DNA of 64,000 nucleotides from Herbidospora galbida (GTDB taxonomy: Bacteria > Actinomycetota > Actinomycetes > Streptosporangiales > Streptosporangiaceae), in the NCBI RefSeq assembly GCF_005233835.1, contig NZ_SZQA01000009.1:124001-188000 (forward strand). The letters are read 5' to 3'. The position numbers and the translations under genes were made by a program. Shown one piece after another: positions 1 to 64,000 of this stretch; positions within the stretch are counted from its first letter, which is position 1; the number at the start of each line of letters is the position of its first letter. The notes under the pieces were generated by a model, which did not search any database, was not told where the DNA came from, and saw only the letters and a list, made by a program, of their open reading frames with translations.

Positions 1-696
1 GTAGGGCACCAGCCGCCGGAACAGCTTCGGCCAGATGACCGTCTCGTCGAGGTTCTCCGGGGTGACGGTCGCGGGCCGCCCCGGGTGGCCGTCGGCGGAG
101 GGCCAGAAGCCCGTGGCCGGGCGGACCGCCCGGGAGACGACGGCCAGGTGGTCGCGCAGTTCCGCGGGGAGGGTGGCGTAGTAGGCCGGGTAGGCCAGGC
201 CCTCGGCGAGCAGCGCCCGGTTGGCCGACGCGCCGGCCAGCGTCGGGGTCAGGAACACGGGGGCGCCGTCGGGGGTGTCGGTGCCGCCCGCGTAGACGAA
301 CGCGATCAGGCGGCCGTTCGCGTCGACGCCGTTCGAGAGCACGTAGCCGCGGATCGCGTCCTGGTCGGCTCGCCTGACCTTGTTCGGGAGGTCGTCGAAG
401 AACTCCACTCCGGTGAAGCCCAGGAGCGCCAGCAGCCGGTCGCGGGCGGCCCAGGCCCATTCCAGGCGCTGGTGGGTCTCCTCGAAGTGGGTCTCCAGGG
501 CGTCGATCGCCTCCAGGCGGACCGAGATGCCGCGCCGGTTCAGGTCGGGCGACGTGCCCGAAGGGCGCGGGAGCGCCTCGACCAGCGCCGGTGTGTCGGG
601 AAGGAACTTGATCGTGTCACCGTCTGGTTCCGGACCCTGGCGCGGGAGATCGGGATATCTGATCACGAAATTTCCGCGCAATAGCGTATAAGTCAT
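1..696 (-). CDS. Staphylococcal-nuclease-like protein, C-terminus outside window
   Basis: The minus-strand frame is open from an ATG at 694-696 to the left edge, so 232 N-terminal residues are visible. Residues 25-28 (DGDT) and 59-69 (VRLEAIDALET) resemble the first strands of the staphylococcal nuclease OB fold, which in the family read DGDT and VRLxGIDAPE. Arg60, Asp65 and Glu68 fall at positions of catalytic or metal-binding residues. There is no signal peptide, so it is probably cytoplasmic. It lies 39 bp after the response regulator gene and may be the last gene of the RiPP/two-component operon. A nucleic-acid hydrolase role is inference; the match is weak over the rest of the visible sequence. 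Confidence 0.55.
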   Translation of the reverse strand, partial: MTYTLLRGNFVIRYPDLPRQGPEPDGDTIKFLPDTPALVEALPRPSGTSPDLNRRGISVRLEAIDALETHFEETHQRLEWAWAARDRLLALLGFTGVEFFDDLPNKVRRADQDAIRGYVLSNGVDANGRLIAFVYAGGTDTPDGAPVFLTPTLAGASANRALLAEGLAYPAYYATLPAELRDHLAVVSRAVRPATGFWPSADGHPGRPATVTPENLDETVIWPKLFRRLVPY

Positions 697-735
697 CGCC
701 TATCACCCCGTGGCGAGAATAACCGGGGCTGGAAT

Positions 736-1347
736 TCAGATCCAGCCCGCTTCCGTGGCTATGCGTATCGCGTCCACGCGATTCCGGGCGTTCAACTTGG
801 TGACGATTTTGGTCAGATAGTTGCGTACCGTTCCGACCGAAACGTGCATTTGGGCGGCGATCTCCGGGGGTTCCGCTCCCCCGGCCGCCAGGCGGAGCAC
901 CTGGATCTCGCGGCCCGACAGGGGGATGTCGCCGACGTCCCACGCGGTCAGCGCCAGCTGCGGGTCGATGATCCTTCTGCCTGCCGCCACTTCCCGTACG
1001 GCCTGCGCCAGCCGCTCCGACGGGGTGTCCTTCAGCAGGAAGCCCGACACCGAGACCGACAGCGCGCGCCGCAGCGTGCCGGGGCGGCCCAGGCCCGTGA
1101 GGATCAGGGTGCGGCACGAGGGGAGCTTGGCGTGCAGTTCCTCGGCCGCCGACAGTCCGTCGATGACGGGAAGGTCGACGTCGAGGACAGCCACGTCGGG
1201 GCGGTGTTCCAGGGCCGCCGGGACGATGTCGGCGCCGCTGCCCACCTGGGCCACGACGGTGAGGTCGGGCTCCATCTCCAGCAGGGCGGCCAGGGCGCCC
1301 CGGACGATGCGCACGTCCTCGGCGAGGAGGATCCGTAACGTCAGCAC
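736..1347 (-). CDS. NarL/FixJ-type response regulator
   Basis: A 203-residue two-domain regulator. The receiver domain (about 4-120) has the acidic pair Glu10-Asp11, phospho-acceptor Asp56 in a VLDVDLP motif, Thr84 and Lys106. The C-terminal part (about 140-200) is a LuxR-type helix-turn-helix (LSGREIQVL start, then VSVGTVRNYLTKI). It lies 91 bp downstream of the tandem histidine kinase gene, which is its likely partner. The gap holds a candidate minus-strand promoter (TTGCCT at 1408-1413, 16-bp spacer, TACAAG at 1386-1391) and a 7-bp-arm hairpin (1416-1452), so the regulator may also be expressed separately. The probable target is the RiPP operon, but this is inference. Confidence 0.9.
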   Translation of the reverse strand: MLTLRILLAEDVRIVRGALAALLEMEPDLTVVAQVGSGADIVPAALEHRPDVAVLDVDLPVIDGLSAAEELHAKLPSCRTLILTGLGRPGTLRRALSVSVSGFLLKDTPSERLAQAVREVAAGRRIIDPQLALTAWDVGDIPLSGREIQVLRLAAGGAEPPEIAAQMHVSVGTVRNYLTKIVTKLNARNRVDAIRIATEAGWI

Positions 1348-1438
1348 GTCGATTCCCCCGGCCCGTCCAAAAGGTCAAAATGAATCTTGTACCGAGGTTA
1401 CGCAAATAGGCAATGCCGACATTCTTGACAGAACGTCA

Positions 1439-3646
1439 TTATGGGATGTCGGCTTTTAGCCGGAACGTTCCGGCACTTCGTTCATATTTCAACGAACCCC
1501 CGACGGATTCCAGGCGTACGGCCAGGTCATCCAGGGCGGTGCCGGGCTCCGCGGGGGTCAGCAGGGGAATGACGCCGTCGTTCCAGACGGTCAGCGAGCC
1601 GTCGGAGAAGGTGATCTCGCAGTGGGCGGCGGCGCTGTGCCGCAGCACGTTCGTCACTGCCTCGCGGAGCACGACCGCCAGGATCGCGTCGAACTCCGGC
1701 GGGACGTCGCGGGCTTCGGCCCGGACGCACACCCCGGCCGCCGCCAGGGTCGCGCGGGCGGAGTCGAGTTCGGCGGTGAAGGACATGTGGCGGTAGCCGC
1801 TGGCCACCGATCTGACGTCGGCGACGGCGCGGCGGGCCACGTCCAGGACGTCGGCGAGTTCGGCGCGGGCCCGGTCGCCCGAGCCGGGGAGCAGGCGGTA
1901 GGCGCGTTCGCTCTTGACCGTCATGGCGGCCAGGTCGTGGCCGAGCAGGTCGTGCAGCTCGCGGGCGACCCGTAATCGCTCCCGGGTGACCGCGCCGCGC
2001 GCCAGGTCGTCGCGGGCCTGGTCGACCTGGGCGACGAGGCCGGAGAGTTCGCCGATGCCGTACACGACCAGGCCGGTCAGCAGGGTCGAGAGGGTGAGGT
2101 AGGCGGTCCACTCCCCCGCGTCGCCGTGCAGGACCGACAGGGCCGACACGCTGACGCCGACGGCGGCGTAGCAGCCCCAGCGCCAGACGCCCGGCAGGAC
2201 CATCAGCGCCGTGCCGGCCAGGAAGCCGCCCATGGAACCCCACGGCGCGCCGATCCACAGCAGCGGCAGGTAGGTGGCGACCGCCTGGATCGGCAACGCG
2301 GCGCGGCGGAGGAAGCCCAGGGAGAGGGCGATCTGGACGCCGACCAGCACGGCCGCGCAGAGGGCCGACTCCAGCAGGCTCAGCGCCCCCGGGTGCTGAC
2401 CGAGCACGTTCACGACCATCAGCACTCCGTAGCCGAGCAGCACGACCACCGCGATCGTGCGGGCCACCCGCAGGTGCCAGGGCTGGCCGGTGATCTGCGC
2501 GACCGTCCACGTCACCGGGTCGTCGGCGACCGGCGGGGCCGTTCCCTCCGCCGGGACCTCGGCGGTGAAGGTGAACCACTCGCCGTCGAGGCTCGTGGTG
2601 CTGACGCCGCCGGCGGCCTCGACGCGGGCCGACAGGTTGTCCAGGCCCGCTCCTCCGCCGGGCGCCGGGCCGCCGACGTCGGCGGCGTCGTTGACCACTC
2701 GCAGCACGATGTGGTCGCCCTCCCGCGAGGTCTCGACCAGGCAGTACTGCGCCTTGCTGTGCCGCAGCACGTTGGTCACCGCCTCGCGCAGCACGATGGC
2801 CAGAACCGTGTCGACCTCCTCCGGCAAGGGGCCGGGCGCCAGCCGCACCTCGACGTCCATGTCGGCGGCGATCAGCATCGACTCGGCCGAGCGGGCCTCG
2901 GCGGCCAGCGACATCGGGCGGCTGCCGCCCGCGACCACCCGCACGTCGCCGAGCGCCTGGCGCGACAGCGTCAGCACGTCGCGCAGCTCGCGGCGGGCGC
3001 GTTCGGCCGAGCCGGGCAGCAGGCGGTAGGCCAGTTCGCTCTTGAGGGTGAGCGCGGAGACGTTGTAGCCGAGCAGGTCGTGCAGGTCACGGGCGACCCG
3101 CAGGCGTTCCTGGGCGACGGCCACCCCGGCCAGTTCGCCCCGGGCGGCGTGGACGGTCAGCGCCAGTGACGCCAGCGAGCTCACGCCGTAGACCATCAAC
3201 CCGGTCAGCGCGGTGAAGTAAGCGCCGTAGACGACGTCGACGGTGGCCATGCCCATCCACGTGAGCGCGAGTGACATGGCGGCGGGGACGGCGGCGTACA
3301 GGGCCCAGCGCAGCGGACCCGCGACGGCGAGGAGCATCGAGCCGGCCAGGAACCCGGCGAGGGAACCGGCCTGGGGACCGGCCCAGGCGAACGGCGCGAA
3401 CGTGACGACGGCCTGCGCCGACAGCGTCACCGCCTTGCGTGGCGCGGGCCACGACAGGACGTCGCGGGTCGAGTGGACGAGCTGGAGCCCGAACCCCGCG
3501 AGGAGACAGGCCGCGAAGGCGACGAGGGACCAGTCGCGCAGTCCCTCGCCCCAGACGAACATCAGGGAGTTGAAGGTGTACCCGAACAGCACGGCGCCGA
3601 TGACGGCACGCGCCATCAGTCCGGGCCGTATCCCTAACGACACCAC
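1439..3646 (-). CDS. Tandem DesK-type sensor histidine kinase (two kinase cores in one chain)
   Basis: 735 residues, about twice the normal size. The chain is an internal duplication: hydrophobic helices (about 10-165), a HisKA_3 dimerisation helix with RDLHDLLG (His189), and a HATPase region with N-box REAVTNVLRHS (287-297) and a glycine-rich G-box near 330; then a second helix set (about 395-540), RELHDLLG (His565) and N-box (661-671). The second ATPase half has a weak G-box (PGTALDDL instead of GGGAGLDNL) and may bind ATP poorly. The start is a GTG at 3644-3646, with GTGAGGG upstream, 28 bp after the SagB gene. It probably works with the NarL-type regulator downstream as a membrane sensor for the RiPP locus. 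Confidence 0.88.
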   Translation of the reverse strand: MVSLGIRPGLMARAVIGAVLFGYTFNSLMFVWGEGLRDWSLVAFAACLLAGFGLQLVHSTRDVLSWPAPRKAVTLSAQAVVTFAPFAWAGPQAGSLAGFLAGSMLLAVAGPLRWALYAAVPAAMSLALTWMGMATVDVVYGAYFTALTGLMVYGVSSLASLALTVHAARGELAGVAVAQERLRVARDLHDLLGYNVSALTLKSELAYRLLPGSAERARRELRDVLTLSRQALGDVRVVAGGSRPMSLAAEARSAESMLIAADMDVEVRLAPGPLPEEVDTVLAIVLREAVTNVLRHSKAQYCLVETSREGDHIVLRVVNDAADVGGPAPGGGAGLDNLSARVEAAGGVSTTSLDGEWFTFTAEVPAEGTAPPVADDPVTWTVAQITGQPWHLRVARTIAVVVLLGYGVLMVVNVLGQHPGALSLLESALCAAVLVGVQIALSLGFLRRAALPIQAVATYLPLLWIGAPWGSMGGFLAGTALMVLPGVWRWGCYAAVGVSVSALSVLHGDAGEWTAYLTLSTLLTGLVVYGIGELSGLVAQVDQARDDLARGAVTRERLRVARELHDLLGHDLAAMTVKSERAYRLLPGSGDRARAELADVLDVARRAVADVRSVASGYRHMSFTAELDSARATLAAAGVCVRAEARDVPPEFDAILAVVLREAVTNVLRHSAAAHCEITFSDGSLTVWNDGVIPLLTPAEPGTALDDLAVRLESVGGSLKYERSAGTFRLKADIP

Positions 3647-3674
3647 GGGCCCTCACTAACCAGGAAATATCGCC

Positions 3675-5123
3675 TTATGCGAGAAGGGCGGCGGCCAGCA
3701 TCGGCCAGTCGGCGTCGTTGACCGGATAGCCGTCGTCCGCCGAGCCGTTTTCTGGGTGGCCGACGGCGTAGCCGCACACGCTCGACTCGGTCCGCCAGTC
3801 GAGCCCGAACACGTGCGCCGACGCCTCGATGTCGGGCCCGTCGAGACGGCGTCCGGCGAGCCCCAAGGCCGTCGCGACCAGCGACAGCGTCTGCACCAGC
3901 GCACCCGCGTCGGTGAGCACGAGCGAGTAGCCGAGCCCGTTGTACTTCCACGACAGCCGCCGGAACCGCGCGGTGACCATCAGCAGCACCGGCGGAGGGG
4001 AGGGCAGGTTGGCCGAGACGAGCAGCTCGTCGGGATCGCCGTCGAGCGGGGTGAGGCCGTGGTGATAGGGGTCGTAGTGGTAGACCCCGCGCGCCAGCCC
4101 GGCGCACCGGTCGACGACGGCGTACAGCTCCAGCTCGTGGCAGTCGCCGCTGGTCGGATGGGGGCGGTCGCTCGTGGTGGCCGTCGCCTCGGTCGACGGC
4201 GAGCCGGTCAGCGACCGGACCCGGGCGGTGCGATAGAGCAGCGCCCCCAGGTCGGTGAGGGTCATCTCCTCGCCGGAGAACGACCGGGCCGGCCGGTGGG
4301 CCTCGACGACGGCGGAGAAGGGCGGGTCGGCGGCCAGGTCGTCCCACGACGGCCGGGGCAGCGGAATGCCCTCGGCCGCCTCCTTCACGACCGGTTCGAC
4401 GCTGCCGTGCTCGCCGAGCGGATAGGTCACGCCGAAGTCCTGGTCGTGGCGGCCCAGCGTGGAGCGGGTGTGGAACATCAGGTCGATCGGGGTCCACGCG
4501 GTCAGCGCGGGATCGCGGTCTTCGGCGAACTCGACCCGCTGGAACGGGTCGCCGGGCACCGCCTCGACGACCATCCCGGCCGCCATCAGGTAGGAGATCA
4601 CCGACCTGGTCTCCGGCCCCGCCTCCGAGGCCGTGGTCGGGCGCATCAGCGCGCCCAGGTGACCGATCGCGTCGGCGCGGTGCAGGATCACCCGATGCTG
4701 CGACAGCGGCGACTCCAGCAGGTAGTTGCCGCCGTCGGTGGTGAGGACGGCGAAGCGCGACAGGCGTACCGGCTGGACCGGCGGCCGCTCCGGCAGGTGG
4801 AAGCCCGCCTGCGGGGTGAGCGGCACGACCGAGATCAGCGGCTGCTCCCGGTCGACGCCGAACGACCGCACGACCAGGTGCCCCAGCCGGTCGAGCAGCG
4901 CGCCGAGGGCCCGCCGCTCCGCGCCCGACCTGATGACGTTGCCGAGCGAGATCGGCCCCAGGCTCATCCGGCGCATGGCCGCGACGACGGCCGGGGCGGG
5001 CATCGGGAGGACGGTGTCCTCCCAGCGCGAGTGCACGACGATCACACCCTGGTCCGGGTCGGGTTCGACGAGGACGTCCTCGCGGAAGGACCACAGGGGA
5101 AACGGGGGGAGCGTGTCGTGCAT
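3675..5123 (-). CDS. SagB-type azoline dehydrogenase of the RiPP cluster
   Basis: 482 residues with a C-terminal nitroreductase-like FMN domain (about 270-480) and an N-terminal leader-interaction-like region, the layout of SagB/TOMM dehydrogenases. Recognisable stretches are RPARSFSGEEMTLTDLGALL, the ELYAVVDRCAGLARGVYHYD strand, and a C-terminal WRTESSVCGYAVG segment. Family members oxidise thiazolines or oxazolines to azoles with FMN. The start is the ATG at 5121-5123, which has GAGGAG five bases upstream; the longer open frame to 5444 only overlaps YcaO. It lies 11 bp after the YcaO gene, so the two are co-transcribed and probably act on the same precursor. A role in other chromophore chemistry, as with some YcaO/SagB pairs, is possible. 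Confidence 0.88.
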   Translation of the reverse strand: MHDTLPPFPLWSFREDVLVEPDPDQGVIVVHSRWEDTVLPMPAPAVVAAMRRMSLGPISLGNVIRSGAERRALGALLDRLGHLVVRSFGVDREQPLISVVPLTPQAGFHLPERPPVQPVRLSRFAVLTTDGGNYLLESPLSQHRVILHRADAIGHLGALMRPTTASEAGPETRSVISYLMAAGMVVEAVPGDPFQRVEFAEDRDPALTAWTPIDLMFHTRSTLGRHDQDFGVTYPLGEHGSVEPVVKEAAEGIPLPRPSWDDLAADPPFSAVVEAHRPARSFSGEEMTLTDLGALLYRTARVRSLTGSPSTEATATTSDRPHPTSGDCHELELYAVVDRCAGLARGVYHYDPYHHGLTPLDGDPDELLVSANLPSPPPVLLMVTARFRRLSWKYNGLGYSLVLTDAGALVQTLSLVATALGLAGRRLDGPDIEASAHVFGLDWRTESSVCGYAVGHPENGSADDGYPVNDADWPMLAAALLA

Positions 5124-5134
5124 GTCGGCTCCTC

Positions 5135-7084
5135 TCACATGAACAGGGCGACCGGGTTCAGGTCGTCGTAGGCGGTCGGCCGGTCGAGCCGGCCCAGCGC
5201 GACGGGGACGTCGAACAGCCGGCCCGGGGCGAACCTCGGCCAGAAATGCCGCAGCCCCGGCACGACGACCTTGACCACCGGCACCCCGATGTCGGGCCGG
5301 GTCTGGTCGAGGATCAACGGGTCGAAGGGCCTGATCAGGTCGATGTCGTCGTTGAGGTCGTCGTTCGGGGTGTACGCACGGGGCGCCGCCACCCCCTCGG
5401 GCAGCAGGCACGGATGGCTGGCGGCCGACACGCGCCCCCACCACGGGCGCATGTCGATGTCCTGGGCGGCGGGCAGCAGCTGGCCGAGCTCCGTCAGCGC
5501 GCGGCGGGCGGCCGTCGCGGGGTCGAAGTGGGCGCCGAACCCCAGCATGACCTCTTCGCCGCCCTTCGTGGAGACGGCGGCCATGGCCGGGATCCCCAGG
5601 TCGGTCGTCAGGTCGAGGACGCGCACGTCACGGCCCAGCCCCGCGTAGTCGGCGCGCAGCTCGGCGGTCCACGGGTCGTCGAGGACGACCTCCGGCTGGC
5701 GGGTCCGGTTGTACCACCAGATCCCGACGGCGTCCCGTTCGACCAGTTCGAGGAAGCCCTGGAGGATCGCGTCCTCGATCGACGACCCGGCGGCGTTGCC
5801 GTTGGAGTCGGCCTGGCCGCCCTCGGAGAAGTAGAGCAGGTCGGTGGGCAGGTAGCGCCTGCGGCCGTCGAGGGTGAACAGGGGCGTCCACTCCGTCTCG
5901 GCGCCCTCGTCGAAGGGGGCGCGCTGGCGCGGGTCGTAGAGCAGGACGTCGTCGGGGTGGACGGCCGCCGCGCCCAGCCCCCGGTAGGAGTCGCGCACGA
6001 CGTGCTCCTCGCCCAGACGGGAACCGCAGTAGCGTTCGACCGCCTCGCAGAGCGCCCCCACCTTCGCCTCGATCGGGGTGCCGCCCTTGCCGCCGCTGTC
6101 GGCCCGCAGGCCGGAGACCGGCAGGGCCAGGTTGCGGCCGGACAGGTAGCTGTTGAGGAATGCGGGCGCGCGCGGATCGCGGCGGACCCGGTCGACGACG
6201 CCGGTGACGGGGTCGGTGAGGTGGACGTACCGGTCCCAGGTCTCCTGCGGCCCGGCCGACCGGTGGGCGTGCGCCTTGCGCCTGGACGTGACCTCGACCG
6301 GAGCCGGCCGGGTCCGAGGGTCGCCGCAGGCCGGGCACTGCGGCCTCCTGGTGACCCGGTGGTGTGCGGCCTCCAGGGTGAGCGGGTCGAACGTCCAGAG
6401 CGTGTCGAGCTCCCGGCCCGCCAGCCACCGCGCCACCTGCAGGGCCGCCAGCTGCGCCCCGATCGACGTCGTCTGCGGCAGGGCGGCGGGCGGCGCGAGC
6501 GCGAGCGGGGCCTGCCGCCTGATCCGCAACCGGGCCGCCAGGCACTCCCAGCAGGCCGACTCCCCCGGGCGGAACCCCGGCCCGATCCACAGGTCGGGCC
6601 CGTCGACCGCCACGGGCAGCCAGGGCCGGCCGTCGGCCAGGCGATCGGCGTTCACCGACGCGAGCGCCGGATCGAGGTAGTCGTCGCAGACGACCAGCAC
6701 CGGCCCCTGGTCACCGACGCGCAACCCCAGGTCACGGAGGATCGGACCGATCAGCGACGCGTCGCCGATCACCTCGACCGTGCCGTGCGGCACCCCGAGC
6801 CCGGCCAGGTCCCAGTACGCGGCGACCTCGGGCGACGTCTTCTCGTCGGTCTGCGGCGCGACCAGGTCGGCCTCGGCCAGCCGCCCGAGCAGCCGCCCCA
6901 GGTCGGCCGCGCCGAGCCCGGTCCGCTCGTGCAGGCCGGCCAGGTCGTGGCTGCCGTCGAGCAGGGGCGCGACCTCTTCGATGTGGTCGCCGTGCAGCGC
7001 GACCGTGGCCCGCGCCGAGGTCAGGTAGACCCCGTCACCGGGCACGGTCACCGCACGCCAGTGCCGCTTGAATCCGACCCTCAT
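5135..7084 (-). CDS. ThiF/Ocin-like and YcaO fusion cyclodehydratase
   Basis: About 649 residues. The N-terminal half resembles the TOMM leader-binding/E1-like partner (peptide clamp about 1-80) with two zinc-type pairs, CWEC near 180 and CPAC near 252. The C-terminal half is a YcaO domain with ATP-binding segments CEAVERYCG and SSIEDAILQGFLELVERDAV. YcaO enzymes activate a backbone amide with ATP to form azolines from Cys, Ser or Thr. I see no PxPxP tail; the protein ends NPVALFM. The ATG at 7082-7084 overlaps the precursor stop as ATGA, which favours it over an ATG at 7097-7099, though neither has a strong ribosome site. Substrate is the adjacent precursor, by context. Confidence 0.9.
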   Translation of the reverse strand: MRVGFKRHWRAVTVPGDGVYLTSARATVALHGDHIEEVAPLLDGSHDLAGLHERTGLGAADLGRLLGRLAEADLVAPQTDEKTSPEVAAYWDLAGLGVPHGTVEVIGDASLIGPILRDLGLRVGDQGPVLVVCDDYLDPALASVNADRLADGRPWLPVAVDGPDLWIGPGFRPGESACWECLAARLRIRRQAPLALAPPAALPQTTSIGAQLAALQVARWLAGRELDTLWTFDPLTLEAAHHRVTRRPQCPACGDPRTRPAPVEVTSRRKAHAHRSAGPQETWDRYVHLTDPVTGVVDRVRRDPRAPAFLNSYLSGRNLALPVSGLRADSGGKGGTPIEAKVGALCEAVERYCGSRLGEEHVVRDSYRGLGAAAVHPDDVLLYDPRQRAPFDEGAETEWTPLFTLDGRRRYLPTDLLYFSEGGQADSNGNAAGSSIEDAILQGFLELVERDAVGIWWYNRTRQPEVVLDDPWTAELRADYAGLGRDVRVLDLTTDLGIPAMAAVSTKGGEEVMLGFGAHFDPATAARRALTELGQLLPAAQDIDMRPWWGRVSAASHPCLLPEGVAAPRAYTPNDDLNDDIDLIRPFDPLILDQTRPDIGVPVVKVVVPGLRHFWPRFAPGRLFDVPVALGRLDRPTAYDDLNPVALFM

Positions 7085-7320
7085 CCGCAATACGTCCATT
7101 TCGCCGACATGAGGGACGGCTTGGTCAGGTCGGCGATCTGCAGGGGGTCACCGCCCGCCGAGAGCGGGGGCGCGTCGTCGGCGCCCAGGTCGATGCCGAA
7201 CTGGGCCAGGGTGGCGGCCGGGTCGTCTTCGTAGCGGGCGGCCAGGTCGGGTTCCGTCCACGCCCGCATCACCAGTTCGGCGAAACGCCAGTCTTCGTCC
7301 GCGTGAGTCATCGTGGTCAT
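7081..7320 (-). CDS. RiPP precursor with nitrile-hydratase-like (NHLP) leader
   Basis: 79 residues (or 76 from the ATG at 7309-7311). Residues about 12-45 (FAELVMRAWTEPDLAARY, then DPAATLAQFGIDL) match the NHLP leader type seen in TOMM precursors: a helical RAW.DP.....DP..AL..FGI.L pattern. The C-terminal third (about 46-79) is the likely core; it ends SLMSAKWTYCG and has only one Cys, near the end, plus Ser and Thr. It is the first gene of the minus-strand operon and its stop overlaps the YcaO start. The cleavage site is not obvious, although an AGG after PPLS is possible. No dedicated protease or exporter gene is adjacent. Confidence 0.85.
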   Translation of the reverse strand: MTTMTHADEDWRFAELVMRAWTEPDLAARYEDDPAATLAQFGIDLGADDAPPLSAGGDPLQIADLTKPSLMSAKWTYCG

Positions 7321-7364
7321 GCATTCGATTCTGCGGAGGCGGGCCGGGCGGCCATAGTCATCGA

Positions 7365-7405
7365 TTCACGAGCCGGGTGTGAGATTTTCACATCGGGATC
7401 GTGAA
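7365..7405. promoter_or_regulatory. 41-bp nested palindrome in divergent RiPP/LysR promoter region
   Basis: TTCACGA (7365-7371) pairs with TCGTGAA (7399-7405), and inside it TGTGA (7378-7382) pairs with TCACA (7388-7392). Both inverted repeats share the centre 7385. The element sits about 45 bp upstream of the precursor start and 150 bp upstream of the divergent LysR gene. It is the natural candidate for the LysR operator, with the inner palindrome as recognition site and the outer arms extending it. The remainder of the 238-bp spacer (7321-7558) holds no gene that I can see. Confidence 0.6.
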
Positions 7406-7558
7406 ACCGGATGAAGACCGTGCGATGTAAGCGCTTCTAGGCTGAGCCGCGTGAATCGCATTCGAATACGCCGGCCCAAGCGGCCGCGGCCCGGGACGGT
7501 CCGGGACATCGACACGCGTACGCCGTCAGGCGTCCATCTGCCTTATTGAGGGAAACGC

Positions 7559-8425
7559 ATGTATCACGATCTGCAAATCAATCGGCTGAGGGCTTTGGTG
7601 ACCGTGGTCGAGCTCGGCGGGTTCCGGAAGGCGGCCGAGGCGCTGCACGTGACCCAGCCGGCGGTGAGCCAGCAGATCCGTCAGCTCGGCGGTCTCGTCA
7701 AGGGGCCCATCTTCACCTCGACCGGCCGCAGCCTGGAGCTCAGCACCGAGGGCGAGGAGCTGCTCGGGTACGCGCGCCGGATCGTCGCCCTCAACGACGA
7801 GGCGGTGGGCCGGTTCGTGCCGCCGTCGGGCACCGCCCGGCTGACGATCGGCGTGGTCAACCAGCTCGCCGAGGCGCTGCCGGAGATCCTGCGGCTGCTG
7901 AACCGGGGGCTGCCGCACGTGCAGGTCGGGGTGCAGACGGGGTTGAGCGAGTCGCTGGAGAACCAGGTGTCGTCGGGGCAGCTCGACCTGGCGCTGCTGC
8001 TCCAGTCGGAGCCGGTCGCCGCGCCCGCCCACCAGCTGGGCGAGATGCGCATGGACTGGTTCGGCCGCCCCGCCCACGGCGAGGGCGCGGCGCTCCCGCT
8101 GACCCTCTTCACCGAGCCGTGCACGCTGCGGCGGCGCATCGTCGACGCGCTCGACGCGTCAGAGGTGCCGTGGCGGGTGGCCTACGAAGGGCCGGAGCTC
8201 GTCGGGCTGCGCGCCGCCGCGAAGGCCGGCCTCGGGGTCGCCTGCCTGGTGGCCAACGGCGACGAGTTGTGGGGGCTGCCGCGCGCGGCGCGCAACGCGC
8301 TCCCTTCGGCCCCTGGGCCGCTGCCGGTGACCGTGGCCCTTTCCGCGAACGCGACCGATTCCGAGTATGTGCCGATCGCCGAGAGGGCCTTCCAGCAGGC
8401 GTTGCGCGATTATCCGTTCGCCTGA
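7559..8425 (+). CDS. LysR-family transcriptional regulator
   Basis: 288 residues. The N-terminal winged helix (about 5-65) has the LysR signature: RLRALVTVVELGGFRKAAEA followed by LHVTQPAVSQQIRQL. The effector domain (about 90-280) includes the TIGVVNQLAE strand and a C-terminal GLRAAAKAGLGVACL segment typical of periplasmic-binding-protein-like cores. GAGGGA lies 7 bases before the ATG. It is divergent from the RiPP operon and separated by 238 bp containing the nested palindrome, so it probably controls that operon and itself. The ligand is unknown. Confidence 0.9.
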   Translation: MYHDLQINRLRALVTVVELGGFRKAAEALHVTQPAVSQQIRQLGGLVKGPIFTSTGRSLELSTEGEELLGYARRIVALNDEAVGRFVPPSGTARLTIGVVNQLAEALPEILRLLNRGLPHVQVGVQTGLSESLENQVSSGQLDLALLLQSEPVAAPAHQLGEMRMDWFGRPAHGEGAALPLTLFTEPCTLRRRIVDALDASEVPWRVAYEGPELVGLRAAAKAGLGVACLVANGDELWGLPRAARNALPSAPGPLPVTVALSANATDSEYVPIAERAFQQALRDYPFA

Positions 8426-8447
8426 TCCGTCGGTACGTGCTGCGATC

Positions 8448-9065
8448 ATGCGGCTCATGTATCGAGAACTGGCCCAATATGCCGAGAGCGCCACTTTCAC
8501 CTATGTCCGGGGCCTGGCCCCTGCCGACCTCGTCGCCCGCTGGGGTGGCGACATCGCGACCTTCTCTCCCAGAACCTTCGACGATCTGGCATTCACCGGC
8601 AGCTATGGAAGGACCACGGCGTTTCTGGCCGTGGCCTCCATCGGTGACTGGACGCTGGCCGTCGACGACCGCGCGATCGGCGTCGACACCGAGATGATCA
8701 GGCCCTTGTCGGCGGGCACCCGGGTGGTCTCCCACTATCTGCAGGAGATCACGGGGATCTACGACTTCCGCTGGGCCGAAGACGGCCGGATCGAGTTCGG
8801 CTTCTACAGTGAGGACGGCTTCATCAGCGGCGACCCTGACCCGGACCCGGAGAGTGGAGAGCCGCCGACGGGGTGGGGCGTGGTGCCCGAGGCGTTCGCC
8901 TCGATCCTGGCCCGCTCCGACGCCCTGTTCCCAGACGGGCCGGAGATCAACGACGGCCCGGTCTTCACGTGGACCGAAGACCTGACCGGCATCACGCTGA
9001 CTCCCCCGATGCTCTTCGAGCTGCCGTTCGTCGTCGGCCGCATCCCCGTCCCGTCAAATGCCTGA
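8448..9065 (+). CDS. DUF6461-type protein
   Basis: 205 residues (203 or fewer if a second ATG at 8457 is used), soluble, no signal peptide or membrane segment. The sequence begins YRELAQYAESATFTYVRG and contains LAVASIGDWTLAVDD and a C-terminal FTWTEDLTGITLTPP stretch, which resemble the DUF6461 proteins common in actinomycetes, some of which take part in immunity- or polymorphic-toxin-like settings. Function is unknown. It lies 22 bp after the LysR gene and could be co-transcribed. The residue pattern is acidic, with a DPDPDPESGEPP linker near 123-134. Confidence 0.6.
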   Translation: MRLMYRELAQYAESATFTYVRGLAPADLVARWGGDIATFSPRTFDDLAFTGSYGRTTAFLAVASIGDWTLAVDDRAIGVDTEMIRPLSAGTRVVSHYLQEITGIYDFRWAEDGRIEFGFYSEDGFISGDPDPDPESGEPPTGWGVVPEAFASILARSDALFPDGPEINDGPVFTWTEDLTGITLTPPMLFELPFVVGRIPVPSNA

Positions 9066-9176
9066 AGTGGCCCGACGGAAGTGGTTCAGCACGTATCAGC
9101 AGGTCACGGCGGTGATCGGGCGGTGCGGTCGCCGGATGTCAAGCCGGTCGCAAGCCGACCGGCCGACCGTGCGGGC

Positions 9177-9662
9177 ATGACCTCCTTCAAGAGCGCGGCC
9201 GCCGCATTCGGCGTCGCCGTGATCGCCCTCACCACCCCCGCCCTGGCGGCGGACGAACCCGGCAAGCTGACCGCCCGGCTGACCATCACGGGGAGCGGCA
9301 CCGAGTGCCGGGTCCTCACCGTCGGCAAGATCGGCATGACCAACGCCCAGGCGCGGTATCTGGTCGACAACGGCGCGACGGCCCGCGTCGAGGTCTGGGC
9401 CGAGGACGCCGTCTTCGACAACCGCGTCTACAAGGCGCCCAAGGCGACCCTGAGCGCGATCTCCGACCGGAACGGCGGCGGCCTCTTCATCCTCTCCGAC
9501 CTGAAGCTGTCCTGCGTCAACTACCTCGACGAGGACGACAAGCCCCCGTACGACTACGGCGACGAGATCTACACGAAGATCATTTTCGACGGGCCCGGCT
9601 ATCCGCGCATGACCAAGAAGTCGAACGTGGTCCACGACAACTTCGGCTTCGGCGAGCCCTGA
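9177..9662 (+). CDS. Secreted hypothetical protein
   Basis: 161 residues. A Sec-type signal peptide covers about residues 1-26 (Lys5, hydrophobic AAAAFGVAVIALTTPALA, cleavage after ALA). The mature part is about 135 residues with two cysteines (in GTECRVL and LSCVNYL) that may form a disulfide, and a predicted beta-rich pattern. I do not recognise the family. The ATG at 9177 is chosen because it begins the signal peptide; the frame is open upstream but that part lacks character. It follows the DUF6461 gene by 111 bp and precedes the APC permease by 109 bp; no functional link is evident. Confidence 0.7.
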   Translation: MTSFKSAAAAFGVAVIALTTPALAADEPGKLTARLTITGSGTECRVLTVGKIGMTNAQARYLVDNGATARVEVWAEDAVFDNRVYKAPKATLSAISDRNGGGLFILSDLKLSCVNYLDEDDKPPYDYGDEIYTKIIFDGPGYPRMTKKSNVVHDNFGFGEP

Positions 9663-9771
9663 TCGGTCCGGACATTTTTACGTTTTCTTGACGCCCCGCA
9701 TCCGTGGCATCGACCTGTGTCGTCAGTAGCGTGACCACTCGTCTGATTTGCCCGGATAGCGGAGGTACCTG

Positions 9772-11670
<1,899 letters not shown>

Positions 11671-11690
11671 CCTCTTGCCACTCCTCTAAC

Positions 11691-11716
11691 GGTATACGTA
11701 TGCTTATGCGTATACC
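11691..11716. promoter_or_regulatory. Near-perfect 26-bp palindrome upstream of padR
   Basis: The arms GGTATACGTAT (11691-11701) and ATGCGTATACC (11706-11716) are complementary except for one position, with a GCTT spacer. It lies about 80 bp before the PadR start, in the spacer between the APC permease and the PadR operon. A repressor site, most likely for PadR autoregulation, is the simplest reading; the PadR family commonly binds ATAC/GTAT-type palindromes. Confidence 0.5.
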
Positions 11717-11764
11717 GGTCAGGTACTTGCGCCGCCGCTATTCAGCGTTACTATGTACCAGTAG

Positions 11765-11777
11765 TCAGCATTGCTGA
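11765..11777. promoter_or_regulatory. 13-bp perfect palindrome near the padR start
   Basis: TCAGCA-T-TGCTGA is a perfect inverted repeat 18 bp before the PadR ATG and just upstream of its GAGGAG ribosome site. It may be a second operator or a transcription-start element. Short palindromes of this length can occur by chance, so confidence is modest. Confidence 0.35.
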
Positions 11778-11795
11778 GTAGTCGAGGAGCACACC

Positions 11796-12131
11796 ATGGG
11801 CAAGCAGCTCACCGAGATGCTCAAGGGCACGCTGGAGGGCATCGTGCTCGCGATCCTGGCCGGTCGGTCCGCGTACGGCTACGAGATCACGGCGTGGCTG
11901 CGCGACCAGGGCTTCTCCGACATCGCCGAAGGCACCATCTACGCGCTGCTCGTCCGGATCGAGCAGCGCGGCTTCGTCGACGTGGAGAAGGTCCCCTCCG
12001 AGAAGGGGCCGCCGCGCAAGGTGTACTCCCTCAACGCCCAGGGCCGGGAGTACCTGCAGGAGTTCTGGCGGAACTGGGCCTTCCTCGCCGAACGTCTCGA
12101 CCACCTCCACAAGGGAGACCGATCGACATGA
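11796..12131 (+). CDS. PadR-family transcriptional regulator
   Basis: 111 residues, the usual size for a short PadR protein. The winged helix covers about 10-85: GTLEGIVLAILAGRSAYGYE, IAEGTIYALLVRIEQRGFV and PPRKVYSLNAQGREYL. Such regulators usually repress a linked exporter operon and are released by small hydrophobic ligands. GAGGAG lies 6 bases before the ATG. The stop overlaps the next ATG as ATGA, so the DUF1048 protein and ABC transporter are translationally coupled to it. This is the common PadR-DUF1048-ABC operon. Confidence 0.92.
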   Translation: MGKQLTEMLKGTLEGIVLAILAGRSAYGYEITAWLRDQGFSDIAEGTIYALLVRIEQRGFVDVEKVPSEKGPPRKVYSLNAQGREYLQEFWRNWAFLAERLDHLHKGDRST

Positions 12132-12541
12132 CCCCCGAAACCCCCGAGTCAACCGAAGAGAAGAGCCGCTACCGGCGCTATCTGGAGCTCCTCACCGGCT
12201 CTCTCGACGACAAGAAGCGCTACCGGCAGGTCAAGGCCCGCATGGAGCGCCTTCCCGAGAACTACCGCACCGCGTTCGACGCGCTGGAGCGTTACATCAT
12301 GTACTTCGGCCGGGCCGACGGCCCCGGCGCGCTGGAGATGTACGAGGACCTCGCCGACCTGTTCGAGCAGAGCGCGGCGAACGCGACCCCCATCCGCGAC
12401 GTGTTCGGCGACGACCCGATCGAGTTCGTCGAGACCTTCATCCAGAACTACCCGGTCGGGCGGTGGATGGCCCGGGAGCGCGAGCGCTTCACCCGCGCCG
12501 TCGCCCGCGCCGCCGGCGAAGAAGACCGGAGGGCCTCATGA
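12128..12541 (+). CDS. DUF1048 protein of PadR-ABC operon
   Basis: 137 residues, soluble and helical with many Arg/Glu. The core contains KARMERLPENYRTAFDALERY and FGDDPIEFVETFIQNY, characteristic of DUF1048 proteins, which are nearly always found between a PadR regulator and an ABC exporter. The role is unknown; it may be an accessory sensor or regulator. ATG at 12128 overlaps the PadR stop and its own stop overlaps the ATPase ATG. Confidence 0.85.
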   Translation: MTPETPESTEEKSRYRRYLELLTGSLDDKKRYRQVKARMERLPENYRTAFDALERYIMYFGRADGPGALEMYEDLADLFEQSAANATPIRDVFGDDPIEFVETFIQNYPVGRWMARERERFTRAVARAAGEEDRRAS

Positions 12542-13284
12542 TCCGCGTGCAGGCGCTGGAGAAGTCGTACAAGGACCTGAAGGTTCTTCGAGGCGTCGAC
12601 TTCGAGGTGGCGCGGGGCAGCATCTTCGCCCTGCTCGGCTCGAACGGGGCGGGCAAGACCACGGTCGTGCGCATCCTGTCGACGCTGCTCAAGGCCGACG
12701 CGGGCAGCGCCGGCGTCAACGGGTTCGACGTCGCGGCCCAGCCCGCGCGGGTGCGCGAGTCGATCAGCCTGACCGGCCAGTTCGCGGCCGTCGACGAGAT
12801 CCTCACCGGGCGCGAGAACCTCGCGCTGGTCGCCCGGCTGCGTCACCTCAAGGACCCGGGGAAGATCGCCGACGACCTGCTCGACCGCTTCTCGCTGACC
12901 GACGCGGGCGGCCGGAAGGTGGCCACCTACTCGGGCGGCATGCGCCGCCGGCTCGACATCGCGATGAGCCTCATCGGCGACCCGCCGGTCATCTTCCTCG
13001 ACGAGCCGACGACCGGCCTCGACCCGGAGGCCCGCATCGAGGTGTGGCAGGCGGTCAGGGAACTCGCCGCCCGGGGCACGACGGTGCTGCTCACCACGCA
13101 GTACTTGGACGAGGCCGAACAACTCGCCGACCGCATCGCCATCCTCCACGAGGGCCGGATCATCGTGAACGGCACCCTCACCGAACTCAAGCAACTGCTC
13201 CCGCCCGCCAAGGTCGAGTACGTCGAGAAGCAGCCGACCCTGGAGGACGTCTTCCTCACCCTCGTCGGCAAGGACAAACGATGA
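12538..13284 (+). CDS. ABC transporter ATP-binding protein (DrrA-like)
   Basis: 248 residues. Walker A GSNGAGKTT (about 34-42), Q-loop in SLTGQFAAVDEILTG, signature YSGGMRRRLDIA, Walker B VIFLDEPTTGLDP, and the H-loop position is occupied by Gln in LLTTQYLDEA, as in daunorubicin-resistance DrrA proteins. The short length lacks part of the C-terminal extension common in DrrA. It couples to the permease by an ATGA overlap. The pair is probably a small-molecule exporter controlled by PadR. Confidence 0.93.
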   Translation: MIRVQALEKSYKDLKVLRGVDFEVARGSIFALLGSNGAGKTTVVRILSTLLKADAGSAGVNGFDVAAQPARVRESISLTGQFAAVDEILTGRENLALVARLRHLKDPGKIADDLLDRFSLTDAGGRKVATYSGGMRRRLDIAMSLIGDPPVIFLDEPTTGLDPEARIEVWQAVRELAARGTTVLLTTQYLDEAEQLADRIAILHEGRIIVNGTLTELKQLLPPAKVEYVEKQPTLEDVFLTLVGKDKR

Positions 13285-14042
13285 CCAGGCATTTCTTCGG
13301 CGACACCACGGCCCTGCTGGGCCGGTCCCTGCGGCACATCACCCGCAGCATGGACACCATCATCACGACCACCGTCATGCCGATCATGTTCATGCTGCTG
13401 TTCGTGTACGTCTTCGGCGGCGCGATCCAGTCGGGATCCGACTCCTATGTGACCTACCTGCTGCCCGGCATCCTGCTCATCACGGTCGCCTCGGGCATCT
13501 CCTACACCGCCTACCGGCTCTTCCTCGACATGCAGAGCGGCATCTTCGAACGGTTCCAGTCGATGCCGATCGCCCGGTCGGCCGTGCTGTGGGCCCACGT
13601 GCTGACCTCGCTGGTCGCCAACCTGATCTCGCTGGCGGTGGTCGTCGTCGTCGCCCTGATCATGGGCTTCCGCTCCTCGGCGGGGATCGGGGCCTGGCTC
13701 GGCGTCCTCGGCCTGCTGGTGCTGTTCACGCTGGCGCTGACCTGGCTGGCCGTCATCCCCGGCCTGACCGCCAAGACCATCGACGGCGCGAGCGCCTTCT
13801 CCTACCCGCTGGTCTTCCTGCCCTTCCTCAGCTCGGCCTTCGTCCCGACCGACACCATGCCGGGGCCGGTCCGCGCGTTCGCCGAGAACCAGCCGGTGAC
13901 CTCCATCGTCAACGCCATCCGCGACCTGTTCACCCAGCAGCCGGTCGGCTCGGGGATCTGGGTGGCCATCGCGTGGTGCGTCGGGCTCCTCGTCGTGGCC
14001 TACGCCTTCGCGATGTCGACCTACCGCCGCAGGATCGCCTGA
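13281..14042 (+). CDS. ABC-2-type permease (DrrB-like)
   Basis: 253 residues with about six membrane segments: PIMFMLLFVYVFGG, GILLITVASGISYTAY, LVANLISLAVVVVVALIMG, LGVLGLLVLFTLALTWLAV, then PLVFLPFLSSAFVPTDTMP and IAWCVGLLVVAYAFAMS. This is the ABC-2 fold partner of the preceding ATPase. The conserved SSAFVPTDTMP and PVTSIVNAIRDL region before the last helix is typical. It ends 4 bp before the convergent acyltransferase-like gene. Confidence 0.92.
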   Translation: MTRHFFGDTTALLGRSLRHITRSMDTIITTTVMPIMFMLLFVYVFGGAIQSGSDSYVTYLLPGILLITVASGISYTAYRLFLDMQSGIFERFQSMPIARSAVLWAHVLTSLVANLISLAVVVVVALIMGFRSSAGIGAWLGVLGLLVLFTLALTWLAVIPGLTAKTIDGASAFSYPLVFLPFLSSAFVPTDTMPGPVRAFAENQPVTSIVNAIRDLFTQQPVGSGIWVAIAWCVGLLVVAYAFAMSTYRRRIA

Positions 14043-14046
14043 CCCG

Positions 14047-14991
14047 TCAGACCGGGAAGGCGCCGCGACGCCACCGCCAGTGGCGGCCGGCCTTCAGATG
14101 ATCGATGATCGCGCGCTGCAGCACGGTGCCGCGCGGCAGCCGGTCGAGCGGCGTGGTCAGCGAACGGAACGCGAACCGCAGCACCTCGACGTCGGCGTCG
14201 ATCCCTTCGGACTCCTCATAGGGCTCCAGCTCGAACCTGCGCTGGAACCGGACGATGTTGGAGTCGTCGGGCAGATACTCCGCCAGCTGCGGGTCGAGCA
14301 GCCACGAACCGCAGGCGAACGCCGTGTACGTCTCGCCGGGGAAATGGCGCGGGAAGAACGCACGGGCCCGGTCGAGCGAGGCGTCGACCGCCTCAGGGGT
14401 CATCGGCCCCGTCTCGGGGATGTGCAGGTCGAGGGTGGCGCCGCCACGGTGGAACTGGAGCCGGCCCAGTTCGTAGACGGCGCCGCGGACGTGCAGCGTC
14501 AGCCAGCTCTGCATGACCGGCCAGCCCTCACGGTTCATCCGCCGGTCGATCGCGAGGTTGCGGCCCAGGTCGGACAGGCTCAGCCACGTCACGTCGTCGG
14601 GGACGCCGTGGTCGCGGTGGAACTTCAGCGCGACGTCGACCAGGGCCAGGTAGGCGTACACATAGAGGTGCCGCCAGGCGGGCCCGCGGTCGCGGGCCAG
14701 TTCCGGGCCGGGCGGGAGCCAGACGTGGCCCCCCAGATCGGCGCGGACCAGGGCGATGGAGCGGTCGAGCAGCCAGCGCAGCTCCGGAGTCCACAGCGGG
14801 GAGCCGGGGTCGGGCCAGCCCTCCATGATCTCGGCGGCGTCATCGGGCCGGACGGCGAGCCGGTCGAGGAGCTCCGGCGCGTCGGACGCGGCGGGCAGCG
14901 GGGCCGACGGCAGGTCACCGGCGAGCCGGTGCACGCGTTCGACCTCGTCGACGGAAACTCCGAGCCGGGCGGCGATGGCGTCCAGGTCCAC
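14047..14991 (-). CDS. GNAT-like acyltransferase-domain protein (DUF5596 type)
   Basis: 314 residues. The N-terminal part (about 1-140) is helical and includes MDLDAIAARLGVSVDEVERV; the C-terminal part (about 150-310) resembles the GNAT_C/acyltransferase domain of actinomycete proteins: DLGRNLAIDRRMNREGWPVM, LGRLQFHRGG and LHIPETGPMTPEAVDASL, FACGSWLLDPQLAEYLP. Members are annotated acyltransferase-domain proteins of unknown substrate. It is convergent with the ABC exporter. It stands alone, with the Rrf2 remnant upstream. Confidence 0.7.
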   Translation of the reverse strand: MDLDAIAARLGVSVDEVERVHRLAGDLPSAPLPAASDAPELLDRLAVRPDDAAEIMEGWPDPGSPLWTPELRWLLDRSIALVRADLGGHVWLPPGPELARDRGPAWRHLYVYAYLALVDVALKFHRDHGVPDDVTWLSLSDLGRNLAIDRRMNREGWPVMQSWLTLHVRGAVYELGRLQFHRGGATLDLHIPETGPMTPEAVDASLDRARAFFPRHFPGETYTAFACGSWLLDPQLAEYLPDDSNIVRFQRRFELEPYEESEGIDADVEVLRFAFRSLTTPLDRLPRGTVLQRAIIDHLKAGRHWRWRRGAFPV

Positions 14992-15036
14992 GCGGATGAT
15001 CCTAGGCGAACGACGAGATATGAGATCGAACCATGA

Positions 15037-15270
15037 CTTGACCGCAGCTCAACCTCAATCGCCCGGGGCCCCGAAGGGGGCTACTGGCCGGCCCGCTCGC
15101 CGGAGCAGATCTCGGTCGCCGACGTCATCCGGGTGACGGAGGGGGTCGAGCCCCCGCCGCACTTCCCCGGCGTGTCCGGCCCGCCGACCGAGATCCTGGA
15201 GAAGGTGCGCGACCGGGAGCAGGCCCAGCTCCGGGAGATCACGCTTGCCGCCGTCGTAGCCTCCTCCCGG
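15037..15270 (+). pseudogene. Remnant of an Rrf2-family regulator
   Basis: In the 334-bp stretch without an intact gene (14992-15325), a plus-strand frame opens after a TGA at 15034-15036 and reads GPEGGYWPARSPEQISVADV, then IRVTEG and REITLAAVVASS. This matches the wing and dimerisation helix of Rrf2-type regulators (RGPEGGYWLARP.E.I..ADVIRAV.G). The N-terminal helix-turn-helix is missing and there is no start codon or ribosome site. The frame runs on without similarity into the end of the PHP gene. I see it as a decayed gene or a rearrangement scar. Confidence 0.5.
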
Positions 15271-15325
15271 CCGCCCGCGCCCGTGGCGTCCGCCCGCTCC
15301 CCGGCTGTCGGAATGACCTCGCGGG

Positions 15326-16828
15326 TCAGCGGAACTGCACGAAGACGGGGTTGGAGTAGAACCAGAGGTCGTCCCAGGGGCTCTCCTTGCCGTCGGCCAG
15401 CGGCTCCGCCTCGTCGGTGCTCGTACCGCGGACCCGGGCGTACAGGTCGGTCTGGACGTCGCGCAGGGTGTGGCGGATGACGTACTCCTGGCCCTGGCGG
15501 CGCCAGTCGCGGGGGCCGAATCGGGCCTCGACCCTGGTGGTGGGGTTGGTGTCGGAGTCGCGGTCGGTGGCCGGGCCGGTGATCTGGCCGACGATCAGGT
15601 CGACGCGGCGGACCTCGGGGCGGTCGCCGTTGCCGTTGACGCCCTGCGGCGGGCGGAACCTGATCTCGATCTCGACGTCGCCGCGGTTGCGGCGGCTGAG
15701 CGTGATGGTCTCGCCCATCGCCGCCTCGCGGCCCTGGCCGCGCGCCGTCAGGTCGAGGCTGGTGATCAGGTCGCCGGTGGTGACCCAGATGCGGCCGGCG
15801 CGCAGGCCGTCCATGATGTCGGCGTAGTCCTGGCGGGCGTGGACGTAGGTCTTGCTGTACTCGCCGGGCCAGAAGTCGGCGCCGCCGCGCGTCCAGTGGA
15901 CGTGGGAGTCGGAGGTGGCGGTGATCCACCAGCGGCGTCCCTCGCCGAGCAGCGCGTCCCACAGGCCGCCCACGCGGGCCGTCATCTGGTCGAAGCCGCC
16001 GTAGGTGGGGTGGTTGCCGTAACCGCCGCGCGCGCCGCCGAGCAGCGGGGCGGCCTGGTGGCCGGGCGCGCCCTCGAAGCCGACGTAGACGTCGGGGGCG
16101 ACGTCGTTGCCGTTGCGGAACTCGCGCGGGGTGTCCTGGCCGTAGACGCCCAGGCCGGTCGCGGAGCGCGAGGCGTGGTGGGCGATCACCAGGGGCTTGT
16201 GGGGCATGCCCTTGGCGGCCTTGAGGAACTCGATCATCTTGGCTTCGGTGTCGCGCCCGGGGTCGGCGGGGAAGGCGTCGTGCTTGGCGAAGCGCTGCTC
16301 CAGCTCGAACAGCTGCTGCGCCTCGTCGCGGTGGTGCGGGATCATCAGCGTGTGGTGGTCCTGCGCGGGCGCGTCGAACTCCATGCCCCAGAACTGCAGG
16401 ACCTCGGGCACCAGGATGCGCGAGCGCAGCAGGTCGGGGTAGGCCTGCTCGAGGTTCACCTTCGAGTGCGTCGGGCCGCCGTGGTCGGTGCACATGGCCC
16501 AGGTGAGGCCGAAGTGCTTGGCCATGATCGCGTTCGTCACGATCGGGTAGACGGCGTCCGCGCCCTTGCGGAACCTGGGCGGGCTGACGGAGGTGTCGAA
16601 CTCGCCGCTGTACTCCGAGTGGATGTGGTGGTCGCCGGCGCGCCAGATCCGGCCGTTGGGGGTGGCGGGCCGGTCGTGGCCGCGCGCGGCGTCGTCGTCG
16701 GCGGCGGCCGTGCCCGTGGTCGCCAGCGGGCTCGCGGCGACCAGGGTCGCGCCGATTCCGGCGTACCTGACCAGCTGGCGGCGGGAGATCGCCCCGCCCT
16801 CGGACTCTTCGCTGTGCTTGTCTGTCAC
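15326..16828 (-). CDS. Tat-exported PHP-domain phosphoesterase-like protein
   Basis: 500 residues. A twin-arginine signal (SRRQLVRYAG at 15-24, then a hydrophobic stretch to about 43) is followed by a PHP-type metal-hydrolase domain: DHHIHSEYSGEFD (about 66-78), MCTDHGGPTHSKV (about 112-124), and later TSDSHVHWTRGG metal-binding motifs. A C-terminal beta domain of about 120 residues follows. PHP proteins hydrolyse phosphoesters with two or three metals; this one is probably extracellular. The ATG at 16826-16828 is the only start giving the Tat peptide. The gene is monocistronic; neighbours give no hint of substrate. Confidence 0.8.
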   Translation of the reverse strand: MTDKHSEESEGGAISRRQLVRYAGIGATLVAASPLATTGTAAADDDAARGHDRPATPNGRIWRAGDHHIHSEYSGEFDTSVSPPRFRKGADAVYPIVTNAIMAKHFGLTWAMCTDHGGPTHSKVNLEQAYPDLLRSRILVPEVLQFWGMEFDAPAQDHHTLMIPHHRDEAQQLFELEQRFAKHDAFPADPGRDTEAKMIEFLKAAKGMPHKPLVIAHHASRSATGLGVYGQDTPREFRNGNDVAPDVYVGFEGAPGHQAAPLLGGARGGYGNHPTYGGFDQMTARVGGLWDALLGEGRRWWITATSDSHVHWTRGGADFWPGEYSKTYVHARQDYADIMDGLRAGRIWVTTGDLITSLDLTARGQGREAAMGETITLSRRNRGDVEIEIRFRPPQGVNGNGDRPEVRRVDLIVGQITGPATDRDSDTNPTTRVEARFGPRDWRRQGQEYVIRHTLRDVQTDLYARVRGTSTDEAEPLADGKESPWDDLWFYSNPVFVQFR

Positions 16829-16938
16829 GTTCGAGCCTTCCGGTCACTGTTGAGAAGGGTGCGACAGACGAGTCTCAGGCGACCGGCTGAACAGGACACA
16901 AATATTGATCAGGCTCATAGAGAACAGAAACCGCCATC

Positions 16939-17352
16939 ATGGACTTCATGGACATCGGGCTGGCGATCGTCGCCGCCCTCGCCCTCACCTGGCTCACGCT
17001 GATCGCCGCGCTGGCGGTCCTGCGGCCACGCGGCGGCCTGCTGCGTGAGGCGCTGCGGGTGCTGCCCGACGTGCTCCGGCTCATCCGCCGTCTGGCCGCC
17101 GACCGCGACCTGCCGCGCGGGGTGCGGATCAGGCTGGGGCTGCTGCTGGTCTACCTGGCCGTCCCCATCGACCTGATCCCCGACTTCATCCCGGTCCTCG
17201 GCTACGCCGACGACGCGATCGTGGTCGTCGCGGTGCTGCGGTCGGTCGTCCGGCGCGCGGGCCTGCCCGCCGTCCGGGCCCACTGGCCGGGCACCGACGA
17301 CGGGTTCGAGGTGGTGAAGCGCCTCACCGGCATGGGCGCAGCCCGTCCATGA
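16939..17352 (+). CDS. DUF1232 (YkvA-like) membrane protein
   Basis: 137 residues. A hydrophobic N-terminal helix (about 5-28) precedes the DUF1232 core LGLLLVYLAVPIDLIPDFIP and VLGYADDAIVVVAVLRSVVRRAG. These are small membrane-associated proteins of unknown function. The last 29 bp overlap the 3-prime end of the convergent TetR gene. The start at 16939 gives the hydrophobic helix; a second ATG at 16948 is possible. Confidence 0.85.
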   Translation: MDFMDIGLAIVAALALTWLTLIAALAVLRPRGGLLREALRVLPDVLRLIRRLAADRDLPRGVRIRLGLLLVYLAVPIDLIPDFIPVLGYADDAIVVVAVLRSVVRRAGLPAVRAHWPGTDDGFEVVKRLTGMGAARP

Positions 17353-17869
17353 GGAGGTCGAGCAGGCGGCCGGCCTGGGCGCGCTGGTCGGGCTCGCCGG
17401 CGATGAGGGAGATGCCGCCCAGCGCCATCAGCACGTCGAGGGCCGCGACGTCGTCGCGGATCGCGCCTTCGGCGGCGGCGGTGTCGAGGAGTGATCCGAG
17501 CGCGCCGGTGATCCGGGCACGGACGGCCAGCCGTCGCTCCTCGTCGCCGGCGAGCACGACCTTCAGCGCGTCGGCCATGGCGCGCTTGGCCGCCAGGAAG
17601 TCGAGGAAGGTCTCCATCCAGGCGCGCGGGTGCGGGGCCGAGGTCTCGGCCTCCTCGCAGATGCGGTCGACCTCGCCGCTGTAGACGGCCCAGACCAGGT
17701 CCTCGCGGGTCGGGAAGCGGCGGTAGAGGGTGCCGATGCCCACGCCCGCCTCCTTCGCGATCTCCCGCAGCGAGGCGTCGGCGCCGCCGTCGCGGGCGAA
17801 GGCCCGGCGGGCGGCGGCGAGCACCAGATCCTGGTTGGCCTTCGCGTCGGCGCGCAGGCGGTCGGCCAC
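17324..17869 (-). CDS. TetR-family regulator
   Basis: 181 residues. The N-terminal helix-turn-helix (about 10-60) reads VLAAARRAFARDGGADASLR, EIAKEAGVGIGTLYRRFPTR. The C-terminal ligand domain resembles the TetR_C subtypes of SDR-linked regulators. It is divergent from an SDR gene across a 96-bp spacer that carries a perfect 22-bp palindrome, so the SDR and the regulator itself are the probable targets. The stop lies inside the end of the DUF1232 gene. Confidence 0.92.
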   Translation of the reverse strand: MADRLRADAKANQDLVLAAARRAFARDGGADASLREIAKEAGVGIGTLYRRFPTREDLVWAVYSGEVDRICEEAETSAPHPRAWMETFLDFLAAKRAMADALKVVLAGDEERRLAVRARITGALGSLLDTAAAEGAIRDDVAALDVLMALGGISLIAGEPDQRAQAGRLLDLLMDGLRPCR

Positions 17870-17888
17870 CTGACCTCCTCGGACTTGC

Positions 17889-17910
17889 TAAACGGAGCAT
17901 GCTCCGTTTA
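17889..17910. promoter_or_regulatory. Perfect 22-bp TetR operator
   Basis: The half-site TAAACGGAGCA (17889-17899) is followed directly by its reverse complement TGCTCCGTTTA (17900-17910). It lies 20 bp upstream of the TetR start and 56 bp upstream of the SDR start. A weaker related inverted repeat, GCGGA-N6-TCCGC (17924-17939), follows 14 bp later and may be a second low-affinity site. Confidence 0.75.
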
Positions 17911-17965
17911 TGGTCGGACGTATGCGGACGGCGCTCCGCTTATCGCAAGTGTACGAGGAGGACCC

Positions 17966-18730
17966 ATGACGGCATCACTGAGGCAGACCGTCGCCCTGGT
18001 GACGGGCGCGAGCAGCGGGATCGGCGCGGCCACGGCGCGCGCCCTGGCGGAGGAGGGGGCCTCGGTGGCGCTGGTGGCCCGGCGCGCCGACCGGCTCGAC
18101 GAGCTCGCGGCGGAGATCCGGGCGGCCGGCGGCGCCGCGACGGTCGTTCCGGCCGACATCGCCGACCGCGTCCAGGCGCGCGAGGCGGTCGGCCGGGTCG
18201 TCGAGGAGCTCGGCCGCCTCGACACCGTGGTCAACAACGCCGGCGTGTGCCTCGTCGGCCCGGCCGAGGCGGCCCCCGAGCACGAGTGGGACCGCATGCT
18301 CGCGGTCAACGTCGAGGGCCTCCTGCACGTCACCCGGGCCGCGCTCCCCCACCTCGTCAGGGCGGCGGAGAGCTCGCCCCGGCGGGTCGCCGACCTGGTC
18401 ACGATCAGCTCCACCGCCGGACGGGTGGCCCGCGCCGGCCAGGCCGTCTACAGCCTGACCAAGTCGGGCGTGAACGCCTTCTCCGAGTCGCTCCGGCAGG
18501 AGCTGCAGCCCAAGCGGGTCCGCGTCGGCGTCGTCGGGCCCGGCACGGTCGACACCGAACTCGCCTCCCACCTGCGCGACGGCGTACGCGAGGCCGTCGC
18601 CGGCCAGATCGGCGCCATGGAACTCCTGCGCCCGGACGACGTCGCCGACGCCGTCCGCTACATGGTCACCCGCGAGAGGCGGGTCGCGGTCAACGAGATG
18701 CTGGTCAGGGCCGGCGAGCAGAGCTGGTGA
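17966..18730 (+). CDS. Short-chain dehydrogenase/reductase under TetR control
   Basis: 254 residues, classical SDR. Rossmann TGASSGIG (about 14-21), NNAGV (about 90), catalytic Ser in TISSTAG and Tyr/Lys in YSLTKSG. The C-terminus ends MLVRAGEQSW. NAD(P)-dependent alcohol oxidation or ketone reduction is expected; the substrate is unknown. The ATG at 17966 has GGAGGA about 5 bases upstream; the longer frame from 17630 is antisense to TetR. It ends 4 bp before the convergent cysN. Confidence 0.92.
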   Translation: MTASLRQTVALVTGASSGIGAATARALAEEGASVALVARRADRLDELAAEIRAAGGAATVVPADIADRVQAREAVGRVVEELGRLDTVVNNAGVCLVGPAEAAPEHEWDRMLAVNVEGLLHVTRAALPHLVRAAESSPRRVADLVTISSTAGRVARAGQAVYSLTKSGVNAFSESLRQELQPKRVRVGVVGPGTVDTELASHLRDGVREAVAGQIGAMELLRPDDVADAVRYMVTRERRVAVNEMLVRAGEQSW

Positions 18731-18734
18731 CCGG

Positions 18735-19892
18735 TCAGGCGACCGAGATCATGCCCGCCGACCGGGTCGCGCCGTCGCCCGGGTCGATCAGCAGGCAGGC
18801 GCCCGTGATCCGGCTCTCGGCGTAGTCGTCGACCGCCAGGTCCGACGCGGTGCGCACCACCACGTCGCCGATGTCGTTGACGCCCAGCGGGCCGCCCGTC
18901 CCGATCTCCTCCACCACCGCGTGGACGGTCCGGGTGGTGTGCTTGACCAGCACCTTCTCGCCGACCGTGAGGGCCTTCTCGTGCAGGTGGCAGACCGTCG
19001 CGCGCAGTTCGCGGGTGGTCTCGGGCGCGGTGGCCGCCGGTGAGATGAGGGCGCCGCGCGACACGTCGAGGTCGTCGGCCAGCCGGACCGCGATCGACTG
19101 CGGCGCCCAGGCCGTCGCCACCGGCTCCCCCAGCACGTCGATGCCGGCCACGGTCGTCGTGTGGCCGCCGGGCTGGACGACCACCCGTTCGCCGACGTGC
19201 AGGATGCCGCCCGTGAGCTGGCCGGCGTAGGCGCGGCGGCCCCGCGTCTTGATGACGTACTGGACCGGGAGCCGCGCGGGCAGCCCGGTCAGGTCCTCGC
19301 CGGCCTCGGCCGTCTCGAGGAACTCCAGCACGGTCGGCCCGGTGTACCAGTCCATGTGCGCCGACGGGGTCACCACGTTGTCGCCGCTCAGGGCCGAGAT
19401 CGGGATGGCCGTCACCTCGCCGGGGTGGTCGAGGTCGTCGGCGATCGACGCGAAGACCTCCTCCGACCAGCCGACCAGGTCCATCTTGTTGACCGCGAGG
19501 ACCAGCGAAGGCACCCGCAGCAGCGCGGCCACGGCGGCGTGGCGGCGGGTCTGCTCGGTCACGCCCCTGCGGGCGTCGACCACGAGCACGACGAGCTCGG
19601 CCGTCGACGCGCCGGTCACCATGTTCCGCGTGTACTGCACGTGGCCCGGGGTGTCGGCCAGGACGAACCGCCGGCGGGGGGTGGCGAAGTAGCGGTAGGC
19701 GACGTCGATCGTGATGCCCTGCTCCCGCTCGGCGCGCAGGCCGTCGGTGAGGAGGGCCAGGTCGCCGGGCGAGGCGATCTTCTCCAGCTGGTCGGACATG
19801 ACCGACTTGGAGTCGTGCAGAAGACGCCCGACCAGCGTCGACTTGCCGTCGTCGACGGAGCCGGCGGTGGCCAGCCTGAGCAGTGTGGACAT
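18735..19892 (-). CDS. cysN: Sulfate adenylyltransferase subunit 1 (GTPase)
   Basis: 385 residues, an elongation-factor-like GTPase: G1 GSVDDGKST (about 11-19), G2 region GITIDVAYRYF, G3 DTPGH, G4 NKMD. Two beta-barrel domains follow. Paired with CysD it makes adenosine phosphosulfate (APS) from ATP and sulfate. It lacks the C-terminal APS-kinase domain of CysNC proteins and is short for CysN. The ATG overlaps the cysD stop as TGATG, so they form one operon with the upstream biosynthetic genes. The likely purpose is sulfate activation for the sulfotransferase, not assimilation. Confidence 0.95.
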   Translation of the reverse strand: MSTLLRLATAGSVDDGKSTLVGRLLHDSKSVMSDQLEKIASPGDLALLTDGLRAEREQGITIDVAYRYFATPRRRFVLADTPGHVQYTRNMVTGASTAELVVLVVDARRGVTEQTRRHAAVAALLRVPSLVLAVNKMDLVGWSEEVFASIADDLDHPGEVTAIPISALSGDNVVTPSAHMDWYTGPTVLEFLETAEAGEDLTGLPARLPVQYVIKTRGRRAYAGQLTGGILHVGERVVVQPGGHTTTVAGIDVLGEPVATAWAPQSIAVRLADDLDVSRGALISPAATAPETTRELRATVCHLHEKALTVGEKVLVKHTTRTVHAVVEEIGTGGPLGVNDIGDVVVRTASDLAVDDYAESRITGACLLIDPGDGATRSAGMISVA

Positions 19893-20770
19893 CAGAAGTA
19901 CCCTTCTCGTTTGCGGTCCTCCATGGCGGCCTCGGCCAGCCGGTCGTCGGCGCGGGTCGCGCCGCGCTCGGTGATCCGCGAGGCCGCGATCTCCTCGACG
20001 ACCTCGCCGGGGGTGCGGGCGGTCGACTCGACCGCGCCGGTGCAGGACATGTCGCCGACCGTGCGGTAGCGGACCGTCCGGCGGACCAGCCGCTCCGACC
20101 GCCCGCCCCACGCGCCGGGGCACAGCCACATCCCGCGCCGGTCGAACACCTCGCGTTCGTGGGCGTAGTAGATCGACGGCAGCGCGATGTCCTCGGCCGC
20201 GATGTACTGCCAGACGTCCAGCTCGGTCCAGTTCGACAGCGGGAAGACGCGGACGTGCTCCCCCGGGCAGTGGCGGCCGTTGTAGAGGTTCCAGAGCTCC
20301 GGGCGCTGGCGGCGCGGGTCCCAGCCGCCGAACTCGTCGCGGAGGGAGAAGACGCGCTCCTTCGCGCGGGCCTTCTCCTCGTCGCGCCGCCCGCCGCCGA
20401 AGACGGCGTCGTAGCCGCCGGCCTCGATGGCGTCCAGCAGGGGCGTGGTCTGCAGGCCGTTCCGCTCCGGTACGTCCGGCAGCGCGCCCCGGTCGATGTA
20501 GTCCTGCACCGAGGCGACCTCCAGCCGCAGGCCCGCCGTCACCCGGTCGCGGAACTCGATGACCTCGGGGAAGTTGTGGCCGGTGTCGACGTGCAGGAGC
20601 GGGAAGGGCACCGGCGCGGGGGCGAAGGCCTTGACGGCCACGTGCAGCATGACGATGGAGTCCTTGCCGCCGGAGAACAGCAGCACCGGGCGGTCGAACT
20701 CGCCGGCGGTCTCGCGCATGATGTGCGCGGCCTCGGCCTCCAGCGCCTCCAGATGGGTGGTGGTCGTCAT
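19892..20770 (-). CDS. cysD: Sulfate adenylyltransferase subunit 2
   Basis: 292 residues of the PP-loop ATP pyrophosphatase type: FSGGKDSIVMLHVAVKAF (about 32-49), HVDTGHNFPEVIEFRD, and GGGRRDEEKARAKERVFSLR. The C-terminus RMWLCPGAWGGRSERLVRR-like region is WLCPG. It adenylates sulfate with CysN. Start ATG at 20768-20770 overlaps the stop of the LysZ-LysK fusion as TGATG. Location inside an amino-acid carrier-protein cluster with a sulfotransferase suggests supply of PAPS for product sulfation; an APS kinase is not in this window. Confidence 0.95.
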   Translation of the reverse strand: MTTTTHLEALEAEAAHIMRETAGEFDRPVLLFSGGKDSIVMLHVAVKAFAPAPVPFPLLHVDTGHNFPEVIEFRDRVTAGLRLEVASVQDYIDRGALPDVPERNGLQTTPLLDAIEAGGYDAVFGGGRRDEEKARAKERVFSLRDEFGGWDPRRQRPELWNLYNGRHCPGEHVRVFPLSNWTELDVWQYIAAEDIALPSIYYAHEREVFDRRGMWLCPGAWGGRSERLVRRTVRYRTVGDMSCTGAVESTARTPGEVVEEIAASRITERGATRADDRLAEAAMEDRKREGYF

Positions 20771-22644
20771 CACGCCGCCCTCCCGACGATCCGGGTCTCG
20801 GCGGCGATCCATTCGGCGACCGCCCGCGACAGCACCGCGCGGGCCCGCCGGTATTCGACGGCGTCGAGGTGCTCGTCGGGGGTGTGGTCGAGCTTGGCGT
20901 CGCCGGGGCCGTACGCCACCATCGGCACGCCCTGCCACGTCGTGGCCAGCGTGTTCATGTCGCTGCTGCCCTTCTTGGCCAGGAACCGGTTGACCACCCC
21001 CTCGGCGCGGAAGGCCCGCGAGAAGGCCTTGACCAGGGGGCTGGTGCGCGCGGTGAGGTGCCCGGGGGTGGCCCGCAGCACCTCGACCTCGACGGGATGG
21101 GCGACCTGGCCGATCAGCCGGGTCAGGTCGTCGACCGACAGGTCGGCGGGCACCCGGACGTCCACGACCGCCTCGCCGCGCTGCTCGTCGCCGCCGTTGA
21201 CGGCGTGGATGCCGAGCACGGCCAGCAGGGCGTCGGGCCCCGCCTCGGCCAGGGCCGCGCGCAGCCGGGCGAGCACGTCGACCATCTGGTCGGCCGCCGT
21301 GGTGACGCCCTGGCCCGCGGTGTGCCCGACGGGGTCGGCGACGGCCACCCGGACCTTCAGCAGGCCGTAGTAGCCGATGGTCAGCGCGCCCGCGCCGGAC
21401 GGCTCGCCGATGACGACGGCGTCGGCCCGGTAGTGGTCGCGGACGAAGAACGCGCCCGCCGAGGTGATCTCCTCCTCGACCGCGCCGACCACCCTGACCT
21501 GGGCGTCGGGCGGTACGTCGAGGTCGTGCAGCGTCTCCAGGTAGGCCACCAGGCTGCCCTTGGCGTCGACGCAGCCCCGGCCGGTGATGGTGCCGCCGTC
21601 CCAGCGGACCGGCCAGCGGTGCGGGACGGTGTCGAGGTGGCCGAGCATGAGGAGGCGGCGGCGGCCGGAGCCCTTGGAGGCCACGAGGTTGCCTGCCTCG
21701 TCGATCTCGGCGTCGATGCCGCGGTCGCGGCACCACGAGACCAGGTATTCGGCCAGCTCGCGCTCGTCGCGGGAGACCGAGGAGATCTCCACGGCCCGCG
21801 ACAGCAGCGTGAGGTCGTCGGCGGGCGCGGGGGCCCGCCAGAAGCGGGTGCCGACCTCCAGGGAGTGCGGACCGGTGATGGCCACGTCGGCGCTGCCGTC
21901 GAGGGCGATCTCGGCCGCCCGCACCTTCTGCCGCATGCGGCCCCGGGCGTGGCGCAGCCCTTCGCCTCGGCCGATGTCGGAGATGCCGGACGTCGGGTCT
22001 TCCGCATCCGCAAGTAGCCCGGCCGTCCCCGTCACCAGCCGCAGATGGTCGGCGTCGAGCGCGTTGGCCAGCTCGGCGGCCAGCACGTCGGCGTCGACGT
22101 TCAGCGGCGACCCGCCGTCGGAGGCGGCGGCAGGAGGGGCCAGGCAGACGACGTCGAACGCGTCGAGCAACTGCGACAGGCACTCGGTCGCGACCTCCGA
22201 GACGGTCCCCGCCCGGTGGTCCCTGACGATGACCGGCCGGTCGCCGGACACGGCGCGCAGCGGCGGGTTGGGCCGGGCCGTCACCAGCGAGCCCGCCTGG
22301 GCGGTCGAGGTGAAACCGGTCAGCCCGCGCGCGGCCAGCGCGGCGTGCACCCGGGGCAGGGTGACCCGCTCGTAGGCGGCCACGATGTGGGCCATCTCCT
22401 CCGGCGGGCAGTAGCGCGCCGTCGAACCGTTCTTCAACGTGAGCGAGCGCACCGGACGGCCGATGGCCTCGTAGTGGGCCGCGATGCCGGCCGCGCCGCC
22501 CGCCACCAGGAGGATCTTCGCGCCGCGCCCGCGCAGGCGGGCCACTTCGTCGAAGACCGTCTCGTGGGCGAGGCTGGCGCTGCCGATCTTGACAACGTAG
22601 AGGGCCGCCGTGTGGGTGGTGGCGACCTCACCGAGAACAGACAC
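20770..22644 (-). CDS. LysZ-LysK fusion: carrier-bound amino acid kinase and M20 hydrolase
   Basis: 624 residues. Residues about 12-270 are an amino-acid kinase domain (VVKIGSASLA, LLVAGGAAGIA, LNVDADVLAAELANALDADH) like LysZ/ArgB, which phosphorylates the side-chain carboxyl of the LysW-bound substrate. Residues about 280-624 are an M20 metallopeptidase like LysK: GHLDT (His336, Asp338), VDAKG (Asp360), EEE (390-392), GEP (Glu414) and GHTAG. LysK-type enzymes release the finished amino acid from LysW. Fusing an early and the last step is unusual. The start is a GTG at 22642-22644 with AGAGGAG eight bases upstream inside the end of the SDR gene. Confidence 0.9.
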   Translation of the reverse strand: MSVLGEVATTHTAALYVVKIGSASLAHETVFDEVARLRGRGAKILLVAGGAAGIAAHYEAIGRPVRSLTLKNGSTARYCPPEEMAHIVAAYERVTLPRVHAALAARGLTGFTSTAQAGSLVTARPNPPLRAVSGDRPVIVRDHRAGTVSEVATECLSQLLDAFDVVCLAPPAAASDGGSPLNVDADVLAAELANALDADHLRLVTGTAGLLADAEDPTSGISDIGRGEGLRHARGRMRQKVRAAEIALDGSADVAITGPHSLEVGTRFWRAPAPADDLTLLSRAVEISSVSRDERELAEYLVSWCRDRGIDAEIDEAGNLVASKGSGRRRLLMLGHLDTVPHRWPVRWDGGTITGRGCVDAKGSLVAYLETLHDLDVPPDAQVRVVGAVEEEITSAGAFFVRDHYRADAVVIGEPSGAGALTIGYYGLLKVRVAVADPVGHTAGQGVTTAADQMVDVLARLRAALAEAGPDALLAVLGIHAVNGGDEQRGEAVVDVRVPADLSVDDLTRLIGQVAHPVEVEVLRATPGHLTARTSPLVKAFSRAFRAEGVVNRFLAKKGSSDMNTLATTWQGVPMVAYGPGDAKLDHTPDEHLDAVEYRRARAVLSRAVAEWIAAETRIVGRAA

Positions 22645-22647
22645 GAT

Positions 22648-23415
22648 TCACACTCCTCTGGTGTTGCCGCCGTCGGCCACGACGACCGTGCCGGTGACGT
22701 AGGCGGCCTGGTCGCTGGCGAGGAAGGCGGCCAGCGCGCCGAAGTCGTCGACGTCGCCGATCCGGCCCAGCGGGATCCGGCTCGCGACGGCGGCGAGTTC
22801 CTCCTCCACGGAGGCGCCGAACTGCTCGTCGAGGATCGGGGTGCGGTGGAAGCCGGGGGCCAGCACGTTCACCGTCACCCCGCTCGCGCCCAGCACCGAG
22901 ACCAGGCCCTTCATGTAGCCGAGCAGCCCGAGCCGGGCCACCGACGACAGGCCGCTCTCGGGGTGCGGCTGCCGGACCGACTCGGAGGCGATCATCAGCA
23001 GGCGTCCCCAGCCGTCCTTCTTCACGTAGGGCAGGGCGGCCAGCGTCACGGCGATGTGCGGGATCAGGTTGGCGTCGATGGCGGCCCGGTAGTCGGCCAC
23101 GCCGAACGCGTCGACGGGGCCGAACGGCACGCCGCCGGAGTTGGTCACCACGATGTCGATGCCGCCGAGCGTGGCGGCGGTGTCGCGGACCCAGGCGGCG
23201 GCGGCGTTCTCGTCGCACAGGTCGACCGGGACGCTCAGCACGTCGCCGTCGCCCATGGCGCTCACCTCGACGTGGGCGCGGGCGAGCTTGCCGGGGTCGC
23301 GGCCGCAGATGGCCACGCTGGCCCCCTCGGCGGCCAGGGCCTTGGCGACGCCCAGGCCGAGGCCGCTGCTGGAGCAGGCCACCAGGGCGACCCGCCCTTT
23401 CAGGCGCAGATCCAT
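22648..23415 (-). CDS. Atypical SDR without YxxxK
   Basis: 255 residues with an SDR fold: cofactor loop ACSSSGLGLG (about 14-23), TNSGG in place of NNAG, and a C-terminal GTVVVADGGNTRG. The usual Tyr-x-x-x-Lys is missing: the aligned stretch is LSSVARLGLLGYMKGL, giving Ser/Arg at the Tyr/Lys positions. Divergent SDRs with this SNxxR-type replacement are known among annotated 3-oxoacyl-reductase-like proteins. Catalysis may differ or be lost. It sits between the sulfotransferase and LysZ-LysK genes (gaps of 12 and 3 bp), so a reduction on a LysW-bound ketone is a reasonable guess. Confidence 0.85.
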   Translation of the reverse strand: MDLRLKGRVALVACSSSGLGLGVAKALAAEGASVAICGRDPGKLARAHVEVSAMGDGDVLSVPVDLCDENAAAAWVRDTAATLGGIDIVVTNSGGVPFGPVDAFGVADYRAAIDANLIPHIAVTLAALPYVKKDGWGRLLMIASESVRQPHPESGLSSVARLGLLGYMKGLVSVLGASGVTVNVLAPGFHRTPILDEQFGASVEEELAAVASRIPLGRIGDVDDFGALAAFLASDQAAYVTGTVVVADGGNTRGV

Positions 23416-23427
23416 GGGATGTCCCCC

Positions 23428-24342
23428 TCAGGTCAGAATCGGGTAGCCGTAGCGGCCCAGCAGGGGCAGGGCCGGGGCCGTGGCGGCGGCGCGGGCGCGG
23501 GCGGAAAGGCCGGTGCGCCAGCGTTCGTCGGCGCGGATGCGCGCCGGGCCGGCCGACAGCCGGTCGGGGTTGCCGGTGACCGTGTGGTTCACGCCGAGCG
23601 TGACGTTGCCGTCGGCGTCGGCGGGCGGGGCGTCGTCCAGACCGGCGAACCGCAGCACCCGCGCGAGCGTGCCGCGCGGGTCGCGGCACAGGTCCTCGTG
23701 GCGGACCCGCAGGTAGCGGTCGGGGGCGGCGTGGCCGGACAGTTCGGAGGCCAGGTTGAAGCCGGTCCAGAAGCCGCTGCTGCGGGCCGGGCTCATCGGG
23801 TCGATGTAGTCCTTGGCCTTCGCGTAGGAGAACGCGGTGGCGCGCGGATCGCGCACCATGTGCAGCACCCGCACGTCGAGGTCGGCGCGGCCCAGCAGGG
23901 CCGCCGCCTCAGCCGGGAACTTCGAGCCGTCGACGACGAGCCGCTCGCCGCCGTGCGCGGCGAGCGTCCGGTAGATCCCGGCGGTACGCCCGACCGCCTC
24001 GGCCACCCCGGGCGCCGTCGCGACCCGGCCGGTCGACTCGGCGATCCGGTCGCGCGTGTGGCGGGTGCGCAGCAGCGCCCGCTGCTGGAGCGTCATCAGC
24101 CGGGCCTCGCCCAGCCGATCGCCACCGGTCGACGTGACGACCTTCGACCACAGGTCGCAGGCCGTGACGTCGGCGCCGCAGCCGCAGGTCGAGTTGGTGC
24201 CGGCCTTCAGGATGCCGTTCTGCCACAGGTAGTGCAGCTCGCCGGCGTGCAGCACGCCGGGCAGTTCGCCCAGCACGTTGCCGAGCATGGTGCTGCCGCT
24301 GCGCAGCCAGCCGGTGATGTAGAGGACGCGCGGCTCACCCAT
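23428..24342 (-). CDS. PAPS-dependent sulfotransferase
   Basis: 304 residues. The 5-prime-phosphosulfate loop is TGWLRSGSTMLG at 10-21 and the 3-prime-phosphate-binding segment is MVRDPRATAFSYAKAKDYI, with a downstream RVRHEDLC strand. Four cysteines cluster in STCGCGADVTAC (about 51-62). It transfers sulfate to a hydroxyl or amine of a small molecule. The start overlaps the encapsulin-like stop by 8 bp. With CysDN in the same operon it points to a sulfated product. Family and order are clear; acceptor is unknown. Confidence 0.88.
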   Translation of the reverse strand: MGEPRVLYITGWLRSGSTMLGNVLGELPGVLHAGELHYLWQNGILKAGTNSTCGCGADVTACDLWSKVVTSTGGDRLGEARLMTLQQRALLRTRHTRDRIAESTGRVATAPGVAEAVGRTAGIYRTLAAHGGERLVVDGSKFPAEAAALLGRADLDVRVLHMVRDPRATAFSYAKAKDYIDPMSPARSSGFWTGFNLASELSGHAAPDRYLRVRHEDLCRDPRGTLARVLRFAGLDDAPPADADGNVTLGVNHTVTGNPDRLSAGPARIRADERWRTGLSARARAAATAPALPLLGRYGYPILT

Positions 24343-25159
24343 GCCACTTCACCGCCATCAGGTGCTGCGGCAGGTGCACCGCCAGCCCGATCCTGGACGT
24401 GGCCCGCACGGCCCCCGGCAGCAGTTCGATCGACGCGACGCCCGGCATGAGCAGCGTGCAGGCGGCCCGGAAGTCGCCCATGAGCAGGGTGTCCTTCGGC
24501 ATCATCCGGGTGCGCGAGACGGTGATGCCGGCGTTCTGGAACCGCACCAGCAGGTCGTCGCGGACCATCTTCCAGTACGTCTCCGGGTGCGCCACCACGC
24601 CGTCGCACGACCCGCCGGTCTCCTCGATCTCCCCGGCGGCCCGGGTGACCGTGGTCGCCAGGTCGTCGTGGCTCTCGGCCGAGCGGCTGCCCGGCAGGCC
24701 CAGCAGTCCGGTGATCGCGCCGTCGGCGGTGCCGTGCAGCAGCGACTCGTTCTCGACGACGGACAGGCGTACCAGCACCCGGTAGTCCACGTACGCGGCG
24801 AGCAGCGCCGGGTCGGCGGCGACGCCGTCGGGCAGCGGCACCTCGACGGACAGGTCGGTCAGCGGCGCCTTCATCAGCCGGGGCGCGAACGCGGCCTCCG
24901 GGGTGGCGCCGTAGGCGGTGCCGGCCGCCCCGATCCGGCCCTTGGGCGGCTCGTGGACGTAGGACACCGACCCGTCGGCCACGTCGGCGGTCTTCAGCAG
25001 GTGGCGGACCGTGTAGCGCGGCCGGGACGCGAACAGGGGGAACGCGGCCGGCAGGTGCAGGCCGAACGGGACCTCACGGGCCCCCGCGGCCACCTCGGCG
25101 GCGAACCGCTCCCCCGGCGACGCTTCGTATGACGCTTCGTGCAGGGCTGTCGCTCGCAT
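24335..25159 (-). CDS. HK97-fold shell protein, family-3-type encapsulin
   Basis: 274 residues. Its core matches phage major-capsid/encapsulin proteins: an extended-loop-like region about 45-100 (GSVSYVHEPP with a GTAYGATPEAAFAPR stretch), the spine-helix pattern AAYVDYRVLVRLSVVENESL followed by LHGTADGAITGLLGLPG (about 142-157), a HPETYWKMVRDDL helix, and MGDFRAACTLLMPGVASIEL (about 227-246) like the LVGDF strand of capsid proteins. No portal, protease or other phage gene is near. Strong GAGGAGGG site precedes the ATG. It is the first gene of the leftward operon with sulfotransferase, SDR, LysZ-LysK and CysDN, so it may encapsulate one or more of these enzymes. Family-3 encapsulins occur in natural-product clusters; which protein is cargo is unknown. 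Confidence 0.8.
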   Translation of the reverse strand: MRATALHEASYEASPGERFAAEVAAGAREVPFGLHLPAAFPLFASRPRYTVRHLLKTADVADGSVSYVHEPPKGRIGAAGTAYGATPEAAFAPRLMKAPLTDLSVEVPLPDGVAADPALLAAYVDYRVLVRLSVVENESLLHGTADGAITGLLGLPGSRSAESHDDLATTVTRAAGEIEETGGSCDGVVAHPETYWKMVRDDLLVRFQNAGITVSRTRMMPKDTLLMGDFRAACTLLMPGVASIELLPGAVRATSRIGLAVHLPQHLMAVKWHG

Positions 25160-25383
25160 GAGCCCTCCTCAGGGATATACGACTCCAATAGAGCCTATGA
25201 ATTCGGCGAATGAATTTCCGCACCAAATCGAGTAGCGCCGCTTATGCTCGGGGAATCACCTGTTTATATGGCCCCCGATAAGCGCGGGAATTCACTTCGA
25301 TCGGCAAGCCTTATTGGCGGTTCGACGCCGATTCTGGTTACGGTTGAAACGCCGATATTTCCCCGACGACATAGGGACGAGCC
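25160..25383. promoter_or_regulatory. Divergent promoter region between the two carrier-protein operons
   Basis: 224 bp, more AT-rich than its surroundings and without a gene. It should hold back-to-back promoters for the encapsulin (minus) and LysW (plus) operons. Two imperfect direct repeats of the form GGTT-N4/5-CGCCGAT (25319-25332 and 25342-25356) lie 23 bp apart upstream of LysW. A TATAAA stretch on the minus strand (25263-25268) could be a minus-10 element for the leftward operon. No regulator gene is adjacent. Confidence 0.4.
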
Positions 25384-25566
25384 ATGCAGAAGGTTATGAA
25401 CGCCCCCGAGTGTCCCGAGTGCGCGGCGCCGGTCTCCATCGACGCCGACGCCCGGGTGAGCGAGATCGTCGAATGCCTCGACTGCCGCAGTGAGCTGGAG
25501 ATCTCCTCCGTCACGCCGCCGTCCCTCACCCTCGCCCCCGAGGTCGAAGAGGACTGGGGGGAGTAA
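25384..25566 (+). CDS. lysW: LysW-type amino-group carrier protein
   Basis: 60 residues. A zinc-ribbon with two CxxC pairs (CPEC at 10-13, CLDC at 31-34) and an acidic C-terminus ending EDWGE. In LysW the terminal Glu side chain is ligated to the amino group of the substrate, and the tail motif is diagnostic. It is the first gene of a tightly spaced operon: LysX, LysY and transketolase follow. In primary metabolism LysW carries aminoadipate or glutamate; in secondary metabolism homologues (AmCP) carry non-standard amino acids, as in vazabitide A biosynthesis. Confidence 0.93.
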   Translation: MQKVMNAPECPECAAPVSIDADARVSEIVECLDCRSELEISSVTPPSLTLAPEVEEDWGE

Positions 25567-26414
25567 TGCGCTCCGACCACCGTCTCGCCGTGCTCGCGTC
25601 ACGGGTGCGGTTCGAGGAGAAGCAGATCATGGCCGCGCTGGACCGGCGCGGCGCGACGTTCGTCCACCTCGATCCCCGTTCTCTGGTCGTGGCCGACGGC
25701 GTTTCCCGGAAGGATTTCGTGCTGAACCGCGAGGTCGGCCACTACCGGGCCCTCTACGCCGCGAGCGCGCTGGAGTCGGCGGGGGCGACGGTGCTGAACA
25801 CCGCCGCCGCCACCCATGTCAGCGGCGACAAGTGGCTGACCACCGCGGCGCTCCTGGCCGCGGGCCTGCCGACCCCCCGCACCGCCCTGGCCATGACGCC
25901 CGAGGCGGCCGTCGACGCCCTCGACCAGATCGGCTACCCGGCGGTCGTCAAACCGCTGGTCGGCTCGTGGGGGCGCCTGGTCACCGCGATCCCCGACCGG
26001 CCCACCGCGACCGCCGTGCTCGAACACGTCGCGGCCCTGCCCTCGCCCCAGCAGCACGTCGTCTACGTGCAGGAACTCGTCGAGAAGGCCGACCGGGACA
26101 TCCGGGTGCTGGTCGTCGGCGGGCAGGCGCTGGGCGCGACCTACCGGCGCGGCGACGAGTGGCGCACCAACGTTGCCCGGGGCGCCGTCTCGACCCGGTG
26201 CGAGCTGACCGACGTCCACGCGAAGCTCGCGGTCGCCGCCGCCGAGGCGGTGGGCGCCGAGATCGCCGGGGTCGACCTGCTCGAGGACGCCGACGGGCAC
26301 CTGACCGTGCTGGAGGTCAACGACCGCGTGGAGTTCCGCGGCTTCCAGGACGCCCACGAGATCGACGTCGCCGACGTCGTGGCGTCTCACGTCCTAGGGA
26401 GGGCACGAGCATGA
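25566..26414 (+). CDS. lysX: LysX-like ATP-grasp ligase, LysW-substrate ligation
   Basis: 282 residues, RimK-type ATP-grasp. Features: PAVVKPLVGSWGRLVTAIPD, the ELVEKADRDIRVLVVGGQ segment, and VNDRVEFRGFQD near the C-terminus as metal/ATP-binding region. LysX joins the alpha-amino group of glutamate or aminoadipate to the C-terminal Glu of LysW. The ATG at 25566 overlaps the LysW TAA by one base. Length and motif order are typical of LysX/ArgX. Confidence 0.9.
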   Translation: MRSDHRLAVLASRVRFEEKQIMAALDRRGATFVHLDPRSLVVADGVSRKDFVLNREVGHYRALYAASALESAGATVLNTAAATHVSGDKWLTTAALLAAGLPTPRTALAMTPEAAVDALDQIGYPAVVKPLVGSWGRLVTAIPDRPTATAVLEHVAALPSPQQHVVYVQELVEKADRDIRVLVVGGQALGATYRRGDEWRTNVARGAVSTRCELTDVHAKLAVAAAEAVGAEIAGVDLLEDADGHLTVLEVNDRVEFRGFQDAHEIDVADVVASHVLGRARA

Positions 26415-27445
26415 TCCGATGCGCCGTCGTGGGAGGCGCCGGCTACATCGGCGGCGAACTCCTGCGCATCCTCACCGGGCACCCATCGGCCGACCTGGTG
26501 GCCACCACCTCACGGCGGCTGCGCGGCCGGCAGATCGACGGCGCCCACCCCAACCTGCGCGGCCGCACCCGGCTGGCCTTCGTCTCCGACGAGGAGCTCG
26601 ACCAGGACGGCCCCTACGACGTGCTGTTCCTGGCCACGCCCCACCGCGAGACCATGCGGCGGATGCCCGAGTTCCTCGGGCTGGCCGCGACCGTGGTCGA
26701 CCTGTCGGGCGACTTCCGGCTGCGCGACCCGGCGGTCTACGCCGACTACTACGGCGTCGACCACGCCGCGCCCGACCTCATCGGGAGCTTCACGACCGGC
26801 GTACCGGAGCTGCACCGCGAGGAACTCCAGGTCGCGAGCCGCATCAGCGTGCCCGGGTGCATGGCCAACGCCGGCATCCTGGCGCTGACCCCGCTGGCCG
26901 AGGCCGGGCTGATCCACGGCGTACTGACCGTGGACGCCCGCACCGGCTCCAGCGGCGCCGGCGCGACCGCCGGGGCCGAGAACCTGCACGCCGAACGCAG
27001 CGGCGCCCTCCGGGTGTTCGCGCCCACCCGGCACCGCCACGAGGCCGAGATCGCCCAGGCCACCGGCCTGCCGGTCCGGATGACGGCGACCGGCGTCGAG
27101 GCCGTGCGCGGGGTGCAGCTGCTCTGCAAGGCCCGGCTGGCCGAGGGCGCCGACGAGCGCGCGATCCGGTCGGCCTACCGCGACCGCTACGCCGACGAGC
27201 ACTTCGTGCGGGTGGTCGCCCACCGGCGCGGCCTGCACCGGTTCCCGGACGCCAAGATCCTCTCCGGCTCCAACTTCTGCGACGTCGGCTTCGCCCTCGA
27301 CGCCGGATCGACCACGGTCACCGTGATCGCGGCCCTCGACAACCTCGTCAAGGGCGGCGCCGGCAACGCCGTGCAGTGCATGAACATCCGCCACGGCCGC
27401 CCCGAGCGCGAGGGCCTGGAGTTCGTCGGCCTGCACCCGAACTAG
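26411..27445 (+). CDS. lysY: LysY/ArgC-like carrier-bound acyl-phosphate reductase
   Basis: 344 residues, N-acetyl-gamma-glutamyl-phosphate reductase family: GGAGYIGGELLRIL at 8-21, catalytic Cys150 in SVPGCMANAG, and a C-terminal GGAGNAVQCMN segment. It reduces the LysW-bound acyl phosphate made by LysZ to the semialdehyde with NADPH. Start by ATGA overlap with LysX. The Pro-Gly-Cys context is slightly unlike the usual NPGCYPT. The semialdehyde would be the acceptor for the transketolase that follows. Confidence 0.9.
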   Translation: MIRCAVVGGAGYIGGELLRILTGHPSADLVATTSRRLRGRQIDGAHPNLRGRTRLAFVSDEELDQDGPYDVLFLATPHRETMRRMPEFLGLAATVVDLSGDFRLRDPAVYADYYGVDHAAPDLIGSFTTGVPELHREELQVASRISVPGCMANAGILALTPLAEAGLIHGVLTVDARTGSSGAGATAGAENLHAERSGALRVFAPTRHRHEAEIAQATGLPVRMTATGVEAVRGVQLLCKARLAEGADERAIRSAYRDRYADEHFVRVVAHRRGLHRFPDAKILSGSNFCDVGFALDAGSTTVTVIAALDNLVKGGAGNAVQCMNIRHGRPEREGLEFVGLHPN

Positions 27446-27453
27446 GAGAACCG

Positions 27454-28284
27454 ATGACCACCACCATCGACGCCCCGCCGGCGGCCGGGACGGCCGCCCG
27501 GATCAGGGAGCACGTCGTCAACCTGTGCGCCAGCCCCGAGGGCGGCCACCTGGGCGGCTCGATGTCGCTCGCGGAGATCCTCGCCACCCTGTACACGCGG
27601 GTGCTGCGGGTCGACCCCCTCGACCCGGCGCGCCCCGACCGGGACGTGCTGCTGCTCAGCAAGGGCCACGGCGGCCTGGCGCTCTACGCCGCGCTGACCG
27701 AGGCCGGGTTCTTCCCGGCCGACCGGCTCGACGAGTACGCCCGGCCCGGCAGCGAGTTCACGGCCCACCCCCACGCCGAGATCCCCGGCGTCGAGATGCC
27801 CTCGGGCTCGCTCGGCCACGGGCTCGCGCTGGCGGTCGGGTTCGCGCTGGGGTTCCGGCTCGACGGCGCCGACCGGCGCTGCTTCGTCGTCATGGGCGAC
27901 GGCGAGCTCCAGGAGGGCTCGGTCTGGGAGGCCGCCTCGGTGGCCGCCGCCCAGCGGCTCGACAGCGTCGTCGCGATCGTCGACCGCAACCGGCTCCAGA
28001 TCACCGGCGCGACCGAGACGATCGACGCGCTCGAACCGCTGGCCGATCGGTGGTCGGCCTTCGGCTGGACGGTACGCCAGGTCGACGGCCACTCCTGCGA
28101 GGAGCTGGAGGCCGCCCTCACCGAGGCGCCCGTGGACGGCCGTCCGACGGTCGTGATCGCCCACACCGTGAAGGGCAAGGGCATCCCGTTCGTCGAGGAC
28201 CAGCCGCGCAGCCACTACGCCAAGCTCGGCGAACGCCAGCACGCCAAGGCCCTCGCCGCGCTGCGAAGGGGGGCCGCCTCATGA
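27454..28284 (+). CDS. Transketolase, N-terminal subunit
   Basis: 276 residues, the thiamin-diphosphate binding half of a split transketolase: SKGHGGLALYAALTEAGF, GDGELQEGSVWEAASVAAAQ and VDRNRLQITG. Split transketolases of this type move C2 units. The AGGAG ribosome site lies in the LysY stop region, nine bases from the stop. Placed after LysX/LysY, it likely adds a two-carbon ketol unit to the LysW-bound semialdehyde, as proposed for vazabitide-type AmCP pathways. Confidence 0.92.
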   Translation: MTTTIDAPPAAGTAARIREHVVNLCASPEGGHLGGSMSLAEILATLYTRVLRVDPLDPARPDRDVLLLSKGHGGLALYAALTEAGFFPADRLDEYARPGSEFTAHPHAEIPGVEMPSGSLGHGLALAVGFALGFRLDGADRRCFVVMGDGELQEGSVWEAASVAAAQRLDSVVAIVDRNRLQITGATETIDALEPLADRWSAFGWTVRQVDGHSCEELEAALTEAPVDGRPTVVIAHTVKGKGIPFVEDQPRSHYAKLGERQHAKALAALRRGAAS

Positions 28285-29207
28285 CCGCCTCCTCACGCGA
28301 GGTCTACCGCGACGCCGTGCTCGACCTGCTCCCGCAGGACGAACGGCTGGTCTGCCTCGACTCCGACACCGGCCTGTTCGACGCGGCCGCCTTCCCCGAG
28401 CGCTACGTCAACCTCGGCATCGCCGAGCACACGCTGATGGGCGCGGCGGCCGGGCTGGCCAAGTCGGGCCGGATGCCGCTGGTCAACACGATGGCGGCGT
28501 TCGCGTCGTCGCGGGCCAACGAGGCCGTGAAGATCGACATCGCGCTCAACGACCTGCCGGTGCGGATCGCCGCGACCCACTCGGGCGTGTCCGCCGGCCA
28601 CCTCGGGCCGACCCACCACGCGCTGGAGGACCTGGCCGTGATGCGGACCCTGCCCAACATGACCGTGGTCGTGCCGGCCGACGGCCCGCAGACCGGGACG
28701 CTGTTCCGGCAGTCGCTCCACGTCAGGGGCCCGGTCTACCTGCGGCTCGGCCGCAACGCGACCCCCGAGTTGCCCGACGCGCCGCCGGTCACGCTCGGCC
28801 TGGCCCAGGTGCTCAGAGACGGCCCCGACGTCACGCTCGCGGCCTGTGGGCCCTATCCCGTGCTGGCCGCGCTCGACGCCGCCGACGCGCTCGCCGAAGA
28901 GGGCGTCCGCGCGTCGGTGCTGAACGTGCACACCGTGAAGCCCCTCGACGTCGCCACGATCGCCGCGCACGCCGAACGCTCCGGCGTCGTCGTGACCGTC
29001 GAGGAGCACTGGCGAAACGCCGGGTTCGGCGCCGCCGTCGCCGAGTCGCTCGCCGAGATCGCGCCCAGCCTGGTGCTCCGGGTTGCGATGCCGGACGCGT
29101 TCGTCCCCGTCTCCGGTGGGCAGCGGTATCTGGCCGAACGCGGAGGCGTCACCTCGGCCGCGGTCGCCGCCAAGGCTCGTCTCGCGCTTCGGAGGGATCC
29201 GCGATGA
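28281..29207 (+). CDS. Transketolase, C-terminal subunit
   Basis: 308 residues, pyrimidine-binding plus C-terminal domain: VNLGIAEHTLMGAAAGLAKS with the catalytic Glu, HSGVSAGHLGPTHHALEDL and a transketolase_C domain about 185-300. It pairs with the preceding subunit to make a full enzyme. Coupled by ATGA overlap. No other transketolase reaction is obvious in the cluster. Confidence 0.92.
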   Translation: MTASSREVYRDAVLDLLPQDERLVCLDSDTGLFDAAAFPERYVNLGIAEHTLMGAAAGLAKSGRMPLVNTMAAFASSRANEAVKIDIALNDLPVRIAATHSGVSAGHLGPTHHALEDLAVMRTLPNMTVVVPADGPQTGTLFRQSLHVRGPVYLRLGRNATPELPDAPPVTLGLAQVLRDGPDVTLAACGPYPVLAALDAADALAEEGVRASVLNVHTVKPLDVATIAAHAERSGVVVTVEEHWRNAGFGAAVAESLAEIAPSLVLRVAMPDAFVPVSGGQRYLAERGGVTSAAVAAKARLALRRDPR

Positions 29208-30667
29208 CCATCATGGACGACCTGCGCGGACATCCGCCCGGCAAGCTCGCCCTGGTCTGCCACCAGGACGGCGGGGCGGTGGAGCTGACGTACGGAGAGC
29301 TGCTCGACCGCGTCGACCGGATGGCCACGCTGCTGCGCCGGCTCGGCGTCGGCAGGGGCCAGGTGGTGACGTTGCAGCTGCCCAACTCGTGGCAGCTGGC
29401 CGCGCTGATCCTGGCGTGTCACCGGATCGGGGCGATCCCCGGGCCGGTGGTGCCGATCATGCGGCGGCGGGAGGTCCGGTTCATGTTGAACCTGACCGAG
29501 AGCCCGGTCTACGTCGCGCGCGCGGAGTTCCGCGGATTCTCGTACCGGGACATGATCGCCTCCGTGGACGCGCCGCACCTGCGCCACGCCCTGTTCGTCG
29601 ACGACCTCGAACTGCCCCCGGCCGACCTCGACGGGGTCGAGGAGCCGGGTCCCGGCGATCCGGCGCAGGTGGCGTTCACCTCCGGCACGACCGGCGAGCC
29701 GAAGGGGGTCGTGCACACCCACGACACCCTCCGGGCGATGAACCGGGCGCAGGCCGAGGTGCTCCACCTGACCTCCGGCGTCGTCACGGCCATGGGGTCG
29801 CCGACGACGCACCAGGCCGGGTTCACCTGGAACCTGTTCATGCCGCTGCTGCTCGGCGGGACCGCCGTCCACGTCGAGTCGTGGGACGCCGACCGGATGC
29901 TCGACATCCTCCAGGAGCGCGGCGTGACCTTCTTCATGGGTGCCCCGACGTTCCTGTCCGACCTCATCGAGGCGCAGGCCGAGCGTCCGCGGGATCTGCG
30001 CAGGCTGGAGACCTTCGCGACCGGCAGCGCGCCGATCGCGCCCTACCTGGTCGAACGCGCCCGCGACGTACTCGGCTGCCGCCTCTACGCCCTGTGGGGC
30101 ATGACCGAGAACGGCTGCGTCACCATCACCCGGCCGGAGGACCCGCCGATGCGGGCCGCCGAGAGCGACGGGACCGCCGTGCCCGGCATGGAGGTGCGGA
30201 TCACCGCCGAGGGCCGGTTACAGGTCAGGGGCGCGTCGCAGTGCGCCGGCTACTTCCGGCGCGAGCACGTCTACCGGGCCTGTCTCACCGACGACGGCTG
30301 GTTCGACACCGGCGACCTGGCCCGCGACGACGGCCACGGCGGCATCCGGATCACCGGGCGCGCCAAGGACGTCATCATGCGCGGCGCCGAGAACATCCCG
30401 GTCGTCGAGGTCGAGGCGGCCCTGCTCCGGCACTCCTCCGTCCGGGACGTCGCGGTCGTCGGCTACCCCGACGAGCGGCTCGGCGAGCGGGCCTGCGCGG
30501 TGCTGGTGGCCTCCCCCGGCGTGACGCTCGACGATCTGCGCGTGCACCTGGCCGGGCTCGGGATGGCCAAGCAGTACTGGCCGGAACGGCTGGAACTGGT
30601 GCCGTCGCTGCCGCGCACGCCGTCCGGGAAGATCCAGAAATTCGCCCTGCGGGAGGGGCTGCGATGA
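29204..30667 (+). CDS. AMP-forming acyl/aryl-CoA ligase of the carrier-protein operon
   Basis: 487 residues of the ANL superfamily: P-loop FTSGTTGEPKGVVHTH, GMTEN, GWFDTGDLA and the C-terminal lysine in RTPSGKIQK. Similar to cyclohexanecarboxylate- or fatty-acid-CoA ligases. It may activate a carboxylic acid for the dehydrogenase next door. ATGA overlap with the transketolase gene shows it belongs to the operon. Acid substrate unknown. Confidence 0.88.
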   Translation: MTIMDDLRGHPPGKLALVCHQDGGAVELTYGELLDRVDRMATLLRRLGVGRGQVVTLQLPNSWQLAALILACHRIGAIPGPVVPIMRRREVRFMLNLTESPVYVARAEFRGFSYRDMIASVDAPHLRHALFVDDLELPPADLDGVEEPGPGDPAQVAFTSGTTGEPKGVVHTHDTLRAMNRAQAEVLHLTSGVVTAMGSPTTHQAGFTWNLFMPLLLGGTAVHVESWDADRMLDILQERGVTFFMGAPTFLSDLIEAQAERPRDLRRLETFATGSAPIAPYLVERARDVLGCRLYALWGMTENGCVTITRPEDPPMRAAESDGTAVPGMEVRITAEGRLQVRGASQCAGYFRREHVYRACLTDDGWFDTGDLARDDGHGGIRITGRAKDVIMRGAENIPVVEVEAALLRHSSVRDVAVVGYPDERLGERACAVLVASPGVTLDDLRVHLAGLGMAKQYWPERLELVPSLPRTPSGKIQKFALREGLR

Positions 30668-31803
30668 ACCTCGACTTCACACCGCAGCAGGAGACGCTGG
30701 CCAAACGGGTCCGCGAGTTCGCCGCCGACCGCGTCGCGCCCTTCCGGGCCGAGAGCGACCGGCGGGCCGAATACCGTCCGGGCCTGCTGGCCGAGATGGC
30801 CGCCGAAGGTCTGTTCGGCGTCCGCGTCCCCGAGGAGTTCGGCGGTCAGGCGCTCGACGCGGTCAGCGCCGGCATCGTGCTCGAAGAGCTCGCCGCGGCC
30901 GACCTGTCGGTCTGCTACCCGGTGCTCAACGCGGCACTGGTGGGCGGCGTGCTGGCCGCGAACGGCACCCCCGCCCAGCTGGCCCGCTGGCTTCCCGGGA
31001 TCGCGGCCGGTACGTCGATCGTCGCCCTCGGCCTCACCGAGGCCGGCCACGGGACCGACGCGGCGGCCATCGAGACCGCCGGGGAGCACTTCGCCGACGG
31101 CTGGCGGCTGACGGGCGAGAAGACGTCCATCATGGCCACCGCCTACGCCACCCACGGGCTGCTGTTCGCCCGGACCGGCGCGGCCGGGGCCCGTGGCATC
31201 AGCGCCTTCTACACCCCGTTGCACGGCGTGCGCCGCGAGCTGCACACCGACCTGGGCTGCCGCTCGGGCGGCCGGGGCCGCTTCTCCCTCGACGGCCTGC
31301 GGGTCGCCGACGACGACCTCGTCGGCCGGCCGGGCGCCGGATTCGTGGAGGTGATGCGCGGCTTCGGGGTCTCCCGGGCGCTGATCTCCCTGATGGCCAT
31401 CGCCGTGGGGCAGGCCGCCCTGGACGAGGCCATGGCCTACGCCGGACGGCGCGAGGCCTTCGGCCGGCCCATCGGGAAATTCCAGTCGGTCGCGTTCCCC
31501 CTGGTCGAACACGCGACCATGCTGCACGCGGCGCGCCTGGTCTCCTACGAGGCCCTGGCCGCCGCCGACGCCGGCCGCGATCCTCGGTTACCCGCGAACA
31601 TGGCGAAGTGGTGGGCCCCCAAGGCCGCCATGGAGGCCGTCCACCAGTCGCTTCTCACGATGGGCCACGTCGGCTGGTCGGAGGACGGGCCGGTGGCCCA
31701 GCGCCTCAGAGACGTCATCGGCCTGCAACTCGCCGACGGCACCGCCGCCGCGACCAAGCTGGTCGTCGCACGCCACCTGCTGGGACGGGAGGCGGCACCA
31801 TGA
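30664..31803 (+). CDS. Acyl-CoA dehydrogenase-like flavoprotein
   Basis: 379 residues with the acyl-CoA dehydrogenase layout: helical N-domain, LTEAGHGTDAAAIETAGE, GEKTSIMATAYATHGLLFA and a C-domain with REAFGRPIGKFQSVAFPLVE. The usual Glu-Gly-Thr catalytic segment reads ADGTAAATK, so Asp replaces Glu; another position may serve as base. It ends the LysW operon and is coupled to the ligase by ATGA. It likely desaturates the acyl group made by the ligase, possibly a side chain for the final product. Confidence 0.88.
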   Translation: MNLDFTPQQETLAKRVREFAADRVAPFRAESDRRAEYRPGLLAEMAAEGLFGVRVPEEFGGQALDAVSAGIVLEELAAADLSVCYPVLNAALVGGVLAANGTPAQLARWLPGIAAGTSIVALGLTEAGHGTDAAAIETAGEHFADGWRLTGEKTSIMATAYATHGLLFARTGAAGARGISAFYTPLHGVRRELHTDLGCRSGGRGRFSLDGLRVADDDLVGRPGAGFVEVMRGFGVSRALISLMAIAVGQAALDEAMAYAGRREAFGRPIGKFQSVAFPLVEHATMLHAARLVSYEALAAADAGRDPRLPANMAKWWAPKAAMEAVHQSLLTMGHVGWSEDGPVAQRLRDVIGLQLADGTAAATKLVVARHLLGREAAP

Positions 31804-31817
31804 CCTGCGAGATCGCC

Positions 31818-32435
31818 TCAGGCTCGGACCGGTTCCGCATCGGCGCCATCGCCCACGCGGACGGCGGATCCGCCGGGTGCCGCGTTGGCCGGCCCGGCGG
31901 CCGTGCCCCGGCGGTAGGTGCGCATCTTCGCGCGGGCGCCGCAGACGGCCATCGAGCACCAGCGGCTGCCCCGGTTGCGGGAGCGGTCGTAGAAGGCCCA
32001 TTCGCAGCGGTGCTCCCGGCAGGCCTTGAGCCGCGACCACGAGCCGTCGGCCACGGCGGCGGCGACCGCGCCGAGCAGCGTGGCGAACACGCCGCGCAGG
32101 TCGGACTGGACCGGGCGCAGGCCGAGAGTCTCGCCCGACAGGACCAAGGGGCAGTCGCGCGCGACGTGGCCGATCGTCAGCCGGGCCTCGGGGTCGGGGG
32201 CGGCGCCGTTGTTCTCGCGGAGCACGGCGCGCAGCGCCTCCCGCAGGGTGACGGCGTCGCGCCGGTCGAGCTCGGCCACCTCCAGCGTGAAGCCGTGGCG
32301 GGCCAGCCAGCGCTCGACCCCCTCGGCCGTCGCGAACTCGTCGGGCCCGAACTCCACGTTGACGCTGTTCACGAACGACTGAACGAGCGCCAGCGGGCCC
32401 GGCGCGATCTCCCTGTCTCCCGGCTGACCTTTCAT
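31818..32435 (-). CDS. CGNR zinc-finger (ABATE-domain) regulator
   Basis: 205 residues. An N-terminal ABATE-like helical domain (about 20-140) is followed by a CGNR zinc finger: CREHRCEWAFYDRSRNRGSR and WCSMAVCGARAKMRTYRRG, with Cys138, Cys143-like and Cys-x-x-x-Cys ligands. Such proteins are actinomycete regulators. It is divergent from an MFS exporter and its start codon lies 3 bp from a TTACC-N17-GGTAA inverted repeat, so a leaderless transcript under autoregulation is possible. The same motif recurs before the benzoxazole-type operon. Confidence 0.85.
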   Translation of the reverse strand: MKGQPGDREIAPGPLALVQSFVNSVNVEFGPDEFATAEGVERWLARHGFTLEVAELDRRDAVTLREALRAVLRENNGAAPDPEARLTIGHVARDCPLVLSGETLGLRPVQSDLRGVFATLLGAVAAAVADGSWSRLKACREHRCEWAFYDRSRNRGSRWCSMAVCGARAKMRTYRRGTAAGPANAAPGGSAVRVGDGADAEPVRA

Positions 32436-32437
32436 GC

Positions 32438-32464
32438 TTACCAGTAAACGAGTTTCACTGGTAA
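32438..32464. promoter_or_regulatory. TTACC-N17-GGTAA operator, CGNR/MFS spacer
   Basis: TTACCAGT (32438-32445) and ACTGGTAA (32457-32464) form a perfect 8-bp-arm inverted repeat with an 11-bp spacer. It lies between the divergent CGNR regulator and the MFS exporter. The outer half-sites TTACC and GGTAA are 17 bases apart, exactly as at 33982-34008. Confidence 0.65.
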
Positions 32465-32490
32465 CAAATCAAGTATGAGGAGGAAATCCC

Positions 32491-33888
32491 ATGTTCCAGG
32501 AGAACCGCAAGCCGGCCCTGGCACTGCTGTGCATGGCCCAGTTCGTGCTGGTCCTGGACTTCGCGATCGTCAACGTCGCACTGCCCTCCATCCAGCGTGA
32601 CCTCGGCTTCACCGACAGCGCCCTGCAGTGGGTCGTCGGCGCGTACGCGTTGTTCTTCGGCGGGTTCCTGCTGATCGGCGGGCGGCTCGGCGACATCGTG
32701 GGACGCAAGAGGATGTTCGTCGGCGGGCTGGCCGTCTTCACGGCGGCCTCCCTGGTGGGCGGGCTCGCGACCGAGCCGATCGTGCTCGTCGTCGCCCGCG
32801 CGCTGCAGGGCCTCTCGGCGGCGGCCGTGTCGCCGGCCGTGCTGGCGCTGATCGCGGCGGGCTACCCCGAAGGGAAGGAACGCGCGAAGGCCATGGGCAT
32901 CTTCGGCGCGGTCGCCTCGGCCGGGTTCACCGGCGGGGTGCTCTTCGGCGGCATCCTCACCGAGCTGTTCGGCTGGCGGGCGGTCATGTTCGTGAACGTC
33001 CCGGTCGGCGTCGCGCTGGTGCTCCGGGCGGTCAAGCGCCTGGACGCCGACCACGTCACCCACCGCACCCAGCGGATCGACGTCCCCGGCGCCATCCTGG
33101 TCACGGCCGGCATGTGCGCGCTGACCTACGCCCTCACCACCGCCACCGACCATGGCTGGTCGGCCCCCGGCGTCGTCTACCCGTTGATCGGGGCGGCGGT
33201 GCTGCTGGTCGCGTTCTTCGTTCTCCAGACCCGGTCGCGCAACCCGCTGGTGCCGCTGTCGATCTTCAAGATCCGCGGCGTGGTCGCGGGCGACTCGATC
33301 GCGTTCCTGTCGGGCGGCGTCATGTCGATCTCGACGTACTTCCTGACCCTCTACATGCAGCACGGCCTCGGTTACTCCGCCATCCAGACCGGCGTCGCGT
33401 TCTTCCCGCAGGCGGTCGTCACCGTGCTATCGGCCAAGTTCGTGGCCGACCTGACCGGGCGGGTCGGGCCCCGGCCGGTGCTCATCGGCGGCGCGGCGTT
33501 CCTGACCGCCGGTTCGGCCTGGCTGCTCACGGTGCCCGTGGGCGGGAGCTATTGGCTGCACGTGCTGCCCGGCGGCGTCCTGATCGGGCTCGGCGTCACC
33601 GTCATGATGATCTCCACCGCGGTGGCCGCCACGACCGGGGTGGACGGGCCGAGAATGGGCCTGGCCAGCGGCCTCTACAACTCGCTGCGCCAACTCGGCG
33701 TCGGGCTGCTGCTGGCCGTCGCGGTGACGGCGGCGGTGCCGACCACCGACCCGCAGAACATCGGCAGCTACCACGTCGCGTTCGGGATCAGCACGGTCCT
33801 GTCGGTGCTGATCGCGCTGATCGCGGCGGCCGTGCTGCCGTCAGGGAAGCCCGCGCCGGCCAAGCACAAGGAAAAGGTCGACGCCTGA
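32491..33888 (+). CDS. DHA2-type MFS multidrug exporter
   Basis: 465 residues, 14-helix DHA2 family (EmrB/QacA type): FAIVNVALPSIQRDLGF start, GGRLGDIVGRKRMFV motif A, and GWRAVMFVNVPVGVALV (motif C region). Charged C-terminus. GAGGAGG is placed about 8 bases before the ATG. It is divergent from the CGNR regulator across a shared operator, and followed by a strong terminator, so it is its own transcription unit. A self-resistance exporter for the adjacent biosynthetic cluster is likely. Confidence 0.93.
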   Translation: MFQENRKPALALLCMAQFVLVLDFAIVNVALPSIQRDLGFTDSALQWVVGAYALFFGGFLLIGGRLGDIVGRKRMFVGGLAVFTAASLVGGLATEPIVLVVARALQGLSAAAVSPAVLALIAAGYPEGKERAKAMGIFGAVASAGFTGGVLFGGILTELFGWRAVMFVNVPVGVALVLRAVKRLDADHVTHRTQRIDVPGAILVTAGMCALTYALTTATDHGWSAPGVVYPLIGAAVLLVAFFVLQTRSRNPLVPLSIFKIRGVVAGDSIAFLSGGVMSISTYFLTLYMQHGLGYSAIQTGVAFFPQAVVTVLSAKFVADLTGRVGPRPVLIGGAAFLTAGSAWLLTVPVGGSYWLHVLPGGVLIGLGVTVMMISTAVAATTGVDGPRMGLASGLYNSLRQLGVGLLLAVAVTAAVPTTDPQNIGSYHVAFGISTVLSVLIALIAAAVLPSGKPAPAKHKEKVDA

Positions 33889-33902
33889 GAAAAGCACGGA
33901 AA

Positions 33903-33937
33903 GGCCGGTCTCCTTTATCGGGAGGCCGGCCCTTTTT
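33903..33937 (+). terminator. Rho-independent terminator after the MFS gene
   Basis: An 11-bp stem (GGCCGGTCTCC at 33903-33913 with GGAGGCCGGCC at 33921-33931, one G-T wobble) is followed by CTTTTT. It ends the MFS transcription unit and insulates the next operon. Confidence 0.85.
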
Positions 33938-33980
33938 ATTGCATAACAAGCGCTAATCGAGACGCCATTGTTCGGCCGTA

Positions 33981-34009
33981 GTTACCGCCATAGCGTGGTA
34001 AGCGGTAAC
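33981..34009. promoter_or_regulatory. TTACC-N17-GGTAA operator before the monooxygenase gene
   Basis: GTTACCGC (33981-33988) and GCGGTAAC (34002-34009) are a perfect inverted repeat with a 13-bp spacer, centred about 30 bp upstream of the monooxygenase start. TTACC and GGTAA are separated by 17 bases as in the CGNR/MFS site, so the same regulator may bind both. A second shorter half-pair, TTACC with GGTAA at 33996-34000, is nested. Confidence 0.6.
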
Positions 34010-34024
34010 AGCGAAAGGACGGAC

Positions 34025-35227
34025 ATGGCGAACACACTGATCGCCGGCGGCGGGATCGGCGGCCTGGCGGCCGCGCTCTCGATCGCCCGAGAGGGCAATC
34101 GCGTGACCGTGCTCGAACGCGGTGACCGGTTCGCCGAACTCGGCGCCGGGATCCAGCTCGCGCCCAACGCGTTCCGCGCCCTCGACCTGCTCGGCGTGGG
34201 CGACCGGGTGCGCGACCGCGCGGTCTTCATCGACGAACTGCGCTTCATGGACGGCACCACGGGCGACCGCGTCGCCGGGCTGCCCCTCACCGGCGCCTAC
34301 CGGGAGCGCTTCGGCAACCCCTACGCCGTCGTCTCAAGGGGCGACCTCTACCAGCCGCTGCTGGACGCCTGCCGCGCCGACGGCCGCATCGAGCTCCTGC
34401 CGGGCCACACGGTCACCGGCTACACGCAGAGCGCCGCCGAGGTCGCCGCCGAGGTCGTCGTGACCGGCCGGGCCGCCGACGGCGTCACGGCGACGAGCTT
34501 CGAGGCCGACTACCTGATCGGCGCCGACGGCATCCGCTCGGCGGTCCGGGCCCAGCTCGTCGGCGACGGCCGCCCCCGGGTCTCCGGCCACACGATCTAC
34601 CGGTCGGTCATCCCGATGGACCGGGTCCCCGCCGAACTGCGGTGGAACGTCGTCACCCTGTGGGCCGGGCCCAAGTGGCACTTCGTGCACTATCCGATCG
34701 GCGGCGGCGCGTTCCTCAACCTGGCCGCCACCCGCGACGACGGAGCCGCCCGGGAGGTCGCGGGCGAGCCGGTCGCGCGAGACCGCGTACGGAAGGAGTT
34801 CCCCGGTCTGAGCGACACGGCCAGAGCTCTGCTGGAGCTCGGCGACGAGTGGCGGACCTGGGTGCTCTGCGACCGCGACCCCGTCGCGAACTGGGTCGAC
34901 GGCCGGGTGGCCCTGCTGGGCGACGCGGCCCATCCCATGCTCCAGTACGCCGCCCAGGGCGCCTGCACGGCCCTGGAGGACGCGGTCGTCATCGGCGGGG
35001 TCTTCCCCGACCTCGACACCTACGCCGGGCTGCGGCGGGAGCGCACCGCGAGGGCGACGCTGACCGCCCGATGGCTCGGCGAGCACCTCTACCACCCGGC
35101 GGGCGAGGCCGCCCGCGACCGGAACGCCACGCTGGCCGCGCTGTCCGGCACGGACCTGCACGACCACGTGGCCTGGTTACACGCCTTCGATCTAGCAGAA
35201 AGGATCCCGAGCGATGCGGTTCGATGA
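34025..35227 (+). CDS. FAD-dependent aromatic monooxygenase
   Basis: 400 residues, 3-hydroxybenzoate/salicylate-hydroxylase type: N-terminal GGGIGG (about 7-12), and RVALLGDAAHPMLQYAAQGAC as the FAD ribityl-binding loop (GDAAHP). A RGDLYQPLLDAC segment is the expected beta-fold link. It hydroxylates an aromatic carboxylic acid or acts on a benzoxazole. GAAAGGA site precedes the ATG at 34025. First gene of the long rightward operon; it overlaps the next gene by 14 bp. Position and class suggest tailoring of salicylate or 3-hydroxyanthranilate units. Confidence 0.88.
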   Translation: MANTLIAGGGIGGLAAALSIAREGNRVTVLERGDRFAELGAGIQLAPNAFRALDLLGVGDRVRDRAVFIDELRFMDGTTGDRVAGLPLTGAYRERFGNPYAVVSRGDLYQPLLDACRADGRIELLPGHTVTGYTQSAAEVAAEVVVTGRAADGVTATSFEADYLIGADGIRSAVRAQLVGDGRPRVSGHTIYRSVIPMDRVPAELRWNVVTLWAGPKWHFVHYPIGGGAFLNLAATRDDGAAREVAGEPVARDRVRKEFPGLSDTARALLELGDEWRTWVLCDRDPVANWVDGRVALLGDAAHPMLQYAAQGACTALEDAVVIGGVFPDLDTYAGLRRERTARATLTARWLGEHLYHPAGEAARDRNATLAALSGTDLHDHVAWLHAFDLAERIPSDAVR

Positions 35228-36251
35228 CATCTGGGTCGCCGGAACCGGCGGCACGCTCGGCGAACGGGTGCCGGTCGAGCGGGCCGTCGCCTCCGGCGAC
35301 TACTCGGCCGACGCCGCGAAGAGCACCGGGCAGGTCTCGGTCGCCATGTCGCGGCAGGCCCCGCCCGAGATGGCGGTCGCCGCCGGGCGCCGCGCGGTCA
35401 AGTCGGCCGAGGACGGCGGCGCGCACGTCGGCCCCGACACCCTCTACCTGCACAGCCACAGCCACTTCCAGGGCGTCGACATGTGGCCGGCCGCCTGCTG
35501 GATCGCCGGGGAGCTCCTCGGCACCGAGCTGCGCGGCATGCCGATGTCGGTCCAGGCGGCCTCCAACGGGTCCCTGGGCAGCCTGGAGATCGCGGCCACC
35601 ATGCTCACGGCCCGGCCCGAGACCCCCTCGGCGCTGATCACCGTCGCCGACCGGTTCGCGCCGCCCGCCGACCGGTGGTACCTGTCGCCCGGCATGGTGT
35701 TCGGCGACGGGGCCGCCGCGGCCGTGCTGACGCGCGGAAGCGGGCAGCTCCGGCTCCGCAGCCTGGTGTCGGAGACCGACGCCACGCTCGAGGGACTGTC
35801 GCGGGGGGACGAACCGTTCCGCACCGCGCCCCAGCCGGGAGCCGACATGCGCGGCCGGACCCGCGCGTTCCTCGCCCACGGCGGCCTCTCGCTGAAGGAC
35901 GTGCGGCGGCGGTCGGCCGAGCGCACCCACAGCGTCGTCACCCGGGCGCTCGACGAGGCCGGCAAGAGCCTCGACGAGGTCGACTGGTTCGTCACCCCCT
36001 TCGTGGGGCGGGCCCTCCACCACGACAGCTTCATCCGCCCGTTCGACGGCCACACGCCCAGGAACACCCTGCTCGACCTGGGCCTGACCACCGGGCATCT
36101 CGGCCCGGCCGACGGCCTCTACGCGCTGCACCATCTGATCCGCGACGACCTGCTCGCGCCCGGAGCCACGGTGCTGGTGCTCGGCACCGGCATGGGCTTC
36201 ACCTTCTCCGCGGCAGTGCTTACCAGGGAGGACACGCCATGCGTCCGGTGA
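35214..36251 (+). CDS. KASIII-like acyltransferase with Ser in place of Cys
   Basis: 345 residues, FabH/KASIII fold. The catalytic Cys position aligns to Ser117 in SVQAASNGSLG (FabH: DVAAACAGF). The second half keeps the His region HHDSFIRPFDGHTPRN and TTGHLGPADGL. Loss of the nucleophilic Cys is known in KASIII-like ester/amide-forming or otherwise non-condensing enzymes, so this copy may use Ser or act as a non-catalytic partner. Overlaps the monooxygenase gene. The second KASIII (40812-41792) retains Cys. Confidence 0.85.
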   Translation: MRFDDIWVAGTGGTLGERVPVERAVASGDYSADAAKSTGQVSVAMSRQAPPEMAVAAGRRAVKSAEDGGAHVGPDTLYLHSHSHFQGVDMWPAACWIAGELLGTELRGMPMSVQAASNGSLGSLEIAATMLTARPETPSALITVADRFAPPADRWYLSPGMVFGDGAAAAVLTRGSGQLRLRSLVSETDATLEGLSRGDEPFRTAPQPGADMRGRTRAFLAHGGLSLKDVRRRSAERTHSVVTRALDEAGKSLDEVDWFVTPFVGRALHHDSFIRPFDGHTPRNTLLDLGLTTGHLGPADGLYALHHLIRDDLLAPGATVLVLGTGMGFTFSAAVLTREDTPCVR

Positions 36252-37309
36252 ACGCCCGCATCTCCGCGGTCGAGCCGCTGCTCACCCCGGCCGAACTGCG
36301 CGCCGAGGTCCCGGTGACCGACCTGGCCGCCCGCACCCTGCGCAAGGGCCGCGAGGAGGTCGCCCGGGTGCTCGACGGCACCGACGACCGCCTGCTGGTC
36401 GTGACGGGCCCGTGCTCGGTGCACGACCCGGCCGCCGCGCTCACCTACGCCGAGCGCCTGGCTCACCTGGCCGAGGAGGTGTCCGACACGCTGCTGCTCG
36501 TCATGCGGGTCTACGTGGAGAAGCCCCGCACCCGGCTGGGCTGGAAGGGCCTGGTCAGCGACCCGCACCTCGACGGCAGCGACGACGTCAACGAAGGACT
36601 CCGGCTCTCGCGCGAGCTGCTGACGAAGGTGCTGGAACTCGGCCTGCCCACCGGATGCGAGTTCCTCGACCCGACCGTGGCCCGCTACCTGTCCGACGCG
36701 GTCTGCTGGGGCGCGATCGGCGCCCGGACCGTGCAGAGCCAGACGCACCGGCAGCTGACCAGCGGCCTGGCGATGCCGGTCGGCATGAAGAACACCACCA
36801 CCGGCGCGGTCGGCGACGCCATCGACGCGATCGTCTGCGCCTCCCACGGCCACGTGTTCCCCGGCATCGACGACGACGGCCTCGCCTCGGTCATCCAGAC
36901 CAGCGGCAACCCCGACTGCCACGTCGTGCTGCGCGGCGGCGCGTCCGGGCCGAACTACGGGCCGCTCGACGTCGCCCGCGCGCTCGACGCCCTCGGCGGC
37001 GCCGGCCTGCCGCGCCGGCTCGTCATCGACGCCAGCCACGGCAACAGCGGCAAGGACCACGAACGCCAGCCCGTCGTCGTCGCCGACGTCGCCCGCCGCA
37101 TCGCCGCGGGTGAACGCGGCATCGCCGGGCTGATGGTCGAGAGCTTCCTGGCCTCCGGCCGGCAGGAGCTCGTCCTCGGCGAACCGGGCCGTCTGGTCTT
37201 CGGCCAGAGCGTCACCGACGCCTGCGTCGGCTGGGACCGCACGACCCGCATGGTCGCCCAGCTCGCCGACGCCGTCACCGCCGGCCGCGCTACGACGGTT
37301 GCCGCCTGA
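36239..37309 (+). CDS. 3-deoxy-D-arabino-heptulosonate-7-phosphate synthase, type I
   Basis: 356 residues, AroG/F-type: GPCSVHDPAAALTYAERL, VMRVYVEKPRTRLGWKGLVSD, MPVGMKNTTTGAVGDAID and the DASHGNSGKDHERQ loop. Most actinobacteria use a type II enzyme for primary shikimate flux, so a clustered type I copy supplies chorismate for the pathway. Start ATG at 36239 has AGGGAGG seven bases upstream, and overlaps the KASIII stop by 13 bp. A duplicated 55-bp hairpin element follows the stop directly. Confidence 0.94.
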   Translation: MRPVNARISAVEPLLTPAELRAEVPVTDLAARTLRKGREEVARVLDGTDDRLLVVTGPCSVHDPAAALTYAERLAHLAEEVSDTLLLVMRVYVEKPRTRLGWKGLVSDPHLDGSDDVNEGLRLSRELLTKVLELGLPTGCEFLDPTVARYLSDAVCWGAIGARTVQSQTHRQLTSGLAMPVGMKNTTTGAVGDAIDAIVCASHGHVFPGIDDDGLASVIQTSGNPDCHVVLRGGASGPNYGPLDVARALDALGGAGLPRRLVIDASHGNSGKDHERQPVVVADVARRIAAGERGIAGLMVESFLASGRQELVLGEPGRLVFGQSVTDACVGWDRTTRMVAQLADAVTAGRATTVAA

Positions 37310-37361
37310 AGCGAGACGCGGACGGCCGAAGGCCGGCCGTGGCTCGCGCTGTGAATCTGCC
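37307..37361 (+). repeat. 55-bp intercistronic hairpin element, copy A
   Basis: Starts at the DAHP synthase stop codon (TGA) and ends before the A-T gene. It differs from copy B (45590-45644) at only three positions. A central ACGGCC-GAAGGCC-GGCCGT stem-loop is flanked by GCGAG and CTCGC arms that extend the hairpin. It is a processing or attenuation element, or a mobile palindromic unit inserted at gene ends. Confidence 0.8.
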
Positions 37362-37379
37362 CAACAGACAGGACTGATC

Positions 37380-39503
37380 ATGGAAACCGCACCGCCTTTT
37401 GAAACGACACTGCCCCTGGCCCGTCCCGGCGGTGACCCGGCCGTCACGCACGAGCGCCGGGTCGAGGCCCCGGGCCGCGCCCTCGTCGCGCTGCTGCACC
37501 GCTACACCGGCGAGACCGAGATCGCCGGCTCCCACGTCACGGGCGACATGACCGTCGGCGAGATCGCCGCGGACCTGCCGATCACGATCGGCCCGCTGTC
37601 GTTCGACGGGACCACTCTGCGGATGCGGGGCTCCGACTTCGACGCCGACGCCGCCGACCAGTACGCCGCCCACCTGGCCCGCTGCACCGACCCTTCGGCG
37701 ACGGTCCGCGACATGGAGATCCTCACCGCCGAGGAGACCGAGCGCATGCTCGTCGCCTGGAACCAGACCGATGAGCCGGTCCCGGCGCCCTACTTCCACG
37801 AACGCGTCGCCGAGATCGCCGAGGCCACCCCGGACGCCCCGGCCGTCGTCTGGCCGGGCGGCACGATCACCTTCCGGGAGCTCGACGCCGACGCCAACCG
37901 GCTCGCGAACCGCCTGACCAGGCTCGGCGTGCGGCGCGGCGACCGGGTCGGCACCTGCTTCCCGCGCGGGCCCGAGAGCCTGATCGCCCAGCTGGCCTGC
38001 TTCAAGACCGGCGCGGCGGCGATCCTGCTCGACCCCGACTTCCCCGCCGACCGGGTCCAGTTCATGATCGTGGACGGCGAGGCGAAGCTGACCCTGACCA
38101 TGGACGCCCACCGCGACATGGTCACCGGTCATGTGGTCACCCTCGACGGCGACGACTGGCGGCTGGAGCCCCCGGCCCCGATCAACTCGGTCGTCGGCCC
38201 CGACGACCTGATCCACATCTGCTACACCTCCGGCTCGACCGGCAAGCCGAAGGCCGTCATGGTCCGCCACGGCGCGGCCCGGAACCTGATCTACTCCATG
38301 CGCACCATCTGCGGCGTCACCCCGTCGTCGCGGGGCACCTGGCTGGCCGCGCCCGGCTACGGCATGGTCGAGGTCGAGTGCTTCTCGGTGCTGGCCGCCG
38401 GGGCCCCCGTCCACATCCCCGAGCCGTCGGTCGTGACCAGCCCCGAGTGGCTGCGCGACTGGCTCGTCGGCAGCCGGATCACCCACACGCTGCTCATGAA
38501 GGCCATGTGCGAGCGCCTGTGGAGCCTGGACTGGCCGGCCGAGACCGCCCTGCGGAACATCCGCATCTGCGGCGAGCGGGTCCAGTCGTGGCCGCTCGAC
38601 CTGCCCTTCCACGTCTTCAACCTCTACGGCTCCGCCGAGGCCACCGTCGTGGCGACCTGCGACATCACCGAACTGGGGCAGCAGCTCGGCGAGCGCGAGC
38701 GGGCCAGGCGCCTGCCGCCCATCGGCCGCCCGACCCCGAACGTCCGGACCTACGTCCTGGACGAGTCGCTGAAGCCGGTCCCGCCGGGCGTGGTCGGCGA
38801 GCTGTGCGTGGCCGGGGAGAGCCTGTCGTCCGGCTACCTGAACCGGCCCGAGGCGACCGCCGAGAAGTGGGTCTCCCACGAGGTGGGCACCCTCTACCGG
38901 ACCGGCGACCTGGCCCGGTTCTGGACCGACGGCAGCATCGAGATCGTCGGCCGGACCGACAACCAGGTGAAGGTGCGCGGCAACCGGGTGCACCTCGGCG
39001 AGATCGAGGTCGTCATCGCCGCCCAGCCCGGGGTCGGCCAGGCGGCCGTGCTGGCCAAGAAGGACGCGTCCGGCGACACCCGCCTGGTCGCCTACGTCGA
39101 GGGCGACCCCTCGATCCGCGACCTGCGGCGGACCCTGGCGAAGCTGCTCCCCTCGTTCATGGTCCCCTCGGCCTACGTCGTCGGCCGGTTCCCGCTGACG
39201 ACCAACGGCAAGATCGACCGCAACGCGCTGCCCGAGCCGCCCAAGGAGCGCCCCGACGTCGACAGCCCCTACGAGGAGCCGCGCACCGACGTCGAGCACA
39301 CGCTGCGCGAGATGTGGTCGACCACGCTCGACCTCGACGGCATCGGCGTGAAGGACAACTTCTTCGACCTGGGCGGCGACTCGATGCGCGCCGCCGCGCT
39401 GACCGACCGCATCAGGGCCAGGTTCGCCACGGACGCCGACATCGACGACCTCTTCGACGACCCGACGATCGAGCGCATGGCCGTGGCCATCGCCGCGAAA
39501 TGA
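37380..39503 (+). CDS. Two-domain A-T protein (adenylation and carrier), aryl/beta-type
   Basis: 707 residues: a degenerate condensation-like N-terminal piece (about 1-125), adenylation domain (about 130-610) and carrier domain (about 620-707; LGGDSMRAAAL, Ser668). The A-domain has SGSTGKPKAVMVRHG and GSAEATVVATCDI. The core motif A4 reads GYGMVEVE: the Asp that normally binds the alpha-amino group (Asp235 by GrsA numbering) is not there, so the substrate probably has no alpha-amino group, e.g. 3-hydroxyanthranilate. Follows the hairpin element; salicylate synthase gene follows by 7 bp. Could load the amine partner. Confidence 0.85.
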   Translation: METAPPFETTLPLARPGGDPAVTHERRVEAPGRALVALLHRYTGETEIAGSHVTGDMTVGEIAADLPITIGPLSFDGTTLRMRGSDFDADAADQYAAHLARCTDPSATVRDMEILTAEETERMLVAWNQTDEPVPAPYFHERVAEIAEATPDAPAVVWPGGTITFRELDADANRLANRLTRLGVRRGDRVGTCFPRGPESLIAQLACFKTGAAAILLDPDFPADRVQFMIVDGEAKLTLTMDAHRDMVTGHVVTLDGDDWRLEPPAPINSVVGPDDLIHICYTSGSTGKPKAVMVRHGAARNLIYSMRTICGVTPSSRGTWLAAPGYGMVEVECFSVLAAGAPVHIPEPSVVTSPEWLRDWLVGSRITHTLLMKAMCERLWSLDWPAETALRNIRICGERVQSWPLDLPFHVFNLYGSAEATVVATCDITELGQQLGERERARRLPPIGRPTPNVRTYVLDESLKPVPPGVVGELCVAGESLSSGYLNRPEATAEKWVSHEVGTLYRTGDLARFWTDGSIEIVGRTDNQVKVRGNRVHLGEIEVVIAAQPGVGQAAVLAKKDASGDTRLVAYVEGDPSIRDLRRTLAKLLPSFMVPSAYVVGRFPLTTNGKIDRNALPEPPKERPDVDSPYEEPRTDVEHTLREMWSTTLDLDGIGVKDNFFDLGGDSMRAAALTDRIRARFATDADIDDLFDDPTIERMAVAIAAK

Positions 39504-39510
39504 GGACGGC

Positions 39511-40815
39511 ATGCATTACTTCGAGACCCAGGTCCCCCTCACCGAGGACGCGGTCGAGGTCGCGGCCCGGCTCGCCGGCTCCGGCCTGTTCGCCGACCAC
39601 GTCGTCTACGAGAACGGCGGCGTCTGGTCCTACGCCGGCGGCGCCCGCGCCGAACTGACCCTCGACCGGTCCGGGGCGCTGCTGCGGCACGAGGGCCGCG
39701 CCGACGTCTTCCAGCCGTGGAACGGCGACCCGCTGCACCAGGTCGCCGGGCTGCTCGACACCGTGTCGATCCCCGAATGGCGGGCCTACGGGTGGGCGGC
39801 GTTCGAGCTGTCGTACACCGAGGAGCACGTGGGCGACGGGCGGCTGCTGCACCTGGTGGTGCCGCAGGCCGAGGCGCGGCTCTCCGAGGGGCACGCCCGG
39901 CTGCGGGCGGCCGACACCGCGACGCTGACGTCGCTGCTGAACGCGATCAACCAGGAGCCGCCGCGGCGGCCGACGCGGCCGACCCCGCTCGACGTCTGGG
40001 GCACCGGCGAGGACGCCTACCGCGAGGCCGTGAAGCTGGCCGTCGAGTCGATCAACGCCGGTGAGCTGCACAAGGTCATCCTGTCGCGGGTGGTCGAGGT
40101 GCCCGACGAGGTCGACCTGACCGCCACCTACCTGGCCGGCCGGCGCGGCAACAACCCGGCCCGCTCGTTCCTGCTCGACCTGGGCGGGCTGGAGGCGACC
40201 GGGTTCAGCCCCGAGATCGTCGTCCAGGTCTCCGCGGACGGGCACGTGGTGTCGCAGCCGCTGGCCGGGACCCGCGCGCTGACCCCCGACGAGGCGGTGA
40301 ACGCGGCCCTGCGGGCCGACCTCTACGGGTCGGCCAAAGAGGTCTACGAGCACGCCATCTCCGTCAAGGTCGGCACCGACGAGCTGGTCGGCGTGTGCGA
40401 GCCCGACTCGGTCGAGGTGCCGGAGTTCATGGCGATCCGCGAGCGCGGCAGCGTCCAGCACCTGGCCTCCCGCGTCTCCGGCCGGCTGTCCCCCGGGATG
40501 CGGGCCTGGGACGCCTTCGGCGCCGTCTTCCCGGCCGTCACCGCGTCGGGGGTGCCGAAGAAGGCCGCGTACGAGGCGATCAGGGCGCACGAGCCGGAGG
40601 CCCGCGGCCTCTACAGCGGCGCCGTCATGACCGTCGACCACACCGGCGCGATGGACGCCGCGCTGGTCCTGCGGTCGGCCTACCGCCGCGACGGCCGGAC
40701 CTGGCTGCGCGCCGGGGCCGGGATCGTCGGCCAGTCGACGCCGGAACGCGAGTTCGAGGAGACGTGCGAGAAGCTGGAAAGCGTCGCGCGGCACCTGGTG
40801 AGGAGCGCGGCATGA
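39511..40815 (+). CDS. Salicylate synthase (MbtI/Irp9 type)
   Basis: 434 residues, chorismate-utilising enzyme. Matches MbtI over GELHKVILSRVVEV, PLAGTRALTPDEA, SAKEVYEHAISV and FMAIRERGSVQHLASRV, and FPAVTASGVPKKAA, RTWLRAGAGIVG. These converge chorismate via isochorismate to salicylate plus pyruvate. GAGGA site precedes ATG 39511. Distinct from the PhzE-like enzyme below. With the AMP ligase it supplies the salicyl half of the product. Confidence 0.92.
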   Translation: MHYFETQVPLTEDAVEVAARLAGSGLFADHVVYENGGVWSYAGGARAELTLDRSGALLRHEGRADVFQPWNGDPLHQVAGLLDTVSIPEWRAYGWAAFELSYTEEHVGDGRLLHLVVPQAEARLSEGHARLRAADTATLTSLLNAINQEPPRRPTRPTPLDVWGTGEDAYREAVKLAVESINAGELHKVILSRVVEVPDEVDLTATYLAGRRGNNPARSFLLDLGGLEATGFSPEIVVQVSADGHVVSQPLAGTRALTPDEAVNAALRADLYGSAKEVYEHAISVKVGTDELVGVCEPDSVEVPEFMAIRERGSVQHLASRVSGRLSPGMRAWDAFGAVFPAVTASGVPKKAAYEAIRAHEPEARGLYSGAVMTVDHTGAMDAALVLRSAYRRDGRTWLRAGAGIVGQSTPEREFEETCEKLESVARHLVRSAA

Positions 40816-41792
40816 GATTCGAGAACCTCTACCTGGCCGGGGTGGGCTCCCATCTGCCGGAGACGGTCCCCGCACCCGACGACGGCTCCGGCATGGTCAG
40901 CGTGATGGTGGCGGGTGACACACCCGCCGTCGACCTGGCGGCCCAGGCCGGAGACATCGCGATGAAGCGCTCCGGCCACGAGCCTGACGACTTCGTCGCC
41001 CTGCTGCACAGCGGCAGCTACCACCAGGGCCCCGACGGCTGGTCGGCGCCCCACTACGTCCTGCGCAACACGATCGACCGCCCGATCACCGCCCTCGAAG
41101 TCCGCCAGGGCTGCCTCGGCATGCTGTCCGGCCTGCGCCTCGCCGCCGGCCTGCTGCACGACGAGGACGACGCCGTGCTGCTGACCACGGGCGACAACTA
41201 CGGCACCCCGCTGGTCGACCGGTGGCGGGCCTCCCGGATGTTCCTGCTCGCCGACGGCGGCGCGGCCGTGGTCGCGTCGCGGCGGGGCGGGTTCGCCAAG
41301 GTCCTGGCCGCCGGGGCGGTGTCCCACCCCGAGATGGAGGAGCTCCACCGGGGCGGCGAGACGCTGTTCCCGCCCGACCTGTCGCGCGGCCTCAACTTCG
41401 AGGAGCGCGTCGCCTGGTGGCGCGACCAGTGGGCCGCCGGGGTCACCCCGCCCATGGGCCACCTGGGCGAACTCGTCAGTGAGGTCGCCTTCCGGACCCT
41501 GGAGGAGGCCGGCAGCTCGATCGACCGCGTCAAGCGGGTCTGCCACGTCGGCTTCACCGAGGGCCCGCTGACCGACATCTACCTCGACCCGCTCGGCATC
41601 GACGCCGCCAAGGGCACCTGGGAGCTCACCCGGACGACCGGCCACGCCGGCGCCGCCGACCCCTTCATCGGCCTGGAGTGGCTGTGGACGCGGGGCGAGG
41701 TCGAACCCGGCGACCACGTGCTGCTCATCGGCACGGCCCCCGGCATGGAGTCGGGCTGCGCGGTCGTCGAGATCACCGAGAGGAGCGCGTGA
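40812..41792 (+). CDS. KASIII-like acyltransferase retaining Cys
   Basis: 326 residues, FabH/KASIII fold. Catalytic Cys101 in EVRQGCLGMLSG; His in CHVGFTEG and RTTGHAGAADPFIGL follow. In A33853 biosynthesis a KASIII-like enzyme joins aryl units rather than extending with malonyl-ACP, so this protein is a candidate for amide or ester formation between the salicyl carrier and 3-hydroxyanthranilate. ATGA overlap with salicylate synthase. Partner of the Ser variant at 35214. Confidence 0.88.
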   Translation: MRFENLYLAGVGSHLPETVPAPDDGSGMVSVMVAGDTPAVDLAAQAGDIAMKRSGHEPDDFVALLHSGSYHQGPDGWSAPHYVLRNTIDRPITALEVRQGCLGMLSGLRLAAGLLHDEDDAVLLTTGDNYGTPLVDRWRASRMFLLADGGAAVVASRRGGFAKVLAAGAVSHPEMEELHRGGETLFPPDLSRGLNFEERVAWWRDQWAAGVTPPMGHLGELVSEVAFRTLEEAGSSIDRVKRVCHVGFTEGPLTDIYLDPLGIDAAKGTWELTRTTGHAGAADPFIGLEWLWTRGEVEPGDHVLLIGTAPGMESGCAVVEITERSA

Positions 41793-43324
41793 TGTTGCCC
41801 GGTTGCACCCCGTGGCCGGAGGACCTGGCCGCGTACTACCGATCCCAGCAGGTCTGGCAGGGGGTCGCCCTGGGCGACCTCCCGTCGGAGTGGGCCGCCC
41901 GCTACGGCGACGCCACCGCCCTGGTCTGGCACGACGAGCGCATCTCGTACCGGGACCTGGCGATCAGGGTCGCCCGGACGGCCGCCGGGTTCGCCCGGCA
42001 CGGCATCCAGCCCGGTGACCGGGTGGTGCTGCAGCTGCCGAACACGCCCGACTTCGTGGTCGTCGCGTTCGCGATGTTCAAGGCGGGGGTGAAGGCGGTC
42101 TTCTCGCTGGCCTCGCATCGCTCGAACGAGGTCGGCCACCTGTCCGACACGTCCGGGGCCGTCGGATACGTCGGCCCGAACCACGACATCGCCCACGGGC
42201 TGCGGATCAAGCACGTCCTGTCGCCGGAGGACCTCGACGGCACCCCCGTCGCGCATCCGGAGATCGATCCGTCGGACGTCGCGTTCTTCCTGCTCTCCGG
42301 CGGGACGACCGCGCTGCCGAAGCTGATCCCGCGAACCCACGACGACTACGCCTACCAGACCAGGACCGTCGCCGACCTGTGCCAGGTGACGTCCGACGAC
42401 GTCTACCTGGCCGCGCTCCCGGTCGAGTTCAACTTCACCTGGGGCTGCCCAGGCGTCATCGGGACCCTGCACCAGGGCGGCACGGTCGTGCTGGCCGACG
42501 ACCCCGGCGCCGACGACTGCTTCGCGCTGATCGCCCGGGAGAAGGTCACCGTCACCTCGGTCGTGCCGACGGTCGCGCACCTGTGGCTGGAGGCCCGCGA
42601 GTACCTCGACGACGACCTGTCCTCGCTCCGCCTGATGCAGATCGGCGGCGCCCGGCTCCAGCCGGAGCTCGCGGCCCGGATCGAACCGGAGCTCGGCTGC
42701 CGGCTCCAGCAGGTGTTCGGCATGGCCGAGGGGCTGCTGTCGATGTCCCGCCTCGACGACCCCGCCGAGCGCGTGATCGCCACCCAGGGCCGGCCGGTGA
42801 GCCCGTTCGACGAGATCCAGATCGTCGACGGCGAACTGCTGGCGCGGGGGCCGTACACGCTGCGCGGCTACTACAACGCGCCCGAGCACAACGCGAAGGC
42901 GTTCACCCCCGACGGGTTCTACAAGACCGGCGACCTGGCCTCGGTCACCCCCGACGGCGACCTCGTCATCGAGGGGCGGATCAAGGACGTGGTCATCCGG
43001 GGCGGCGACAAGATCGCCGCCGGCGAGGTCGAGGGCCATCTGCTGGCCCATCCCGACGTCGACCGGGCGGCCGTCGTGCCGGTGCCCGACGAGTTCCTCG
43101 GCGAGCGCATCTACGCGTTCCTGGTCAGCCGCCACGGCAGGCCGTCGCTGCCGGAGCTCAAGCGGTCGCTGCACGAGCGCGGCCTGGCCGACTTCAAGCT
43201 GCCCGACCGGGTCGAGTTCGTGGACGCCTTCCCGCTCACCCCCCTTGGCAAGGTCGACAAGAAAGTCCTGGCCGCCGCGGCGGCCGACCCGATGACGGCC
43301 CGCGATTGGAAGGAGCGGTCATGA
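41792..43324 (+). CDS. Salicylate/2,3-DHB-type aryl-AMP ligase
   Basis: 510 residues, DhbE/EntE/MbtA-like. LSGGTTALPKLIPRTHDDY, LPVEFNFTWGCPG (the aryl-acid pocket, with Asn retained and the usual His replaced by Phe), FGMAEGLLSMSRLDD, KTGDLA and the C-terminal LTPLGKVDKK lysine motif. It activates salicylate and transfers it to a carrier. Overlaps KASIII by TGATG and the carrier protein by ATGA; GAGAGGAG site. The partner carrier is immediately downstream. Confidence 0.92.
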   Translation: MLPGCTPWPEDLAAYYRSQQVWQGVALGDLPSEWAARYGDATALVWHDERISYRDLAIRVARTAAGFARHGIQPGDRVVLQLPNTPDFVVVAFAMFKAGVKAVFSLASHRSNEVGHLSDTSGAVGYVGPNHDIAHGLRIKHVLSPEDLDGTPVAHPEIDPSDVAFFLLSGGTTALPKLIPRTHDDYAYQTRTVADLCQVTSDDVYLAALPVEFNFTWGCPGVIGTLHQGGTVVLADDPGADDCFALIAREKVTVTSVVPTVAHLWLEAREYLDDDLSSLRLMQIGGARLQPELAARIEPELGCRLQQVFGMAEGLLSMSRLDDPAERVIATQGRPVSPFDEIQIVDGELLARGPYTLRGYYNAPEHNAKAFTPDGFYKTGDLASVTPDGDLVIEGRIKDVVIRGGDKIAAGEVEGHLLAHPDVDRAAVVPVPDEFLGERIYAFLVSRHGRPSLPELKRSLHERGLADFKLPDRVEFVDAFPLTPLGKVDKKVLAAAAADPMTARDWKERS

Positions 43325-43557
43325 CCGTCAAGGAGGAACTCCGCACCACCGTCGCCGGGCTCGTCGGCGCCGACCCGGCGACCGTGTCCGACGACGACAA
43401 CCTCGTCTTCCTCGGCCTGGGGTCGCTGGAGATGATGCGCCTGGTCACCAAGTGGCGGCGGGCCGGCCTGAAGGTCGAGTTCCGTGAGCTCGCGGCGACG
43501 CCCACGATCTCGGCCTGGGCCGCGCAGCTCGAGAAGCTGGAGGAGGCGAGCGCATGA
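43321..43557 (+). CDS. Aryl carrier protein
   Basis: 78 residues, four-helix carrier fold. Phosphopantetheine Ser35 in LGLGSLEMMRL (family pattern GxDS...). Acidic and small. It accepts salicylate from the adjacent ligase; KASIII or the condensing partner then uses the thioester. Stop/start coupling on both sides makes co-expression certain. Confidence 0.92.
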   Translation: MTVKEELRTTVAGLVGADPATVSDDDNLVFLGLGSLEMMRLVTKWRRAGLKVEFRELAATPTISAWAAQLEKLEEASA

Positions 43558-44903
43558 GCCGCCTGCTGGTCAAGGGCGGGACCGTCTACACCGCCGACCC
43601 CGCGCACCGGATCACCTCCGGCGTGCTGATCGACGACGGCCTGATCGCCGGATTCCCCGACGAGGCCGCCGACGCCGAGGTGATCGACGCCACCGGCATG
43701 CTGGTGCTGCCCGGGTTCGTCAACCCGCACTGGCACGAGATGTTCGCCCTGCGCTACCCGTTCAAGGGGGCCCTGCGGCCCCCGTCCGACCGGGACGACA
43801 AGCCGGCCTTCATGGCCCACGGCGGCGACATCCCGGCCATCTCCATGGCGTTCGACCGCTTCCACGGCCTGGTCGACGCCCTCACCGACGACGAGGCCCT
43901 GGCCGTCGCCCGCTATTCGCTGTGGACGCAGCTGCGCTCCGGCGTCACGACGCTCGGCGACGTCGGGTCGGTCAACAAGCCGGCCGCGCTGGCCCAGGCC
44001 GCCCGCGAGCTCGGGATGCGGCTGTCGGTGTCGGCGTGGGTCAGCGACGCGGTCTGCGGCCGCCGCAGCCGCGACGCCGCCGAGGCGCTCGCGCGCGTCG
44101 AAGGGCTCATGGCGCTCCAGGACGCACACGTCCAGGTCAGACCCACCGCCGTGTACGCCACCAACATGACCGACGAGCTCGGATCAGGCCTGCGTGACCT
44201 CTGCGAGCGGCACGACCTGCCGTTCGCCGCCCACGTGGGCGCGCTGCGGAACGAGGCGCGGGCCATGGAGGCCTACTTCGGGGTCACCCCGGTACGCCGG
44301 TTCGCCGACCTCGGGCTCCTCGACGAGCGGTTCACGGCCGTGCACTGCGCGTTCGCCACCCCCGAGGAGCGGGACCTGCTCGTGCGGGCGGGGGCGCACA
44401 TCACCCACTCCCCCGCCAAGTACGGCCCCGCCGGGGAGTCGACCCTGACGGAGACCCGGCAGATCCCGGGGCTGCGGGCCGCCGGGCTCGACGTGTCGCT
44501 GTCGACCGACGGGGCCTCGCTGCCCGTCCCGGGGATGGCGGAGAACATGACGGCGGCGTGGCAGGCGTACACGGAGATGGCGGCCGACCCGACCGCCCTG
44601 CTGCCGACCGACGCCCTCGCGATGGCCACGCGGATCGCCGCGAAGGGGCTCGGGTTCGCCGACGTCGGGTCGCTGGAGGTCGGCAAGCGCGCCGACCTGG
44701 TGCTGATCCGCGCCGACGACTGGCGGTACCTGCTCAACCCGCGTCCGCTGGAGGCGTTCCTGACCCTCGGCGGGTCGGCCGACGTCGAGACCGTCATCGT
44801 GAACGGGCGGGTCGTCAAGGCCGACGAGGAGACGCTCCGGAACGACTACCTGGAGGCGCTCCGGTCGTTCTCGGTCCGGTGCCTGGGGGTGGAGCTGCCA
44901 TGA
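43554..44903 (+). CDS. Amidohydrolase (TRZ/ATZ type), probable benzoxazole-forming cyclase
   Basis: 449 residues, TRZ/ATZ metal-dependent hydrolase. His59 and His61 in NPHWHEM, later [22 protein letters not shown], and STDGAS with Asp ligand, so all metal ligands are present. In benzoxazole clusters (A33853, nataxazole, caboxamycin) an amidohydrolase-family enzyme closes the oxazole ring by dehydrating the N-aroyl-aminophenol. Position next to the carrier and the SDR supports this. Hydrolysis of an amide is the alternative. ATGA overlaps with both neighbours. Confidence 0.88.
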
Positions 44904-45592
44904 TCGCCCTGGTCACCGGGTCGGCGGGCGGAATCGGCTCGGCCGTGTGCAAGCGCCTGACCGACGACGGCTACACCGTGGCCGGCCTGGACGCCGACGT
45001 CGACGTCACCTCCTCCGAGCAGGTCGAGGCCTTCGTCGAGCTGGTGGAGGCCTCGGGGCCCATCGGCGCGCTGGTCAACGCGGCGGGAGTGCTGCGGACC
45101 GGCCGGGCCGTCGAGCTCTCCGACGCCGACTGGGCCGCCACGCTGGCGGTCAACGCCTCGGGCGTCTTCCACGTGTCGCGGGCGGTCGCCCGGCGGATGA
45201 TCCCCCGGCGTGCGGGCGCGATCGTGACCGTGGCCTCGAACGCGTCGAAGACCGCCCGCCAGAACATGGCCGCCTACGCCGCCTCCAAGGCCGCGGCCAC
45301 CGCGTTCACCAAGTGCCTCGGGCTGGAGCTGGCCGAGTTCGGCATCCGGTGCAACGTCGTCGCGCCCGGCTCCACCGACACCCCCATGCTGACCGGCCTC
45401 TGGGACGGCTCCGACGCGCTCCGCACCTCGGTCGAGGGGGCGCCCGGGGCGTACCGGGTGGGCATTCCGCTGGGCCGGGTGGCCAGTCCCTCGGACGTGG
45501 CCGACGCGGTCGCGTTCCTGCTCTCCGACCGGGCCGCCCACATCACCATGCAGGACCTGACGGTCGACGGAGGCGCCTGTCTGGGCGTCTGA
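44900..45592 (+). CDS. DhbA-like SDR, probable dihydro-3-hydroxyanthranilate dehydrogenase
   Basis: 230 residues, classical SDR similar to EntA/Dhb[17 protein letters not shown] at the N-terminus, [17 protein letters not shown] and [20 protein letters not shown] with catalytic Tyr and Lys. EntA-type enzymes aromatise dihydro-diols; with PhzD and PhzE it would oxidise trans-2,3-dihydro-3-hydroxyanthranilate to 3-hydroxyanthranilate. ATGA overlap with the amidohydrolase. A hairpin element follows its stop. Confidence 0.88.
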
Positions 45593-45644
45593 AGCGAGAT
45601 GCGGACGGCCGAAGGCCGGCCGTGGCCCGCGCCGTGAATCTGCC
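45590..45644 (+). repeat. 55-bp intercistronic hairpin element, copy B
   Basis: Begins at the DhbA-like stop codon (TGA at 45590-45592) and ends before the PhzD-like gene. Identical to copy A except at three bases (C/T at position 11, T/C at 38, T/C at 44). It has the same ACGGCC-loop-GGCCGT core; the outer arm is less well paired. Both copies replace normal ATGA coupling with about 70 bp of spacer. Confidence 0.8.
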
Positions 45645-45664
45645 TGATCGAAAGGAGTTGAACC

Positions 45665-46291
45665 ATGGCGATCCCCGCGATCGAGCCGTACCCGATGCCG
45701 ACCGAACTCCCCGAGAACATCGCCCCGTGGCGGGTGGATCCCCGGAGGGCGGCGCTGCTCGTCCACGACATGCAGAACTACTTCCTCAGCCCGTTCACCG
45801 ACCCCTCGGCGCTGCTGGAGAACGTCGCGGCGCTGAAAGACCGGTTCACGGCCTGCGGCGCGCCGGTCTTCTACACCGCCCAGCCCGGCGGCATGAGCAC
45901 CGAGGACCGGGGCCTGCTGATGGACTTCTGGGGCCCCGGCATGACCGCCGACCCCGCCCACCGGGCCATCGTCCCGCCGCTGGAGCCCTCCCCTGACGAC
46001 GTGGTGCTGACCAAGTGGCGGCCGAGCGCGTTCTGCCGCACCGACCTGCTGCGCCTGCTCCGCGAGCAGGGCCGCGACCAGCTCGTCATCTGCGGCGTGT
46101 ACGCCCACGTGGGCATCCTGATGACCGCCCACGAGAGCTTCTCCCACGACATCCAGACCTTCGTCGTGGCCGACGCGATCGCCGACTTCACGCCGGACTT
46201 CCACCGCCTGGCCCTCGACTACGCCGCCGCCCGCTGCGCCGTGACGATCCCGACGGCCGGCGTGCTCGACGCTCTGGAGGCGACATGCTGA
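45665..46291 (+). CDS. phzD: Isochorismatase-type ADIC hydrolase
   Basis: 208 residues, PhzD type: Asp35 in [10 protein letters not shown] and Lys117 in LTKWRPSAF of the active site, and [10 protein letters not shown], where the catalytic Cys of other isochorismatase-like hydrolases is replaced by Gly150, as in PhzD. It removes pyruvate from 2-amino-2-deoxyisochorismate to give dihydro-3-hydroxyanthranilate. AAAGGAG precedes the ATG; the next gene overlaps by 7 bp. No other phenazine gene is near, so the product is 3-hydroxyanthranilate. Confidence 0.93.
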
Positions 46292-48135
46292 CCCGGCTGC
46301 TGGGCGCCGACCCGCCCCCGTTCGCGCTGCTGCACCGCCCGGGCTCGGGCGTGGCCGACATCGACGTGCTGTTCGGCGACGTCGTGCCGCTGGACCGGAT
46401 CGCCGACATCCCCCTGTCCGACGAGGGCCCTGCGGGCCACGAGACACTGGTGGTGCTCCCCTACCGCCAGATCCGGGAGCGTGGCTACGCCTGCCCCGAC
46501 GACGCCGCGCCCCTGCTGGCGATGACCGTGACCGACCAGTCGACGCTGTCGGTCGGCGACGCCATGCAGGTCCTCCCCGACGACCCCGTCGAGCTGAGAG
46601 ACGGCTCCTTCGACACCTCCGACGAGGAGTACGAAGCGGTGGTCCGCCGCGTCCTGGCCGAGGAGATCGGCGAGGGCACCGGCGCCAACTTCGTCATCAA
46701 ACGCACCTACCAGGCGTCGGTAGATGGCTGGTCCCCCCGCACCGCCCTGTCGTGCTTCCGCCGTCTCCTGGGCCGCGACCCCGGCGCCCACTGGACCTTC
46801 GTGATCTGGACCGGCGCCCGGACGTTCGTCGGCTCCTCCCCCGAACGCCACATCACCCTCGACGCCGGCACCGTCGTGATGAACCCCATCAGCGGCACCT
46901 ACCGCTACCCGCGCGGCGGTCCGGAGCTGCCCGGCGTGCTCGACTTCCTGGACGACGAGAAGGAGGCCGGCGAGCTCTACATGGTCCTCGACGAGGAACT
47001 CAAGATGATGGGCCGCGTCTGCGACCAGGGCGGCCGCGCCGTCGGCCCGCACCTGAAACAGCTGGCCCGCATCGCCCACACCGAGTACCTGATCGAGGGC
47101 CGCAGCTCCCTCGACGTCAGAGACATCCTCCGCGAGACCCTGTTCGCCCCGACCGTGACCGGCGGCCCGCTGGAGAGCGCCTGCCGCGTGATCTCCAAGT
47201 TCGAACCGGAAGGACGCGACTACTACGCCGGCATGGTCGCCCTGATCGGCCGCGACCGCGGCGGGGCCCGCGCCCTCGACTCGGCGATCCTGATCCGCAC
47301 CGCCGACGTCTCCGCGACGGGCGACCTGCGCGTCTCGGTCGGCGCGACCCTGGTCCGCGACAGCGACCCGGCCTCGGAGGCGGCCGAGACCCGGGCCAAG
47401 GCCGCCGGCCTGCTGGAGGCCCTCCGCGGCGGCGCCTGCCGCGACGCCCCCGCCGACGTGGGCGGCCACCCGGCGATCTACCAGGCGCTGATGTCCCGCA
47501 ACGAGCCCCTGGCCGGTTTCTGGTTCGAGGGCCCGGAGTGCCGCGACCGCCGCATCCCCGAGCTGTGCGGCCGGAAGGTGCTGGTCATCGACGCGGAGGA
47601 CACCTTCACGGCGATGGCCCGCCACATCATCCGCGCCCTGGGCTGCGAGGTGACGGTGACCCGCTACTCCGACTCCTTCGACGTGGGGGCGTACGACCTG
47701 GTGATCGTCGGCCCCGGCCCCGGCGACCCCCGCGACGTCACCCACCCGAAGATCGCCCGCCTCCGGTCGACCACCCGGGAACTCCTCGACCGCCGGATCC
47801 CCTTCCTGTCGGTCTGCCTGGGCCACCAGGTCCTGTGCACTCTCCTCGGCCTGGACATCACCCGCAACCCGTTCCCGAACCAGGGCGTCCAGCGGACGAT
47901 CCCGTTCTTCGGCCGCACGGAACAGGCCGGCTTCTACAACACCTTCGCCGCCCGCTGCCCCACCGACGCCCTCGGTGACATCGCCGTCTCCCGGGAAGGA
48001 GACGAGGTCCACGCCCTGATGGGCCCCGGCTTCGCGTCGGTGCAGTTCCACCCGGCGTCGGTGCTGACGAGAAACGGCGTCGAGATCCTGGCCGACCTGC
48101 TCACGACCCTGACGAGAGAGGAAGCCACATGCTGA
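46285..48135 (+). CDS. phzE: ADIC synthase, fused chorismate-binding and glutamine amidotransferase
   Basis: 616 residues. N-terminal chorismate-binding domain (about 10-405: FVGSSPERHITL, MNPISGTYRYPRGG) and C-terminal class I GATase (about 430-616: SVCLGHQVLC nucleophile). PhzE converts chorismate with glutamine to 2-amino-2-deoxyisochorismate. The C-terminal segment reads QFHPASVLT where typical GATases have FHPES, so the catalytic Glu of the Cys-His-Glu triad appears replaced by Ala; ammonia use may be altered, or another residue acts. Start ATG at 46285 overlaps PhzD. Confidence 0.9.
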   Translation: MLTRLLGADPPPFALLHRPGSGVADIDVLFGDVVPLDRIADIPLSDEGPAGHETLVVLPYRQIRERGYACPDDAAPLLAMTVTDQSTLSVGDAMQVLPDDPVELRDGSFDTSDEEYEAVVRRVLAEEIGEGTGANFVIKRTYQASVDGWSPRTALSCFRRLLGRDPGAHWTFVIWTGARTFVGSSPERHITLDAGTVVMNPISGTYRYPRGGPELPGVLDFLDDEKEAGELYMVLDEELKMMGRVCDQGGRAVGPHLKQLARIAHTEYLIEGRSSLDVRDILRETLFAPTVTGGPLESACRVISKFEPEGRDYYAGMVALIGRDRGGARALDSAILIRTADVSATGDLRVSVGATLVRDSDPASEAAETRAKAAGLLEALRGGACRDAPADVGGHPAIYQALMSRNEPLAGFWFEGPECRDRRIPELCGRKVLVIDAEDTFTAMARHIIRALGCEVTVTRYSDSFDVGAYDLVIVGPGPGDPRDVTHPKIARLRSTTRELLDRRIPFLSVCLGHQVLCTLLGLDITRNPFPNQGVQRTIPFFGRTEQAGFYNTFAARCPTDALGDIAVSREGDEVHALMGPGFASVQFHPASVLTRNGVEILADLLTTLTREEATC

Positions 48136-48833
48136 ACGTCCGCGAATGGGGCACCGGCCCGAAGACGGCCGTCCTGGTCCACGGGATCCTCTCGGATTCG
48201 GGCTGCTGGTGGCGGGTGGGCCCCGACCTGGCCTCACGCGGCTACCGCGTGGTGGCCGTCGACCTGCCCGGCCACGGGCACAGCGCCCGGATGCCCGATG
48301 CGACGGTCGAACGGATGGCCGACGAGCTACGCCTGGCGGTGCCGGGCGAGATCGACCTGGCGGTGGCGCACTCAATGGGGTCGTTCATCGCGGGGGCGGC
48401 GCTGACGCCTGACCGGGTGGTCTACGTGGACGCCCCCACCGGGGCGGGGCATCGCATGCCGGCGGAGGCGTGGCGGGGGACGTACGAGAAGGCCAAGTCC
48501 CGGCGGACGCCGGAGGCCCTGGCGGAGAACCACCCGGGGTGGGACGCCTTCGACCGCGAGGCGGAGGCCGAGGCGGCGAAGCACTTCGACGTCGAGACGG
48601 CGGTGGCGTTGCTGGTGGCGTCCGGGGGGAGGGATTACACGCCGGCGCAGCGGGGGCTCGTGATCCGGGCTGAGGGGAGCCGCTTCGTACCCGAGGACAC
48701 TCCGGGGGCCGTCACGATCAAGGGAGCGGACCACCACGTCTGGTACGGCCACCACGACGAGTTCATGGCCGCCCTCCGCGAGTCCGGACAAAAAAATAGC
48801 CCCGCCAATCCAATGGATGGCGGGGAACATTGA
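48129..48833 (+). CDS. Alpha/beta hydrolase
   Basis: 234 residues. LVHGILSDSGCWW oxyanion region, nucleophile Ser in AHSMGSFI, and a C-terminal GADHHVWYGHHDEF with the catalytic His. It may release or hydrolyse a thioester/ester product. The start overlaps the PhzE stop by 7 bp. The last about 13 codons (KNSPANPMDGGEH) read through hairpin repeat A (48800-48852), suggesting the natural end was replaced by a repeat insertion. Confidence 0.8.
   Translation: MLNVREWGTGPKTAVLVHGILSDSGCWWRVGPDLASRGYRVVAVDLPGHGHSARMPDATVERMADELRLAVPGEIDLAVAHSMGSFIAGAALTPDRVVYVDAPTGAGHRMPAEAWRGTYEKAKSRRTPEALAENHPGWDAFDREAEAEAAKHFDVETAVALLVASGGRDYTPAQRGLVIRAEGSRFVPEDTPGAVTIKGADHHVWYGHHDEFMAALRESGQKNSPANPMDGGEH
48800..48825 (-). 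terminator. Hairpin terminator for the NYN gene
   Basis: CCCCGCC (48800-48806) pairs with GGCGGGG (48819-48825), with an ATCC/GGAT inner stem. Read on the minus strand it is followed by a run of seven T (complement of 48790-48796), so it terminates the leftward NYN transcript. It lies inside the 3-prime end of the rightward hydrolase gene. Confidence 0.75.
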
Positions 48834-48852
48834 TTGCAACGTTACCACAAGT
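48800..48852 (+). repeat. Hairpin direct repeat A flanking the NYN gene
   Basis: Consists of the CCCCGCC-ATCC-loop-GGAT-GGCGGGG hairpin, then GAACATTG and TGCAACGTTACCACAAGT. Repeat B (49535-49603) has the same layout with a longer loop and 14 of 18 matching bases in the tail. Both face the same way and lie about 730 bp apart around the NYN gene. Confidence 0.65.
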
Positions 48853-48879
48853 GTCCGGGCTGTCGCAGCCCGCTGCGAG

Positions 48880-49509
48880 CTAAGGCTGGCTCCCGTAGTC
48901 CATCGAGTCCCTGACCACGTCATAGCAGGACTTGTCCAGCCAGTGACACCAGATGTTGCCTTCTGGGAGTGTCAGGCGTCGCTTCCGTTTTCCGGGCCTG
49001 TACCAGGAGGCGACTTCGACACGAGGACCGCCATCGGAACGCATCTCATGCACCACCTCCAGGGCTGGCGTGAGGTCGGTGTCGGTGGACATGAGGATGC
49101 CGACGTCGTAGCGGTCTTCGATTGCCAACCTCACGTAGTCGATGGCCAGTGCGACGTCGATGCCTTTCTCCTGAGGCCTTTCCCCAGGCCCGCATCGGTC
49201 GGGCCAGCCTCGCGGATATCGCAGACCGCGAGAGACGAGAGTGACCCGAGGGTCGGCGATCCAGGCCTGTCGCTGCCGGGAGAAGGCACCATGACTTCTG
49301 GGATCCCTGCTTGGGTGAGGTTGCCCCCGATAGACGCGGACCTCGGCGAGTGCGCGAGGAAAACTGCCGCTCTCAACGAACCACTGGCCGAGCAGCAAGG
49401 GGTTGATGCCGCCGTTGGCGTTGGGGGAGGTCTCCTCTTCGTGGAACGTCGCTCGTGCCGCTTTGTAGACGTTCTGGTAGTCGATGAAGAGGATCACGCG
49501 ATCGGGCAT
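48880..49509 (-). CDS. NYN-domain (PIN-like) nuclease
   Basis: 209 residues, single NYN domain. Acidic active-site pattern: VILFIDYQNVYKA (about 5-17), the ALAIDYVRLA segment and LMSTDTDLTPALE. NYN proteins cleave RNA with metal ions and often occur in defence or RNA-processing settings. The ATG at 49507-49509 has GAGG nine bases upstream; a GTG at 49522-49524 would add five residues. Flanked by hairpin repeats A and B; base composition is a little lower in G+C than neighbours, consistent with a mobile gene. Not part of the biosynthetic operon (opposite strand). Confidence 0.85.
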   Translation of the reverse strand: MPDRVILFIDYQNVYKAARATFHEEETSPNANGGINPLLLGQWFVESGSFPRALAEVRVYRGQPHPSRDPRSHGAFSRQRQAWIADPRVTLVSRGLRYPRGWPDRCGPGERPQEKGIDVALAIDYVRLAIEDRYDVGILMSTDTDLTPALEVVHEMRSDGGPRVEVASWYRPGKRKRRLTLPEGNIWCHWLDKSCYDVVRDSMDYGSQP

Positions 49510-49534
49510 GGGGGGATGCCTCACATGAATAAGT

Positions 49535-49603
49535 CCCCGCCGATCCAGCCGCTGAGCCGGATGACGGGGAGCATTGGCTCATTTCTGCCACGCTACCAGC
49601 AGT
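49535..49603 (+). repeat. Hairpin direct repeat B flanking the NYN gene
   Basis: Hairpin CCCCGCC-GATCC with a longer loop and CCGGAT-GACGGGG, then GAGCATTG and TGCCACGCTACCAGCAGT. It is 25 bp upstream of the NYN start (on the minus strand) and so lies in its 5-prime leader. The NYN transcript would therefore carry one repeat at each end if it reached repeat A. Low probability of chance match given the matching tail. Confidence 0.65.
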
Positions 49604-49645
49604 AGCGACGATGTCGCCCAGAGTCGCGACGACCTTCGAACATAC

Positions 49646-49770
49646 GTCGGGGCCGACGCAGTCCCCCAACTGCGCCGGCCCCGACTCCAAGCGGTGCCGC
49701 CGAGGCGCCCTCCCCCAAAGGCGTCTGGACGGCTTCCCCCGCTCTCGGGCGCGGTTCCCCCTCCGCGCCC
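49646..49770 (+). ncRNA. Candidate structured RNA with C-rich hairpin loops
   Basis: In a 357-bp gap (49525-49881) four consecutive stem-loops each have CCCCC in the loop: 49646-49685 (GTCGGGGCCG/CGGCCCCGAC plus CGCAGT/ACTGCG), 49703-49726 (AGGCGCC/GGCGTCT), a weak one near 49731-49743 (loop TTCCCCC), and 49747-49770 (GGGCGCGG/CCGCGCCC, loop TTCCCCCT). This resembles the 6C-type actinobacterial small RNA, in which C-runs sit in hairpin loops. No promoter or U-tract terminator is clear; 49770 is followed by TTATGGG. Function would be inference. Confidence 0.35.
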
Positions 49771-49881
49771 TTATGGGAAAAAGGCTTGTGTGGTGGCTTT
49801 CCAGCCCCCTTGACCTGCTTCCACGTTACTGAACCGACCTTAAGGACCACGCAATGGCACTGCCGGTTGTTGGTCTAAGTC

Positions 49882-50271
49882 TCAGGAGTGCGGCAGGTCG
49901 AGCTTGACCTCGGTCCCGGCTTCCAGGGATCGGCTCACGATGCAGTGTCTGTCGTGTACACGCTGGGCTATTTCGTGGAACTTGGCCATCGGCATGCCCT
50001 CGGGCAGCTCGATTTCGTAGCTGACCGTCACTTTGCCCAGCAGGGTCGGAGCAGACCTTTCCGCGCTGATCGTCACAGAAAGCTCGGGTAGCCGGAGGCC
50101 GCGCTGGGCGGTCAACGGCTCGACGGTCATGGCGTTGCAGGCCCCCACGGCGACCTGGAGCAGTTCGACCGCGCCGAACTCGCCCTCACCGTGACCCAGG
50201 GCCACCTGGGCGCCCCTGTCGTTGGTCGCCACGAAACCGGATTCGGTCCGGGTAACCCGTACATCTCCCAT
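49882..50271 (-). CDS. OsmC-family peroxidase-like protein
   Basis: 129 residues from the ATG at 50269-50271 (a GTG at 50278-50280 adds three). Contains the two family Cys: one in GACNAMTVEPLTAQRG and one in RHCIVSRSLEAG. OsmC proteins reduce organic hydroperoxides with paired cysteines. Gap to the upstream histidine kinase stop is 10 bp, so it probably belongs to the same leftward operon as the two-component system. Confidence 0.9.
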   Translation of the reverse strand: MGDVRVTRTESGFVATNDRGAQVALGHGEGEFGAVELLQVAVGACNAMTVEPLTAQRGLRLPELSVTISAERSAPTLLGKVTVSYEIELPEGMPMAKFHEIAQRVHDRHCIVSRSLEAGTEVKLDLPHS

Positions 50272-50281
50272 GAAAAGCACC

Positions 50282-51322
50282 CTACGGGAAGGCCAGCTTC
50301 ACCAGCGTGCCGCCGCCGGGAGCGGGACCTGCGGAAACCGATCCGCCGTGGCTGTCGACGACCTGGCGGACGATGGCCAGGCCCAGGCCGGAGCCGGGCA
50401 TGGCGCGGGCGGCGGAGGCGCGGTAGAAGCGGTCGAAGACGTGCGGGAGGTCTTCCACCGCGATGCCGGGGCCGTGGTCGCGGACGGTCAGGACGCCCTC
50501 GCGCAGCAGGACCTCCACGTTCGCGCCGGCGGGGCTGTACTTCGCGGCGTTGTCCAGGACGTTGCCGACCGCGCGGGAGAGCCGGTCGGCGACGCCCAGG
50601 ACCATGACCGGCTCCAGGTCGGAGGTGTATCTGGTCAGGGGCCAGTGGGAGGAGGCGCGGGCGATCTCCCGGGAGACGATCTCGTCGAGGCGCAGCGGTT
50701 CCACCAGCGCCTGGGGTTCCTCGTCGCGGGCGAGTTCGACGATGTCGGAGACCAGGCCGGTCAGCTCCTCCAGGCCGCTGATCATCGCCGCGGCGACCTC
50801 CTCGCGCTCTCCGGCGGGCAGCCGGCCGCGCTGGAGGAGTTCGGCGTTGGTGCGGACCGCCGTCAGGGGTGTGCGCAGTTCGTGCGACGCGTCGGCCACC
50901 AGGCGTTTCTGGGCCTTGGCCGAGCGTTCCAGGGCGTCGAGCATGGTGTTGAAGCTGCGGGCCAGGCTGCCGAGTTCGTCGTCGCCGCTGACGTCGATCC
51001 GGGTGGTCAGGTCTCTGGTGTCGGTGACCCGCCGGGCGGCGTCCTTGAACTTGCCGACCGGGCGCAGGCCCGTCCAGGCGGCGATCCAGCCCAGGGCCCC
51101 CGACAGGCAGAGGCCGCCGAGGGCGATGGCGAAGAAGGGCCAGCCGAGGTCGGTCACCTCGGCGAGGCCGGCCAGCACGCCCGACGGCGGGCGGTAGCCG
51201 TAGCTGCCCATGGCCGACTCGAAGCGGTTGCAGGTGATCCGGTAGGCCGCGTAGATGACGACGATCACGCTCACCGCCCCGGCGAGCGCCGAGGCCAGGG
51301 CCATCCGCCAGTGCAGTTTCAC
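50282..51322 (-). CDS. Sensor histidine kinase (MprB-like)
   Basis: 346 residues. Two membrane helices (about 8-28 and 62-85), HAMP (about 86-140), H-box [12 protein letters not shown] (His about 146), N-box [11 protein letters not shown], and G-boxes DHGPGIA and GSGLGLAIV. The ATG overlaps the response-regulator stop by ATGA. It senses cell-envelope or stress cues by analogy with MprB; the signal is not known. Confidence 0.93.
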
Positions 51323-52005
51323 GAGCGCTCCCGCAGCGCGTAGCCCAGGCCGTGGACGGTCTGGATGAGGCGGGGTTCCCCGTCGGCCTCCGTCTTGCGG
51401 CGCAGGTAGCGGATGTAGACCTCAAGGGAGTTCGACCCGGGCGTGAACTCGTAGCCCCAGATCCGCTCCAGGATGAGCTCCCGCGCCAGGACCTGGCCGC
51501 CGTTGCGGATCAGCAGCTCCAGCAGGGCGTACTCGGTGCGGGTCAGGTCGAAGACGCGGGTGCCGCGCCGGGCCTGGCGGCGGTCGGGCAGCAGGTGCAG
51601 GTCGGCGAAGGAGGTCTCCGGGGGCGGGGCCGCCCGCCGCAGCAGCGCGCGGACGCGGGCGAAGAGCTCCTCCAGGGCGAACGGCTTGACCAGATAGTCG
51701 TCGGCGCCGGCGTCCAGACCGGCCACCCGGTCGCCCACGCCGTCGAGCGCGGTCAGCATCAGCACCGGGGTGCGGTCGCCGTTCTTGCGCAGGCGGCGGC
51801 AGACCTCCAGGCCGTCCATGTCGGGCATCATCACGTCCAGGACGACCACGTCGGGAGCGTTCCCGGCGATGGCGGCGAGGGCGGTCACGCCGTCGACGGC
51901 GCTGGCCACGCGGTGGCCCTCGACGCGGAGCGCGCGGGCGATGGCGGTCCGCACTTCGGGCTCGTCGTCCACGACGAGCACTCGGGTCTCTGGCACAGCG
52001 GACAT
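51319..52005 (-). CDS. OmpR-family response regulator (MprA-like)
   Basis: 228 residues. Receiver: Asp12-Asp13-like pair in VVDDEPEVR, phospho-Asp in [12 protein letters not shown], Lys in [12 protein letters not shown]-terminal winged helix: [32 protein letters not shown] and [12 protein letters not shown]. It is the first gene of the leftward MprAB-OsmC unit, divergent from apbE across 149 bp. Confidence 0.95.
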
Positions 52006-52154
52006 TCTGCCGCCGGTTCATGAAAAGTCGCTGAGTAAAGTAAAGAATCCGACATACCACTTAAAAGGGACGAACGTTCTGAGATTGAATCGTTATCGGG
52101 CTTGAACGCGTCCCTGCTCCGGCGCGTATCTCAGCTCGGAGATGAAGGAGTGCG

Positions 52155-52961
52155 ATGACTACCTCTACGGACACCACCACCCGCCGCATCGACCGCTTCC
52201 CCGGTGCTCACCGAGCTGAGGACCTGATGGGATCGCATGTCGGGATCGACATCCGTACGGCTCTCCCGCAGCGGGAGCTGCGCCCGCTCCTCGACGACGC
52301 GTTCACGTGGCTGCGCTGGGTCGAAGAAACGTTCAGCACCCGGCGGCCCGACAGCCAGCTCAACCGGCTGGCGCGCAAGGAGATCACGCCCGAGGAGGCG
52401 GCGCCCGAGCTGACCGAGGTCCTCCAGCGGATCGCCGAACTCGACCGGATCACCGACGGCTTCTTCGGCGGCTCGACCGGCGAGACGGCCGGGGCCGGAT
52501 ACGTGCGCGACTGGGCCCTCGAACGGGTCTCCCGCGCGCTGGCCGCCGCCGGGGCGGTGGACCACTGCGTCAGCGCCGACGGCGACGTCCGCGTCCGGGG
52601 ATCGGCCCGCCCGGGGGTGCCCTGGCGGGTCGGGCTCAAGGACCCCAGGGAAGGGGCCGTGTCACGGGTCGTGTTCGCCCACGACCTGGCGGTCGCCACC
52701 GCGGAGCGGCCGAAGGGCGCGGGCACGCAGGGCGACCTGGCCTCCGTCACCGTCGTCGGTCCCGACCTCGCGACGGCAGGGGCGTACGCCACGGCGCTGC
52801 ACGCCATGGGCTCGGTCCGGGCCCGCCGGTTCGCCCGGGAGATCGCCCTGCCCAAGGACACGCAGGCGACGCCCTACGACGTGATGCTCACCGGGCTCGA
52901 CGGCCGGGTGACCAGCACGCCGGGGTTCCTCGTCTACGGGCCCGACGTCAAGGCGAGCTAG
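52155..52961 (+). CDS. apbE: FAD:protein FMN transferase
   Basis: 268 residues, ApbE family. Contains GSHVGIDIRTA and the VSADGDVRVRG and GTQGDLASVTVVGPDLATAG segments of the fold. Classic ApbE has a VNaGGDi segment and a Thr/Asp-rich metal site. It attaches FMN to proteins of redox complexes. GAAGGAG precedes the ATG. Its stop codon and that of the small minus-strand gene share the tetranucleotide CTAG at 52958-52961. Confidence 0.85.
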   Translation: MTTSTDTTTRRIDRFPGAHRAEDLMGSHVGIDIRTALPQRELRPLLDDAFTWLRWVEETFSTRRPDSQLNRLARKEITPEEAAPELTEVLQRIAELDRITDGFFGGSTGETAGAGYVRDWALERVSRALAAAGAVDHCVSADGDVRVRGSARPGVPWRVGLKDPREGAVSRVVFAHDLAVATAERPKGAGTQGDLASVTVVGPDLATAGAYATALHAMGSVRARRFAREIALPKDTQATPYDVMLTGLDGRVTSTPGFLVYGPDVKAS

Positions 52962-53242
52962 TCGTCGAGGTCGTTGTTGTGTTTGGAGAGGTACTCGATG
53001 TAGACCGGGCGCAGTGCCTCTCCCAGCTTGCCCTCGCCTGCGGCCATGGCGTCGCTCAGCAGCGCGGAGACCCTGCTCAGATCGTTGGCGGTCTCCTCCT
53101 CGTGGCCGCTGGCGCCCTGGGCGGCCGGGATGACCTTCAGCAGGTCCCACAGGAACCCGAAGTCGCCGTGACGCACGGCATACCGGACCGCGCGGTCGTG
53201 CAGTTCCTTCGCGGAGAGCTGTTCGAGCTGGTCGACGTTCAT
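52958..53242 (-). CDS. Small hypothetical protein
   Basis: 94 residues, soluble, helical: LEQLSAKELHDRAVRYAVRH, GDFGFLWDLLKVIPAA, SALLSDAMAAGEG. Resembles short actinomycete proteins of unknown function. The ATG at 53240-53242 starts the natural helix; the frame upstream to 53287 lacks character. Convergent with apbE, sharing CTAG. Nothing else is recognised. Confidence 0.65.
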   Translation of the reverse strand: MNVDQLEQLSAKELHDRAVRYAVRHGDFGFLWDLLKVIPAAQGASGHEEETANDLSRVSALLSDAMAAGEGKLGEALRPVYIEYLSKHNNDLDD

Positions 53243-53357
53243 GATCTGGCCCACCCCCAAGCGGTGATTTCCCGGGACGATCACCACCTATGCCCAACAA
53301 CGGGTCAGAGTCACGCGACCTTCGCCCCGACCGGCCCGGACATGCGAGGATCACCCC

Positions 53358-53732
53358 GTGAAATACATCGTCAAGATCCTCGTGGTCGCGGCGGCCCTGT
53401 GGGTGTCGACCCGCGTCGTCGACGGCATCACGGTCGGCGGCGAGTCGACCGCCAAAGAGGTCGGCACGCTGCTCGCGGTGGCGCTGATCTTCGGGGTGAT
53501 CAACGCCCTCCTCAAGCCGATCATCAAGACGATCGGCTGCGCCTTCTATGTCCTGACGCTGGGTCTGTTCGCGCTGGTCGTGAACGCCGGCCTGCTCCTC
53601 CTGACCAGCTGGATCGCCGATCAGCTGACACTCCCGTTCGAGGTCGTCGGATTCTGGGCGGCCTTCTGGGGAGCGATCATCATCGGCGTGATCTCCTGGC
53701 TGCTCGACCTGATCTTCGGAATTGACGACTAG
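53358..53732 (+). CDS. Phage-holin/YvlD-like membrane protein
   Basis: 124 residues with four hydrophobic segments: KILVVAAALWVSTRVVDGI, LLAVALIFGVINALLKPI, FYVLTLGLFALVVNAGLLLL and FWAAFWGAIIIGVISWLLDL. The layout matches the phage holin family/YvlD group of small membrane proteins, widespread in non-phage genomes. Starts with GTG. Its 3-prime end overlaps the start of the ammonia-lyase-like gene. Confidence 0.85.
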   Translation: MKYIVKILVVAAALWVSTRVVDGITVGGESTAKEVGTLLAVALIFGVINALLKPIIKTIGCAFYVLTLGLFALVVNAGLLLLTSWIADQLTLPFEVVGFWAAFWGAIIIGVISWLLDLIFGIDD

Positions 53733-55047
53733 GACTGTCCTGCTCGACGGCTCGACCCTGACCTGTGACGAGGTCAGGGCGGTCGGCTACGGCACGGCCA
53801 AGGTCGAACTGGGCTCACCGGCCCGGGCCGAAGACGCCTTCGCCGCCGCCCGTGAGCAGACCGGCCCGGTCTACGGCCGCACCACCGGCGTGGGGGCCAA
53901 CAAAGACGTCGAGGTCCACGAACCGGGCCTCGACCTGCTGCGCAGCCACGCCGGGGGCGCCGGGCCGCTCATCGAACCGGCCCGCGCGACCGCCATGCTG
54001 ACGGTCCGCCTCAACCAGCTCCTCCGTGGAGGTTCCGGGATCAACCCGGCGCTGCTCCCCGTCTTGGCCGAGGCGATCAACGGTGGGGCCGCCCCGCCGA
54101 TCAGGCTCTACGGCGCGATCGGCACCGGCGACCTCACCGCCCTGTCGACCACGGCGCTCTGCCTGCTCGGCGAGACGCCTTGGGACGGCCCCCGCTTCCG
54201 GCTGGCCTCCGCCGACGCCCTGCCGTTCATCAGCTCCAACGCGCTCACCCTGGCCGACGCCGCGCTGGCCTGCGCCGATCTGGCCCGGCTGCTGGAGGCG
54301 TCGGTGCGGGTCGCCGCCCGCACGTGGCGGGCCGCCGGCGCGTCGGTCGAACCGCTCGCGTACGAGGTCCAGCGCGCCCGCCGCCACCCCGGTCAGGCCA
54401 GGGTCGCCGCCGCGCTGAGCGCCCTGCTCGACGACCACTCCCCCGCCGGCCGCCTCCAGGACCCCTACGGCTACCGCGCGCTGCCGCAGGTCCACGGCGC
54501 GGCGTTCGACGCTCTCGACGTCGCCCGCCGCGCGGTCACCATCGACATGAACTCGGCCGCCGAGAACCCGCTGATCGCCGGCGAGGCGGCCTGGCACAAC
54601 GGCAACTTCCACACCGCCCCGGTCGCGCTGGCCCTCGACGCCCTGCGGGCCGCGCTGGTGCAGACCGCGTCGCTGTCGACGGCCCGCCTGGCCACGCTGA
54701 TGGAACCGGCCTACACCGGCCTGCTCCCCTTCCTCGCCGGGTCGCCCGGGAAGTCGGGCGCGCTGATCCTCGAGTACGTCGCCCACGACGCCCTCGCCTC
54801 CCTGCGCCAGCTGGCCGCTCCGGTGACCCTGGGCGGCGCGGTCCTGTCGCGCAGCGTGGAAGACCACGCGGGCTTCGGCACCCAGGCGGCCCGCGCCTGC
54901 CTGGCGGCACGGGAGCCCTACGAGATCATCCTGGCCTGCGAGCTGGTGGCCGCCGACCGCGCCCTGGCCATCCAGAGCGGCGAGAGGCCGGAAGACCGGT
55001 CGCTGGAGGCCGAGGTCGAGGCGGCCCGGTCAGCGCTGGCCGACTGA
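53722..55047 (+). CDS. Aromatic amino acid ammonia-lyase homologue with altered MIO triad
   Basis: 441 residues, histidine/phenylalanine ammonia-lyase fold. Conserved features: Tyr51 in VYGRTTGVG, LNQLLRGGSGI, FISSNALTLADA, NSAAENPLI, and SVEDHAGFG. The Ala-Ser-Gly that cyclises to the MIO electrophile is replaced by Gly134-Thr135-Gly136 (GAIGTGDLTAL against GSVGASGDLAPL). Without Ser it may be unable to form MIO normally, so activity is doubtful or different. Likely start TTG at 53722 (overlapping YvlD by 11 bp) since no ATG lies near. Convergent 18-bp overlap with the LacI gene. Confidence 0.82.
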   Translation: MTTRTVLLDGSTLTCDEVRAVGYGTAKVELGSPARAEDAFAAAREQTGPVYGRTTGVGANKDVEVHEPGLDLLRSHAGGAGPLIEPARATAMLTVRLNQLLRGGSGINPALLPVLAEAINGGAAPPIRLYGAIGTGDLTALSTTALCLLGETPWDGPRFRLASADALPFISSNALTLADAALACADLARLLEASVRVAARTWRAAGASVEPLAYEVQRARRHPGQARVAAALSALLDDHSPAGRLQDPYGYRALPQVHGAAFDALDVARRAVTIDMNSAAENPLIAGEAAWHNGNFHTAPVALALDALRAALVQTASLSTARLATLMEPAYTGLLPFLAGSPGKSGALILEYVAHDALASLRQLAAPVTLGGAVLSRSVEDHAGFGTQAARACLAAREPYEIILACELVAADRALAIQSGERPEDRSLEAEVEAARSALAD

Positions 55048-56010
55048 CCCGCGCTCGCGCAGCGTGGGCTTCTGGACGACGCGGCGGCGGCGCAGGGTGC
55101 CGTCGGCGGCCCCGAGCACCAGCCGGACCGCCGACCGGACGATCCCTTCGAGATCCCAGCTCACGGTGGTCAGGCCGAGCAGTTCCGACATCGGATGGTC
55201 GTCGTAGCCCATGACCGAGACGTCGCCGGGAACCGAGAGACCCAGGTCGCCGGCGGCCTTGAGCACCCCGTACGCGATCGAGTCGGAGAAGCAGAACACC
55301 GCGCTCGGCCGGTCCCTGAGCACGGCGCGGGCCGCCTCGGCGGCCGGGCCGAGGCCCTGCGGGCAGGTCTGGACGCTCACCTCGAGGCCGAGCCGCGCGG
55401 CCTCGGCGGTGACCAGGCGGTCGGCGGGCCGGTCGGGCGTCTCGGCCAGGGTCGGGGTCAGCACCGCGACCCGCCGGTGCCCGCGACCGGCCAGGTATTC
55501 GAGGGCGAGCGTGACCCCGCTCTGGTTGTCGAAGACCACCTCGGCGGCGGTGCGGGCCTCTTTCAGCGCGTCGCCGATCGTCACGAGCGGGATGTTCTCC
55601 GCGATTCCCGCCCAGAACGGCGCGGCCGGGTCGACCGGCTGCACGATCAGCCCGTCGACCCCCCGGAGCTGGCGGGCCAGGGTGCGCTCGCGATCGGGGT
55701 CGCCGGCGGCGTCGAGGATCAGCCCGTAGTGGTCCTTCTCCCGCAGCGACCGGCCGATGCCGACGGCCAGCGACTGCTGCCAGAGGTCCTCCAGCGAGCC
55801 GCAGAGCACGCCGATCATCCCGGTACGCCCGCTGGCCAGCGCCCGCGCGTTGGGATCGGCCTCGTAGCCGAGTTCGGCCGCGGCGCGGCGGACCCGGTGC
55901 ATGGTCTCCTCGGAGACCTGGAGCCCCCGTAGCGCGTAGCTGACGGCGGCGGTGGACAGGCCGGTCGCCTGAGCCACCTCACGGATCGTCGCTCGCTTCC
56001 GTTGGGGCAT
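55030..56010 (-). CDS. LacI-family transcriptional regulator
   Basis: 326 residues. N-terminal helix-turn-helix TIREVAQATGLSTAAVSYAL with hinge helix, then a sugar-binding-protein-like core (MIGVLCGSLEDL, DGLIVQPVDP, GYDDHPMSELLGL). Divergent from the amidohydrolase/cysteine dioxygenase operon across three tandem palindromes. Such repressors typically bind small metabolites. Confidence 0.94.
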   Translation of the reverse strand: MPQRKRATIREVAQATGLSTAAVSYALRGLQVSEETMHRVRRAAAELGYEADPNARALASGRTGMIGVLCGSLEDLWQQSLAVGIGRSLREKDHYGLILDAAGDPDRERTLARQLRGVDGLIVQPVDPAAPFWAGIAENIPLVTIGDALKEARTAAEVVFDNQSGVTLALEYLAGRGHRRVAVLTPTLAETPDRPADRLVTAEAARLGLEVSVQTCPQGLGPAAEAARAVLRDRPSAVFCFSDSIAYGVLKAAGDLGLSVPGDVSVMGYDDHPMSELLGLTTVSWDLEGIVRSAVRLVLGAADGTLRRRRVVQKPTLRERGSVGQR

Positions 56011-56037
56011 CGATCCAGCCTACTTGACACATATGGG

Positions 56038-56078
56038 GTGAAACGGTTCACTGAAGCGAATCAGTGAAGCGGTTCACT
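56038..56078. promoter_or_regulatory. Three tandem LacI operators
   Basis: GTGAAACGGTTCAC (56038-56051), ACTGAAGCGAATCAGT (56050-56065) and AGTGAAGCGGTTCACT (56063-56078) are inverted repeats with centres exactly 13 bp apart (56044.5, 56057.5, 56070.5). A TTGACA at 56024-56029 could be a minus-35. LacI repressors often need such 14-18 bp palindromes; stacked sites would cover the promoter of both divergent genes. Confidence 0.7.
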
Positions 56079-56136
56079 AGCCTCAGATCGATATACCTGT
56101 ATTATGAGTAGGGAATTCGGGTTGGAGGAGGCGGAG

Positions 56137-57021
56137 ATGGCTGTGGACGTGCACCAGCACCTCTGGCCTGCGCCTTTTCTCGACGCCCTCCGCGCCCGGA
56201 CCGTCAACCCCCGCCTCGACGGCTGGACCCTGCTGCTCGACGGCGAACCGGCCTACGAAGTGAACCCGGCCGACCACGACCCGGCCGCACGGGCCAAGCT
56301 GAACTCCACGCTCGATCTCGCGCTCGTCTCGCTGTCGAGCCCGCTGGGCATCGAGCACCTCCCGCCCGATGAGGCGTGGCCGCTGATCGACGCCTTCCAC
56401 GAGGGCGCGGCGGCCCTCCCCCAGCCCTTCGGCTTCTGGGCGTCGGCGCCGGTGACCGGCATCTCCGTGCCGAAGCTCGAAGAGGCTCTCGCCGCCGGGG
56501 CGCTGGGCCTGCAGCTCCCGGCCACGGCGGTCCAGGACGAACAGGGGTTCGCCCACGTCGCGCCGCTGCTCGACGCCCTGGGAGAGCGCCCGCTCTTCAT
56601 CCACCCCGGACCGGCCTCGGCGCCCGGCACCCCGTCATGGTGGCCCGCCGTCGTGCCCTACGTGCAGCAGATGCACGCCTCCTGGTACGCCTTCCAGGCG
56701 TTCGGCCGGGCCCGGCACCCCCGGCTCAAAGTCTGTTTCGCGCTGCTGGCCGGCCTCGCGCCGCTGCACGCCGAACGCCAGATCACCCGCGGCGGCTCGG
56801 GCCGCGGCCTGGTCGATCCGTCCGTGTTCGTGGAGACCTCGTCCTACGGCCCCCGGGCCGTCGACGCGGTCGTCCGGGAACTCGGCATCGACGTGGTCGT
56901 CAACGGGTCCGACCGCCCCTACGCCGAAGCGCCCGTCCTCGACTTCGGACCGGCCGCCCGGCACGCCATCACCGTGGCGAATCCCGCCAGATTGCTGACA
57001 CGAAAGGAGCCGTCCTCATGA
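56137..57021 (+). CDS. Amidohydrolase-2-type metal hydrolase
   Basis: 294 residues, amidohydrolase_2 (TIM-barrel) family: VDVHQHLWPAPFLDAL metal motif HxH, LFIHPGPASAPG and VVVNGSDRPYAEA (Asp). Enzymes of this family decarboxylate or hydrolyse small acids. The ATG at 56137-56139 has GGAGGAG six bases upstream; an ATG at 56104 would add a poor N-terminus. Co-transcribed with the cysteine dioxygenase by ATGA overlap, controlled by LacI. Substrate unknown. Confidence 0.85.
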   Translation: MAVDVHQHLWPAPFLDALRARTVNPRLDGWTLLLDGEPAYEVNPADHDPAARAKLNSTLDLALVSLSSPLGIEHLPPDEAWPLIDAFHEGAAALPQPFGFWASAPVTGISVPKLEEALAAGALGLQLPATAVQDEQGFAHVAPLLDALGERPLFIHPGPASAPGTPSWWPAVVPYVQQMHASWYAFQAFGRARHPRLKVCFALLAGLAPLHAERQITRGGSGRGLVDPSVFVETSSYGPRAVDAVVRELGIDVVVNGSDRPYAEAPVLDFGPAARHAITVANPARLLTRKEPSS

Positions 57022-57557
57022 GCACGCCCACCATCCCGGTGCCCGCGACCTGTCCCACGGCCCCTTTCGAGACGCTGCCACCCAGGGCACTCGACCGGCG
57101 TGAACTGCGCGAACTCGTCGACGACCTGGCCGTCAAGCCGGAGCTCTGGCAGGAGCACCTGTCGTTCGAGGGCTCGGAGGACGGCGGCCGCCACTACGCC
57201 TCGCTCTACCGCGACGCCTACGTCGACGTCTGGCTGCTGTGCTGGCGGCCCGAAGACGACACGGGCTGGCACGACCACGACGTCTCGTCGGGCGCGGTCA
57301 ACGTGGTCCGGGGCACGCTGGTGGAGGCCAACCCGCGCATCGGCGGCGAGCACCTGGAGACCAGCGTGAGCGCCGGGACCTCGTTCAGCTTCGGTCCCGA
57401 CCACATCCACCGCCTCACAGGGGCAGAGCACGGCAGCGTGTCGATCCACGCCTACTCCCCGCCCCTGTGGCGGCTCGGTCAGTACTCGATCAGCGACGAC
57501 GGCATGATGCGCCGCCAGTCGGTGAGCTACGCCGACGAGCTGCGCCCGCTCGACTAG
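57018..57557 (+). CDS. Cysteine dioxygenase-like cupin
   Basis: 179 residues, type I cysteine dioxygenase/cupin: WHDHDVSSGAVNVVRGTLVE with two iron His, FGPDHIHRLTG with the third His, and a C-terminal SISDDGMMRR segment. It converts cysteine (or a related thiol) to the sulfinic acid with O2 and Fe. The Cys-Tyr cross-link of mammalian CDO is not evident. Ends 6 bp before the convergent glycerophosphodiesterase. Confidence 0.88.
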   Translation: MSTPTIPVPATCPTAPFETLPPRALDRRELRELVDDLAVKPELWQEHLSFEGSEDGGRHYASLYRDAYVDVWLLCWRPEDDTGWHDHDVSSGAVNVVRGTLVEANPRIGGEHLETSVSAGTSFSFGPDHIHRLTGAEHGSVSIHAYSPPLWRLGQYSISDDGMMRRQSVSYADELRPLD

Positions 57558-57563
57558 CCGGGG

Positions 57564-58646
57564 CTACTTGTCCGAGCTGAGCACCGCGCGGGGCATCGAG
57601 GGGTCGTCGGCGAAGATGCCGTCGATCTCCTGCTCGAACAGCGCCGCCGCGAAGCCCATGACGTTCCCGACCGCGCGGGGGAACGCCGGGCTGGCCGGGT
57701 TGCCGAACTGGTAGTCGGCCGGGAGCTGCGAGTTCTCGTTGCGCAGCGTCCAGGCGTGCACGATCAGGTCCTCGCGGTGGGCGTCGCGCACCAGCGTGGT
57801 CGGCGGCAGGGTGCGGTTGTCGGGACCGACCGGGAGGATCCGGCGGGTGTTGACGCCGATGCCGTTGGCGTAGGTGCGGATCTCGCGCAGGCCCTCACGG
57901 GTGACCATCTGGTCGTAGGTGAGGGTCGCGGTGTCGAACGGCTTGCCCGCGGCGTCGATGAGCTGGGCCAGCTTGAGCTTGGTCTTCGGGCGCAGCGCCT
58001 TCAGGTTGCCGACCTCGAACGACTGGATGACGACCGGGTCGCCGGAGCGCCGCCAGCCGTACTCGTCGAGGGTGGCCAGGAGCGGCTCCTCCAGCGAGAG
58101 GCCGATGGAGTCGAAGTACGTGGGGTGCTTCGTTTCCGGGTAGATGCCGACCTCGTGGCGCTGCGCCAGCTGGATCACCTCCTCCAGGGTGGGGATCTCG
58201 GCCAGGCCGTTGAAGGCGGCGTTGTTCGGCCGCAGGTCGGGGATGCGCTCGGTGGCCCGCAGGGTCTTCAGCTCGGCGAGGGTGAAGTCCTCGGTGAACC
58301 AGCCGGTGATCGGGCGGCCATCGATGATCTTGGTGGTGCGACGGCCCGCGAACTCGGCGCGGGTGGAGACGTCGGTGGTGCCGCCGATCTCGTTCTCGTG
58401 CCGGGCGACGAGCACGCCGTCCTTGGTGGAGACGAGGTCGGGCTCGATGTAGTCGGCCCCCAGGGCGATGGCCGCCTCGTACGAGAGCAGGGTGTGCTCC
58501 GGACGGACGGCGCTGGCGCCCCGGTGGCCGATCACGGTGACGTCGCCGAAGCGGCGCTTGGCGGACGCGGGGGTGGTGCCCATCAGGGCGCCGGCGGCCG
58601 TTCCGGCCGCGAGCACGGTGATCGCGCCTCTGCGCGTGAGACTCAT
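57564..58646 (-). CDS. Secreted glycerophosphodiester phosphodiesterase
   Basis: 360 residues. Tat/Sec-type signal peptide (SLTRRGAITVLAAGTAAG, cleavage near residue 29) then a GDPD domain: VIGHRGASAVRPEHTLL, DYIEPDLVSTKDGVLVARHE and the C-terminal HAWTLRNENSQ. Hydrolyses glycerophosphodiesters outside the cell. Two RR residues at 5-6 fit a Tat signal. Convergent with the CDO gene; stands alone, 30 bp from the MFS gene. Confidence 0.93.
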   Translation of the reverse strand: MSLTRRGAITVLAAGTAAGALMGTTPASAKRRFGDVTVIGHRGASAVRPEHTLLSYEAAIALGADYIEPDLVSTKDGVLVARHENEIGGTTDVSTRAEFAGRRTTKIIDGRPITGWFTEDFTLAELKTLRATERIPDLRPNNAAFNGLAEIPTLEEVIQLAQRHEVGIYPETKHPTYFDSIGLSLEEPLLATLDEYGWRRSGDPVVIQSFEVGNLKALRPKTKLKLAQLIDAAGKPFDTATLTYDQMVTREGLREIRTYANGIGVNTRRILPVGPDNRTLPPTTLVRDAHREDLIVHAWTLRNENSQLPADYQFGNPASPAFPRAVGNVMGFAAALFEQEIDGIFADDPSMPRAVLSSDK

Positions 58647-58676
58647 GGGCCGGACGGTAAAGCGGTGAAGTGAAGA

Positions 58677-59837
58677 TCAGGTGCCGTGCGGTTGACGTGC
58701 GGCGAGATAACCCAACACCAATTGCACTCCGCAGACGCCGAGCCCCACGACCAGGGGAACCGTCCAGTTTCCGCTGACCTGGTAGATGGCCCCGATCACG
58801 ACCGGGCCGATGGCGGCCAGGGTGTAGCCGGTCGACTGGGCGACCGCCGACAGGGCGGTGACCGAGCGGGGGTCGGGGGCGCGCAGCGTGATGATCAGCA
58901 GCGCGAGCGCGATCGAGGCGCCCTGCCCGAGGCCGAGCACGATCATCCACAGCCACGGGACGGTGGTCGGCCAGAACAGCACGCCGACGTACCCGACGAT
59001 GGTGATCACGGCCGCGCCCACGACGTGCGGAACCTGGGACTTCGCCTTCCCCGCGTGAATCGGCACGGTCAGGGTGGCGGCGATCTGGGCGAGGTTGGTG
59101 AGCCCGAGCAGGTATCCGGCGTCGTCGGCGCTGAGCCCGGCGTCGGTGAAGATCGTGGGCAGCCAGGCCAGCATGATGTAGAAGCTCATCGACTGGACGC
59201 CCATGTACGTGGCGACGTACCAGGTCACCCGGCGCTTCATCAGGGCGCGGAAGGGCCGCGGCGCCTGCGGAGGGGGCGGGGTCGGCGGACGCAGCACCTG
59301 CGGCAGCCAGACGATCGCGGAGATCAGGGCGAAGATCGCCGTCGTGGCGGCGGCCCAGCGCCAGCCCAGCTCGTGGGCGAGCGGCACCATCACGGCCGAG
59401 CCGAGGGCGGCGCCGCTGACCAGGCTGGTGACGTAGAGGCCGGTGAACAGGCCGACCCGGTCGGGGAAGTGCTGTTTGACCAGGCCGGGCATGATCACGT
59501 TCATGAACGCGATGGCGGTGCCGGCCATCGCCGCACCCAGGTAGAGCGTGACGACGCCGCCGGAGCTGCGGATCACGACTCCGGCGATGAGCAGCAGCAT
59601 GCCCGCCATGAGGGTGCGGTCGAGACCGAGGCGGGAGGACAGGATCGGGCCCAGCGGGCCCAGGAGGCCGAGACACAGCAACATGATGGTGGTGATGGCC
59701 CCGGCCGCCGCGGGGGAGAGGGACAAATCGGACATGATCTCGCCCAGAAGCGGCGAGACTCCGGCGAGCGCCGGTCGCAGGTTGAGGGCGGCCAGGACGA
59801 ACCCGGCGACCAGCAACAACCAGCCGTTCTTTCTCAT
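58677..59837 (-). CDS. MFS transporter (CynX/NimT type)
   Basis: 386 residues with about 12 helices. N-terminal AALNLRPALAGVSPLLGEI is the signature of the CynX/NimT (CP) subgroup, with the YVTSLVSGAALGSA segment and cyt loop RPPTPPPPQAPRPF. Substrates in this group are cyanate or small aromatic/inorganic anions. The ATG at 59835-59837 begins the hydrophobic region. It lies 23 bp after the aldehyde dehydrogenase gene, so it may import or export a mandelate-pathway acid. Confidence 0.9.
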   Translation of the reverse strand: MRKNGWLLLVAGFVLAALNLRPALAGVSPLLGEIMSDLSLSPAAAGAITTIMLLCLGLLGPLGPILSSRLGLDRTLMAGMLLLIAGVVIRSSGGVVTLYLGAAMAGTAIAFMNVIMPGLVKQHFPDRVGLFTGLYVTSLVSGAALGSAVMVPLAHELGWRWAAATTAIFALISAIVWLPQVLRPPTPPPPQAPRPFRALMKRRVTWYVATYMGVQSMSFYIMLAWLPTIFTDAGLSADDAGYLLGLTNLAQIAATLTVPIHAGKAKSQVPHVVGAAVITIVGYVGVLFWPTTVPWLWMIVLGLGQGASIALALLIITLRAPDPRSVTALSAVAQSTGYTLAAIGPVVIGAIYQVSGNWTVPLVVGLGVCGVQLVLGYLAARQPHGT

Positions 59838-59860
59838 GACCCCCGAACCTACAAGATCGG

Positions 59861-61312
59861 TCAAAACGGATAAACGGCGATGTCACCCTGGACGGTCACC
59901 CACTGGGTGTGGGTGAACGCGTCGGCGTTCGCGCGGGGCCCGCCGAACCGCGATCCGGTGCCCGAGGCGCCGAGCCCGCCGAAGGGCGCGACCGCCTCGT
60001 CGTCGACGGTCTGGTCGTTGATGTGCACGATTCCCGTGGGGATCTGCTCGGCCAGGTGCATCGCCTTCATGACGTCCCGGCTGAGGATGCCGAGCGAGAG
60101 GCCGTACTCGCTGTCGCCCGCCAGGGCCACCGCCTCCTCGATCGTGTGGAAGGGCATGACCGGGGCGACCGGCCCGAACACCTCGTTGTCGTAGGCGGGT
60201 CCCGCTCCGGCCAGCACCGTCGGGCGGTAGAAGAGGTCCTCGTACGTGCCGCCCGCCGCGAGCCGCGCGCCCGCTTCGACGCTGCCGGTGACCAGGGCGT
60301 GCACCTTGTCCCGCTGGCCCTCGGAGATCAGGGGACCGAGGGCGACCTGCCCGGTGAACGGGTCGCCCACGGGCAGGTGGTCGGCCTTGGCGGCGAGGCG
60401 TTCGACGTACTCGTCGGCCAGGGAGGCGTGCACGAGGTGGCGGCCGGTGGTCATGCAGATCTGGCCCTGGTGCAGGAAGGAGCCCCACGCCCCGGCCGCG
60501 GCGGCGAGGTCGAGGTCGGCGTCGTCGAGCACGATCAGCGCCGAGTTGCCGCCGAGCTCCAGGTGGGCGCGCTTGAGCAGGCGTCCGCAGGCCTCGCCGA
60601 CCTTGCGCCCGGCGGCGGTCGATCCGGTGAACGAGATGACCGGCACCAGCGGGTCGGCGACCAGCGCCTCCCCCGCCTCCGGCCCGCCGGGCAGCACGTG
60701 CAGCAGCCCCTCGGGCAGCCCGGCCTCCTCCAGCACCCGGGCGATCACCACGCCGCCGGAGACGGCGGTCCGGGGGTCGGGCTTGAGCACGACGGCGTTG
60801 CCCAGCGCCAGCGCGGGCGCGACCGAGCGGATGCCCAGGATCAGCGGCACGTTGAACGGCGCGATCACGCCGACCACCCCGACCGGGATCCGGCGGGCCA
60901 GGCTGAGCCGCTTGCGGTTGGTCGGCAGGATCTCCCCGGTCGTCCCGGAGGCCAGCGCGGCCGCCTCGAAGCACTCCTGCGCGGCGACGTGGGTCTCCAG
61001 GCCGGCTTTCGGCGGTACGGATCCGGTCTCCCGGATGATCCACTGGTGGATCTCGTCGGCGTACTGCTCGAAGAGGGCGCCCGCGCGGCGGAGCACGGCG
61101 GCGCGCTCCTCGAAGTTGGTCGCCGCCCACTCCTTCTGCGCCTGGGCGGCCTTGCGGGCGGCGGCCCGCACGTCGTCGGCGCCGGCGACGCCGATCCGGC
61201 CGAGCTCGCCGCCGGTGGCGGGCTCGACCACGGGCGCGTCACCCGCTTGGGAGGTGACCCACCCGTCGCTGAAGATCCGGCCGGTCCAGAGTTTGGGGTC
61301 CAGCAAGGACAT
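59861..61312 (-). CDS. Aldehyde dehydrogenase (benzaldehyde type)
   Basis: 483 residues of the ALDH family: LELGGNSALIVLDDADLD with catalytic Glu, catalytic Cys in GQICMTTGRHLVH, and PFGGLGASGTGSRFGG at the end. Close in type to XylC/benzaldehyde dehydrogenases. It oxidises benzaldehyde to benzoate with NAD(P). The ATG is 8 bp after the benzoylformate decarboxylase stop, so both act in sequence. Confidence 0.93.
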   Translation of the reverse strand: MSLLDPKLWTGRIFSDGWVTSQAGDAPVVEPATGGELGRIGVAGADDVRAAARKAAQAQKEWAATNFEERAAVLRRAGALFEQYADEIHQWIIRETGSVPPKAGLETHVAAQECFEAAALASGTTGEILPTNRKRLSLARRIPVGVVGVIAPFNVPLILGIRSVAPALALGNAVVLKPDPRTAVSGGVVIARVLEEAGLPEGLLHVLPGGPEAGEALVADPLVPVISFTGSTAAGRKVGEACGRLLKRAHLELGGNSALIVLDDADLDLAAAAGAWGSFLHQGQICMTTGRHLVHASLADEYVERLAAKADHLPVGDPFTGQVALGPLISEGQRDKVHALVTGSVEAGARLAAGGTYEDLFYRPTVLAGAGPAYDNEVFGPVAPVMPFHTIEEAVALAGDSEYGLSLGILSRDVMKAMHLAEQIPTGIVHINDQTVDDEAVAPFGGLGASGTGSRFGGPRANADAFTHTQWVTVQGDIAVYPF

Positions 61313-61320
61313 CTGACCTC

Positions 61321-62811
61321 CTAAGGGGTGACTGCTATGTCGAGGAGAAGAGGTTCTGACCGTTCTGTCAGGGTGGGGATGACCCCGTCAAGGGTGTCGA
61401 CGAGGGTGGCCCGGTCGGTGATCTCGATGGCGTCGCAGCCCTGGGCCCGCGCCAGGCCCGCCAGGCTGATGTCGGGGAAGTTCGAGAGCACCACGAACAG
61501 CGCCCCCACGCCGTAGTGGGCGGCGCTCCAGAGGGCCTGGACGCCGTACATGGCCGACCGGTCGCCGACGACAGCCACCACCGGACGGGCCGGGAGCGCC
61601 ATCCGCAGCCCGGCGGCCGCCGGGAGCGCGAACCCGGGCCCGCCCGTCGCGGCCGAGACCAGCCCGAGCGGACGGCGGGCCGGCAGCAGCCGGTGCAGGT
61701 CGGGCCGCGACGACGGGGTCTCCTCGACCACGACCGTCTCCGGGGGCAGCCGTTCGGCCAGCGCGGCGAGCACGTGGGCGGCCCGGAACCCCTCGCCGGG
61801 CTCCGGGACGACCCTGTCGACCGGGCGGGAGTCGCGCGGCCGGACCAGCTCGGCCAGCCGCCGGGCGGCCACCCCCGGATCGGCCCGCAACGCGACCTCC
61901 GCCCAGCTGCGGTGCAGTTCGGCGGCGTCGTCGGAGACGACCGCGACGGTGGTGCCCGGCTGGGCGAACGGCCCCTCCCGGTAGGGGTGCTGGCAGAAGG
62001 CCGCCGCCCCCACCACCAGAACCACGTCGTGGCCGCCGAGCGCGCGGCGCAGCGCCGGGCGGTCGGCCGGCAGCACCCCGGCGAACAGCCGGTGGTCCTG
62101 CGGGAACCCGGCGCGGGCGCCGGACGAGTCCTGGAAGACCGGCGACCCGAGGCGTTCGGCCAGCGCGACCAGCCCGGCCCAGGCCGCCGGGGAGTCGGCG
62201 CCCGCACCGGCCACCAGCGCCGGTGACCGGGCGCCGTCGAGGAGCCGGGCCAGCGGGGCGAGCTCCCCGTCGCCCACCGCCCTGGTCCTGACGATCTGCT
62301 TCGGGGCCGAGACGCCGAGGCCGGAGCCGGGCGCGTCCCAGTCGTCCTCCGGCACGACGACCAGCGCCGGGCCGCGCCCGGTCACCGCCTCGTGGCGGGC
62401 CCGCGCGACGGCGCTCGGCACGTCCTGCGCCCGCGCCGGGGTGGTCACCCACACGGCGTGCTCGCCGGGGAGGAACGGTTCGTCCACCAGGTGGCGGCGG
62501 CCCGGCCGGCTGACCAGCACGACCAGCGGCGCCCGGCTGACCCGGGCGATGGCCAGCGCGCCGGCCGCGTTGCCGAGCCCGGCCGTGGCGTGCAGCAGCA
62601 CCAGCGCGGGGGCGTCGCGGGCGATGGCCCAGCCCGTGGCCATGCCGACGACCGCGCCCTCGTGCAGGGCCAGCACGAACCGCAGGTCCTCGGGCCAGCC
62701 GGGTGGCCGCGCGGCCCCGGGGGCGGCGCCGTTGGCGAAGACCGTGGTCAGCCCGGTCTCCCTGAGCAGCGCGACGACCTCCTCGCGGACTCCGCGCGGT
62801 GATCTGTTCAG
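61321..62811 (-). CDS. Benzoylformate decarboxylase-like ThDP enzyme
   Basis: About 496 residues. The family N-terminus (REEVVALLRETGLTTVFANG, then PEDLRFVLALHEGAVVGMA with catalytic Glu) continues past the first in-frame GTG (62676), so the real start is upstream. No ATG, GTG or TTG is in frame there; a CTG at 62809-62811 has GGAGG eight bases upstream. His70 region is LLHATAGLGNA, but Ser26 of BFDC becomes Ala (NGAAPG). ThDP segment is GDRSAMYGVQALW and LSNFPD. It decarboxylates benzoylformate to benzaldehyde. Controlled by IclR. Confidence 0.85.
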   Translation of the reverse strand: MNRSPRGVREEVVALLRETGLTTVFANGAAPGAARPPGWPEDLRFVLALHEGAVVGMATGWAIARDAPALVLLHATAGLGNAAGALAIARVSRAPLVVLVSRPGRRHLVDEPFLPGEHAVWVTTPARAQDVPSAVARARHEAVTGRGPALVVVPEDDWDAPGSGLGVSAPKQIVRTRAVGDGELAPLARLLDGARSPALVAGAGADSPAAWAGLVALAERLGSPVFQDSSGARAGFPQDHRLFAGVLPADRPALRRALGGHDVVLVVGAAAFCQHPYREGPFAQPGTTVAVVSDDAAELHRSWAEVALRADPGVAARRLAELVRPRDSRPVDRVVPEPGEGFRAAHVLAALAERLPPETVVVEETPSSRPDLHRLLPARRPLGLVSAATGGPGFALPAAAGLRMALPARPVVAVVGDRSAMYGVQALWSAAHYGVGALFVVLSNFPDISLAGLARAQGCDAIEITDRATLVDTLDGVIPTLTERSEPLLLDIAVTP

Positions 62812-62851
62812 GATCAGGTCCTCCAGTCCGGCTCCGACGACCCTGACGACG

Positions 62852-62930
62852 GTTCGCTATCCGAACGATGGTTCTTCTGGCGAACGATGGCACATTGTTC
62901 GCATAGAGAACAATAGTTCGTTATGGGAAC
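62852..62930. promoter_or_regulatory. Four tandem IclR operators (GTTC-N7-GAAC)
   Basis: Inverted repeats GTTC-N7-GAAC occur at 62852-62866, 62871-62885, 62897-62911 and 62916-62930. Sites 1-2 and 3-4 are each 19 bp centre to centre, pairs are 26 bp apart. The array covers the region between the decarboxylase start (62811) and the IclR start (62957). Confidence 0.75.
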
Positions 62931-62956
62931 GATACGAGGCGCTAGAGTGCCGGACT

Positions 62957-63721
62957 ATGGCTGAGGAATTCGTGCAGTCGCTGGCGCGCGGCCTGGCGGT
63001 GATCCGCGCGTTCGACGGGTCCTCGCCCGAGCTGACCCTGAGCGAGGTCGCCAAGAAGACCGAGCTCACGCGGGCGGCGGCACGCCGGTTCCTGCTGACG
63101 CTGGTCGACCTCGGCTACGTCCGCACCGACGGCCGGCTGTTCTCGCTGTCGCCCCGTGTGCTCGAACTCGGCTACGCCTACCTGTCGAACCTGTCGCTGC
63201 CCGACGTCGCCTTCCCCCACCTCGAACAGCTCGTCAGTGAGGTGCACGAGTCGGCGTCGGTGTCGGTGCTCGACGACACCGACATCATCTACGTCGCCCG
63301 GGTGCCCACCACCCGCATCATGCGGGTCACCATCGCGATCGGCACCCGCTTCCCGGCCCACTGCACGTCGATGGGCCGCGTCCTGCTCGCCGGGCTGTCA
63401 CCCTGCGACCTCGACGCCTACTTCGCCAAGGCCGACCTGGTCCGGATGACCGACCGCACTCTCACCTCGGAAGAGGAACTCCGCGCGGTGCTGGCCGAGG
63501 TCCGCGAGCAGGGGTACGCCCTGGTCGACCAGGAGCTCGAAGACGGCCTGCGGTCCCTCGCGGTCCCCGTCCGCGACCGGGCCGGCCGGGTCGTCGCGGC
63601 CGTCAACCTGTCGTCGCACGCCAGCCGCACGTCTCTGGAGTCGGCCCGGCGCGACCTGCTGCCCCCGCTGCGCGCCGGGGTGGCCAAGATCGAGACCGAC
63701 CTCCACGCCACCCAGCGGTGA
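62957..63721 (+). CDS. IclR-family regulator (PcaR/PobR-like)
   Basis: 254 residues. N-terminal winged helix LTLSEVAKKTELTRAAARRF, LLTLVDLGYVRTDGRLFSL; effector domain includes DTDIIYVARVPTTRIMRV, GTRFPAHCTSMGRVLLAGL and ALVDQELEDGLRSLAVPVRD. It belongs to the aromatic-catabolism subgroup. Divergent from the decarboxylase operon across four operators, so it controls benzoylformate use. Confidence 0.94.
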   Translation: MAEEFVQSLARGLAVIRAFDGSSPELTLSEVAKKTELTRAAARRFLLTLVDLGYVRTDGRLFSLSPRVLELGYAYLSNLSLPDVAFPHLEQLVSEVHESASVSVLDDTDIIYVARVPTTRIMRVTIAIGTRFPAHCTSMGRVLLAGLSPCDLDAYFAKADLVRMTDRTLTSEEELRAVLAEVREQGYALVDQELEDGLRSLAVPVRDRAGRVVAAVNLSSHASRTSLESARRDLLPPLRAGVAKIETDLHATQR

Positions 63722-63722
63722 A

Positions 63723-64000
63723 CTACCGCGCCGGAGTGAGCGGCCGCCAGAGCAGCGCGCCCGACACCAGCACCAGCCCCCCGCACAGGGCGATGGCGTG
63801 GTGCACGTCGACCAGTTCGGCGAGGCCGCCCGCCACCACTCCGCCGAGTCCCTGGACGGTCATCATCCCCGACCCCTGCAACCCGAACGCGAGCCCGCGC
63901 CGCTCCTCCGGCACCGCGTCGACGAACGGCCGCTGCAGCATCAGCTGGTAGGCCAGCCCGTTCCCCGCGAGGAACGCCAGGATCCCGGCCCACCACGGAC
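63723..64000 (-). CDS. MFS transporter, N-terminus outside window
   Basis: The minus-strand frame enters from the right edge and ends at a TAG at 63723-63725, giving about 92 C-terminal residues: AFLAGNGLAYQLMLQRPFVD, EERRGLAFGLQGSGMMTVQG, then VDVHHAIALCGGLVLVSGAL. Three hydrophobic helices typical of the end of an MFS transporter. The substrate cannot be told. It is convergent with IclR, 1 bp apart. Confidence 0.8.
   Translation of the reverse strand, partial: PWWAGILAFLAGNGLAYQLMLQRPFVDAVPEERRGLAFGLQGSGMMTVQGLGGVVAGGLAELVDVHHAIALCGGLVLVSGALLWRPLTPAR

What the first reader, a model, noticed from the sequence alone, without database searches (positions are those of the whole stretch)
24335..25159. 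Encapsulin-like shell protein inside an amino-group-carrier-protein cluster
The first gene of the leftward operon has HK97-fold signatures (spine helix with LHGTADGAITGLLGLPG, MGDFRAACTLL strand) but no phage genes nearby. It is co-transcribed with sulfotransferase, SDR, LysZ-LysK, CysD and CysN. Family-3 encapsulins have been reported bioinformatically in natural-product loci; a nanocompartment that houses carrier-protein chemistry would confine reactive aldehyde or ketol intermediates.
Basis: partly seen in the sequence, partly recalled or inferred. Interest (0 to 1): 0.92.

Follow-up and report, generated by a model that had tools for sequence, protein, structure and literature searches.

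The report
Encapsulin beside a sulfotransferase, carrier-protein cluster
A soil actinobacterium carries a gene for a virus-derived protein shell inside a natural-product gene cluster, and comparison with relatives suggests that the shell goes with a sulfate-transferring enzyme rather than with the carrier-protein chemistry next to it.

Summary
Window 24335-25159 (-) encodes a 274-aa Family 3 encapsulin: NCBIfam NF041188, 327 bits, cut-off 180; the family profile matches HK97 gp5 at 3.9e-23. It leads a six-gene operon (shell, sulfotransferase, SDR, LysZ-LysK, CysD, CysN) divergent from LysW-LysX-LysY-transketolase and an aryl-acid module. The host is Herbidospora. Family 3 shells with sulfotransferase, SDR and amino-group carrier protein (AmCP) were described in 2021 (PMC8346489), so this is a new member of a known kind.

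Of 86 shell loci, 33 show the AmCP module but 84 a sulfotransferase; the other two are near contig ends. Of 72 matches to the window's sulfotransferase above 200 bits in 341 genomes, 69 lie by a shell gene and 3 on contigs ending just short of where one lies in relatives. In contrast, 24 of 55 LysX matches lie apart from any shell gene; in the 18 of these read, none has this sulfotransferase, 16 have a DegT aminotransferase and 12 another sulfotransferase family. The shell tracks the sulfotransferase step, not the carrier. Cargo, assembly and product are unproven; no structure model was obtained.

The parts
24335..25159 (-). Family 3 encapsulin shell protein, 274 aa
   Evidence: NF041188 327 bits, cut-off 180; family profile matches HK97 gp5 at 3.9e-23
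23428..24342 (-). Sulfotransferase (Sulfotransfer_3), 304 aa; overlaps the shell gene by 8 nt
   Evidence: Pfam 55.6 bits, cut-off 27; its close relatives lie beside shell genes
22648..23415 (-). SDR oxidoreductase, 255 aa
   Evidence: Pfam adh_short_C2 144.9 bits
20770..22644 (-). LysZ-LysK fusion (amino-acid kinase + M20 hydrolase), 624 aa
   Evidence: Pfam AA_kinase and Peptidase_M20; NCBIfam LysW-related models, the LysW-specific ones under their cut-offs
19892..20770 (-). CysD, sulfate adenylyltransferase small subunit
   Evidence: TIGR02039 416 bits, cut-off 396.6
18735..19892 (-). CysN, sulfate adenylyltransferase large subunit (the longer GTG start at 20129 would overlap CysD)
   Evidence: TIGR02034 433.6 bits, cut-off 336.1
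25384..25566 (+). LysW-like amino-group carrier protein, 60 aa, ends EEDWGE
   Evidence: PF21344 50.7 bits, cut-off 27; C-terminus read
25566..26414 (+). LysX-like ligase
   Evidence: TIGR02144 266.3 bits, just under its cut-off 275.6; TIGR00768 rimK_fam over its cut-off
26411..27445 (+). LysY/ArgC-like semialdehyde dehydrogenase
   Evidence: TIGR01850 335 bits, cut-off 233.6
27442..28284 (+). Transketolase, N-terminal subunit
   Evidence: PF00456 154 bits, found within the longer ORF 26419-28284
28281..29207 (+). Transketolase, C-terminal subunit
   Evidence: PF02779 and PF02780
29204..30667 (+). AMP-forming ligase / stand-alone adenylation enzyme
   Evidence: PF00501 236.5 bits; kept in relatives of other genera
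30664..31803 (+). Acyl-CoA dehydrogenase
   Evidence: PF00441; kept in relatives of other genera
31818..32435 (-). CGNR zinc-finger regulator
   Evidence: PF11706
32491..33888 (+). MFS transporter
   Evidence: PF07690
33968..35227 (+). FAD-dependent monooxygenase-like protein
   Evidence: PF01494; linked in L159 and L160
35214..36251 (+). KSIII-like protein
   Evidence: PF08541; linked in L159 and L160
36248..37309 (+). DAHP synthase
   Evidence: TIGR00034 441.6 bits, cut-off 173.2; linked in L159 and L160
37299..39503 (+). Adenylation plus carrier protein
   Evidence: PF00501 and PF00550; linked in L159 and L160
39511..40815 (+). Salicylate synthase
   Evidence: TIGR03494 440.4 bits, cut-off 325.15; linked in L159
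40812..41792 (+). Second KSIII-like protein
   Evidence: PF08541; linked in L159
41678..43324 (+). AMP ligase (true start probably near 41790)
   Evidence: PF00501 223 bits; linked in L159
43321..43557 (+). Stand-alone carrier protein
   Evidence: PF00550 38.9 bits; linked in L159 and, weakly, L160
43554..44903 (+). Amidohydrolase
   Evidence: PF01979; linked in L159 and L160
44900..45592 (+). Further SDR-like ORF, 230 aa (no family scan run on this frame)
   Evidence: 31.5% identity to the SDR at 17630-18730 (92 bits); a similar match lies at this place in L159-L162
46015..48135 (+). Anthranilate-synthase-like TrpE-G fusion
   Evidence: PF00425 and PF00117; linked in L159 and L160

Best explanation
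The gene makes the shell protein of a Family 3 ('natural product') encapsulin. Most likely it assembles into a small HK97-type shell that encloses or organises the neighbouring sulfotransferase, probably with the SDR. Proposed pathway: LysW/LysX hold glutamate, LysZ and LysY reduce it to the semialdehyde, and transketolase adds two carbons to give a ketol. Unlike the known DADH/azabicycle route, the ketol is not transaminated; the SDR reduces it and the sulfotransferase sulfates it, with sulfate activated by CysD/CysN. The sulfate ester is either a leaving group for a ring closure, giving an electrophile that the shell keeps from the cytoplasm, or a final decoration; the salicylate/anthranilate-type module on the right probably supplies an aryl partner. 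Shown: family membership, HK97 homology, operon, linkage of shell to sulfotransferase, absence of the DegT aminotransferase found in shell-less AmCP clusters. Inferred: assembly, cargo, order of reactions, purpose of confinement, product.
For: Family; HK97 homology. A sulfotransferase is near the shell gene in 84 of 86 loci: 72 Sulfotransfer_3-type and 12 Sulfotransfer_5-type, never both (Pfam for one type D member). The two without one, L103 and L110, have about 1.0 and 0.7 kb from the middle of the shell gene to the contig end. A reductase (SDR or AKR) is in 81 of 86, one of them (L078) only 30% identical to the window's SDR. Genome-wide control: in 341 family genomes the window's sulfotransferase has 72 matches above 200 bits, then a drop to 179. 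69 lie within 6.1 kb of a shell gene; the other 3 (L135-L137) are on contigs that end at or near the lanthipeptide-synthetase gene that in relatives sits beside the shell gene. The AmCP module is in 33 of 86 and DegT in 36 of 86, never both; rechecked with other queries: DegT and Sulfotransfer_5 each 0 of 33. 18 AmCP loci apart from shells: this sulfotransferase 0 of 18, DegT 16 of 18, Sulfotransfer_5 12 of 18. On the shell tree AmCP loci fall in two groups, with DegT loci among those of type A, partly at moderate support. Precedent for sulfate as a leaving group on this kind of skeleton: a review passage on azinomycin (PMC9570651).
Against: No assembly data and no structure model. No conserved loading tail was found on the window type's sulfotransferase, SDR or the other twelve gene families compared, whereas the papers say that encapsulin cargo carries targeting signals. 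Sulfotransfer_5 enzymes homologous to those beside type D shells also occur without a shell in 12 of 18 loci, so sulfation as such does not need a shell; in 6 of the 18 no sulfotransferase of either kind was seen in the stretch read. Weak SDR matches (27-28% identity) exist in 3 of the 18. The 2021 paper reports a Mesorhizobium class of Family 3 with SDRs and names no sulfotransferase there, so the rule may fail outside this sample, in which 81 of 85 relatives come from one bacterial family. In type E and in L055, L059, L060 the sulfotransferase is 5-6 kb away on the other strand. Two type E loci (L086, L114) show no reductase although the stretch is held.
Confidence: 0.45

Rival explanations
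1. The shell houses the carrier-protein steps (LysY semialdehyde, transketolase ketol) to confine reactive carbonyls, as the first reader proposes and as the 2021 paper suggests for aldehydes or ketones in general.
For: Two AmCP types (A and B) have shell genes next to or among LysW/LysX/LysY/transketolase genes; the reactive aldehyde/ketone idea is in print.
Against: 53 of 86 shell loci show no AmCP module in the stretch held, a few of them cut by contig ends. 24 of 55 LysX matches lie apart from any shell gene, and 17 of the 18 read have LysW, LysY and transketolase. Two genomes (G433, G435) hold both kinds of AmCP cluster.
Confidence: 0.2
2. The shell takes up and stores or exports the finished product or a toxic late intermediate (self-protection), with no dedicated enzyme cargo.
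For: Cluster contents differ between types while the shell stays; no cargo tail was found in the window's type.
Against: It does not explain why the close relatives of this sulfotransferase lie beside shell genes in 69 of 72 cases, the other 3 being cut by contig ends.
Confidence: 0.15
3. A domesticated capsid protein that no longer forms closed shells and acts as a scaffold or oligomeric platform for the sulfotransferase and SDR.
For: Family 3 lacked experimental validation in the 2024 and 2025 introductions seen; the linkage data fit a scaffold equally well.
Against: The profile covers the HK97 core over most of its length; invariant residues are spread from position 16 to 263.
Confidence: 0.15
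4. A prophage remnant or chance HK97-like ORF.
For: Distant similarity to actinophage major capsid proteins (26.6% identity, E 2e-5).
Against: No phage structural genes among the neighbours scanned (and Pfam scans), low dN/dS within the genus, 70 of 341 family genomes over the curated cut-off, and a sulfotransferase beside 84 of 86 shell genes.
Confidence: 0.01

Closest known systems
Family 3 (natural product) encapsulins, Andreas and Giessen 2021 (PMC8346489; section 9 and searched passages read)
   Same: Shell protein over the NF041188 cut-off; cluster with sulfotransferase, SDR and AmCP; no phage genes.
   Different: Herbidospora and Streptosporangiaceae are not named in the main text; the supplement with the class assignments could not be read. 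The links found here (sulfotransferase clade tied to the shell, AmCP and DegT never together, lanthipeptide-synthetase-like gene beside some shells) are not in the section read.
AmCP / DADH azabicycle pathways (vazabitide, azinomycin; PMC9570651, passages read)
   Same: LysW-type carrier logic, transketolase and sulfation.
   Different: The window has no DegT aminotransferase and no Sulfotransfer_5 match; it has SDR, Sulfotransfer_3 and the shell instead. That Sulfotransfer_5 is the enzyme of the azabicycle route is my inference from cluster content.
HK97 major capsid protein gp5 and actinophage capsids
   Same: Homologous core.
   Different: 274 aa, too short (inference) for an N-terminal delta scaffold domain; no terminase or portal among the neighbours scanned.
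Family 1 encapsulins (Linocin_M18)
   Same: Distant HK97 kinship; Pfam Linocin_M18 13.7 bits.
   Different: Under the Pfam cut-off of 24.3.

Membership tests
Family 3 encapsulin | Shell protein over the curated family HMM cut-off | tested here: met
   327 bits, cut-off 180
Family 3 encapsulin | HK97-type capsid core | tested here: met
Family 3 encapsulin | Embedded in a biosynthetic gene cluster without phage genes | tested here: met
   Pfam scans and PHROGs on 10 proteins
Family 3 encapsulin | Self-assembly into a closed icosahedral shell | not testable with these tools
   Needs expression and electron microscopy
Encapsulin in general | Dedicated cargo with a targeting peptide or domain | tested here: inconclusive
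   No conserved extra tail on proteins of the window's type; a conserved 14-15 aa tail exists on the SDR of type C only, 20 of 20
Family 1 encapsulin | Linocin_M18 Pfam match over cut-off | tested here: not met
   13.7 bits, cut-off 24.3
Phage capsid / prophage | Phage structural genes alongside | tested here: not met
   None among the ORFs scanned
AmCP-dependent pathway | LysW carrier with ligase, kinase, reductase and hydrolase | tested here: met
   LysW 50.7 bits, LysX-like, LysZ-LysK, LysY-type reductase
DADH/azabicycle AmCP pathway | Aminotransferase acting after transketolase | tested here: not met
   No DegT-type match in the 64-kb window or in the 33 shell+AmCP loci; aminotransferases of other folds were looked for only by Pfam scans of window ORFs between about 10 and 49 kb, and one encoded elsewhere in the genome is not excluded

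The most novel reading that the evidence does not exclude
Family 3 encapsulins are sulfotransferase compartments. Whatever module builds the amino-alcohol (carrier protein plus transketolase, DegT aminotransferase, or an NRPS-like reductase), the last activation, reduction followed by sulfation to an electrophilic sulfate ester, is done inside a virus-derived shell so that the alkylating intermediate forms away from DNA.
Probability: 0.25. Interest if true: 0.85.

Novelty: new member of a known kind. Interest (0 to 1): 0.55.

Why it matters
Introductions published in 2024 and 2025 say that Family 3 encapsulins lack experimental validation (passages), and the 2021 paper calls the role of the only one with a known product unknown. 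The linkage pattern narrows the candidate cargo from a whole cluster to a sulfotransferase and a reductase, and Herbidospora offers a compact operon (shell, sulfotransferase, SDR) for a direct co-expression test. Genomes holding both a shell-type and a shell-less AmCP cluster give a natural comparison in one cell.

Tried and rejected
Prophage origin: rejected. Family 1 membership: rejected. Loading tail on the window's sulfotransferase: the stretch around RYGYP recurs in most of the relatives listed, and what follows it varies from -2 to 80 residues relative to the window without visible conservation. Sulfotransfer_5 with and without a shell: no extra tail on the shell-linked members (12 with, 12 without; one of the latter, L155, has an unsure start). 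Plasmid carriage: no match. I first took the right-hand genes (33968-48135) for a separate cluster because the stretches then held ended at the MFS gene; reading on in G533 (another genus) and G985 (another family) showed them linked to the shell cluster there too, so they are now counted as part of it. The ORF 44947-45996 scanned is the wrong frame; an SDR-like ORF 44900-45592 lies there. Structure prediction: the job failed after repeated polling.

Dropped or limited rows: L044-L048 were left out of counts because they duplicate five unnamed Herbidospora loci. Of 42 shell sequences at 85% identity, 41 went into alignment A1 (L114, with an aberrant C-terminus, was left out); the tree used all 86. 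Of 24 LysX matches apart from shells I read 18; not read: G473, G408, G606, G495, G520, G430. Three more LysX matches (G425, G643, G413) sit on contigs other than the shell contig of the same genome and may be contig breaks. One search scored at most 6 candidates per genome. One search stopped with an error and was rerun. The ORFs f14, f16 and f20 are antisense artefacts, and f26 is a separate amino-acid kinase; none of them was used in counts.

Full report
What is there. The ORF at 24335-25159 (-) is real and full length. It matches NCBIfam NF041188, the Family 3 encapsulin equivalog, at 327 bits with a cut-off of 180. Pfam gives only sub-threshold matches, Linocin_M18 first. A profile of 41 family members finds HK97 gp5 in the PDB at 3.9e-23 over profile positions 56-276; of ten sequences listed up to E 0.1, nine are named as capsid proteins (down to 7e-12) and the tenth is 2e0z, 'Virus-like particle', at 0.039, which I recall as a Family 1 relative. 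The nearest phage proteins are major capsid proteins of Gordonia phages, 26.6% identity, E 2e-5 (34 records matched). The host is Herbidospora, Streptosporangiaceae.

Anatomy. The shell gene leads a leftward operon: shell, sulfotransferase, SDR, LysZ-LysK fusion, CysD, CysN, with gaps of -8, +12, +3, -1 and -1 nt. Divergent from it run LysW, LysX, LysY, two transketolase subunits, an AMP ligase and an acyl-CoA dehydrogenase, a regulator and an MFS transporter, then an aryl-acid module: FAD enzyme, two KSIII-like proteins, DAHP synthase, adenylation-carrier protein, salicylate synthase (440 bits, cut-off 325), AMP ligase, carrier protein, amidohydrolase, an SDR-like ORF and a TrpE-G-like fusion. 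The part up to the MFS gene is kept in L077 and L092, two loci of another genus, and largely in L132 from another family. Reading on to the right in four loci, ten window genes were sought beyond MFS: 10 of 10 are present in both Herbidospora relatives and in G533 (another genus), and 7 of 10, in another order and up to the end of the stretch, in G985 (another family). They therefore belong to the cluster; other type A loci were not read that far.

Relatives. I read 85 further loci with NF041188 matches over the cut-off: 81 from 341 genomes of the same family (70 genomes and 82 places with the window; fetched) and 4 from class and phylum samples. With the window this makes 86. They fall into types: A, Herbidospora-like with AmCP (16, counting the contig-cut L051); B, AmCP in another order with a KSIII-like gene (18); C, mostly DegT aminotransferase with methyltransferase and FAD oxidase (22 as labelled, including the atypical L101 and the contig-cut L103); D, NRPS-like carboxylate reductase with AKR (12); E, DegT and a lanthipeptide-synthetase-like gene (10); others (8).

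What stays constant. A sulfotransferase is present in 84 of 86 loci: Sulfotransfer_3-type in 72, and in the 12 type D loci a Sulfotransfer_5-type enzyme (Pfam-confirmed in L082; the others by BLAST). Never both. The two without one have about 1.0 and 0.7 kb from the middle of the shell gene to the contig end. A reductase (SDR; AKR in D) is in 81 of 86, one of them (L078) a weak 30% match; the missing five are L086, L101, L103, L110 and L114, of which L101, L103 and L110 lie near contig ends. The AmCP module is in 33 and DegT in 36, never together; 17 show neither. Dereplicated at 70% shell identity, 18 of 19 have a sulfotransferase, 17 a reductase, 6 AmCP and 6 DegT.

Two controls. First, the window's sulfotransferase searched in the 341 family genomes gave 72 matches above 200 bits and then a gap to 179. 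69 lie within 6.1 kb of a shell gene. The other three (L135, L136, L137) lie on contigs that stop at or near the lanthipeptide-synthetase gene, that is, just before the place of the shell gene in type E. Three lower-scoring matches that I read (L138-L140) have no shell gene nearby. Second, LysX gave 55 matches in 53 genomes: 28 near shell genes, 3 on other contigs of shell genomes (possible breaks), 24 apart from any shell gene. Of these 24 I read 18: no shell gene, no Sulfotransfer_3 match, DegT in 16, Sulfotransfer_5 in 12, weak SDR matches in 3, LysW, LysY and transketolase in 17 (Pfam check of three DegT and three Sulfotransfer_5 proteins). Searching DegT and Sulfotransfer_5 back into the 33 shell+AmCP loci found none. 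Two genomes of the window's genus (G433, G435) hold both kinds of AmCP cluster. So the carrier-protein steps appear to run without a shell, and the shell goes with the Sulfotransfer_3-SDR pair.

Likely chemistry (inference). In the azabicycle pathways the transketolase product is transaminated to DADH, sulfated, and the sulfate displaced by the neighbouring amine to form an aziridine (PMC9570651, passage; the primary papers were not read). The shell clusters with AmCP lack the DegT aminotransferase and have an SDR instead, which suggests reduction of the ketol before sulfation. Whether the sulfate leaves in a ring closure or stays in the product is unknown; the 2021 paper suggests sulfated products. 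The only Family 3 cluster that paper names with a known product makes chloromyxamides, with 6-chloromethyl-5-methoxypipecolic acid. A seven-carbon piperidine with a displaced oxygen at C7 would fit activation by sulfation, but this is my own reading and was not tested. In the window's type the salicylate module may supply an aryl cap.

Cargo. No protein of the window's type shows a conserved extra tail. Sulfotransfer_5 enzymes with and without a shell do not differ in their C-terminal ends. In type C the SDR carries a conserved 14-15 residue C-terminal tail in 20 of 20 loci with a readable SDR, absent in the 49 SDRs of other types; it is a candidate loading signal for that type only.

Evidence against my reading. 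Sulfotransfer_5 occurs without shells elsewhere. In type E and in L055, L059 and L060 the sulfotransferase is 5-6 kb from the shell gene and on the other strand. The 2021 paper describes a Mesorhizobium class with SDRs and names no sulfotransferase there. The sample is almost wholly one bacterial family. On the shell tree the two AmCP groups are separate, but one gain with later losses is not excluded, and the tool warns of long branches. Nothing shows assembly, and no structure model could be made.

Novelty. Family 3 encapsulins in AmCP/sulfotransferase/SDR clusters are in print (PMC8346489; section 9 read in full, other passages by search). Two later introductions state that Family 3 lacks experimental validation (PMC10960027 and PMC12140327; passages only). 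Paper searches (one search listed 25 of 60 papers) showed no experimental study of Family 3 by title or abstract start; most subscription journals are not in that library. The window is a new member of a known kind. The sulfotransferase linkage and the two-way split of AmCP clusters are the added value.

Noticed in passing
L058:10788-13472 and the matching genes of 9 other type E loci: A lanthipeptide-synthetase-like protein (DUF4135 + LANC_like) is encoded divergently next to the shell gene in 10 loci. The main text of the 2021 paper has no word beginning lanthi, lantibiotic or LanM; a search for encapsulin with lanthipeptide listed three papers, not read, that look unrelated by title.
   Followed up: partly
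L065 and 19 other type C loci, C-terminus of the SDR: A conserved 14-15 residue tail (LPHLT...KDTYT-like) in 20 of 20 type C SDRs found, absent from the other 49; candidate cargo-loading peptide.
   Followed up: partly
L144 (G435), L145 (G433): Relatives of the same genus as the window carry a second, shell-less AmCP cluster with DegT aminotransferase and Sulfotransfer_5.
   Followed up: yes
window 33968-48135; L159, L160: An aryl-acid module with salicylate synthase, DAHP synthase and a TrpE-G-like fusion travels with the type A shell cluster into another genus and, in part as far as read, another family; no known product could be assigned.
   Followed up: partly
L058:2948-5929 and 6 other type E loci: A fused alpha-beta glycyl-tRNA synthetase gene near the shell cluster, possibly a resistance copy or a housekeeping neighbour.
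   Followed up: no
L106:14647-16968 and many type B loci: Lantibiotic-dehydratase N-terminal domain protein near the shell gene.
   Followed up: no
L114:9604-10440: The shell gene of G685 (this copy) has an aberrant C-terminus compared with its relatives, perhaps a frameshift or sequencing error.
   Followed up: no
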